A stretch of 34,108 bases of DNA from Clostridiales bacterium (GTDB lineage Bacteria > Bacillota > Clostridia > Oscillospirales > JAAYOS01). The notes below the pieces were generated by a model. It was not told where the DNA came from and searched no databases. It was given only the letters and a program-made list of their open reading frames with translations. Numbering within the stretch: the first letter of the stretch is position 1; every line of letters starts with the position of its first letter. The position numbers and the translations under genes were made by a program. Below are positions 1-34,108 of this stretch, piece by piece. The stretch spans positions 1 through 34,108 of the forward strand of contig JAAYOS010000141.1 of the NCBI GenBank assembly GCA_012520195.1, in the 5' to 3' direction.

Positions 1-14
1 AGGATGTATAGGCA

Positions 15-815
15 ATGAAAATCATAGTCTGCGCAAAGCAGGTTCCCGACACGTCAGGCAAAGTGGCGGTAAACCCAAACGGAACTCTAAATCGTGCATC
101 GATGCCCACCATAACAAATCCCGACGACATGAATGCCCTCGAGGCTGCGTTACGAATAAAGGAACAAACTGACTGCAAGGTGATCGTTGTAACTATGGGT
201 CCCATGTCCGCAAGGAAGATGCTTCTCGAGTTGCTGGCTATGGGTGCTGACGAAGCAGTATTGATTTGCGGTGGCCAGTTCGGTGGTTCGGATACATATG
301 CAACATCGCAAATCATTGCTGCAGCGATACGAAAGATCGGCCTTGAGAATGAAGACATCATCCTTTGCGGTCGTCAGGCAATTGACGGTGATACAGCACA
401 GGTTGGACCACAGATTGCAGAAAAGCTCGATATCCCTCAAGTTACTTACGTTGCAGGAATCAGCGTTGATGGCAGATATATATCATGTAAACGTATGCTG
501 GAAGACGGATATATGAATATCCAAGTCGAAACGCCATGCCTCCTTACCTGCATTAAGGAGCTCAATGAACCGCGTTACATGACTGTAAAGGGAATCCTTG
601 AATGTGATAAAAAACCTCTGACCATTTTCGATTACGAGTCCCTAAAAGATGATCCCTTAATTGAGCCGGACACGATAGGCCTCAAGGGTTCTCCTACCAA
701 CATATTCAAGTCGTTTACAGCACCGCAGAAGGGGACCGGTATTATGCTTGAAGGTTCGGATAGGGAAGCGGTGGAAAAGCTCTTTGGCATTCTGGCCGAA
801 AAGCATCTTATTTGA
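15..815 (+). CDS. etfB: Electron transfer flavoprotein beta subunit
   Basis: Protein begins MKIIVCAKQVPDTSGKVAVNPNGTLNR and contains CGRQAIDGDTAQVGPQIAE and LTCIKELNEPRYMTVKGIL, typical of EtfB; AGGATG SD-like sequence just upstream. Confidence 0.95.
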   Translation: MKIIVCAKQVPDTSGKVAVNPNGTLNRASMPTITNPDDMNALEAALRIKEQTDCKVIVVTMGPMSARKMLLELLAMGADEAVLICGGQFGGSDTYATSQIIAAAIRKIGLENEDIILCGRQAIDGDTAQVGPQIAEKLDIPQVTYVAGISVDGRYISCKRMLEDGYMNIQVETPCLLTCIKELNEPRYMTVKGILECDKKPLTIFDYESLKDDPLIEPDTIGLKGSPTNIFKSFTAPQKGTGIMLEGSDREAVEKLFGILAEKHLI

Positions 816-830
816 GGGAGTGGCAAGAGA

Positions 831-1931
831 ATGAAAGGGTATTCAAGCACAAATATAGATGATTTCAGAGGCGTCTGGGTGTTCTGTGAGCAACGCCAGG
901 GACAGCTCTCCGAGACGAACTTTGAGCTGATCTCTGAGGGAAGAAAGCTTGCAGACGAGTTGGGTGTTGAGCTTGTAGGGCTACTTCTCGGCGACGATAT
1001 CAAGCATCGTGCAAATGAGCTTGGAGGATATGGGGCAGACAGAGTTTTGGTCTGCGAAAGCCCCATGTTAAAAGAATATACCACCGATGCATACACTAAG
1101 GTTGTCTGTGATGTTGTTAAGGAAAGAAAGCCCGAAATACTCCTGTTTGGAGCAACAAGCATCGGTCGCGATCTCGCCCCGAGATGCGCTGCGCGCCTTC
1201 ACACCGGACTAACTGCTGATTGCACACACCTTGATGTGGATGTAAGAAAATACCTGGAGTATTTGCGTAAAAACTCTACTCTCAAAGTCGAAGAAGAGAG
1301 CTTCGATATGGAGGACAGAAACTTAAAAATGACGCGTCCAGCATTCGGCGGTCATCTGATGGCGACGATTATCTGCCCGCGGTTCCGTCCATGTATGTCA
1401 ACAGTTCGTCCCGGAGTGATGAAGAAAGCAAGCTACGATGAGGAGAAGGCGCGGAGTGTAATTGTTGAATCGTTGACGGTTTCCTTGTCCCAGGACGACA
1501 TAAGGACAAAGGTGTTGGAGGTAGTAAAGGAAACCAGAAAGATGGTTGACCTTGTTGGCTCAGAAGTGATTGTTGCTGTTGGCAGAGGAATAAGCAGCGA
1601 TGTGGAACGCGGTATTGAGCTTGCAGAACAGCTGGCAGATGCTTTGGGTGGCGTTATAGGGGCTTCACGTGCTGTAGTTGACGAAGGGTGGTTGCCCACA
1701 GACCATCAAGTGGGACAGACAGGCAAGACCGTGCGACCCAAAATATATATCGCGTTAGGAATATCCGGTGCCATCCAGCACCAAGCGGGCATGCAGGACG
1801 CCGAGTGCATCATAGCTGTAAACAAGAATGAAGCGGCCCCGATTTTCGAGACTGCAGACTACGGTATATGTGGGGATCTTTTTAGTATAGTTCCCTTAAT
1901 GATAGAACAGGCAAAGGCACAAAGGAGTTAG
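831..1931 (+). CDS. etfA: Electron transfer flavoprotein alpha subunit
   Basis: FAD-domain signature VGQTGKTVRPKIYIALGISGAIQHQAGMQDAECIIAVNKNEAAPIFETADYGICGDLF; immediately downstream of etfB. Confidence 0.96.
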   Translation: MKGYSSTNIDDFRGVWVFCEQRQGQLSETNFELISEGRKLADELGVELVGLLLGDDIKHRANELGGYGADRVLVCESPMLKEYTTDAYTKVVCDVVKERKPEILLFGATSIGRDLAPRCAARLHTGLTADCTHLDVDVRKYLEYLRKNSTLKVEEESFDMEDRNLKMTRPAFGGHLMATIICPRFRPCMSTVRPGVMKKASYDEEKARSVIVESLTVSLSQDDIRTKVLEVVKETRKMVDLVGSEVIVAVGRGISSDVERGIELAEQLADALGGVIGASRAVVDEGWLPTDHQVGQTGKTVRPKIYIALGISGAIQHQAGMQDAECIIAVNKNEAAPIFETADYGICGDLFSIVPLMIEQAKAQRS

Positions 1932-2007
1932 ATTGCAGGCTGTCAGGGAAAAACGTCCAAATGATGTGGTCCAGACCTGCGTTAAATCACAGGGAGGTTA
2001 TTACTAT

Positions 2008-3633
2008 ATGGAGCTATTTTACGGTGAGACAATCGGCAGTATGCTTCACCGGACTGCGACACTTTTCCCCGAAAGACCTGCAATTGAGTATAATGGGAGG
2101 ATCTGGACATATAGCGAGCTGGATGCTATTTCGGACAGAGTAGCTCGAGGTCTTATAGCAATTGGAATTAAAAAAGGTGAAAATATAGGCATATGGGCAA
2201 ATGACCGTCCCAATACGCTATTCTGCTTCTACGGGGCTGTCAAAATCGGCGCAATACCCGCAATGCTAAACACAAGTATGCTGCCCGGCGAGATAGAAAA
2301 GCTAGCAGTGGATGCTGATGTCAGATACCTCTTTTTTGACGAGGGGTGCCGTGATATAGACTTTGTGGGAGCCTGTAGAGATTTCAAGATTTTGCAGCTC
2401 AAAAAGGGAATCTACATAGGTGACGTGCATTCTGAAGGATATATGCACTCAATAAGCGATTTGCAGCCAAAAGGAATTTTCTCGCTGGACGATTTGATAG
2501 AGTGCGGGGATGCAGTTGAGGAGAAGGATTTGCATGCAGCAAAATCTGATGTGCAGGATACCGATTCCGATGTAATCCTGTTCACATCGGGTACCTTCGG
2601 GACACCGAAAGGTGTGGTGACAACACATTTTTCGAGAGTCAACAACTCGGTTGCCCAGGCAGAGGCGATTGAAGCCGCTGAAAATGACAAGATTCTCATA
2701 GCTACACCTATGTTCCACTGTTTCTCACTTTCAGGTAATATCCTCGCAGCCATGCTCGTGGGGGCGTGTGTTTATTTTCCGAAGAACAGAAGGACACGGA
2801 CCCTTCTGGATGCTATTGAAAGTGATAGATGTACCGTATTTTCAGCGGTTCCGACACTTTACTCGGCAATTATTGCTCGGAAAGACATTGACATGTATGA
2901 CCTAAAATCCTTGCGTATAGGACTTATTGGAGGTTCGATGTACTCCCCCGGGCTGTTTTTAGAAATTCGCGAAAAACTGAGGTTTAACCTGCTACCGTCA
3001 CTTGGGCAAACCGAGGCTACAGCGGGAATTACCGCTGCCATGACGCACGATAGTGAGGAAGAGCTCTCCAGTACCGTTGGGAGATTTTTCGATCATATCG
3101 AGGCTGAAATAAGAGATCCAATCACAAATACAGCTCTCCCGGATGGGAGTCCGGGAGAACTGTGTATTAGGGGATATAGTGTTATGCAGGGCTACTATAA
3201 TCGCCCTGACTTAACAAAAACAGTTATTGACAGTGAGGGTTGGCTCCACACTGGAGACACTGGATACATAAATGCTGCCGGCAATCTGGTACTAACTGGA
3301 AGACTGAAGGAGTTGATTATCCGTGGTGGCGAGAATATTGCCCCAGCGGAAATAGAAAATGTTATATCTTCGGACAGCAGAGTATCGGAAGTGAAGGTTA
3401 TTGGTGTACCTGACCCTCACTATATCGAAGAGATATGTGCATGTGTAGTTCACAACAACGGACAGATTATTACCGATGAAGATATTCGTCAGCTTGTGAG
3501 GGAGACATTAGCATATTACAAAGTTCCGAGATATGTACTGTTCTTTGATGAGTTGCCCCACACTCCCAGTGGAAAGATTGCACTTGGGATTCTTAAGGAG
3601 GCAGTGCAAGGCCGACTTGGTAAGGCACGATAA
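2008..3633 (+). CDS. AMP-dependent acyl-CoA synthetase/ligase (ANL superfamily), substrate unknown
   Basis: FTSGTFGTPKGV, GWLHTGDTGYINAAGNLVLTGRLKELIIRGGENIAPAEIE and PSGKI motifs. ORF is open from 1933, but ATG at 2008 (MELFYGETIGSMLHR) has an AGGGAGGT SD and fits the family N-terminus. Confidence 0.92.
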   Translation: MELFYGETIGSMLHRTATLFPERPAIEYNGRIWTYSELDAISDRVARGLIAIGIKKGENIGIWANDRPNTLFCFYGAVKIGAIPAMLNTSMLPGEIEKLAVDADVRYLFFDEGCRDIDFVGACRDFKILQLKKGIYIGDVHSEGYMHSISDLQPKGIFSLDDLIECGDAVEEKDLHAAKSDVQDTDSDVILFTSGTFGTPKGVVTTHFSRVNNSVAQAEAIEAAENDKILIATPMFHCFSLSGNILAAMLVGACVYFPKNRRTRTLLDAIESDRCTVFSAVPTLYSAIIARKDIDMYDLKSLRIGLIGGSMYSPGLFLEIREKLRFNLLPSLGQTEATAGITAAMTHDSEEELSSTVGRFFDHIEAEIRDPITNTALPDGSPGELCIRGYSVMQGYYNRPDLTKTVIDSEGWLHTGDTGYINAAGNLVLTGRLKELIIRGGENIAPAEIENVISSDSRVSEVKVIGVPDPHYIEEICACVVHNNGQIITDEDIRQLVRETLAYYKVPRYVLFFDELPHTPSGKIALGILKEAVQGRLGKAR

Positions 3634-3634
3634 A

Positions 3635-4477
3635 TCAGAGACAGTGAATGCAGTCTTCTGCTTCAAGATAAGTAACATCGATGCCTGGTACCAGAGGTGC
3701 AAGCCACTCCGCAAGGTACTTCATACCACATTCCTCGGTTTTGTGGTGCCCGAGCCATAAGGCGGCTTTTTTCAGACCAAGTGCCAGAGCGTCCTTCCAG
3801 AAGGCACACATTATCAGTTCATTTATATCTCCGAGAATTAGGAGATCGAGATCGTTATCCAACAAAAAATCGGTTGGCATGTTGGGGTCTCCGAGCCCCT
3901 GACCTCCGCCGCCAACAAGTACGCCGACCTTTTTGACCAACAAGTCGGGATTTCCAATAATGCGGGGAGCGTTTATTCCAAGTCTCTCCTTTACAAGTTC
4001 AGCAACGCTTCTTACGTCTGTTTCTGGTATTTCAAACTCATGATTATTTGGCCCAGGAATGTTGTACTCCTCCCATCCGAGCTCCTTCATCCAGCCCATG
4101 TAAATCATGTCTGGCTTTTGGTAATGCATACCGTCATGGAAGCGCCAGATACTGATTCCTGATTTCTCTATCAGGTCACGCTTCTCTACGGTCACCCTAT
4201 TGAGCTTTATAGGCATGGTGCGATCAAGGCCACCGCAGTTACTGGGCTCATGTGTAATAATCATGTCGACCCCTTCCTCAATGGCCTTGTAGATAACATC
4301 AACTGTGACCATAAAGGTTGTGCCGATCTTTGTAACTTCATTTTCAAGACTGCCGAAGTGGAGAACATCACAAGTAGGAACTTCTCTTGGGGTATCACTG
4401 AACGACATCTTTACAGTAAAAGTCTCCGGATAGGGCACTGCCTCCTTTATTGCAGAAATCACATCTTTTACCTTCAT
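3635..4477 (-). CDS. NIF3-family (Nif3-like dinuclear metal center) protein
   Basis: MKVKDVISAIKEAVPYPE..., VDMIITHEPSNCGGLDR and the GVLVGGGGQGLGDPN region; start placed at ATG 4477 after GAAAGGTGGAAAACT rather than the ORF-track start at 4522. Confidence 0.75.
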   Translation of the reverse strand: MKVKDVISAIKEAVPYPETFTVKMSFSDTPREVPTCDVLHFGSLENEVTKIGTTFMVTVDVIYKAIEEGVDMIITHEPSNCGGLDRTMPIKLNRVTVEKRDLIEKSGISIWRFHDGMHYQKPDMIYMGWMKELGWEEYNIPGPNNHEFEIPETDVRSVAELVKERLGINAPRIIGNPDLLVKKVGVLVGGGGQGLGDPNMPTDFLLDNDLDLLILGDINELIMCAFWKDALALGLKKAALWLGHHKTEECGMKYLAEWLAPLVPGIDVTYLEAEDCIHCL

Positions 4478-4551
4478 AGTTTTCCACCTTTCTAATTTGC
4501 TTTCGTTACTAATATTTCTCATTATAACAGAGTAATGATACGACTAAGATA

Positions 4552-4583
4552 CCACTGTTAACAAATAGTGTCAATCGCTTGAC
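4552..4583 (-). promoter_or_regulatory. Promoter-overlapping operator-like motif GTCAAGCGATTGACA upstream of the NIF3-like gene
   Basis: Plus strand TGTCAATCGCTTGAC at 4569-4583 (near-palindrome centred on CG). On the minus strand TTGACA (4569-4574), 17-nt spacer, TATCTT (4546-4551). Confidence 0.5.
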
Positions 4584-4677
4584 TTGTTCAAATGAGCAAC
4601 AATTGACCAGAATATAACCGTGTGTGTGGCGTTTTTTGCTCACAAGAATCATATGGAAATATTCTTTGGTTACATAT

Positions 4678-4692
4678 TGTCAATCGGTTGCG
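4678..4692 (+). promoter_or_regulatory. Operator-like motif TGTCAATCGGTTGCG upstream of the SASA-like esterase
   Basis: Same TGTCAATCG core as the other sites in this island. Confidence 0.4.
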
Positions 4693-4761
4693 TTTGGTAT
4701 ATTATATTTGTATACGTAATTATATCATCCTGTATACACAGAAAACGGAGGAAGATTCTAT

Positions 4762-6276
4762 ATGACATTATCGGTGGCAATGATTTTCGGAAACAATATG
4801 GTATTGCAGAGAAACAAGAAAATTGTGGTTTGGGGAGAGGCAGAAAGTGGCAGCTCCATTACCGTTAAGCTCAATGGCGTAACAGCTTCTGTTACTGCTG
4901 TAGAGGGCAAGTGGAAAGCTGAACTTCCACCCATGGAAGCATGCACCGGTTGCGAGATGCACATTGAGGATGACAAAGGGCAGTCGATCGAACTCAAGAA
5001 TGTAGCAATTGGAGAGGTATGGATTGCTGGCGGACAGTCAAATATGGAGATGGGGATGTACGCGGACGCGGATTTTGAAGAGGCGAAAAAAGAGGCCAAT
5101 AACCCCAATATCAGATTTTTTGACTATCCAAGGGTCTCCTATGATGGTCAGATGGATGCTGAGGATTATTCGGATTTCGGTTTCTGGAGGACTTTAACCG
5201 AAGAGGACATCGAGTTTTTCTCTGCGGTCGGCCACTATTTTGCGAAAATGCTTTATAACGAGCTGGATGTTCCGGTTGGTATTGTCGGCTGCAATTGGGG
5301 CGGATCCCCTGCTGCGGCATGGATGGATGAGAGCTACTTGACCGGTGAGTTGGAGTGTTACCTTAAAGACAATGAAGAGGTACTAGAAAACCTCGACATG
5401 GACAGATATGTCAAAGATTTCTTGACCGAAAGAGCTCGTATGAATTCACCAGAAGCCAAAGAGGCCATGAAGAAGATGATGAAAACTCCTATGCTCAAAC
5501 CTATGGAGTTCAACTTCCAGTTTGATGAGAGCAAAATGCGTGAGTTTATGAACGGCCCCTACTCCCCGTTCCGAGCATCTGGACTGTACCATACGATGCT
5601 AGAGAAAATAATGCCATATACAGCCGCTGGAGTCATTTGGTATCAGGGAGAGGCTGACACCCATCGTGCTAATCTATATGACAAGCTGTTTGGTGAAATG
5701 ATTCGCTGCTGGAGAGACGGATGGAACGATGAGAACCTCCCATTCCTTTTCGTACAGCTAGCACCTTTTGAAGCACTTATTGCAAGTAACTGCCAGTCCT
5801 TTGTGCCGGTAAGGGAGATGCAGGAGAAGGTATCGAAGACTGTTCCAAACTCATACATGGCATGCATTATGGATGTTGGCATGGAATTCGATATACACCC
5901 CAAAAAGAAGAAGCCTGTTGGAGAAAGGCTTGCACTGCTGGCACTGGCAAATGTGTATGATAGAGATATCCTCTGTGAATCTCCAGAAGCTGTTGGTATG
6001 CAAAAGACAGACGGTTCTGTTGTGGTAGAGTTTGAGTATACAGGCGAAGGCCTATATATTGACGGCGATAAGATAAATGCACTTGAGCTATATGTTGATG
6101 GTGGGAGTGTCGACGAGTTTACAGCTAGTGTGGACGGATCGAAGGTTAGGATTGACAGCCCGCATATAACAGGAGAGGCAAATGTTGAGGTGCGCTTTGC
6201 CTGGGTCGATTATTGTGTTGTTAATCTATACAACAGTGCTGGACTCCCTGCAAAACCATTCGTTCTGAAGGGATAA
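4762..6276 (+). CDS. Sialate O-acetylesterase-like / SASA-domain carbohydrate acetylesterase
   Basis: GEVWIAGGQSNMEMGMY (GxSN block), VGIVGCNWGGSPAAAWM, AGVIWYQGEADTHRA; AACGGAGGAAG SD before the ATG. Confidence 0.9.
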   Translation: MTLSVAMIFGNNMVLQRNKKIVVWGEAESGSSITVKLNGVTASVTAVEGKWKAELPPMEACTGCEMHIEDDKGQSIELKNVAIGEVWIAGGQSNMEMGMYADADFEEAKKEANNPNIRFFDYPRVSYDGQMDAEDYSDFGFWRTLTEEDIEFFSAVGHYFAKMLYNELDVPVGIVGCNWGGSPAAAWMDESYLTGELECYLKDNEEVLENLDMDRYVKDFLTERARMNSPEAKEAMKKMMKTPMLKPMEFNFQFDESKMREFMNGPYSPFRASGLYHTMLEKIMPYTAAGVIWYQGEADTHRANLYDKLFGEMIRCWRDGWNDENLPFLFVQLAPFEALIASNCQSFVPVREMQEKVSKTVPNSYMACIMDVGMEFDIHPKKKKPVGERLALLALANVYDRDILCESPEAVGMQKTDGSVVVEFEYTGEGLYIDGDKINALELYVDGGSVDEFTASVDGSKVRIDSPHITGEANVEVRFAWVDYCVVNLYNSAGLPAKPFVLKG

Positions 6277-6293
6277 CCTGTTACCCAACTAAT

Positions 6294-6333
6294 AAAGGAC
6301 ATCCTCCGGTTTGTTTTCGAGAGGATGTCCTTT
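6294..6333. terminator. Bidirectional intrinsic terminator between convergent esterase genes
   Basis: Perfect 13-bp inverted repeat AAAGGACATCCTC / GAGGATGTCCTTT with a 14-nt loop and flanking A/T tracts. Confidence 0.85.
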
Positions 6334-6342
6334 GTATTATTC

Positions 6343-7176
6343 TTAGAAAGGGTTGCCGCGCTGAGTGTCATCGAGCCCGAAGAAAGTAAGAGCTTTTTGA
6401 ATTGCTATATCCCAGAAACGCCATTCGTGGTGGTAGCCTTCAAGCTCAAACCATTCAGCGTCCAGATCAATCTCCTTAGCATGCTCCTTGAAAGCGAGAT
6501 AGTTTGGATATAGCATATCCTCTTTGCCGCAAGCAAACATGAGCCTTGGAAGCTTGCCAGTTCCAGCTAACTTGTCAATGATAGCCCATACGTTTTCATT
6601 TGAGTTTATATATGCCTCTAAGCCCCCGGCATTCTTGATGGTATTAACCATTCTGGGATTATCGGTATCCAATAGACCCGGGGCACCCGGACCCAGTTTT
6701 GAGAAATCCTGAGGTGCAGCTGACAATACGGCTGCTGCAGCGAATTTGTCAGGGTGATTAACCGCATATTTTATAGTTCCACGGCCACCCATAGACAGAC
6801 CAGCGATAAAGTTGTCTTCGCGCTTATCTGAAACAGGGAACCAGCCATAAATAAGGGGCATAAGCTCTTCGGTGAGGTAGTCAAACATTGAGAAACCCAT
6901 CATTGTGCTGTCCCAATTGGAGTAGTTAGAATTGAGCGCGGAAGGCATAACAACAACTAGGTCTTTTTCCGCGGCGTACATTTCAATATTGGTTTTGCGG
7001 AGCCAGTCGGTGGAGTCGCCAAAGGTGCCGTGGAGGAGCCACAAAACCTTGTATTTTTGGTTGTTGAGATAAAAGTCTCTGGGGGATAATGCCCGTGGCT
7101 TATCAGGAAGTATTACGGTAATCTGGTGGTTGTTCATTAGGTAAGCACTTTCAAAATTGTAGAAAAGTACAGACAT
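6343..7176 (-). CDS. Alpha/beta hydrolase, esterase D/tributyrin-esterase/feruloyl-esterase-like family
   Basis: NYKVLWLLHGTFGDSTDWLRKTNIE-type N-terminus, nucleophile elbow GLSMGG, C-terminal HHEWRFWD; SD CGAAGGAGGATTGTT. Confidence 0.85.
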   Translation of the reverse strand: MSVLFYNFESAYLMNNHQITVILPDKPRALSPRDFYLNNQKYKVLWLLHGTFGDSTDWLRKTNIEMYAAEKDLVVVMPSALNSNYSNWDSTMMGFSMFDYLTEELMPLIYGWFPVSDKREDNFIAGLSMGGRGTIKYAVNHPDKFAAAAVLSAAPQDFSKLGPGAPGLLDTDNPRMVNTIKNAGGLEAYINSNENVWAIIDKLAGTGKLPRLMFACGKEDMLYPNYLAFKEHAKEIDLDAEWFELEGYHHEWRFWDIAIQKALTFFGLDDTQRGNPF

Positions 7177-7193
7177 AACAATCCTCCTTCGTG

Positions 7194-8024
7194 TCAGGTT
7201 CTTTCAAAGAGATACCTTACAGCATCTGCGAACATTGCGCCCCATGATGTTTCGTGATGCATCAGTCTTGAGTCGGTAACCAGGATCACGTTTTTCTCGT
7301 CCATATCCTTTTCCATCAATGACTCATAACAGCGGACGGATGAACGAAGCGTAAACAGTCGGCGCTCAACGTCATTTCCCCCGGAGAGGATATAGAACTT
7401 GGAGTTTTTGATGCGGTCCCAGTCGTATGCTTCCATCCGTTCCTTCATAACATCCCATTCAATAAAGGAATAGGCCGGGGAAAACACAAGTACTTTGCCA
7501 AACACTTCGGGGTACTCCAATGCAATATAGTGTGAAATCATACCGCCCATGGAGGCTCCTCCGACACCTGTGTTTTCGGGTCCGTCAAGCACCATAAAGT
7601 TTGCATCGATAATGGGTTTTAGATGCTCAACGATAAAGCGGGAATACAGGTGCCCTGTCGGCTCCTCACCATTTAGCATGAAGTGGTCTTTTGTTGGAGG
7701 ACAGTCGGGACAGAGCTCACTTCCACGGTGCATGCTTGTATCGATTCCGACAACTACGATTTCGAGACCCTCTTCAGAGAGTTTCTTCAACGATTCATCG
7801 ACATTCCATTTTGGACGTCCGCCGGATTCAGGAAATAGTAACTGGGCATCATGCATGTATAAGATAGGGAAGCGCTTGACTCCATCGTAGCTCTCGGGAA
7901 GGAGAACACGGATGGTTCGAGTGCGCTTATCCGGGTAGGACTCCATCGTTGTATCAAAAGTAACCAGCTTCCCATAGGCTAGTAGGTTGTTGTGTTCGTA
8001 GTCCTTAATATCGATATTTTGCAT
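7194..8024 (-). CDS. Alpha/beta hydrolase, enterochelin esterase (Fes)-like
   Basis: VLLPESYDGVKRFPILYMHDAQLLF, nucleophile elbow GASMGG; start taken at MQNIDIKDYEHN (8024), just past the stop of the upstream gene. Confidence 0.82.
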   Translation of the reverse strand: MQNIDIKDYEHNNLLAYGKLVTFDTTMESYPDKRTRTIRVLLPESYDGVKRFPILYMHDAQLLFPESGGRPKWNVDESLKKLSEEGLEIVVVGIDTSMHRGSELCPDCPPTKDHFMLNGEEPTGHLYSRFIVEHLKPIIDANFMVLDGPENTGVGGASMGGMISHYIALEYPEVFGKVLVFSPAYSFIEWDVMKERMEAYDWDRIKNSKFYILSGGNDVERRLFTLRSSVRCYESLMEKDMDEKNVILVTDSRLMHHETSWGAMFADAVRYLFERT

Positions 8025-8029
8025 AATAT

Positions 8030-8983
8030 CTACAGCCCCATGCTTTCCAGCCATTCAGCACACAGCTTGCCCCAATGGGCCACATGTCTGTCGGCCAGAT
8101 CCAAGTCGTTTTCTCCATCGGCCAGTGCACATCCATGTACTCCCGAGGTGAATATATGCAGCTCGTAAGGCACGCCAACATCCTGTAGTGCCTTAGCGGT
8201 CGCCATGCCATGCCTGCCGTCGTCACTCATTGTCTGCCAGATAAAGAACGGCGGTGTATCAGGTGTGATACGTTTTTCAACCGCTAGCTTATAGCGCTCT
8301 TCTTGTGTCAACTCGCTTCCCGGACCCTTAAGCATCATACCAAATCCGGTTGGAAAAGTCATTGAGGTAAATGCACCGTACGCCAGCACCGCTGCATCCG
8401 GTCTACATGAAAAACGCTCAACCGGATCGTCCGATTCAGGATTTCCACTGTCGTAATTTGTGGCAGCGTTTCCTGACAACATCCCACCTGCGGAAAAGCC
8501 CATAACAGCGATCTTATCGGTTATTCCGAGCTCGTCCTTACGTGAACGTAGCAGTCTTATTGCCCGTTGCATATCAGCTAGTGCGTCAAATCTTGAGTAC
8601 GGGATTAGACGGTAAGTGAGAATTGCAACAGCAAATCCTTCTTTGTTGAAAAAGTCTGCTACATTAAAGCCCTCACAGCCTGTCCTAGTTAGAAATCCTC
8701 CGCCATGAGCTACGATAATGCATCCCCTAGGTGTTTTATTATCGGGTGCAGGGATAAAGATGATATTGGGTTCCGGCTGAAGGGGGGCGCGATCGTCATA
8801 ATTAGGTGCCCCGTCTTCCCATAGGGGAATCCACTCAAACCTGTCCATTACGCTGTTCCACAGCTTCAGATTACCATCTACATCCATACTTCCGTCTGGG
8901 TTTCTGTGTTTGGAAACATTTCGAATAGCTGCCCTTTCTTTTACTACTGAGGCAAGCACATCTCTGTTGTTTGAGAACTTCAT
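8030..8983 (-). CDS. Alpha/beta hydrolase (HSL/BD-FAE-like carbohydrate esterase)
   Basis: CIIVAHGGGFLTRTG (HGGG oxyanion motif), GFSAGG nucleophile elbow, C-terminal HGC; start at MKFSNNRDVLAS preceded by AAGGGAGATC. Confidence 0.82.
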   Translation of the reverse strand: MKFSNNRDVLASVVKERAAIRNVSKHRNPDGSMDVDGNLKLWNSVMDRFEWIPLWEDGAPNYDDRAPLQPEPNIIFIPAPDNKTPRGCIIVAHGGGFLTRTGCEGFNVADFFNKEGFAVAILTYRLIPYSRFDALADMQRAIRLLRSRKDELGITDKIAVMGFSAGGMLSGNAATNYDSGNPESDDPVERFSCRPDAAVLAYGAFTSMTFPTGFGMMLKGPGSELTQEERYKLAVEKRITPDTPPFFIWQTMSDDGRHGMATAKALQDVGVPYELHIFTSGVHGCALADGENDLDLADRHVAHWGKLCAEWLESMGL

Positions 8984-9018
8984 TTTGATCTCCCTTTCAA
9001 ATTGCCGGGATTGGTAAT

Positions 9019-9069
9019 TGGCAATCGTTTTCCTCAATTTATTCTATGTTACAGAACGCAATAAGTCAA
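9019..9069 (-). promoter_or_regulatory. Promoter plus operator-like motif for the minus-strand esterase operon
   Basis: Minus strand TTGACT (9064-9069), 17-nt spacer, TAGAAT (9041-9046), then GGAAAACGATTGCCA (9019-9033) at the expected transcription start. Confidence 0.5.
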
Positions 9070-9140
9070 GCGCAAGTATTCGTATGAGCGGTGCACGTTT
9101 TGTTGTGATATCACGGTCTGATGTCGATTAGGGATATAAA

Positions 9141-9177
9141 TGAAAACGATTGACATCTCCAGCAAATATGGTATAGT
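9141..9177 (+). promoter_or_regulatory. Promoter with overlapping operator-like motif
   Basis: TGAAAACGATTGACA (9141-9155) whose TTGACA (9150-9155) is the -35; 16-nt spacer; -10 TATAGT (9172-9177). Confidence 0.55.
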
Positions 9178-9221
9178 TTTATGCATAGTGAGCAAGTAAT
9201 TATTTAGGGGGAGCTACGCAT

Positions 9222-10415
9222 ATGGATTATGAGAAATTTTTAGACAGACAGTTTGTTATGACCGACGCAGGTCGTATTGATAGGGTTCGTGATCTCTATA
9301 CGACATTTAATCCTAAAGTAGACCTGGAAGCATTGAAATCCTGCGGGTATCTTGAGGCCCTAGAGGAGATGATGCAGCCAATACTTGATTGGCGGGATGA
9401 TCACTCACCAGAGGTTATTGCATATTGGGCAAAGCTCGGTATGGTAAAGGAGTTTCACGGCGAAGACGAGCCGATGAGCTGGACTGAGTATGAGATGAAG
9501 ACAGGCTACCGCTGGGAGGACCCCGAAAGACAGGGGATACAGAACCGGTTTAAAAAGTGGAATTCTTTCGTGCCGGTGTCTGCTTTCAAGCCAGAGAACA
9601 AGGATCGAAAATACCCGGCAGTTGTGGTCCTTCACGGTGGATTTAACCCCATAAGCATAATTGACGGTTGGGGATTTCCCCAGGAAGCGGCAAGACGCGA
9701 GTGGATTCTGATTGTGCCCTCTATAGAGTTGGATGACATCATCGATGAGATCCTGGAAGAGGCGAAAAAGCTGTATCCTATTGATGAAAGCCGTATATAT
9801 GCAACTGGTTTTTCCTATGGCGGATTCATGTCAAACTTCCTTGGCAATAAGCGCCCTGATGTATATGCGGCGGTGGGACCATGCGGAGCGCCAATCAGCA
9901 ACGGATATGTGGATAAGGCTATCGGACCGGAGCCGCAGACTCCGTTTGACGGCATTCCCCGAGCAATAGCTATGGGAACATATATGCCTATTATTAATGT
10001 TGCAGGAAACCTTGACGGTTTTCGATTCCCGTTGTACGACTACAAGGACTTTCGAACTGGTGAGTCGGGTACCAAGCAGCTGGTAGACGGAATAAACTCT
10101 TGGGCACGTGTCAACAAGGCAAAGGAGATTTCGTTGGACGAAGTTATGGCTCTGAAAACCAGAGAAGATATCTCTGATGAGGAGAAGCACATAGGCATGC
10201 CTCTTGAACCAGACTGCCGTAGAACCGTTGTTGCGGATGGAATAGTCAACTATATAGGAGATCTGAAGAGTGAGGACGGTATTGCACGTGTGCGTATCAT
10301 GTGCTCAATGAATATGCCACACTGGCCAACTCCTGAGATGAGCAGACAGGTTTTCGAATTCTTTTCCCACTTTAAGCGGGATCCAGTCACAAAAGAGAGC
10401 ATCTACATTCCATAA
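9222..10415 (+). CDS. Alpha/beta hydrolase / esterase (dienelactone hydrolase or PHB-depolymerase-like)
   Basis: KYPAVVVLHGGFNPIS, nucleophile elbow YATGFSYGGFMSN; SD TAGGGGGAGC. Confidence 0.8.
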   Translation: MDYEKFLDRQFVMTDAGRIDRVRDLYTTFNPKVDLEALKSCGYLEALEEMMQPILDWRDDHSPEVIAYWAKLGMVKEFHGEDEPMSWTEYEMKTGYRWEDPERQGIQNRFKKWNSFVPVSAFKPENKDRKYPAVVVLHGGFNPISIIDGWGFPQEAARREWILIVPSIELDDIIDEILEEAKKLYPIDESRIYATGFSYGGFMSNFLGNKRPDVYAAVGPCGAPISNGYVDKAIGPEPQTPFDGIPRAIAMGTYMPIINVAGNLDGFRFPLYDYKDFRTGESGTKQLVDGINSWARVNKAKEISLDEVMALKTREDISDEEKHIGMPLEPDCRRTVVADGIVNYIGDLKSEDGIARVRIMCSMNMPHWPTPEMSRQVFEFFSHFKRDPVTKESIYIP

Positions 10416-10544
10416 AGCATGGAATCGGGTAGGAGGCTACCCATTAGAGGTTGATCCTCTCAGCTTTGCTATCTAAAAAAGTACATCCTTTTCCACAACT
10501 TCTGCACATTAAGCAAGGACTTTAGCGTTTTCAAGCTACATGAG

Positions 10545-10591
10545 AGGGCGTGCCTCTATGGATTTTCAAAATCCATTTTGAGACACGCCCT
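10545..10591. terminator. Bidirectional terminator hairpin between convergent genes
   Basis: Outer arms AGGGCGTG / CACGCCCT enclosing an inner hairpin TGGATTTT / AAAATCCA; located between the stops at 10415 (+) and 10622 (-). Confidence 0.75.
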
Positions 10592-10621
10592 TAAATTCAT
10601 CTTAGGAATTAACTGCTGAGA

Positions 10622-12760
10622 TTACAACATACCGAACAGAACACTGAGTATGTTCTGAGCATAGTAACCGTCGCCGCAGCCGGACTTGCAGACCATAAGC
10701 CATGACACAAGTGCGGCGTTAACTAAGGCACCTAGCCACACGCTCTTTGTCATCTTAAAGAGCTTGCGGTTTATAATTACGCTGACAGGGATATAGAAAA
10801 GCATAGAGTAGGACAGGGTGAATTCACTGAAGCTGCGGCCGGTCCATGCCAAACGGGAAAGGAAGCTGCCCACGACAACCAGCCACGGACCCACAGAGTT
10901 GAACAGAACATTCATGACCAATTCTTTGCCTTCGGAAATATCCTTGCGTGCACCGTAGTTGATACCCAGGTTGATTGAAAGGTACATTATCGTAAAGAGG
11001 ATGAAGTAAGGCAGAGCAAAGAGCCAGCATTCCGGTCTCATCTCGGTAAACATGGACTCATAGAATCTGAAGTCCTGATTGAAGACACGCATTGAGATAA
11101 GCATCACAACGTAGCATAAAGCAACTATTATGACAGTAAGTAGTAAGGACTTGAAGAAGGCACCGGCGCTGATTTTCAATTTCAGCTCTTTGATATTTGC
11201 ACCAAGACGCAGCTTTTTGTTTACCAGAACCTTGGCAATGAATATCACTATACCAATCACTGCGCACATGATAAGGAACCAGAAGGGTATGGTGCTCGTT
11301 GCAACCAGAGCGAAGATATTGGGAGGAAGCTTTTTTGTAAAGCCGCCCGCCCAGTGAGGAGGCAGGTCATTATTGGCGTGACGCAGGGCAAGGAAGGTCA
11401 GTATTATGGTGACTGCGCCAAATATCCAGTAAGCTATCTTGCCGTTCTTGGATAGTTCTGCGGGAGCTTCATCTTCCGCTGACTTTGCAATGATGCCAGA
11501 GAAGAACTTAGTTTTAATAAGCAAGCCGACAATGGGGAATATCATGCCGACCATAGCGCACATGGCTAAAAAGTTGCAGAAAGCGCGGAGAAGCCATGTC
11601 TGGCTTGTGTTTGCAAGAGGCACGGTAGAGGGGTCGGTCAGATTACCCCTGTTGTAGTTCAGGGCCTGAGATATGGTCTCCAGGTAAAGTCTTATAGCTT
11701 CATGGCTGAAATAAAGACCGCAGTGGTCAACAGGAGCGTAGCAGACCATACGTGCGTTTTTGTTCTGGAGGACAGTTGCCAGTTCTTTGTTGTTCAGGAT
11801 GGTTTCAGTATCCATTGAGCCGATATCCGTGAGCTCGGACCCATCCAGTGAAGCTTTATACCAATGAGCGATATTGACGCCGCCCATTACAGCTTCGGTG
11901 GTTGTGCCATCCTTATTCCAAGTGGCACCGGCGCCCAGGTCATCATACATACCGCTGACCATAATTATATTGCACTGGCATGCTCTGGTCACCTTATGTC
12001 CGGCGACTTCAACCTCTTTAGGTCTGGGGTCGCTTCCGATGATTACCTTGATGCGAGTGTTGAAGTACTGCTCTTTTTCAGCGCGGATAGCATTATAGCG
12101 CTCGAGCTGGTCTGCATTAAGACGTTCAGACGCAAGCTCGTCTGCGTCCATATTGATTTCCTCTTCAGTAAAGGTCTCGCCGAAGGTATCTGCCAGAACA
12201 TTTATCAGTATGTCGTTCAGGGTATAGTAGCCGCTGTCAGTAGCAGCCACATAACCGACACGGCTCGCACCCATGGAGTGGCCATACATTGCAATACGTT
12301 CTGGGTCAACATATTTGAGAGTGCGGGCAAAATCAAGTGCGTCATTCTGTCCGAAACTGCCGCCGCCTGCCCAGGCAAAGCCTGCTGCGCCCTTGCCCGT
12401 TTCGTCGCTGATTGGCTGCTCGCTCATGCCCTGGCCGTAGGAGTCAACATTGAGCACCACGTAGCCGCGTTTGGCAAATTCCTCGGCGATGCCCTTCATT
12501 GCACCTCTGTTTGTGCCTCTGCCGTGTGCAAGCATAATGCAGGGCAGCTTGTCACCATCTGAAACCCCGGCCGGAACATACTGGTCTATACGTATCTCAG
12601 CACCGCGGGAATCGATTGTCAGCGTAGAGATTTTGACTTTTCCGCCGTTGGAGGAGATTATTGCACCTAAGAAGCCAAAGAGCATAATCAGGATTAAAAA
12701 TAGGATCAATAAGCGTCTGCATCCGTCGACAGTTTTCAGCGAGTATTTTGCGCTTTTCAT
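10622..12760 (-). CDS. Membrane-anchored alpha/beta hydrolase with C-terminal polytopic membrane domain
   Basis: N-terminal TM (LLILFLILIMLFGFLGAIIS), CIMLAHGRGTNRGAMKGIAEEFAKRGYVVLNVDSYGQG, nucleophile elbow MYGHSMGASR, then several hydrophobic helices to the C-terminus. Confidence 0.8.
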   Translation of the reverse strand: MKSAKYSLKTVDGCRRLLILFLILIMLFGFLGAIISSNGGKVKISTLTIDSRGAEIRIDQYVPAGVSDGDKLPCIMLAHGRGTNRGAMKGIAEEFAKRGYVVLNVDSYGQGMSEQPISDETGKGAAGFAWAGGGSFGQNDALDFARTLKYVDPERIAMYGHSMGASRVGYVAATDSGYYTLNDILINVLADTFGETFTEEEINMDADELASERLNADQLERYNAIRAEKEQYFNTRIKVIIGSDPRPKEVEVAGHKVTRACQCNIIMVSGMYDDLGAGATWNKDGTTTEAVMGGVNIAHWYKASLDGSELTDIGSMDTETILNNKELATVLQNKNARMVCYAPVDHCGLYFSHEAIRLYLETISQALNYNRGNLTDPSTVPLANTSQTWLLRAFCNFLAMCAMVGMIFPIVGLLIKTKFFSGIIAKSAEDEAPAELSKNGKIAYWIFGAVTIILTFLALRHANNDLPPHWAGGFTKKLPPNIFALVATSTIPFWFLIMCAVIGIVIFIAKVLVNKKLRLGANIKELKLKISAGAFFKSLLLTVIIVALCYVVMLISMRVFNQDFRFYESMFTEMRPECWLFALPYFILFTIMYLSINLGINYGARKDISEGKELVMNVLFNSVGPWLVVVGSFLSRLAWTGRSFSEFTLSYSMLFYIPVSVIINRKLFKMTKSVWLGALVNAALVSWLMVCKSGCGDGYYAQNILSVLFGML

Positions 12761-12811
12761 GTTTCTCTTTTTCCCCTTTCAGAAAACATATTTTTCGATT
12801 ATATCAAATAC

Positions 12812-12934
12812 TCAGACAAGCTCTTTCACCAAAGCCTCAAACTCGTCCATGTATCCAATATCCCAAATAGGTGAGCTTGTTCCGGAGTATTCTTTAAGAT
12901 TGATTATTAAATCCATTGCATAACATAAGTCAAT
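12812..12934 (-). pseudogene. Short 3' coding remnant, family unknown
   Basis: Minus-strand frame reads ...TYAMDLIINLKEYSGTSSPIWDIGYMDEFEALVKELV*, protein-like composition but no convincing start; an in-frame stop lies a short way upstream. Confidence 0.3.
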
Positions 12935-12980
12935 AAAACAAGTACTAATATTACTACACCTACACTAATTTATCGACATC

Positions 12981-13193
12981 TTATCTGATAATATTTGTTG
13001 AATTGAAATATTTTTGCATTAATAATACAATACTCATAACTGATGAATATGTCAATACTAAAGTCTTTGTTACCTTCGAAAGACCGTTTCCAACCACTTC
13101 ATCATATGTATATGTTTCTACGGCCATAATGATCCCGGCTTTTTTCGTTATGATACTGGTCGGACGATTCTTCAAATCGTATGTGTAGTTAAC
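12981..13193 (-). pseudogene. RHS/YD-repeat protein fragment
   Basis: Minus-strand frame contains VNYTYDLKNRPTSIITKKAGIIMAVETYTYDEVVGNGLSKVTKT, i.e. a YTYDxxxRPTSI-type YD repeat followed by a second TYTYD; no full gene around it. Confidence 0.5.
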
Positions 13194-13321
13194 TTCCGAG
13201 CTGTCAGCGCTGTGGCGGCGGTCGCGGACGAGGTGTTGAGAATGCGCGATAGCTGCCTTCTGCCGCCGGACGCCGCTCTATAACTTGGGCGGACTGGAAT
13301 GCGGAAAGTAGCTAATTACGA

Positions 13322-13382
13322 CCAAGAAACAGGTAGCATACCCTACGGCATAATGCCGTAGGGTATGCTACCTGTTTCTTGG
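13322..13382. terminator. 61-nt perfect inverted repeat, probable bidirectional terminator 3' of the LacI-family gene
   Basis: CCAAGAAACAGGTAGCATACCCTACGGCAT-A-ATGCCGTAGGGTATGCTACCTGTTTCTTGG, 30-nt arms with no mismatch; A-rich/T-rich outer arms (AAGAAACA / TGTTTCTT). Confidence 0.6.
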
Positions 13383-13437
13383 AAGCGCCTTTGCGGATCA
13401 GCATAAGTGTCCGACTATTCTAAATATGTAACGAACC

Positions 13438-14409
13438 TTACTTCGTGCTGCCCCTCACAATGAGTTCAATGGGCAGGATGGATTGGTTCGGCACCATTTC
13501 TCCCGAAATGCGCTTAAGTAGAATTTCCAGTGAAAGCTCGCCCATCTGCTTTATAGGTTGTGCAATCGTTGATATATTGAAATAATCAGAAATATCGATA
13601 CCGTCAAAGCCGATAAGTTGAAAATCCTTAGGAGCAGATAGCCCGTCATCAAGGAATTTCACATATGCTCTGGCAGCCAGTACATCACTGGTAGCGAAGA
13701 TTCCATCGACTTTTGGGTTTTTTTCCAAAATAACGTTTAGGTTTCTGGCAAAGCATTCGGCAAACAGGTCATTCTCATCAAGTAAATACTCGCGGTACTC
13801 TATCCCGCACCTTTCACACTCATCGCGAAACCCCTGATAACGGAAGCGAGCGGGTAGATACTCTCCTGTTTTGTGTCCAAACACGAGCGGGTACTTGCAT
13901 CCCCCGCCTATGAGTGTCTTAGCCGCGAGAACACCACCCTGATAGTTGTCGCATGAGACTGAGGGGACATTTTCGATTGTCCGCTCAATGCTTACCATGG
14001 GTAGCTCATACTCGGCATATATTGAAGCGTCCTCAATGCGGCTGCACATGAGTATGCCATCTACCTTATTGGCTCGAAGCATTGAAACCATTTCGCGCTC
14101 TTTCTCGGGTCTGTTTCCCGAGGTGCAGAGTAGCATTTTATACCCGTTTCTGTTACATGCATTTTCTATGGATTGTGCTAGTCTGCTAAAGAAAGGATGG
14201 TCGAGATAGGGAACAATTACTCCAATAAGTGTACTGCGCTTGGAAAGCAGGGAACGCGCAAGTTCATTCGGATGGTAATCGAGCTCCTCGATGGCTTTCA
14301 TAACCTTTTTTCTTGTCTTCGCGCTTATGGCTCCTCTATTGTTCATTACCCTAGAGACTGTAGTTACGGAGACACCTGCATGTTCCGCAACATCTTTGAT
14401 CGTTACCAA
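13438..14409 (-). CDS. LacI-family transcriptional regulator
   Basis: N-terminal HTH MVTIKDVAEHAGVSVTTVSRVMNNRGAISAKTRKKVMKAIEELDYHPNELARSL and C-terminal periplasmic-binding-like domain. Confidence 0.95.
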   Translation of the reverse strand: MVTIKDVAEHAGVSVTTVSRVMNNRGAISAKTRKKVMKAIEELDYHPNELARSLLSKRSTLIGVIVPYLDHPFFSRLAQSIENACNRNGYKMLLCTSGNRPEKEREMVSMLRANKVDGILMCSRIEDASIYAEYELPMVSIERTIENVPSVSCDNYQGGVLAAKTLIGGGCKYPLVFGHKTGEYLPARFRYQGFRDECERCGIEYREYLLDENDLFAECFARNLNVILEKNPKVDGIFATSDVLAARAYVKFLDDGLSAPKDFQLIGFDGIDISDYFNISTIAQPIKQMGELSLEILLKRISGEMVPNQSILPIELIVRGSTK

Positions 14410-14660
14410 GACATCACATCCATCATATTACTGATTAAGTGCAAAACCTATAAAACTCACTATATAGATTACTAGATAGTATACTATATGTTTGAAATTC
14501 CCGCAAGATTTTGTGACAGAGAGAGATTTTGATGCAAATCGTCTACAAATCAATCAATGGTTAACAGTAACATAATCAAGTTCAAAATTATTAGAAAAGT
14601 CTCAAAGTACCCATATTAATAACAAAATGCGTAAAGTGAAATGGTTTGGTGAAAACTAAG

Positions 14661-14697
14661 GGAAAACGATTGACAATATTAAGGAATAGTGTATAAT
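14661..14697 (+). promoter_or_regulatory. Promoter with overlapping operator-like motif for the solute-binding lipoprotein
   Basis: GGAAAACGATTGACA (14661-14675); -35 TTGACA, 16-nt spacer, -10 TATAAT (14692-14697); same layout as the 9141 site. Confidence 0.6.
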
Positions 14698-14746
14698 ATG
14701 CCTAAAGACCAACTGGTTGGCTAAATATAACAAGAGGAGGAAAAAC

Positions 14747-16429
14747 ATGAGTAGAAACAAGCTAAGGATTATTTCACTTGCATTAGCTCTTTTGATGTCG
14801 GTGCTACTCCTTCAAGGTTGTAGCAGTACGGAGAAGGAACCGGATACTGACATTACACCGGATGTAAGTAAGCCAACGCAGGCTCCGAAAGAAAGCGAAC
14901 CAAGCGATGAGCAGCCTTCACCCTCTGATGAAGTAACTTATCCACTTGCTGAGGGCGCAACATTCAAATGCTGGTGGCCAAACGATCTAGTGTTGTCGGG
15001 GGTGGAGGACTACAATGAAACACCGTTTTTTCAGTACATGGAGAAAAAGACAGGTGTACACCTGGAGTTTTCAAATCCGCCTGCACAGGGAGCCGTCGAG
15101 CAATATAATCTAATTCTCGTATCAGGAGATCTGCCGGATTTCTTCCGCCAGCTGTATATCTACCATGTTCGTGGGCTTGATGACGCAGTGGATGATCAAT
15201 GGATATTAGACATGATGAATTACAAACATTGGACTCCAAATCTAATGAGCAGGCTTGAAGCTGATGAAGAGGCATATATACAGGCAATTACCGATTCGGG
15301 CTACCTTGTTGGATTTCCAATGGTCATGGATGAGGCTCAGCAGTGGGTCAACGGTATGATGATCCGCGGAGACTGGCTTGATAAATATAACCTAAAAAAG
15401 CCAGAGACACTCGCTGAGGTTGAGCACGTACTCACTGTATTTCGCGACAATGAGGAAAGCGCATCCAGAGGACCCCTATATATGAACAATATGATCTTCA
15501 CAGGTCTGGAGGGCACGTTTAATATGCCTTCAAACTTCGATTTGCCTGCAATAGACGGTTTTATCTATCGTGACGGTGCTGTTCGGGCTTCCGCACTCGA
15601 ACAGGGCTATAAGGACTACATATTGACGATGGCTGATTGGTATGATAAAGGTTTGATCCATCCCGACTTTGTCAACAATGTCGGATACATTTCGATCTTT
15701 GACAGGGAGGGAAGACAGAACGGAAAATACGGCATTACCTATGACTGCTTTGTCTACTTAGATGATGAGAATGAGCTCGTAGGTGGTGACTTCCGGTTTG
15801 AGCCGTTGGCAATGCCGGTTGTCAATAAAGGCGATACGGTCCATGTTCTGGGCTCAGACAAGCTCGTATGGCAGGGTGCGCTTGGAATTACAACAGCTTG
15901 CGAGAACATAGAGCTTGCCTGTCGCTATTGGGACTACCTTTACTCGGATGAAGGTAGCCTTTATGCAAACTACGGAGAATTAGGCGTGACGCTGGAGTAT
16001 GATGAGAACGGCAATCCCCATCTAAGTGATTTTGCTAAGAACCATCCAGAGATGAATCTCAATCAGGTAGAGAACTACTATACACTGCTAGACGGACCAT
16101 TCTACCGTCACATGATGCGCGAGTTTGAGGCTATTTCGGAAAATGAGCTCAAATGCGGTGATGAGTGGACTAAGGGCGACGGTCTGTACAATCTGCCCTC
16201 CAACTTAACGTTCACGGCCGAAGAGGGTACAAGAAAGGCAAACATTATGTCGGATCTCCAGGTTTTTGTTGCTGAGAATCAGATCAAACTCGTAACCGGA
16301 GTAAAGCCAATCAGCGAGCTCGATGCGTTTATTGATCAGATCAAGGAAATGGGCATATATGAAGTGATTGAGATGTACGAAGCAGCTCTTGAACGCTATA
16401 ACAACCGCAAGAACCTAATTAATAATTAA
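14747..16429 (+). CDS. Extracellular solute-binding lipoprotein (ABC carbohydrate type, LplA/YtcQ-like)
   Basis: Signal peptide with lipobox LALLMSVLLLQGCSS and Ser/Pro/Glu-rich linker, then SBP-like body (YTDSGYLVGFPM-type, DWYDKGLIHPDF, NIELACRYWDYLYSDEG). Start at MSRNKLR after AAGAGGAGG. Confidence 0.85.
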   Translation: MSRNKLRIISLALALLMSVLLLQGCSSTEKEPDTDITPDVSKPTQAPKESEPSDEQPSPSDEVTYPLAEGATFKCWWPNDLVLSGVEDYNETPFFQYMEKKTGVHLEFSNPPAQGAVEQYNLILVSGDLPDFFRQLYIYHVRGLDDAVDDQWILDMMNYKHWTPNLMSRLEADEEAYIQAITDSGYLVGFPMVMDEAQQWVNGMMIRGDWLDKYNLKKPETLAEVEHVLTVFRDNEESASRGPLYMNNMIFTGLEGTFNMPSNFDLPAIDGFIYRDGAVRASALEQGYKDYILTMADWYDKGLIHPDFVNNVGYISIFDREGRQNGKYGITYDCFVYLDDENELVGGDFRFEPLAMPVVNKGDTVHVLGSDKLVWQGALGITTACENIELACRYWDYLYSDEGSLYANYGELGVTLEYDENGNPHLSDFAKNHPEMNLNQVENYYTLLDGPFYRHMMREFEAISENELKCGDEWTKGDGLYNLPSNLTFTAEEGTRKANIMSDLQVFVAENQIKLVTGVKPISELDAFIDQIKEMGIYEVIEMYEAALERYNNRKNLINN

Positions 16430-16507
16430 CTAGTGATAACTGCAACAGTAACTGCAGAAAGCCACCTCAAGTTCGAAGGCGAAGTCAAGCAATAACTTAA
16501 TACATAA

Positions 16508-16563
16508 AAACCGGAGCTATGCTTCTTCAGTGCTGATTGAAGTCGCATAAGCTCCGGGTTTTC
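16508..16563. terminator. Intrinsic terminator between convergent genes
   Basis: AAACCGGAGCT ... AGCTCCGGGTTTT inverted repeat with flanking A and T tracts. Confidence 0.7.
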
Positions 16564-16595
16564 ATTAACTACCTTTTCATTGACCTGGGTATACA

Positions 16596-17450
16596 CTATT
16601 GAATTGTGGTTGTGGTACCGCCTTCTAGCCGATACTTCTTTCCGTGTATTTCAATCCAGACCGCAGTGGCGCTGGGGTTATAAATAAACTTACCGTCTGC
16701 AGAATATCTGAGTGCTCTGAATGCATTTATATAGTCACAAATTTCAATGTTGGTGGCAAACCAAATCAAATCAGAGTACCGAGATACATGCTCCAAAAAT
16801 TCCTCAATAACATTCCAGTTGTCATCAAAATCAAACTCATATGAATGTCCCCAAAGGTAAAACAGCTGTGGACGTCTGAATGGAGTGTTATCCTTGCAAA
16901 ATGAGTTTGCTAGCTCCATAAGGTTCTCATCTTTGTGGTGGCATGTTGCTTTCCATTCCAGAAAATCTGTAGGAAGTTCAAATGTGCCGGTGGATGGTAC
17001 TACACGGGCGTACTCATAACCAGCAAGTCTAAGTAGAGCCTTAGCATTTTTGTTGTATGCGCCAAATGGATAGGCAAAGCCGCGAACGCAGCCCTCTACC
17101 AGTTCTTCCAGCCTTCTTTTGTCTTCGATTATCTCATACATCGCAGCAGGTGTTCCGACGTCGACGAGAGAAGAGTGATACAGACCGTGGCCTGCAACTT
17201 CATGGCCAGCATACAAGAACTTTACTTCATCTGCCTCTACTTTAGATACGTCGACTGGAGCTTTGCCAAAGTCTGCTGTGTCTTTGACTCCTAAGATACC
17301 TGAACCGATGTTGAAGGTTCCCTTAACTTTATGTCTGTTCATTAGCGCAACCAGCCTGCGGTCCTGTACCACCCCGTCATCGTAGCTTAGAGTAAGGGCT
17401 TTGGATTTCCCGTCAGGGAACAGCATTGTGTCAATCCTTGGTCTTACCAT
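16596..17450 (-). CDS. Polysaccharide deacetylase (NodB-like, CE4 superfamily)
   Basis: KALTLSYDDGVVQDRRLVALMNRHKVKGTFNIGSG, AGHEVAGHGLYHSSL, RGFAYPFGAYN. Confidence 0.85.
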   Translation of the reverse strand: MVRPRIDTMLFPDGKSKALTLSYDDGVVQDRRLVALMNRHKVKGTFNIGSGILGVKDTADFGKAPVDVSKVEADEVKFLYAGHEVAGHGLYHSSLVDVGTPAAMYEIIEDKRRLEELVEGCVRGFAYPFGAYNKNAKALLRLAGYEYARVVPSTGTFELPTDFLEWKATCHHKDENLMELANSFCKDNTPFRRPQLFYLWGHSYEFDFDDNWNVIEEFLEHVSRYSDLIWFATNIEICDYINAFRALRYSADGKFIYNPSATAVWIEIHGKKYRLEGGTTTTIQ

Positions 17451-17546
17451 CTATATTCCTCCCATAACATCTTATCAATAATTGCTCTTCAAGGGTTCCC
17501 ATACCTATTGAGCTGAAAAGCATGCGTCGCAATTGTTTATGTATAA

Positions 17547-17584
17547 ACGATAGCACTAGGCAAGAAAGTTGTCAAACGTTTTCT
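17547..17584 (-). promoter_or_regulatory. Promoter with overlapping operator-like motif for the deacetylase gene
   Basis: Minus strand AGAAAACGTTTGACA (plus 17570-17584); TTGACA, 17-nt spacer, TATCGT (17547-17552). Confidence 0.45.
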
Positions 17585-17800
17585 CTACAGTATTTTCGGA
17601 CTGTTTTGCCGTTCTTGATCGATAAGTAATGGGAAAGTGCTCATTGGCATATAATTCATTAAAGTATGAGGAAATATATGATATGATACTATTGAAAAGA
17701 GAGAGTAGTATATGTAATATGAGAGGTATAAAGCACACCCAAATTAGAGATTCGACACGGTTGGACAAATAGTGACTGCATACCGCGGTAAGGAGAATAT

Positions 17801-19990
17801 ATGGCCCTGTCAGCAAAGTTTGTCAAGAAACAGCTAAAGAAGATAAAACCGCTCACCGAGGGTGCGACTATTGAAGTCGCACGTCAACAGCACGATATGA
17901 TAGGCAACCTTATGGTTATTCCTCGCAGATGGAAGGTCAGCTCGAGGACTTACCGTTTTGCAAACTTTTCGGCCTCAATGGTTTATCCGCTCGATGAGAC
18001 GAGAGAGGGGATAATCCTATATCTCCACGGTGGCGGTTACGCATGCGGTGGTTTGGATTATGCCCGTGCATTTGGTACGGTGCTCGCCACCGAGAGTTCA
18101 GTTCGCGTTTTTTGCCCGGCATACCGACTCGCTCCGGAAAACCCATACCCTGCAGCTCTGGATGATGCATTTGTCTCATATAAGTATTTACTCGACGGAG
18201 GCTACGACTCCGAGAAGATTATTCTGTGCGGCGAGAGCGCAGGAGGAGGATTGGCGTATTGCCTCTGCTTGAAGCTGAAAGAAGAGAATCTGCCTCTGCC
18301 GGGCGGTGTCATTACCGTCTCGCCTTGGACCGACCTTACATTATCTGGAGATTCATACAGGTACAACAGAGACTCTGATCCGAATATGACGATCGAGAAG
18401 CTCAATCTATTTGCTAATTACTACACCAGTGATAGGACGAACCCCCTTGTGTCCCCGCTATTTGGGGATCTTGAGGGTATGCCGCCGTCACTTATTTTTG
18501 TAGGCGGAAGCGAGATTATGCTCGATGACTCCAAACTGATGCACCAGAAGCTGTTGGAGGCAGGTTGCATAAGCACACTGATCGTTGCCCCGGATATGTG
18601 GCATGGTTATGTCCTTTATGATCTAAAGGAGTTTCGCTCCGACTATAAGAAGATCAATGCCTTCTTGGATGAACACCTGCCATACCGCCGTAAACTGAGG
18701 TGGATGAAGCTCGACAATGCGGCAAAGATTTATCCCGCAGCCTACAGACATAACAGAAACCATGTTTTCCGAATTTCGGCCACCCTCATTGAGCCGATTG
18801 ATAAACCGGTCCTTCAGTCGGCGCTGGATGTCACTGTCAGGAGGTTTCCGGCATTGGCAGTACGGCTGCGCAGAGGACTATTTTGGTATTACCTTGAAGA
18901 GATACCGAGGGCACCGGAGATCATGGATGAGAAGGGAAGTCCGCTAATGCGGATGCCCTTTGAGAACATAAGAAAATGTGCGTTTCGCGTTATTGTATAC
19001 AGAAACCGTATAGCAGTTGAGTTTTTCCACGCATTGACTGACGGCTCCGGTGCATTGGTGTTCTTGAAGACGCTTGTTGCAGAGTATCTAAAACAGAACT
19101 ACGGCGCTAAGATACCGGCAATTCACGGCGTGCTCGACCGGCTTGAGGTCCCCGATGATGAGGAGACGGAGGATAGCTACCTCAAATACGCGGGTACAGT
19201 GAAAAAGAAGAGAACCGGACCAAAAGCATACCGGCTTGACGGGACCCCGGAAGTTGACGGCTTTCTATATGTAACTACTATGATGACCGACGTTACAAAA
19301 GTGCTTGAGGTGGCCAGGGCAAAAGGTATTACCTTGACCGCACTAATATGCTCTGTCATTATCAAGGCAATTTACGATATTCAGAATGAGAGTACGCCTC
19401 GTAGCAGGCAAAAGCCTGTCATTATCCAGGTGCCAGTAAACCTGAGAAACCTCTTTAAGAGTAAGACTCTTCGAAACTTCTCGCTATATATTACTCCCGG
19501 TATAGATCCAAAGCTCGGTGAGTGGACACTAGATGAAATCTGTAAAACGGTCTACCATCGAATGGCTGCAGAGATATCCGCCAAAGAGATGTCTGCAGGA
19601 ATTGCATCAAACGTCAACAGTGAACAATCACTGATTATCAGAATTCTTCCGCTGTTTTTGAAGAATGCAGTGCTAAAGGCGGCGTACAATGTCATTGGTG
19701 AGGGGCGTGACTGCCTCGCACTTTCAAACCTCGGGGTTGTCAATGTTCCTGAGGAAATGCAACAGTTTATAACTAACATGGATTTTATACTCGGTGCCCG
19801 TCCGAGACACCCTTACAACTGTGGAATGCTCACATATAATAACACGCTGTATCTAAATCTTGCTCGCAATATAAGAGAGCCTAAGCTAGAAAAGAAAATA
19901 TACGAAATACTCAGAGACTTGGGTATAAGAATCAAAGTAGAAAGCAATAACAGCAATGCCCCCGTGCACAGACATACCGCTGTACAGTAA
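17801..19990 (+). CDS. Fusion: HSL-type alpha/beta hydrolase + condensation/alcohol-acetyltransferase-like (HxxxDG) domain
   Basis: N-terminal half: LYLHGGGYACGG, CPAYRLAPENPYPAALDD, CGESAGGGLAY. C-terminal half from about residue 300: FFHALTDGSGALVFLKTLVAEYL (HxxxDG) with a BAHD/condensation-like acyltransferase layout. Confidence 0.82.
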   Translation: MALSAKFVKKQLKKIKPLTEGATIEVARQQHDMIGNLMVIPRRWKVSSRTYRFANFSASMVYPLDETREGIILYLHGGGYACGGLDYARAFGTVLATESSVRVFCPAYRLAPENPYPAALDDAFVSYKYLLDGGYDSEKIILCGESAGGGLAYCLCLKLKEENLPLPGGVITVSPWTDLTLSGDSYRYNRDSDPNMTIEKLNLFANYYTSDRTNPLVSPLFGDLEGMPPSLIFVGGSEIMLDDSKLMHQKLLEAGCISTLIVAPDMWHGYVLYDLKEFRSDYKKINAFLDEHLPYRRKLRWMKLDNAAKIYPAAYRHNRNHVFRISATLIEPIDKPVLQSALDVTVRRFPALAVRLRRGLFWYYLEEIPRAPEIMDEKGSPLMRMPFENIRKCAFRVIVYRNRIAVEFFHALTDGSGALVFLKTLVAEYLKQNYGAKIPAIHGVLDRLEVPDDEETEDSYLKYAGTVKKKRTGPKAYRLDGTPEVDGFLYVTTMMTDVTKVLEVARAKGITLTALICSVIIKAIYDIQNESTPRSRQKPVIIQVPVNLRNLFKSKTLRNFSLYITPGIDPKLGEWTLDEICKTVYHRMAAEISAKEMSAGIASNVNSEQSLIIRILPLFLKNAVLKAAYNVIGEGRDCLALSNLGVVNVPEEMQQFITNMDFILGARPRHPYNCGMLTYNNTLYLNLARNIREPKLEKKIYEILRDLGIRIKVESNNSNAPVHRHTAVQ

Positions 19991-20058
19991 AACCTGGGAA
20001 AAGCGGATTTGCGCTCAGGCAGGGAAAAAGGCAAAGCTGCTCGAAAGGATAGCCAAAG

Positions 20059-20754
20059 ATGTATTGTATAAAATGCGGAGTAGAACTCGCGGAAAGTGAA
20101 AAGAAGTGTCCTCTTTGTAATACAAAGGTCTATCATCCCGACATCGAGATTGAAGACGTGCCTGGACCATACCCTGAGTTTCATAGTGAGTCAGAAAGGG
20201 TTAACAGAGCTGGAGTACTATTTATTATTACAATGTTTTTTGCGCTCGCTTTTATACTGTCGTTTTTTATCGACTGGAGAGCAAACAGGGAGCTTACTTG
20301 GTCGGGATTTGCGACAGGCGGTATTCTGCTTGTATATGTGTGCTTAGTGTTGCCATTTTGGTTTCATAGACCGGATGCTATTGTGCTGGTAAATGTTGAT
20401 TTTGCTGTTGTTGCTCTTTTCCTCCTATATATCAACTTTGCCACCAATGGCTCGTGGTTTCTCGGATTTGCGTTTCCCGTAACACTGGCGGCTGCAGGCA
20501 TAACCACAGGTACGATTGCAGTGGTCCGATATGTGAGGAGAGGATATCTGTTCATAACAGCAGGAGTGTGGGCTGCTCTCGGAGTCTACGCTGTTTTGAT
20601 CGAATATCTTATCAACCGTACCTTCGGAGTTCGGGACCGGCTGATTTGGTCGCCGTATCCCTTTATTGCATGCGTAATGATTGGAGCTACATTCCTTGTA
20701 ATAGCAATTTCCCGGCCTCTGCGCGACTCACTGTACAAGAAGTTCTTCATCTGA
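20059..20754 (+). CDS. Zinc-ribbon membrane protein (DUF6320-like)
   Basis: N-terminal MYCIKCGVELAESEKKCPLCNTKVYHP (CxxC...CxxC) then several TM helices. Confidence 0.7.
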   Translation: MYCIKCGVELAESEKKCPLCNTKVYHPDIEIEDVPGPYPEFHSESERVNRAGVLFIITMFFALAFILSFFIDWRANRELTWSGFATGGILLVYVCLVLPFWFHRPDAIVLVNVDFAVVALFLLYINFATNGSWFLGFAFPVTLAAAGITTGTIAVVRYVRRGYLFITAGVWAALGVYAVLIEYLINRTFGVRDRLIWSPYPFIACVMIGATFLVIAISRPLRDSLYKKFFI

Positions 20755-20804
20755 ACTCTCAACACCTTTACACCAGTAACTGCATAGATTGGTGTGAGGT
20801 GATA

Positions 20805-21491
20805 GTGTTGGAAAGAAGCGCAACAGTTGTAAACAACCTTATACTTGAGGATAATTTGACATATCGGGGTGTAACTGTGCTCCACTACAGGATAAACTAT
20901 CCTGAATTCAGCTCGGAAAAATATCCCCGTTCGACTAAATCCATAAGCAATTACTATAGCCGCATAGCGAGGCAATTTCAGCGCTTTATCGAGACCGAGA
21001 TATACAGGATGGCTGTAGAGGAATATAGAAATGCTGTTGAAAACGGGTATCCAGTAAGAGTATTTGATGTGGTGCAGTCCTATGAGGTAACGTATAATGT
21101 GTCATGTATCATTAGTCTCTATTTTGACAGGTACGTTTACACGGGAGGAGCACACGGGGTCACAGGGCGCACATCGCATACTTGGGATCTCCAAAGAAAC
21201 AGGCAAATCACCCTCGAGGAGCTCTTTAAGTGCGATACAGATATGAAGGAGTACTTGATGGAGTGTATTGAGCGGCAGATATCCAGGGAGCCCGATATAT
21301 ATTTTGAGGACTATCGTGAGCGGATTTCACAGTATTTTCGTGAGGAGAATTTCTATTGTGAGCCGAGCGGTGTCGTGATATATTACCAACAGTATGACAT
21401 TGCGCCCTACTCGTCGGGAATCAGAACATTCCTTATTCCATATAATTGTTTTACCGACCCATCAATGCTCTGTGTTAATGTTGTGCGGTAG
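20805..21491 (+). CDS. DUF3298/DUF4163-like protein (RsiV C-terminal-domain-like)
   Basis: Contains YTGGAHGVTGRTSHTWDLQRNRQITLEELF and YYQQYDIAPYSSGIRTFLIPY. The ORF-track start at 20454 overlaps the upstream gene; the GTG/TTG at 20805/20808 after GAGGTGAT is more plausible. Confidence 0.75.
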   Translation: MLERSATVVNNLILEDNLTYRGVTVLHYRINYPEFSSEKYPRSTKSISNYYSRIARQFQRFIETEIYRMAVEEYRNAVENGYPVRVFDVVQSYEVTYNVSCIISLYFDRYVYTGGAHGVTGRTSHTWDLQRNRQITLEELFKCDTDMKEYLMECIERQISREPDIYFEDYRERISQYFREENFYCEPSGVVIYYQQYDIAPYSSGIRTFLIPYNCFTDPSMLCVNVVR

Positions 21492-21647
21492 ACAATTTGG
21501 CTTGCGGCCTTACTGTGTTCTGGTGAAATTGAGATGTGGGGCGCGATTTTTGCACCCCACATTTCCGATATAAGATATTTTCTTGGGTTAAGCTTGGAGT
21601 TATTACGAAAACCGTTATGTATCTTACGGACTAACTATAGTTTGTAG

Positions 21648-21941
21648 CTAGACAGCGTTGTAAACTACAGCTGCAATCGAGTCGAACGGGATGTCTACGT
21701 TAGATCCTATACTACAGATCCTGCAGCGGGATCTTCTCCCGCGGCCGCCACAGTTGCAGTCTGAGCCGAGAGCACATCCGGGTGCCGGACCAATGTTCGT
21801 AATAAGACGTACAAAGTCATCTGACACCCCGAGTATGACGCCGGTAAATCCGCAGCCGGATTGTCCGCCGGTCTTTGTATAGATAGTTACGGTCTCGCCG
21901 ATATGCCTACAAAAGTCGGTAAAGAAGTTGTTTCCATTCAT
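21648..21941 (-). CDS. Small Cys-rich protein with Sm/SH3-like N-terminal pattern, function unknown
   Basis: MNGNNFFTDFCRHIGETVTIYTKTGGQSGCGFTGVILGVSDDFVRLITNIGPAPGCALGSDCNCGG...; GAAAGGAGT upstream. Confidence 0.65.
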   Translation of the reverse strand: MNGNNFFTDFCRHIGETVTIYTKTGGQSGCGFTGVILGVSDDFVRLITNIGPAPGCALGSDCNCGGRGRRSRCRICSIGSNVDIPFDSIAAVVYNAV

Positions 21942-22056
21942 ATACCTGCAGAGACTCCTTTCATGAAAGTTGATACTACCTGCCTAATTTGCAGTCTCGA
22001 TATATAGTATGACGTATCTTGTCGAATTGTTATAGAGGGGGTTTCGAATATTTTTC

Positions 22057-22085
22057 TTTACTTCCGATAAATGATGTGGTATGAT
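22057..22085 (+). promoter_or_regulatory. Candidate promoter of the aro operon
   Basis: TTTACT (22057-22062), 17-nt spacer, TATGAT (22080-22085), about 47 nt upstream of the leader-peptide ATG. Confidence 0.5.
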
Positions 22086-22131
22086 ATCTGAAATATCTAG
22101 CAATGCAAATATTGGGACCCGGGAGAATAGC

Positions 22132-22224
22132 ATGGATAATCGTCTCTTTACAGCAGCATACTTTTATTTTGGGCTTTATTACTTTATTAATAAAGCTTAT
22201 TTGGGTTATGCTGCAAATGGATGA
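22132..22224 (+). CDS. Aromatic-rich leader peptide (30 aa) of an attenuator
   Basis: ATG-initiated ORF MDNRLFTAAYFYFGLYYFINKAYLGYAANG*: 4 Phe and 6 Tyr in 30 codons; SD GGGAG at 22121-22125. Below the ORF-track length cutoff. Confidence 0.82.
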   Translation: MDNRLFTAAYFYFGLYYFINKAYLGYAANG

Positions 22225-22294
22225 AAGAGTGTGTATTCTCACATAAACGAGTAATACGGCTCCGCAGCCTAACCGCTGCGGGGCTCTTTTTATA
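22153..22294 (+). promoter_or_regulatory. Ribosome-mediated transcription attenuator upstream of aroF
   Basis: 1:2 pairing GCAGCATA (22153-22160) / TATGCTGC (22207-22214); 2:3 antiterminator GGTTATGCTGC (22204-22214) / GCAGCCTAACC (22264-22274), 10 of 11 pairs; 3:4 terminator GCTCCGCAGC (22259-22268) / GCTGCGGGGC (22275-22284). Confidence 0.82.
22259..22292 (+). terminator. Attenuator terminator hairpin
   Basis: GCTCCGCAGC-ctaacc-GCTGCGGGGC followed by TCTTTTTAT; 10-bp stem with one G-U. Confidence 0.88.
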
Positions 22295-22311
22295 GAACGG
22301 AGAGAGTGATT

Positions 22312-23313
22312 ATGGTAATTCTTCTTAAGAAAAACCCGGAAAAGAGTCAGCTTGAGAATCTCATCAAATGGCTTGAAAGCAGAAATATTGAGATCCATTA
22401 CTCGGAGGGCAGGACCCGGACCATTCTAGGTCTGGTTGGTGATACGTCACTGGTTGACATCGACCTCCTGCTAGCGCTCGATATTGTTGAGGATGTTAAG
22501 CGCATTACCGAGCCGTATAAGAATGCGAATAGGCAGTTCCATCCCGAAGATCTGGTTATTGATATCCAAGGTGTCAAGGTTGGAGGCGGTCACTTTCTGA
22601 TGATAGCCGGCCCCTGTTCCATTGAATCTCAAGAGCAGCTTCTGGAGGTGGCCGAGAGTGTGAAGAAGTCGGGAGCAAACATGCTCCGGGGTGGTGCCTT
22701 TAAGCCCAGGACATCGCCATATGCATTTCAGGGACTTCGTGAGCAGGGTCTAAAAATTCTGTTGGATGTAAAGAAAGCAGTGGATATTCCTGTTGTGACC
22801 GAGATTATGGATATATCACAACTCCCGCTTTTCGAAGAGGTGGACGTTATCCAGGTCGGTGCAAGGAACATGCAGAACTTTGAGCTTCTGAAGGAGCTGG
22901 GCAGGATGCCAAAACCAGTTCTGTTGAAGCGGGGGCTCTCTGCGACGCTGCAGGAACTCCTGATGAGTGCGGAATACATTATGTCAGGAGGAAACGAGAA
23001 CGTAATTCTCTGTGAGAGGGGAATACGCACCTTTGAAACAGCGACCAGAAATACTCTTGACCTCTCCGCTGTGCCAATGTTAAAAGAACTTTCCCACCTG
23101 CCGGTAATCGTAGATCCGAGTCACGCAACAGGGATCTCAAAGCTGGTAAAGCCCATGGCTCTTGCTGCTGTTGCCTGTGGGGCAGACGGACTTATAATTG
23201 AGGTGCATAATGACCCGGCCCATGCACTGTGTGACGGGCCTCAATCATTGACCCCCCGTGCATTTGACGAGCTCAACCAAAACATACAGCAAATTCTGCC
23301 GTACGCATATTAA
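22312..23313 (+). CDS. aroF: 3-deoxy-7-phosphoheptulonate synthase (DAHP synthase) with N-terminal ferredoxin-like domain
   Basis: [71 protein letters not shown]. Confidence 0.95.
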
Positions 23314-23378
23314 TACAGCGGATAAAGCGAATCATTATTTCCTACAAGGATTCTTGAGAAGATGGAGGAGTGTCTGTC

Positions 23379-24434
23379 GTGGTAAGGATTACAGTGGAGG
23401 CCTCGTCAAATTACGACGTTCTGATTGCGGAGGGTCTGCTTGGAGAGACAGGCAGTCTCGCTGCAGAAGTGGTGCCGCCTTGTAAGGTGCTTGTTGCGTC
23501 TGATGACATTGTCACAGCACTCTACAGCGACACTGTTGTGCATTCTCTTCAGGATGCAGGGTTTGAGGTTGAACAGTTTACATTCCCTCATGGCGAGAAG
23601 TCAAAGAACCTGCAAACCCTCAATTCTCTCCTTGAATATGCTGCGAAAAAGCAGCTTACAAGGCAGAGTTTGTTTGTTGCTCTGGGCGGAGGCATTACAG
23701 GTGACTTGACAGGATTTGCTGCGGCTGTGTATCAGCGCGGAGCAGGCTATATACAGATACCCACAACCTTTCTGGCTGCAATCGATTCATCTGTCGGAGG
23801 CAAGACTGCAGTTAATCTTGACGCAGGCAAGAACCTGGCAGGAGCGTTTTTTCAGCCCAGGCTGGTTATTTGCGATCTAGCGACGTTTGAAACACTCCCT
23901 TCCGAAGTGTTTAGTGACGGTGCCGCGGAAGCAGTCAAGTACGGCATGATTTCAGACTATGAGCTGTTTCTTAAGTTGGAGGCCGGCATTACAATTAGTA
24001 ACCTTCAGGATATAGTAGCAAGATGTGTAGATATAAAACGCCAGATTGTTGCACGCGATGAGTATGATCGCGGCGAGCGGCAGCTACTCAACTATGGTCA
24101 TACTTTCGGACATGGTATAGAGAAGTGCAGTGGGTACACCATTTCACACGGACACGCAGTAGCGATTGGTATGGTTATGGCAGCGAGGGCTGCGGAAAGA
24201 CTCGGTATTGCAGAGGAAGAGTGCTCCGACAGACTTGCCGCGGCTCTTCATAAATACGGGTTACCCGTATACAGCCCCTTCGAGACTAATGAACTCACAT
24301 CAGCGATTCTCACTGACAAAAAAAGAGCTGGCGATACGCTTACAGTAGTTCTACCAGAAAGGCCGGGGCGCTGCATACTACACAAACTGCCTGTTGATGA
24401 CATTGAGAGACTTGTGAGTCTAAGCTTGGAATGA
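23379..24434 (+). CDS. aroB: 3-dehydroquinate synthase
   Basis: FPHGEKSKNLQTL, LGGGITGDLTGFAAAVYQRGAGYIQIPTTFLAAIDSSVGGKTAVNLDAGKNLAGAFFQP; GTG start at 23379 after GGAGGAG. Confidence 0.94.
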   Translation: MVRITVEASSNYDVLIAEGLLGETGSLAAEVVPPCKVLVASDDIVTALYSDTVVHSLQDAGFEVEQFTFPHGEKSKNLQTLNSLLEYAAKKQLTRQSLFVALGGGITGDLTGFAAAVYQRGAGYIQIPTTFLAAIDSSVGGKTAVNLDAGKNLAGAFFQPRLVICDLATFETLPSEVFSDGAAEAVKYGMISDYELFLKLEAGITISNLQDIVARCVDIKRQIVARDEYDRGERQLLNYGHTFGHGIEKCSGYTISHGHAVAIGMVMAARAAERLGIAEEECSDRLAAALHKYGLPVYSPFETNELTSAILTDKKRAGDTLTVVLPERPGRCILHKLPVDDIERLVSLSLE

Positions 24435-24602
24435 GTTAAGGGATAGATATTAGAAGATATTTGAAGATATATAAGTTATATAAGATATATAAAACTTGAA
24501 GACATTCAGGATATGAGAGATACAACATTTGAAGAGATAGAGATAGATAAGAAGTATATTGGATGAAGATATTGATAAGAAAAGAGAGAAAGGGGTTACA
24601 GC

Positions 24603-25940
24603 ATGATCGTTATTTATCCCTCTGCACTCAATGGAGAAATCAGTGCAATTGCGTCAAAGTCTGACGCCCACCGCAGTCTGATATGTGCAGCACTCTCTGA
24701 TGCTCCGACCAAAATCGAGTTGACAGCCGATTCAGAGGATATCAGAGCAACAATCAGCTGCATCCAGGCCTTAGGAGCCGAAGTCAAGAAAACCAAAAAT
24801 GTGCAGGGGAACCCTGAATACGAAGTAATCCCTGCGGTAGCAGAGCCCGCCAGACGCCCCGTGCTTGACTGCAACGAGAGCGGTACGACTCTGCGCCTTC
24901 TGCTGCCTGTTGCTGCAGCCATGTTTGATGAGGCTGCATTTGCAGGCAGCGGACGGTTGCCCGAGCGGCCGCTTTCTCCACTCCTTGAGGAGATGGAGAA
25001 GCACGGCTGCCGGTTTAGCGCGCGTCAAATACCGCTCTCAGTGAAGGGACGGCTTAAGGGCGGAGTGTTTACTCTGCCTGGAAATGTAAGCTCACAATAT
25101 GTATCGGGCCTAATGTTAGCTCTTCCTCTTACTGAGGAGGGAGGCAGTATAAAGCTCGTAACAGAACTGGAATCCTCTGGGTACGTTGACATGACAATTG
25201 AAACATTGAGAAAATTTGGAGTTGCTGTCGATGTACTGCCTAGTGGATTTACAGTTTCGGGAGGTCAGTTGTATAGGACTCCCGGTACACATAAAATTGA
25301 AGGCGATTTCTCAAATGCTGCTTTTTGGCTTACTGCAGGTGCACTTTCCGGTACTATTTCATGCTCATCGCTAAACCGGAAAACAAAACAGCCCGACAGT
25401 GGGATTGTCGCGGTTCTTAGAAGGATGGGGGCAGATATTGATTGGAGTAGTGAAGACTCTATTAGGGTTCACCGCTCGACCTTGCATGCAACCGAGATTG
25501 ACGCTTCAGAGATACCCGATCTGGTACCTGTTCTTGCAATCGCAGCCTCTGTGGCCAAAGGCACTACAGTTATCCGCAATGCTGGGCGCCTCAGACTAAA
25601 AGAGAGCGACCGCCTGTCCGCTGTGGCTGATAACTTGCGAAGGATTGGCGGTGATGTCAAGGAGTACGAGGACGGTCTTGAGATAACAGGGGTTGAACAG
25701 CTGGAGGGCGGAGAGATCGAAGGATATAACGACCACAGAATAGTAATGGCATTTGCCGTAGCTTCAACTGTAAGTCGAGGGCCTATTTTGATTCACGGCG
25801 AAGAATCGGTGAATAAGTCCTACCCGGACTTCTTTTCTGACTTTAAGAAGCTGGGCGGGACTGTGATATACAGAGATCCTAGACGTGGTTCGCAACATAA
25901 CAATATCAGGAGGGAGCAAAATGGAACTAAACGACATTAG
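24603..25940 (+). CDS. aroA: 3-phosphoshikimate 1-carboxyvinyltransferase (EPSP synthase)
   Basis: SKSDAHRSLICAALSD, CNESGTTLRLLLPVAA, RLKESDRLSAVADNLRRIGG, YNDHRIVMAFAVAS. Confidence 0.95.
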   Translation: MIVIYPSALNGEISAIASKSDAHRSLICAALSDAPTKIELTADSEDIRATISCIQALGAEVKKTKNVQGNPEYEVIPAVAEPARRPVLDCNESGTTLRLLLPVAAAMFDEAAFAGSGRLPERPLSPLLEEMEKHGCRFSARQIPLSVKGRLKGGVFTLPGNVSSQYVSGLMLALPLTEEGGSIKLVTELESSGYVDMTIETLRKFGVAVDVLPSGFTVSGGQLYRTPGTHKIEGDFSNAAFWLTAGALSGTISCSSLNRKTKQPDSGIVAVLRRMGADIDWSSEDSIRVHRSTLHATEIDASEIPDLVPVLAIAASVAKGTTVIRNAGRLRLKESDRLSAVADNLRRIGGDVKEYEDGLEITGVEQLEGGEIEGYNDHRIVMAFAVASTVSRGPILIHGEESVNKSYPDFFSDFKKLGGTVIYRDPRRGSQHNNIRREQNGTKRH

Positions 25941-27057
25941 AGCGAAAATCGACGCAATCGATGATGAACTTGTAAGCCTTTTTGCGCGTCGAATGGATCT
26001 GGCACTCGAAGTTGCCAAATACAAGAGGCAGAATGGGACGCCAGTCCTTAATAAGAGCCGCGAGCGTGAAATCATAAGCCGTGTTACTGAGCAAGTACCT
26101 GAGAGTCTCCAGGGTTATACAAAGGTACTATTCTCGACACTCTTTGATTTAAGTCGTTCGTATCAGAATGGACTACTGACAGAAATGAGCCCATTGGCAA
26201 CACAAATTGATCAGGCTCTCAAGAACACAAATGAGCAGTTTCCCTCAAAGGCGATCGTTGCATGTCAGGGTGTTGAGGGTGCATACTCCCAGATTGCCTG
26301 CGATAAGTTGTTTTCGCTGCCGAGCATTATGTATTTTCACCGGTTTGACGGCGTATTTAGAGCAGTGGACAAGGGTCTCTGCAGATACGGGATCCTACCA
26401 ATTGAGAATAGCTCCTACGGTTCGGTAATAGAGGTCTATGACCTAATGAAGCAGTACAGCTTTCATATTGTAAGAAGCATAAAATTACATGTACAGCATG
26501 TGCTGCTAGCGAAACCCGGTAGTGAGATGTCGCAAATTAGTGAGGTATTCTCGCACGAGCAAGCAATTGGTCAGTGCAGTGAATTCCTTAAGTCATTAGA
26601 TGTAAAGGTCACAATTTGTGAAAACACCGCTATGGCTGCAAAAATTGTTGCGGAGTCAGACCGGATGGATGTGGCAGCAATATCTTCGCCAAGCTGCAGA
26701 GAGCTGTATGATCTGGCAGTGCTTTCTGATTCGATCCAAAACACCGATGGAAATTTCACGCGCTTTATATGCATATCAAAAGAGCTGGAGATATATCCTG
26801 GCGCAAACAGAGTAAGCCTTATGCTGTCTGTACCACATAGACCCGGTGCACTCTATGAAGTAATAGCAAAGTTCTCCGCCCTAGGAGTGAACTTGACAAA
26901 ATTGGAGAGCCGTCCTATCCCCGGGAAGGATTTTGAATTCTTGTTCTATCTCGATTTGGAGGCTTCCGTCTATTCAGAGGAGCTTATTAGGCTGTTGTGC
27001 GAACTGAGCAGTGCTCCTGAAGGGATTGTTTTTCTTGGCAGCTATTCTGAAATATGA
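25921..27057 (+). CDS. pheA: Bifunctional chorismate mutase / prephenate dehydratase
   Basis: N-terminal AroQ-type chorismate mutase (MELNDIRAKIDAIDDELVSLFARRMDLALEVAKYK), then PDT domain and C-terminal ACT domain with LESRPIPGKDFEFLFYLDLE. Overlaps the 3' end of aroA by 20 nt. Confidence 0.93.
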   Translation: MELNDIRAKIDAIDDELVSLFARRMDLALEVAKYKRQNGTPVLNKSREREIISRVTEQVPESLQGYTKVLFSTLFDLSRSYQNGLLTEMSPLATQIDQALKNTNEQFPSKAIVACQGVEGAYSQIACDKLFSLPSIMYFHRFDGVFRAVDKGLCRYGILPIENSSYGSVIEVYDLMKQYSFHIVRSIKLHVQHVLLAKPGSEMSQISEVFSHEQAIGQCSEFLKSLDVKVTICENTAMAAKIVAESDRMDVAAISSPSCRELYDLAVLSDSIQNTDGNFTRFICISKELEIYPGANRVSLMLSVPHRPGALYEVIAKFSALGVNLTKLESRPIPGKDFEFLFYLDLEASVYSEELIRLLCELSSAPEGIVFLGSYSEI

Positions 27058-27085
27058 AAGCCCACGATGGAGTCAGGAGGATAAG

Positions 27086-28357
27086 ATGCTCTGCGGTTTA
27101 ATTGGAAAAAATCTAGCGCACAGCTACTCGGCAATAATCCATGAAGAGATTGGCCGATATAGTTATGATTTGATAAATCTATCCGAGGAGGAGCTGGAGC
27201 GGTTTCTTCAGAGACGCGATTTTCGGGGCATCAATGTGACAATCCCGTACAAAAAGTCGGTCATCCCCTATTGTGACAGCTTAGACACGACGGCGCTCAG
27301 AATCGGCAGTGTAAATACAATAGTAAACGACAGCGAAGGCAAGCTAAGAGGGTATAATACCGACTACTTCGGATTTCTCGCTATGTGCAAATGCTCCAAC
27401 ATTGATTTTAAGGGTAAAAAGGTATTGATTCTCGGAAGTGGCGGAACAAGCGCCACAGTGCACGCTGTAGCGACGGATATGGGTGCAAGCGAAATTATTG
27501 TTGTTTCGAGAACGGGAAGAGAAAACTACAGCAATGTGGATAGACATATGGACAGCAATGTAATTGTCAACACAACGCCAGTGGGTATGTACCCCAATAA
27601 CGGTGAGTGTCTGATTGACTTGAACGAGTTTACAAACTGTACGGGCGTAGTGGATGTTATATATAATCCTCTTCGTACTCGTTTGATTCAGCATGCACAG
27701 GAACTAGGTATCCCGTGCGTTGGGGGCTTAACCATGCTTGTAGCTCAGGCGTGTTACTCTGCACAATTATTTACTGGCGGAAAGTCCAGAGGAGATCATA
27801 GCAGTGCACAAAAAGTTAGCGGCGATGAGAACATCGCAAGGCTCCAGCGCTCTCTCCTTAGGGGTGTATGTAACATAACTCTTATCGGTATGCCCGGTAG
27901 TGGAAAAACAAGTATAGGGAATAAGGTTGCTTCAATGCTTGATAGAGAGTTTATTGATACCGACACACTCATAAGTCAGAGAGTTGGTATGACAATACCG
28001 GAAATATTCGAGAGGCACGGTGAAGCATATTTCCGCAGTGTTGAATCGGATGTTATCGCAGAGTACAGTAAGCTTTCAGGCAAGGTAATTTCATCTGGTG
28101 GCGGTGCAGTGCTTTCTGAAGAGAATCGCAGAAATATCCTTCAGAACTCCTTCGTAGTACAGATCACCCGAAGCATCGACGAACTGGAGGCTGAAGGCAG
28201 ACCGCTATCCCGAAGCTTGGACACATTGCGCAGGATGGCAGATGAGAGGCAACCGCTGTATGATATGTGTAGCATGGCTACGGTTCAGAATGATGGGTCG
28301 GTTGAGAATGCGGCAAGAAGGGTAGTGGAGGTCTTCAATGCGTATACTGGTGATTAA
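27086..28357 (+). CDS. Shikimate dehydrogenase / shikimate kinase fusion
   Basis: AroE half: LCGLIGKNLAHSYSAIIHE, INVTIPYKK, GGTSATVHAVA, NTTPVGMYPN. AroK half: ITLIGMPGSGKTSIGNKVASMLDREFIDTDTLI, SSGGGAVL. No stop between the halves. Confidence 0.93.
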   Translation: MLCGLIGKNLAHSYSAIIHEEIGRYSYDLINLSEEELERFLQRRDFRGINVTIPYKKSVIPYCDSLDTTALRIGSVNTIVNDSEGKLRGYNTDYFGFLAMCKCSNIDFKGKKVLILGSGGTSATVHAVATDMGASEIIVVSRTGRENYSNVDRHMDSNVIVNTTPVGMYPNNGECLIDLNEFTNCTGVVDVIYNPLRTRLIQHAQELGIPCVGGLTMLVAQACYSAQLFTGGKSRGDHSSAQKVSGDENIARLQRSLLRGVCNITLIGMPGSGKTSIGNKVASMLDREFIDTDTLISQRVGMTIPEIFERHGEAYFRSVESDVIAEYSKLSGKVISSGGGAVLSEENRRNILQNSFVVQITRSIDELEAEGRPLSRSLDTLRRMADERQPLYDMCSMATVQNDGSVENAARRVVEVFNAYTGD

Positions 28358-28790
28358 CGGACCGAATATCAATATGCTCGGGGTACGGGAGAGAGGAATA
28401 TATGGTTCAGAGACCTATGAAGACCTGCTTAAATATGTCCGTGAAGTCTGTGTCGAGAATGATATAGAGCCAACCTTTTTTCAGTCAAATCATGAGGGAG
28501 CTATAGTTGATGCTATTCAGGAGGCGTATGGGCGCTACGATGGAATTGTAATAAATCCAGCGGCATATACACACACAAGCATTGCGATACTTGATGCGTT
28601 AAAGGCTGTTTCCATTCCAGCAGTGGAGGTCCATCTCTCCGACATCTTCAGTCGTGAACCATTCAGACATGTATCCTACCCGGGCATTGCATGTGTTAAG
28701 TCCTATGTCGGCATGGGGTTTGAGGGCTATAAAAGGGCAGTTCTTTTTCTTAAGCAGTACTGTGACGGCTCTAATTCTCATTTCTCCTAA
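28338..28790 (+). CDS. aroQ: Type II 3-dehydroquinate dehydratase
   Basis: MRILVINGPNINMLGVRERGIYGSETYEDL, FFQSNHEGAIVDAIQEA, INPAAYTHTSIAILDAL, VEVHLSDIFSREPFRHVSY. Confidence 0.96.
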   Translation: MRILVINGPNINMLGVRERGIYGSETYEDLLKYVREVCVENDIEPTFFQSNHEGAIVDAIQEAYGRYDGIVINPAAYTHTSIAILDALKAVSIPAVEVHLSDIFSREPFRHVSYPGIACVKSYVGMGFEGYKRAVLFLKQYCDGSNSHFS

Positions 28791-28831
28791 TCATGAATCT
28801 AGCCGTCCTCGGTTCAGACATCAGATGAATC

Positions 28832-28993
28832 TCAAAAGAAAAACAGATAATAGGTCGGAAGGGCAGCAGCGGCTAAGGCAAGAATTGCAACGCCCACCGC
28901 TGCGAGCTTGCTCTGCTTACTCCAGTTGTGGACCGTAAAGGTGATCATGTAAAACAGGAAGATAAGCAGGGGCAGGATAACAACATATTTCAT
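28832..28993 (-). CDS. Small (53 aa) two-TM membrane protein at the end of the ger operon
   Basis: MKYVVILPLLIFLFYMITFTVHNWSKQSKLAAVGVAILALAAAALPTYYLFFF*; GGTGAT SD; starts 12 nt after the gerC-like stop. Below the ORF-track length cutoff. Confidence 0.65.
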   Translation of the reverse strand: MKYVVILPLLIFLFYMITFTVHNWSKQSKLAAVGVAILALAAAALPTYYLFFF

Positions 28994-29005
28994 ATATATC
29001 ACCGG

Positions 29006-30322
29006 CTAATACTTTACTGAATGGGATTCGACCAGTTTTCTCGCGTGCTTTAGAGACAATTCAACATTCACTTTGACAACAGCATCGGTAAACTTGTTGT
29101 TCCAGTCATAAGCTAGTAGCTCATCAACAGTAAGAAAGTTTTTTGTCGCCTTGTCACCGAACTTGAAAGGGTCGACCCCCAAGGATCGGCACCTGTCGAT
29201 AATCTCTTCAATACGCTCTCTAATGTAGTCACGGCAGGTGTTTTCGACATACTCCCTGTCCGATTTATCCATGATGTCTAGTTCCGAATGTTCATTTAGC
29301 AGACTTCCCTTTAGTACTATCGTTACATGAATATGCGGTGCATCCTCCGACGTATCCACTCTGATCTTGTTTGAGGCTTTTTTCTCCAGTCGCAAAGAGA
29401 TTATCCCATCAACACCCTCAGGTGAGGGGACAGATAGATTGGCGCTTTTAAGCTCGTCACGCAGCATAAGGAGAAAACGCGTCTCATCACCGTCAAGCTC
29501 TGATATCATTTTGTCGCTTTCAAATAGCGCAGTTCCCCACAGTTCGATTTCGTTATCGCTTATGCGTGGAATTTCACCTGCCTTGTGGGCGCCACCTGGC
29601 TTGCTTACCCCTGACATATCGCCCTCGGAGGGCTTTTTATATGCAGAGAAATCGTTCGTGGCGGCTACAACTGCAATGCTCTGCGATGTTGGAGACTTCA
29701 TTGATACATAAAAGCCGCCGAGAGTGGTATACGGGAAATAGCCGATATCTTTGCTCTGCTGAACCCAAATGCGGTAGTTCTTAATTACAGAGGAGCCAAT
29801 GAACGGTTTATTTGCCATGACAAAGTCATATGCACTTCCCTTAGTCACAAGGAAGAAACTTGAGCGCCGCAGGTCGGGGTGACTAATCAACTGATACACA
29901 TAGTTGCTGATCCCCTCCATGGCAATCTCTTCGGATATTGCAATTACATGTGCCTGCGAGAGGTCAACTTGCCTTTGAATGGAGGCATTCAGCATGTCAA
30001 GCCCTTCTGATAGCGAGGGTGCATCCAGGGACACGATGGAGTATCCGTCCACACTGTGTTCCACTCCGCTTTCTCCACCGCCGCCTCCCGAACTGCTACC
30101 GCCCCCGCTACTTCCTGCGTTCGCTTTCTGTGATGGAAACTGCACTGTTATACGCCAGTTGTTTGTAGCACCCTTATCTATACCGATCACTGTTATATGG
30201 ACAAGATCATCTATTTCACGCGCATCAAAGCATCCTGAAAAGGTGACGAGAACTGTAGTAACTATTATGAACAACTTCATATATCGCATATATCGCCTAA
30301 TATATCGTCTATTTCTTTTCAT
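29006..30322 (-). CDS. Spore germination lipoprotein, Ger(x)C family
   Basis: Lipobox VTFSGCFDAREIDDLVHITVIGIDKG; GerC-type body; GerA-GerB-GerC order. Start at MKRNRRYIRRYM. Confidence 0.92.
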   Translation of the reverse strand: MKRNRRYIRRYMRYMKLFIIVTTVLVTFSGCFDAREIDDLVHITVIGIDKGATNNWRITVQFPSQKANAGSSGGGSSSGGGGGESGVEHSVDGYSIVSLDAPSLSEGLDMLNASIQRQVDLSQAHVIAISEEIAMEGISNYVYQLISHPDLRRSSFFLVTKGSAYDFVMANKPFIGSSVIKNYRIWVQQSKDIGYFPYTTLGGFYVSMKSPTSQSIAVVAATNDFSAYKKPSEGDMSGVSKPGGAHKAGEIPRISDNEIELWGTALFESDKMISELDGDETRFLLMLRDELKSANLSVPSPEGVDGIISLRLEKKASNKIRVDTSEDAPHIHVTIVLKGSLLNEHSELDIMDKSDREYVENTCRDYIRERIEEIIDRCRSLGVDPFKFGDKATKNFLTVDELLAYDWNNKFTDAVVKVNVELSLKHARKLVESHSVKY

Positions 30323-31412
30323 GTGCACCATCCCTCTTCTTTCTTAACAGCGAGATAACAAGGGTAAATATTGGCACTGCAAAAAAAGGGATCGATCCGA
30401 CCTGTCTTATCGTCTGTATACCCATATATACACTCCCCGATATATTCGACTCAATTAGACAGGCAAATAGCGTAATGATGCCCCAGCCCACTATTATTGG
30501 CCTTCTATCACGTATCCTAAATATCCTGCAGTAGATGCTTACAGAAGTATAGAATATTGCGGTGCACGAAATCAAAGTAGTTATTACCCACAGAAAGAGA
30601 AATATCGGTTCAATTCTCTGCAGGAATCTGCCCCTGTCTATCATCTGGCTTAGCTCGTACATCGGCGACACAACCTCTTGACTAATGTAGAAGGGGAAAG
30701 AGAGGACGTATGCAAGAAATGACAGTGTGGAAATCGCACCAGAAATGATAAGTGCAGTAAGCCCCGCTTTCTTAACATAGTCGGTGCCCTGTAGGGAGCC
30801 AGCAAAAACCGTCAATATGATTACTTCTCCATAAGTAGAACTTCTTAAAACTGCATATACCAGCGTCTTCTGAATACCGAACCCCAGTATTGGAAAAATG
30901 TTTGATGTATTATAGTCACCCGAGGCAAGGAACAACAGTGTCAGAAAACCAGCAACAATGAAGAAGGAGAAAATTTTCGCTGTGCGGACAAGTCCTTCAA
31001 GCCCAAAGAAGGATATTATGACCATGCTTATCACGAAGGCCGAGATGATAAACCAGTCGGGTGAGTTTCTCAATACATACAGGTGCAGCACTTCCTGAAA
31101 CTCGGAAATATTTTGGAATAGTAGATAAATCAGGTATGCTCCCAACAAAGCCGAGACCACTGATCCTAATATCTGACCGAATACAACCTCATATATCTCT
31201 GTCAGTCCGCGGCCAGGGAAACGCCTTAGCAGTACCACAATGAGGGCAAAGCATGCTAAAGCTATCAACCCGGAGAGAAGCGGCATGAACCATCCTGAAG
31301 GACCAAGAATGGCAGCTATAACAGCTGGACTCGTAAAAAATAGTTTTGCTGTGATTGCACAGACACAAAGCCAGACTGCTTCCTGAACACCGAATTTGCC
31401 CTCTTCGTGCAT
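30309..31412 (-). CDS. Spore germination permease, GerB family
   Basis: KFGVQEAVWLCVCAITAKLFFTSPAVIA N-terminus and multi-TM APC-like profile; between GerA- and GerC-like genes. Confidence 0.92.
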   Translation of the reverse strand: MHEEGKFGVQEAVWLCVCAITAKLFFTSPAVIAAILGPSGWFMPLLSGLIALACFALIVVLLRRFPGRGLTEIYEVVFGQILGSVVSALLGAYLIYLLFQNISEFQEVLHLYVLRNSPDWFIISAFVISMVIISFFGLEGLVRTAKIFSFFIVAGFLTLLFLASGDYNTSNIFPILGFGIQKTLVYAVLRSSTYGEVIILTVFAGSLQGTDYVKKAGLTALIISGAISTLSFLAYVLSFPFYISQEVVSPMYELSQMIDRGRFLQRIEPIFLFLWVITTLISCTAIFYTSVSIYCRIFRIRDRRPIIVGWGIITLFACLIESNISGSVYMGIQTIRQVGSIPFFAVPIFTLVISLLRKKRDGAHEKK

Positions 31413-31448
31413 TTTTGCTCCTCCATCATGTATAGATCATGTTTCAAG

Positions 31449-33275
31449 TCACTTCTCTTTGCTTTGCCAGTTCATTACGGGACTTCCTGCGCGCCTACGG
31501 TTACCGGTATTAAGATAATCCGGTCGCTGTGTTTGAGACCACACGGCCCCCCTTGTTATGACATCGGGGTTTTTCTCTGTCTTGGGTGCAACTGGGGAGA
31601 AGTACGGAACACCGAAGCTCTTAAGCGAGCTTGCCGACACGAAAAGCACAAGCAGCCCAAGGGAGATGCCGTAGAAACCGGCCATAGTACCAAGCAGAAT
31701 AAAAACAAATCGCACGGTTCGTAGCGAGTACGATAAATGGATGTCCGGGACCGAAAAGTTACCGAGGCCTGTTACTGCCACGATTATAATCAGCACCGGG
31801 CTAACAAGCCCTGCCTCTACCGCAGCTTGCCCCAAAACAATCGCGCCGATAATTCCGAGAGTCTGGCCTACTGCTCCCGGTATTCGGATCCCCGCCTCCC
31901 TAATAATTTCGAAGGTGAGTTCCATTATCAACACTTCTAGAAGTCCCGGGAAGGGAACGTTTTCGCGGGCTTGGTGTAATGACGACATAAGTTCAGACGG
32001 TATCATCTCGGTGTGGTATAGAGTGAGTGCGAGGTAAAGACCCGGTAAAAACACTGAAAAGCAGCACGCTACCAACCTGATATAGCGCTGGAAGGAACTA
32101 TATTGCCAGCGTAACAGAGAGTCGTCCGACGTGTGGAAAAGATCAAAAAATGTGATGGGGACGATGCTTGCAAGGGGTGTGCCTTCAAAAATGAGAGATA
32201 TATGTCCGTTCGCCAAGAAAGTTGCTGTTCTGTCGGGGCGCTCGGTGCTGATGCTTTGTGGAAATATGGAAAAGGGGCGCTGTTCTATTAGCTGATCTAC
32301 AATGCCCGATCCGATTGAGATATCAATATCGATTTTTTCCAATCGTCTCTTCATTTCTTCTACTAACTTAGGGTTTGCAACACCTTTGATATATAGAAGG
32401 GCGCAGGATATCTGTCCCTTGTTTCCGATTGGCATTATCTCGGTAATTAGGTCCTTTGTACGGAGAATCTTTCTGACAAGCGTGATATTCGTCCTCAACT
32501 GCTCGACAAAGGCCTCATGCGGTCCATATACTACAGTCTCATTTAGGGGCTCAGATACTGAACGCGATTCGTAGCCGCGGGTCTCCACGATGACACATTC
32601 AGTCGACCCGTCGATAAATAGGGCAGTTAGCCCGTTTAGGATCTCGCGTATTGCTGTTTTGAAGTCACTTTCACGCTTTATCTCATTTGCTGCCAGAAGA
32701 TTATCAGTGATATAGTCGACAGTGCAGACATCTTGTTCGTTTTCGGGGACAGGTCTCAGCATGAGTTGCCTGAGAATGTAATTATTGATCGTTTCTTTGT
32801 CAGCCATGCCGTCTATATACACCACAAAGGCATCGCAACTCTGCATAATGCGAAACTTACGGATAACAATATCCTTGTTCAAAGGGCTGTTCAGCTCTTG
32901 TTCAATGTACTTAAGATTGCGCAGCAAATCAGCATCGATAGGTTTCTCGTTCTTGGATTTGCAAGCTGACGAGCCTTCACTTTTCTCTGTCGATTTTCCC
33001 TCTGAACCCTCTGACCTATTACGCATCTGATTCCATTCAATGTAACTTACAGGGGTTGCCTTTTTGCCCGACTGCTCACTCTGAGAAGTCTGCGTCTGAG
33101 AAATATCTTTTGCTTCTCCCTTAGTGTCTCCGGACTCATCTGTATTTTCTATAACCCGCCCATCCAACGGTCCGTGGTCCGATTCATATGGTTCATCTTC
33201 CAACAGCTCAAACTCATTGTTGGACTGGGGTTCACTATAGAGTATTAGCTTTTTTAGTATTGATAGGATTTTCAT
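31449..33275 (-). CDS. Spore germination protein, GerA family
   Basis: CDAFVVYIDGMADKETINNYIL, FIDGSTECVIVETRGYESRSVSEPLNETVVYGPHEAFVEQLRTNITLVRKIL, PFPGLLEVLIMELTFEIIREAGIRIPGAVGQTLGIIGAIVLGQAAVEAGLVSP. Start at ATG 33275 after CCAGGAGGAAAAC. Confidence 0.95.
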   Translation of the reverse strand: MKILSILKKLILYSEPQSNNEFELLEDEPYESDHGPLDGRVIENTDESGDTKGEAKDISQTQTSQSEQSGKKATPVSYIEWNQMRNRSEGSEGKSTEKSEGSSACKSKNEKPIDADLLRNLKYIEQELNSPLNKDIVIRKFRIMQSCDAFVVYIDGMADKETINNYILRQLMLRPVPENEQDVCTVDYITDNLLAANEIKRESDFKTAIREILNGLTALFIDGSTECVIVETRGYESRSVSEPLNETVVYGPHEAFVEQLRTNITLVRKILRTKDLITEIMPIGNKGQISCALLYIKGVANPKLVEEMKRRLEKIDIDISIGSGIVDQLIEQRPFSIFPQSISTERPDRTATFLANGHISLIFEGTPLASIVPITFFDLFHTSDDSLLRWQYSSFQRYIRLVACCFSVFLPGLYLALTLYHTEMIPSELMSSLHQARENVPFPGLLEVLIMELTFEIIREAGIRIPGAVGQTLGIIGAIVLGQAAVEAGLVSPVLIIIVAVTGLGNFSVPDIHLSYSLRTVRFVFILLGTMAGFYGISLGLLVLFVSASSLKSFGVPYFSPVAPKTEKNPDVITRGAVWSQTQRPDYLNTGNRRRAGSPVMNWQSKEK

Positions 33276-33420
33276 GTTTTCCTCCTGGACAATTTGCGGC
33301 CAGCGTTCATTTGAGTAGTATTTCCTGCTGTAGCATAAATATGTATATTGAGAGGTGTGTGGCATGGTTAGGTTCTTTATGAGAAACCGGGAGATGGTAT
33401 AAAAAGGAAGAAGCAAACTG

Positions 33421-33449
33421 TTGACAAAGACTTACTCGATGAATATAAT
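33421..33449 (+). promoter_or_regulatory. Consensus sigma-A promoter driving the T-box leader
   Basis: TTGACA (33421-33426), 17-nt spacer, TATAAT (33444-33449). Confidence 0.85.
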
Positions 33450-33455
33450 GTACAA

Positions 33456-33785
33456 CAATTAATATATTGAAACCGCTGATTAAGAGTAGTACATACCGAT
33501 ATGGTTTTTCCAGTGAGTTGCGGATGGTGTGAACGCGATAAAGACTGTGGTATGGAATGGACTTATGAGGGCAGAACGAAAGAGGATTGCACATACCTCG
33601 ATTGAGGGTCTCACAAACTAGAGACAAATGTTGCATCTTTGAGTAGCAGTCTGACGGGATCTCCACCCGTTACCAAGGGAGCATATATGTTTGTATATGA
33701 CTAGAGTGGGCGTATAACGCCAATTTAGGTGGTACCGCAGGAGCAGTAGCTCTTGTCCTAAGATGATTAGGACAGGGGCTTTTTT
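33456..33785 (+). ncRNA. T-box leader, probable Trp specifier (UGG)
   Basis: T-box core AATTTAGGTGGTACCGCAGG (33722-33741); Stem I with distal loop TTGCG-GATGGTGTGAA-CGCGA; loop-E pattern AGTA/CATACC...GGTATG/GAA followed by TGG (33558-33560); terminator at 33748-33785. Confidence 0.88.
33748..33785 (+). terminator. T-box terminator hairpin
   Basis: AGCTCTTGTCCTAA-GATGA-TTAGGACAGGGGCT, 14-bp stem with two G-U pairs, followed by a T tract. Confidence 0.9.
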
Positions 33786-33820
33786 GATGGAAAAACTGTA
33801 GATGAAAAGGAGGTGGTTTT

Positions 33821-34072
33821 ATGGCTGATGGTTGGTGGCGATTAATCTGGAGCAGTTCGAATATGTTGAGCTTACGCAGATTAACCTCACGTAGGTTGAG
33901 CTTAAGCAGATTAAGTTCGGGTTGGGCAAATAAGTCTTCGAGCAGGTCAAATAAGTCTATATGCAGAAATGAAAATCTATTTTGGAGGAGCCACTATGAA
34001 ACGCTATATAAACCGCCTTTTTATTATATTGTTACTGGTAATCGTAACAATATGTGCAATGGTGTCCTGTGA
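33821..34072 (+). CDS. Trp-rich, repeat-containing ORF (83 aa) directly after the T-box
   Basis: MADGWWRLIWSSSNMLSLRRLTSRRLSLSRLSSGW...; strong SD AAAAGGAGGTGG; 3' part overlaps the downstream lipoprotein gene in another frame. Confidence 0.4.
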   Translation: MADGWWRLIWSSSNMLSLRRLTSRRLSLSRLSSGWANKSSSRSNKSICRNENLFWRSHYETLYKPPFYYIVTGNRNNMCNGVL

Positions 34073-34108
34073 CACATCCGAGAGTTCAAAAGAGGAATCA
34101 CGTACACT
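33996..34108 (+). CDS. Lipoprotein N-terminus (truncated by window end), possibly a substrate-binding protein
   Basis: MKRYINRLFIILLLVIVTICAMVSCDTSESSKEESRT: signal peptide with lipobox-like MVSC; SD TTGGAGGAG. Confidence 0.7.
   Translation, partial: MKRYINRLFIILLLVIVTICAMVSCDTSESSKEESRT

What the first reader, a model, noticed from the sequence alone, without database searches (positions are those of the whole stretch)
4569..17584. Six-site LacI-type operator family linking the esterase island into one regulon
A shared motif GAAAACGATTGACA (core with central CG) occurs at 4569-4583 (-), 4678-4692 (-), 9019-9033 (-), 9141-9155 (+), 14661-14675 (+) and 17570-17584 (-). In four cases its TTGACA half is the promoter -35 with 16-17 nt to a -10; in the 9019 case the motif lies at the transcription start of a separate promoter, so -35 conservation alone does not explain it. 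The genes controlled would be the NIF3-like gene, the SASA esterase, the three-esterase operon, the 9222 esterase, the solute-binding protein and the deacetylase. Inference: the LacI-family protein at 13438-14409 is the regulator. No such site was seen upstream of the regulator, etf, aro or ger genes.
Basis: partly seen in the sequence, partly recalled or inferred. Interest (0 to 1): 0.75.

Follow-up and report, generated by a model that had tools for sequence, protein, structure and literature searches.

The report
LacI-type regulon of ester-sugar genes
Six short DNA switches in this Clostridia-like genome really do form one family that probably lets a single LacI-type repressor turn a set of sugar-ester-digesting genes on and off together; it is a new but ordinary member of a well-known kind of bacterial regulation.

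Summary
All six sites exist (the two + strand intervals start one base early). Exact GAAAACGWTTGACA occurs five times in the 2.45-Mb genome: three here, two before related genes elsewhere (C132 sucrose-phosphorylase-like operon, C168 carboxylesterase). The same-genus genome G001 has four exact copies, before SBP, carboxylesterase and Gfo/Idh genes; other relatives have zero or one. Equivalent promoters keep the site in both species. A matrix from G001/G003 sites ranks exactly the six reported sites first in the window; 4569 is individually weak. Most promoters use TTGACA as -35, but at the carboxylesterase promoter of both genomes the site lies reversed just after the -10, so -35 conservation does not explain it. 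The protein at 13438-14409 is the best regulator candidate: its 74% G001 ortholog is divergent from an exact site and has the same recognition helix. Binding, inducer and sign are untested. The regulon is wider than proposed: it includes a C132 operon that probably runs, across an assembly gap, into the window's etf/CoA-ligase genes, hinting at use of acylated (perhaps hydroxycinnamoylated) sugars. New member of a known kind.

The parts
4569..4582 (-). operator-like site of the DUF34/NIF3-like gene; TTGACA = -35, 17 nt to TATCTT
   Evidence: 3 mismatches, lowest matrix score of the six (12.5); a G001 DUF34/NIF3 homologue (36% identical) has TTAAACGATTGACA with an 18-nt spacer
4678..4691 (-). 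operator-like site of the SASA esterase gene, reversed relative to the gene; TTGTCA acts as -35, 17 nt to TATTAT
   Evidence: same reversed arrangement (TTGTCA-17-TATAAT) at the 73% identical SASA gene of G001
9019..9032 (-). operator-like site over the predicted transcription start of the three-esterase operon, after TTGACT-17-TAGAAT
9142..9155 (+). exact site overlapping the -35 of the 9222 esterase gene (16 nt to TATAGT)
14662..14675 (+). exact site overlapping the -35 of the solute-binding-protein gene (16 nt to TATAAT)
   Evidence: exact sites also before two SBP genes of G001
17570..17583 (-). site GAAAACGTTTGACA overlapping the -35 of the polysaccharide-deacetylase-like gene (17 nt to TATCGT)
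13438..14409 (-). LacI-family regulator, proposed repressor; recognition helix AGVSVTTVSRVMNNRG
   Evidence: Pfam LacI 82 bits, Peripla_BP_1 95 bits; 74% ortholog in G001
3635..4522 (-). DUF34/NIF3-like gene (target)
   Evidence: PF01784
4762..6276 (+). SASA carbohydrate esterase (target)
   Evidence: PF03629
6343..8985 (-). three-esterase operon (targets); first gene probably starts at the ATG near 8983, not at TTG 9037
   Evidence: PF00756 twice, BD-FAE PF20434; ATG after GGGAG in the DNA
9222..10415 (+). esterase of S9 / PHB-depolymerase type (target)
   Evidence: 87% ortholog directly after a site-bearing SBP gene in G001 (L225)
14747..16429 (+). solute-binding protein related to AlgQ1/AlgQ2 (target); probable start ATG 14747
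   Evidence: PDB sequence match to AlgQ2, E 9e-21
16596..17450 (-). polysaccharide deacetylase-like protein (target)
   Evidence: PF01522; 63% ortholog in G001
15..3633 (+). EtfB, EtfA, 4-coumarate-ligase-like CoA ligase; possible distal end of the site-bearing C132 operon (inferred across an assembly gap)

Best explanation
The six sites are operators of one LacI-family repressor, most likely the protein encoded at 13438-14409. Without its sugar ligand, the dimer binds ATGAAAnCGWTTGACA. At most promoters this covers the -35 (TTGACA, or TTGTCA when the site is reversed) and blocks RNA polymerase. At the three-esterase and carboxylesterase promoters it sits right after the -10 and blocks initiation. 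A sugar released from acylated oligosaccharides frees the DNA, so esterases, an oligosaccharide-binding protein, a deacetylase, a DUF34/NIF3 gene and, elsewhere in the genome, a sucrose-phosphorylase-like operon and a Gfo/Idh-AGE-KDPG-aldolase-KDG-kinase operon are induced together. Shown: the sites, their rarity, gene context, promoter overlap and conservation in a second species. Inferred: binding, the sign of regulation, the inducer and the identity of the regulator.
For: Window counts above chance. Whole genome: 5 exact sites, all upstream of ester, sugar or SBP genes. G001: 4 exact and 12 at <=1 mismatch against 0 in the reversed control; among the other 57 genomes at most one exact copy each is listed. 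The site is kept at orthologous or equivalent promoters in G001: carboxylesterase (86% protein identity), beta-lactamase-fold gene (85%), SASA (73%), a NIF3 homologue, SBPs, a sucrose-phosphorylase-like gene. In the aligned carboxylesterase upstream regions the site and its promoter stand out in diverged sequence. The central CG, AA at positions 3-4 and T, G, C, A at positions 9, 11, 13, 14 are invariant in 19 sites. A matrix from G001/G003 ranks exactly the six sites first in the window, five at >=17.7 bits where 0.3 false hits per 34 kb are expected at >=14. G001's ortholog is divergent from an exact site; its recognition helix and that of the paralog beside SASA/NIF3/SBP are the same GVSVTTVSR. 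The other four full-length LacI proteins of the genome have no close relative at site-bearing loci, and no match above 11 bits lies in the 9-17 kb stretches around them. All site-to-start distances are about 35-119 bp, within the 30-140 bp usual for LacI-family sites (PMC4052901).
Against: No binding or expression data. The site is only partly palindromic, whereas LacI-family motifs are described as palindromes (PMC4052901). No site lies in front of the regulator itself. The 4569 and 4678 sites are not significant by sequence alone. G001/G003 sites were collected with the same consensus, so the matrix test is not fully independent. Five of the 12 G001 sites at <=1 mismatch lie in coding or unrelated DNA. 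G003 keeps only two plausible sites and none next to its 60% identical ortholog.
Confidence: 0.8

Rival explanations
1. The operators are real but are bound by another regulator, for example a CcpA-like global LacI protein or one of the other LacI paralogs in the genome.
For: The motif resembles the generic CG-centred LacI/cre type; the genome has five full-length LacI proteins plus one weak HTH match.
Against: No full-length LacI protein reaches the CcpA cut-off (at most 178 bits against 442). Sites are confined to a few ester/sugar loci instead of being spread genome-wide. The other paralogs are not linked to sites or to site-bearing loci of G001.
Confidence: 0.12
2. The shared sequence is only a favoured strong -35 context (TTGACA promoters), not an operator.
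For: TTGACA or TTGTCA serves as a good -35 at most of the sites.
Against: The invariant CG and AA lie outside the -35; the carboxylesterase promoters of both genomes carry the whole site reversed, just after the -10, with a separate TTGACA -35 upstream; the 9019 site lies after its own -10. Other relatives largely lack the exact motif.
Confidence: 0.05
3. Only the strong sites (9019, 9142, 14662, 17570, perhaps 4678) are operators; the 4569 site of the NIF3-like gene is a chance match.
For: 4569 has 3 mismatches and scores 12.5 bits, a level expected 0.7 times per 34 kb.
Against: It overlaps a -35/-10 pair in front of a DUF34/NIF3 gene; the G001 NIF3 homologue has a site-overlapped promoter of the same design, also with a weak left half.
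Confidence: 0.3

Closest known systems
LacI-family local carbohydrate regulons (Ravcheev et al. 2014, PMC4052901)
   Same: LacI HTH plus sugar-binding domain; CG-centred operator about 35-119 bp before start codons; several operons of one carbohydrate pathway, regulator encoded among its targets
   Different: Arms beyond the inner AAnCGWTT are asymmetric; no site before the regulator; target set is dominated by esterases of many families
CcpA / cre carbon catabolite control
   Same: CG-centred LacI-family site near promoters of sugar genes
   Different: Confined to a few related loci; no LacI protein reaches the CcpA model cut-off
Caffeyl-CoA reductase (CarCDE) system of Acetobacterium woodii
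   Same: Best PDB matches of the truncated acyl-CoA dehydrogenase and of EtfA are CarC and CarE; a CoA transferase and a CoA ligase are encoded nearby
   Different: NCBIfam names EtfB and EtfA as acryloyl-CoA reductase subunits above cut-off; substrate unknown; presence in this regulon rests on an assembly-gap inference

Membership tests
LacI-family transcription factor (13438-14409) | N-terminal LacI HTH and C-terminal periplasmic-binding-protein-like sugar domain | tested here: met
   PF00356 82.3 bits, PF00532 95.5 bits, PF13377 75 bits, all over cut-off
LacI-family operator | central CG pair | tested here: met
   CG invariant in 19 of 19 sites
LacI-family operator | palindrome of highly conserved inverted repeats, usually 16-22 nt | tested here: inconclusive
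   only the inner AAnCGWTT is symmetric; arms ATGA / GACA do not match in register
LacI-family operator | located about 30-140 bp before the start codon | tested here: met
   about 35 to 119 bp for the six window sites (using the ATG near 8983 and ATG 14747)
LacI-family regulon with 13438-14409 as its regulator | the protein binds the sites and a ligand changes binding | not testable with these tools
   only linkage, phylogenetic co-occurrence and identity of the recognition helix
CcpA/cre | CcpA protein by curated model | tested here: not met
   at most 178 bits against a cut-off of 442 for the full-length LacI proteins

The most novel reading that the evidence does not exclude
One LacI-type repressor controls a whole pathway for acylated, perhaps hydroxycinnamoylated, sugars: many esterases split the ester, the sugar part goes through a Gfo/Idh-AGE-KDPG route and a sucrose-phosphorylase-like enzyme, and the acid part is CoA-activated and reduced by a Car-like acyl-CoA reductase-Etf complex as an electron sink, linking polysaccharide de-esterification to anaerobic respiration under one switch.
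Probability: 0.2. Interest if true: 0.65.

Novelty: new member of a known kind. Interest (0 to 1): 0.35.

Why it matters
It gives a testable regulator-operator pair for a group of poorly characterised esterases in an uncultured Clostridia-like family, and the regulon content is the best clue to their shared substrate. It also places DUF34/NIF3 genes, a family of unclear function, in a sugar-ester regulon in two species.

Tried and rejected
Genome-wide counts at 2 mismatches are at background, so no new targets were taken from them. The C202 match (GAAAACTATTGACA, before an ABC transporter gene) lacks the central CG and was treated as chance. The C80 and C164 matches (16 bits) lie in coding DNA or before a DegV-like gene and were not counted. 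Searches of the paper library for LacI regulons with feruloyl or acetyl esterases found nothing relevant.

Full report
Observation. All six sites exist. With the 14-mer GAAAACGATTGACA they lie at 4569-4582(-), 4678-4691(-), 9019-9032(-), 9142-9155(+), 14662-14675(+) and 17570-17583(-), with 3, 2, 1, 0, 0 and 1 mismatches. Ten matches at up to 3 mismatches were found where 3.6 are expected, and none of 100 shuffles reached 10. The core CGWTTGACA occurs 5 times where 0.52 are expected.

Whole genome. The window is contig C50 of a 2.45-Mb, 209-contig genome. GAAAACGWTTGACA occurs exactly five times in it: three in the window, C132:27159 and C168:4228. Two more sites have one mismatch and fitting context (9019 and C132:10989). 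C168:4228 lies 36 bp before a carboxylesterase gene (PF00135). C132:10989 precedes an operon of a beta-lactamase-fold protein, a Gfo/Idh/MocA oxidoreductase, an AGE-type epimerase, a xylose-isomerase-like barrel, an aldehyde dehydrogenase, a KDPG aldolase and a KDG-type kinase. C132:27159 precedes a sucrose-phosphorylase-like GH13 protein, a second NIF3-like protein and a BD-FAE-like protein. At 2 mismatches the genome count equals the reversed control (38 against 43), so weak sites need other evidence.

Conservation. The same-genus genome G001 has four exact sites and 12 at up to one mismatch, against 0 in the reversed control. Among the other 57 relatives at most one exact site each is listed (the list is truncated). 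All four exact G001 sites and three of the one-mismatch sites lie before genes of this type: SBP (two), carboxylesterase (86% identical to the C168 protein), SASA (73%), beta-lactamase-fold (85%), a sucrose-phosphorylase-like protein, and an operon with the Gfo/Idh (86%) and AGE genes; a two-mismatch site lies before a NIF3 gene. The 9222 esterase has an 87% ortholog directly after a site-bearing SBP gene. G003 (regulator 60% identical) has two sites on one contig carrying a 56% homologue of the 8030 esterase and a 52% homologue of the C132 barrel protein. The remaining five of the 12 G001 sites lie in coding or unrelated DNA. The other-species sites were found with the same consensus, so the matrix built from them is not fully independent; even so, it ranks exactly the six reported sites first in the window, at 26.1, 22.4, 22.0, 19.7, 17.7 and 12.5 bits, with 0.3 false hits per 34 kb expected at 14 and 0.7 at 12. 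The seventh match (33413, 11.7 bits) lacks the central CG.

Anatomy. In 19 sites the invariant letters are AA.CG.T.G.CA, with G and A mostly before and W, T, A between; the extended form is ATGAAAnCGWTTGACA. Only AAnCGWTT is symmetric. LacI-family motifs are described as mostly even palindromes with a central CG (PMC4052901), so this motif has the CG but not clear outer symmetry. Three geometries occur: TTGACA as the -35 (4569, 9142, 14662, 17570, both C132 sites, most G001 sites); reversed, with TTGTCA as the -35 (SASA in both genomes); and just after the -10 (9019, and the carboxylesterase promoter in both genomes, where the site is reversed and a separate TTGACA -35 exists). The last class shows that TTGACA belongs to the site itself. 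Coding starts are better placed at the ATG near 8983 and at ATG 14747 than at the listed TTG codons.

Regulator. The genome has five full-length LacI proteins and one weak HTH match. The window protein has a 74% ortholog in G001, divergent from an exact site, and a 51% paralog there beside the SASA, NIF3 and SBP genes. All three share GVSVTTVSR in the recognition helix. No match above 11 bits was found in the 9-17 kb stretches held around the other four, and none of them is a CcpA by curated model. The usual action of such proteins, repression relieved by a sugar (established knowledge of the family), fits operators over the -35 or the start site. Binding, inducer and direction are inferred.

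Extension. C132 ends, on its left, inside an acyl-CoA dehydrogenase gene that follows a CoA-transferase gene and reads outwards; C50 begins 14 bp before EtfB. The C-terminal acyl-CoA dehydrogenase domain is found nowhere in the assembly. In three relatives the order is dehydrogenase, EtfB, EtfA, with about 0.4 kb between the matched dehydrogenase part and EtfB. So reversed C132 probably joins C50, and the C132:10989 operon may run into the etf and CoA-ligase genes; it contains two gaps of about 130 bp, so internal promoters are possible. The dehydrogenase and EtfA match CarC and CarE best in the PDB and the ligase matches 4-coumarate-CoA ligases, while NCBIfam names EtfA and EtfB as acryloyl-CoA reductase subunits. 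G001 has no EtfA match. A link to hydroxycinnamate esters is therefore a hypothesis only.

Verdict. The finding is right in substance: a conserved LacI-type regulon of sugar-ester genes, larger than described, with one weak member site (4569). It is a new member of a known kind.

Noticed in passing
window 1-3633 with G000:C132:1-2427 (L242): Truncated acyl-CoA dehydrogenase and CoA transferase at the end of C132 and EtfB-EtfA-CoA ligase at the start of C50 look like one split Car-like (or acryloyl-CoA reductase) operon.
   Followed up: partly
window 13322-13382: Perfect 30-bp inverted repeat with a 1-nt loop just downstream of the LacI gene; single copy in the genome. Probably a terminator.
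   Followed up: partly
window 3635-4522; L172:4517-5329; L164:3116-3928: DUF34/NIF3-like genes recur in this sugar-ester regulon in two species.
   Followed up: no
L164:98-1165: G001 has a second LacI protein (51% identical, same recognition helix) next to site-bearing SASA, NIF3 and SBP genes: two paralogs may share one operator there.
   Followed up: no
window 4569/4678 and 9019/9142: Paired sites 109 and 123 bp apart in divergent intergenic regions could allow DNA looping.
   Followed up: no

Follow-up and report, generated by a model that had tools for sequence, protein, structure and literature searches.

Why should an operon behind a tryptophan T-box carry a short, Trp-rich open reading frame (ORF) between that T-box and its first gene? 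The question arises at one end of the window analysed here, which is an entire contig of 34,108 bases (G000:C50). A preliminary description of the locus saw in the ORF a trpL-like leader peptide and a second layer of tryptophan sensing, with ribosomes that read through at plentiful Trp occluding the start of the downstream lipoprotein gene. Comparison with homologous loci favors the leader peptide and the second sensing layer, but not occlusion as a general mechanism.

The tryptophan locus of the window

The T-box upstream of the ORF scores 96.7 bits in a covariance-model match, above the RF00230 gathering score of 93, has an intrinsic terminator, and carries after GAA a UGG specifier by which it reads tRNA-Trp (Table 1). 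As first described, the ORF lies between this T-box and the lipoprotein gene, is led by a strong Shine-Dalgarno (SD) sequence, and has Trp at codons 5, 6 and 10, with two more later in the frame. It also overlaps the lipoprotein gene by 77 nt; that gene starts at 33996 behind its own SD, GGAGGAG (33984-33990).

Table 1. Features of the T-box operon at the end of the window
Feature	Position	Strand	Remarks
Promoter, sigma-70 type, TTGACA-17-TATAAT	33421-33449	+	12/12 consensus match, directly upstream of T-box; promoter of operon
T-box leader, Trp (UGG) specifier	33467-33763	+	Rfam RF00230; specifier context GAAUGGAC
Intrinsic terminator of T-box	33748-33780	+	Stem of 14 pairs, then T-run
SD of leader ORF	33807-33816	+	AAGGAGGTGG
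Leader ORF, ATG start, 83 aa	33821-34072	+	MADGWWRLIW..., open reading frame
Conserved part of leader peptide, MADGWWRLIW	33821-33850	+	xDGW(W) class found in homologous loci
Unconserved tail of leader ORF, 77 nt into trpX	33851-34072	+	Homologous leaders without counterpart
Tandem 15-nt and 21-nt repeat block	33862-33957	+	Spacer about 96 nt longer; repeat families D1, D2
trpX SD and 5' part, cut by contig end	33984-34108	+	Start ATG 33996

Another contig of the same genome (C29) opens with the C-terminal end of an ABC_sub_bind protein and continues with a TrpY-like permease and a TrpZ-like ATPase. Across an inferred contig join this gives the TrpXYZ arrangement, in which an ABC_sub_bind lipoprotein precedes the permease and the ATPase. 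The window lipoprotein is TrpX, the lipoprotein of a tryptophan ABC transporter, with the middle of the gene missing at the join. Elsewhere in the window, a gerA-type spore germination operon (29006-33275, minus strand) diverges from the T-box operon, and two fusion genes, one of chorismate mutase and prephenate dehydratase and one of shikimate dehydrogenase and shikimate kinase (together 25885-28354), adjoin aroA (24603-25940).

Seven T-boxes were identified in the genome, and two other T-box loci served as internal controls. A complete ABC_sub_bind locus on contig C69 stands behind a T-box with a UAC (Tyr) specifier, and a trpB2-like gene on contig C12 stands behind a T-box with a UGG specifier; neither locus has a leader ORF. 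The C69 locus and locus L022 of genome G001 represent a second T-box-controlled ABC_sub_bind transporter with a UAC specifier, likely for tyrosine, and at both the SD comes straight after the T-box. No member of the TrpA or TrpC family was detected in the genome, which is 96% complete; the organism is therefore probably dependent on uptake of Trp or indole, and Trp import matters to it. Together with the T-box-controlled trpB2-like gene, their absence suggests salvage of indole or Trp.

Searches for the peptide itself returned little. Pfam and PHROGs gave no family for it, and among 148 genomes sampled from the class the window alone matched a DGWW pattern. The one other genome of the genus yielded no ortholog of the Trp locus, so the window ORF is comparable over roughly its first seven codons only.

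Recurrence and evolution of the leader

We collected trpX loci by protein homology, blind to the leader, from order-level relatives and 80 named contigs, which gave 76 loci with a UGG T-box and distinct spacers. An SD-led ATG ORF lies within the spacer at 43 of these, and every one of the 43 has Trp within its first 20 codons. When the same 76 spacers were dinucleotide-shuffled for 100 rounds, any such ORF appeared at 9.1 +/- 2.3 loci and a Trp-bearing one at 2.4 +/- 1.4 (maximum 6), a comparison that, given kinship among the loci, overstates the number of independent events; the TrpX tree described below addresses that kinship. Spacer length divides the sample sharply: where at least 150 nt separate the T-box motif from trpX a leader is present at 43 of 48 loci, and at shorter spacers at none of 28. 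Leaderless loci make up about 40% of the total, and most of them have short spacers. Among the named carriers of a leader are Caproiciproducens faecalis, C. galactitolivorans, Candidatus Onthovicinus, Ca. Avimonas, Ca. Schneewindia and Peptococcaceae metagenome-assembled genomes; the trpX loci of Papillibacter, Clostridium viride and Butyricicoccus have no leader ORF. Seven leaderless loci (L058, L060, L098, L099, L106, L108 and L116) share a stretch rich in CCATC and GCCGCC that lies between the terminator and trpX.

The leaders take two forms. In the GW/GWW form, to which the window belongs, Trp stands at codons 5-7 (MADGWWR, MPDGWWQ, MQDGWWR, MIDGWWR, MTEDGWRE). In the RW form it stands mostly at codon 8 (MILLKERWRG followed by stop, MFLLTRRWR..., MAMYGKRWRG...), the position of Trp in 24 of 47 trpX leaders. 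On a tree of 75 TrpX proteins the states RW, GW and no leader require 17 changes, against a mean of 32.9 after shuffling, and RW and GW leaders are mixed inside clades. This interchange indicates that an early Trp codon, rather than a peptide, has been kept. Close pairs differ within the conserved part of the leader by synonymous changes and in-frame indels, with three synonymous and no nonsynonymous changes in one pair (L107/L114), and their leader tails evolve freely.

The tail of the window ORF contains degenerate repeats of 15 and 21 nt, both periods preserving the frame. In the window 163 nt separate the Trp codon from the trpX start, a distance that falls to 67 nt once the 96-nt repeat block is subtracted, and the median elsewhere is 70; the overlap therefore seems to have arisen as a side effect of repeat growth. 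The preliminary description had built its mechanism on this 77-nt overlap, which in the window accompanies a lineage-specific repeat block and is no general design.

A chance ORF, or a translated spacer with no regulatory role, could account for a tail of unconserved repeat sequence such as that of the window. We regard this reading as improbable, in view of the shuffle test, the codon invariance and the recurrence at trpB described below. Judged by its sequence, the leader ORF is more than chance: the conserved, Trp-rich ORF predicted to recur at homologous T-box-transporter loci is present in many genera, at a frequency beyond shuffle expectation. The window ORF is likely a genuine, Trp-responsive leader peptide.

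Codon context and leaders ahead of trpB

In the RW form the constraint extends to the bases around the Trp codon. Every one of the 30 RW-form trpX leaders has CGA as the Arg codon preceding its first Trp, and CGA accounts for 5 of 131 Arg codons (3.8%) over the initial 900 nt of the trpX genes that follow leaders. Where Arg follows Trp it is encoded by CGN, with all four third bases and never by AGR; other codons after Trp specify Q, Y, H, C, W or stop and begin with C or T. The base 3' of UGG is thus C or T in all RW leaders while the next residue varies. Invariant CGA and this pyrimidine place the constraint around UGG at the level of RNA or codon context, beyond the peptide alone. Decoding of CGA relies on inosine wobble, and a pyrimidine on the 3' side of a codon makes for poor decoding. 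One his-leader assay employs CGA-CGA as its slow codon pair (PMC11805395). From these properties we infer that CGA-UGG-pyrimidine may represent a Trp codon that is deliberately slow.

The same residues raise the question whether the leader senses an antibiotic, and not Trp, as +X+ arrest leaders (Arg-X-Arg) do: RWR fits that motif, and an Arg-Leu-Arg uORF has been described upstream of hflX (PMC8632094). However, Q, Y, H, C or a stop may follow Trp, the GWW class has no preceding Arg, and the trpX loci stand behind UGG-specifier T-boxes. Because the residue after Trp varies, Arg/Lys-X-Arg/Lys does not describe these leaders; we rejected this candidate and consider it most improbable.

A pattern search for SD-ATG-x5-CGA-UGG was used to find further copies, and 20 sites were picked and fetched. 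Eighteen precede a trpB or trpB2-like gene, and two are ordinary gene starts. At one of the 18 (L238) an ECF-type S-component gene, possibly for a Trp or indole transporter, stands between an RW leader and trpB. At those of the trpB and trpB2-like loci that were checked a T-box lies upstream of the leader, and all readable specifiers are UGG. Since the search pattern fixed CGA and codon 8, these were excluded as evidence, and only the flanking T-box and Trp gene were counted. Within the window's own genome a pattern search for an RW leader elsewhere gave two matches, neither of them a leader. The sequences compared here point to a family of leader peptides that probably occupies the space between Trp T-boxes and trpX, trpB or trpB2-like genes, in the window's order and in other Clostridia.

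Possible consequences of a paused ribosome

These observations of conservation, position, codon constraint and gene association suggest a model in which translation, pausing, the sign of the effect and the action of the pause are all predicted. T-box antitermination would come first; ribosomes would then load at the leader's strong SD and reach the Trp codon or codons, mostly at codons 5-8. Where Trp-tRNA is scarce they would pause there, in a context that seems tuned for it (WW, or UGG preceded by CGA, and then a pyrimidine), and the pause would let Trp-tRNA be read a second time, at the level of translation. Physiological logic and the analogy with rtpL both predict that a starvation pause raises expression of the downstream gene, either by keeping its start free or by protecting the 5' region of the mRNA. 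Loci of the trpX and trpB type that carry a leader would, by this model, probably sense tryptophan twice.

A tandem of T-box and Trp leader peptide is known from the anti-TRAP operon of Bacillus subtilis (Chen and Yanofsky 2003, 2004, as cited by PMC2896485, PMC4027176 and PMC11255114). The Clostridial loci resemble this rtpL-rtpA (at) operon in the succession of Trp T-box, short SD-led ORF with Trp codons and regulated gene, and in two successive readings of Trp-tRNA. They differ in lineage and in target, which is anti-TRAP in Bacillus and a transporter or tryptophan synthase here. They differ further in the form of the leader (RW or GWW, with invariant CGA in the RW form) and in the leader stop, which does not generally lie beside the target SD.

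This last difference bears on rtpL-type occlusion, in which ribosomes finishing or reading through the leader at plentiful Trp would block the downstream start and stalled ones would free it. Tandem transcriptional and translational control of this kind is documented for anti-TRAP, and of 65 leaders 25 have their stop no more than 30 nt from the start of the gene and 6 beyond it, several of the latter in frame with trpX. In the window, folding with a modelled ribosome at W6 or W10 lifts trpX SD accessibility from 0.26 to 0.53-0.59, which is compatible with the sign expected from occlusion but is no evidence of that sign. Against this, 34 of the 65 leaders stop more than 30 nt upstream of the gene, where a terminating ribosome would not cover the target SD, and some stop directly at the Trp codon (MFILAVRW, MFVLVQRW and MFLLTKRW, each followed by stop); nor is the stop suitably placed in the window, where the ORF extends beyond the trpX start. 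Several stops overlap the downstream start as ATGA, an arrangement usually associated with positive translational coupling. Overall, stops range from deep inside the downstream gene to 127 nt upstream, and their distance to the gene is far more variable than that of the Trp codon (median 70 nt, quartiles 63-83). With stop positions so scattered, covering of the downstream SD cannot be a common principle, and as an account of the family rtpL-type occlusion seems rather unlikely; in the window, SD covering by ribosomes may add to control. A general RNA switch hiding the trpX SD was also considered and rejected, mean accessibility being 0.45 both free and ribosome-stalled; the corresponding values for trpB are 0.47 and 0.54.

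Alternatively, a ribosome paused at codons 5-8 might act as a 5' roadblock that shields the message from RNase J (5'-to-3') or Rho, so that more message would survive Trp starvation. Message protection by such a roadblock is known for erm leaders. The place of the Trp codon is fixed from the leader start, as the position of the stop is not, and the spacers after Trp are A-rich and G-poor, without an RNA switch. The clustered distance from Trp to the gene is not needed by this reading, to which we give about the same limited credence as to occlusion. A broader proposal, slightly better placed and still tentative, is that CGA-UGG-pyrimidine at codons 7-8 makes the Clostridial leaders a sensitised detector of the starved codon that operates with neither occlusion nor attenuator hairpins, for instance through message protection.

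Classical trpL attenuation, in which ribosome pausing tips the balance between mutually exclusive hairpins and so prevents a second terminator, is suggested by the early GWWR-like cluster of Trp codons in this short ORF, which recalls enteric trpL. Yet no terminator-like hairpin lies between the Trp codon and the gene at any of the 65 loci, many spacers being nearly unstructured, and the window holds the T-box terminator alone. Unlike enteric trpL, the window leader is followed by no attenuator, and the T-box handles the transcriptional step; across the leader loci we found no conserved structure or terminator able to turn a pause into regulation. Attenuation is accordingly a very poor candidate. 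Like the cysS uORFC-8-2 (PMC8632094), the leaders are short ORFs whose conserved cognate codons keep a nearly fixed position; uORF attenuators of that study have a terminator after the uORF, whereas the Clostridial Trp leaders have none.

In Streptococcus suis a UGG T-box has been shown experimentally to control transcription of trpXYZ; in the accessible part of that report (PMC9382623) the leader is described as non-coding, with no leader ORF reported. In the literature searched, which lay mostly outside subscription journals, no trpX or trpB T-box operon is described as having a leader ORF. What is established, then, is the tandem at Bacillus anti-TRAP; the loci compared here place it at genes for Trp uptake and synthesis in many Clostridia. 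The architecture of these loci does not fit the rtpL occlusion model, and the fixed CGA before UGG makes the idea of pausing directly testable. In these bacteria, annotation will overlook genuine small ORFs in the spacers ahead of trpX and trpB.
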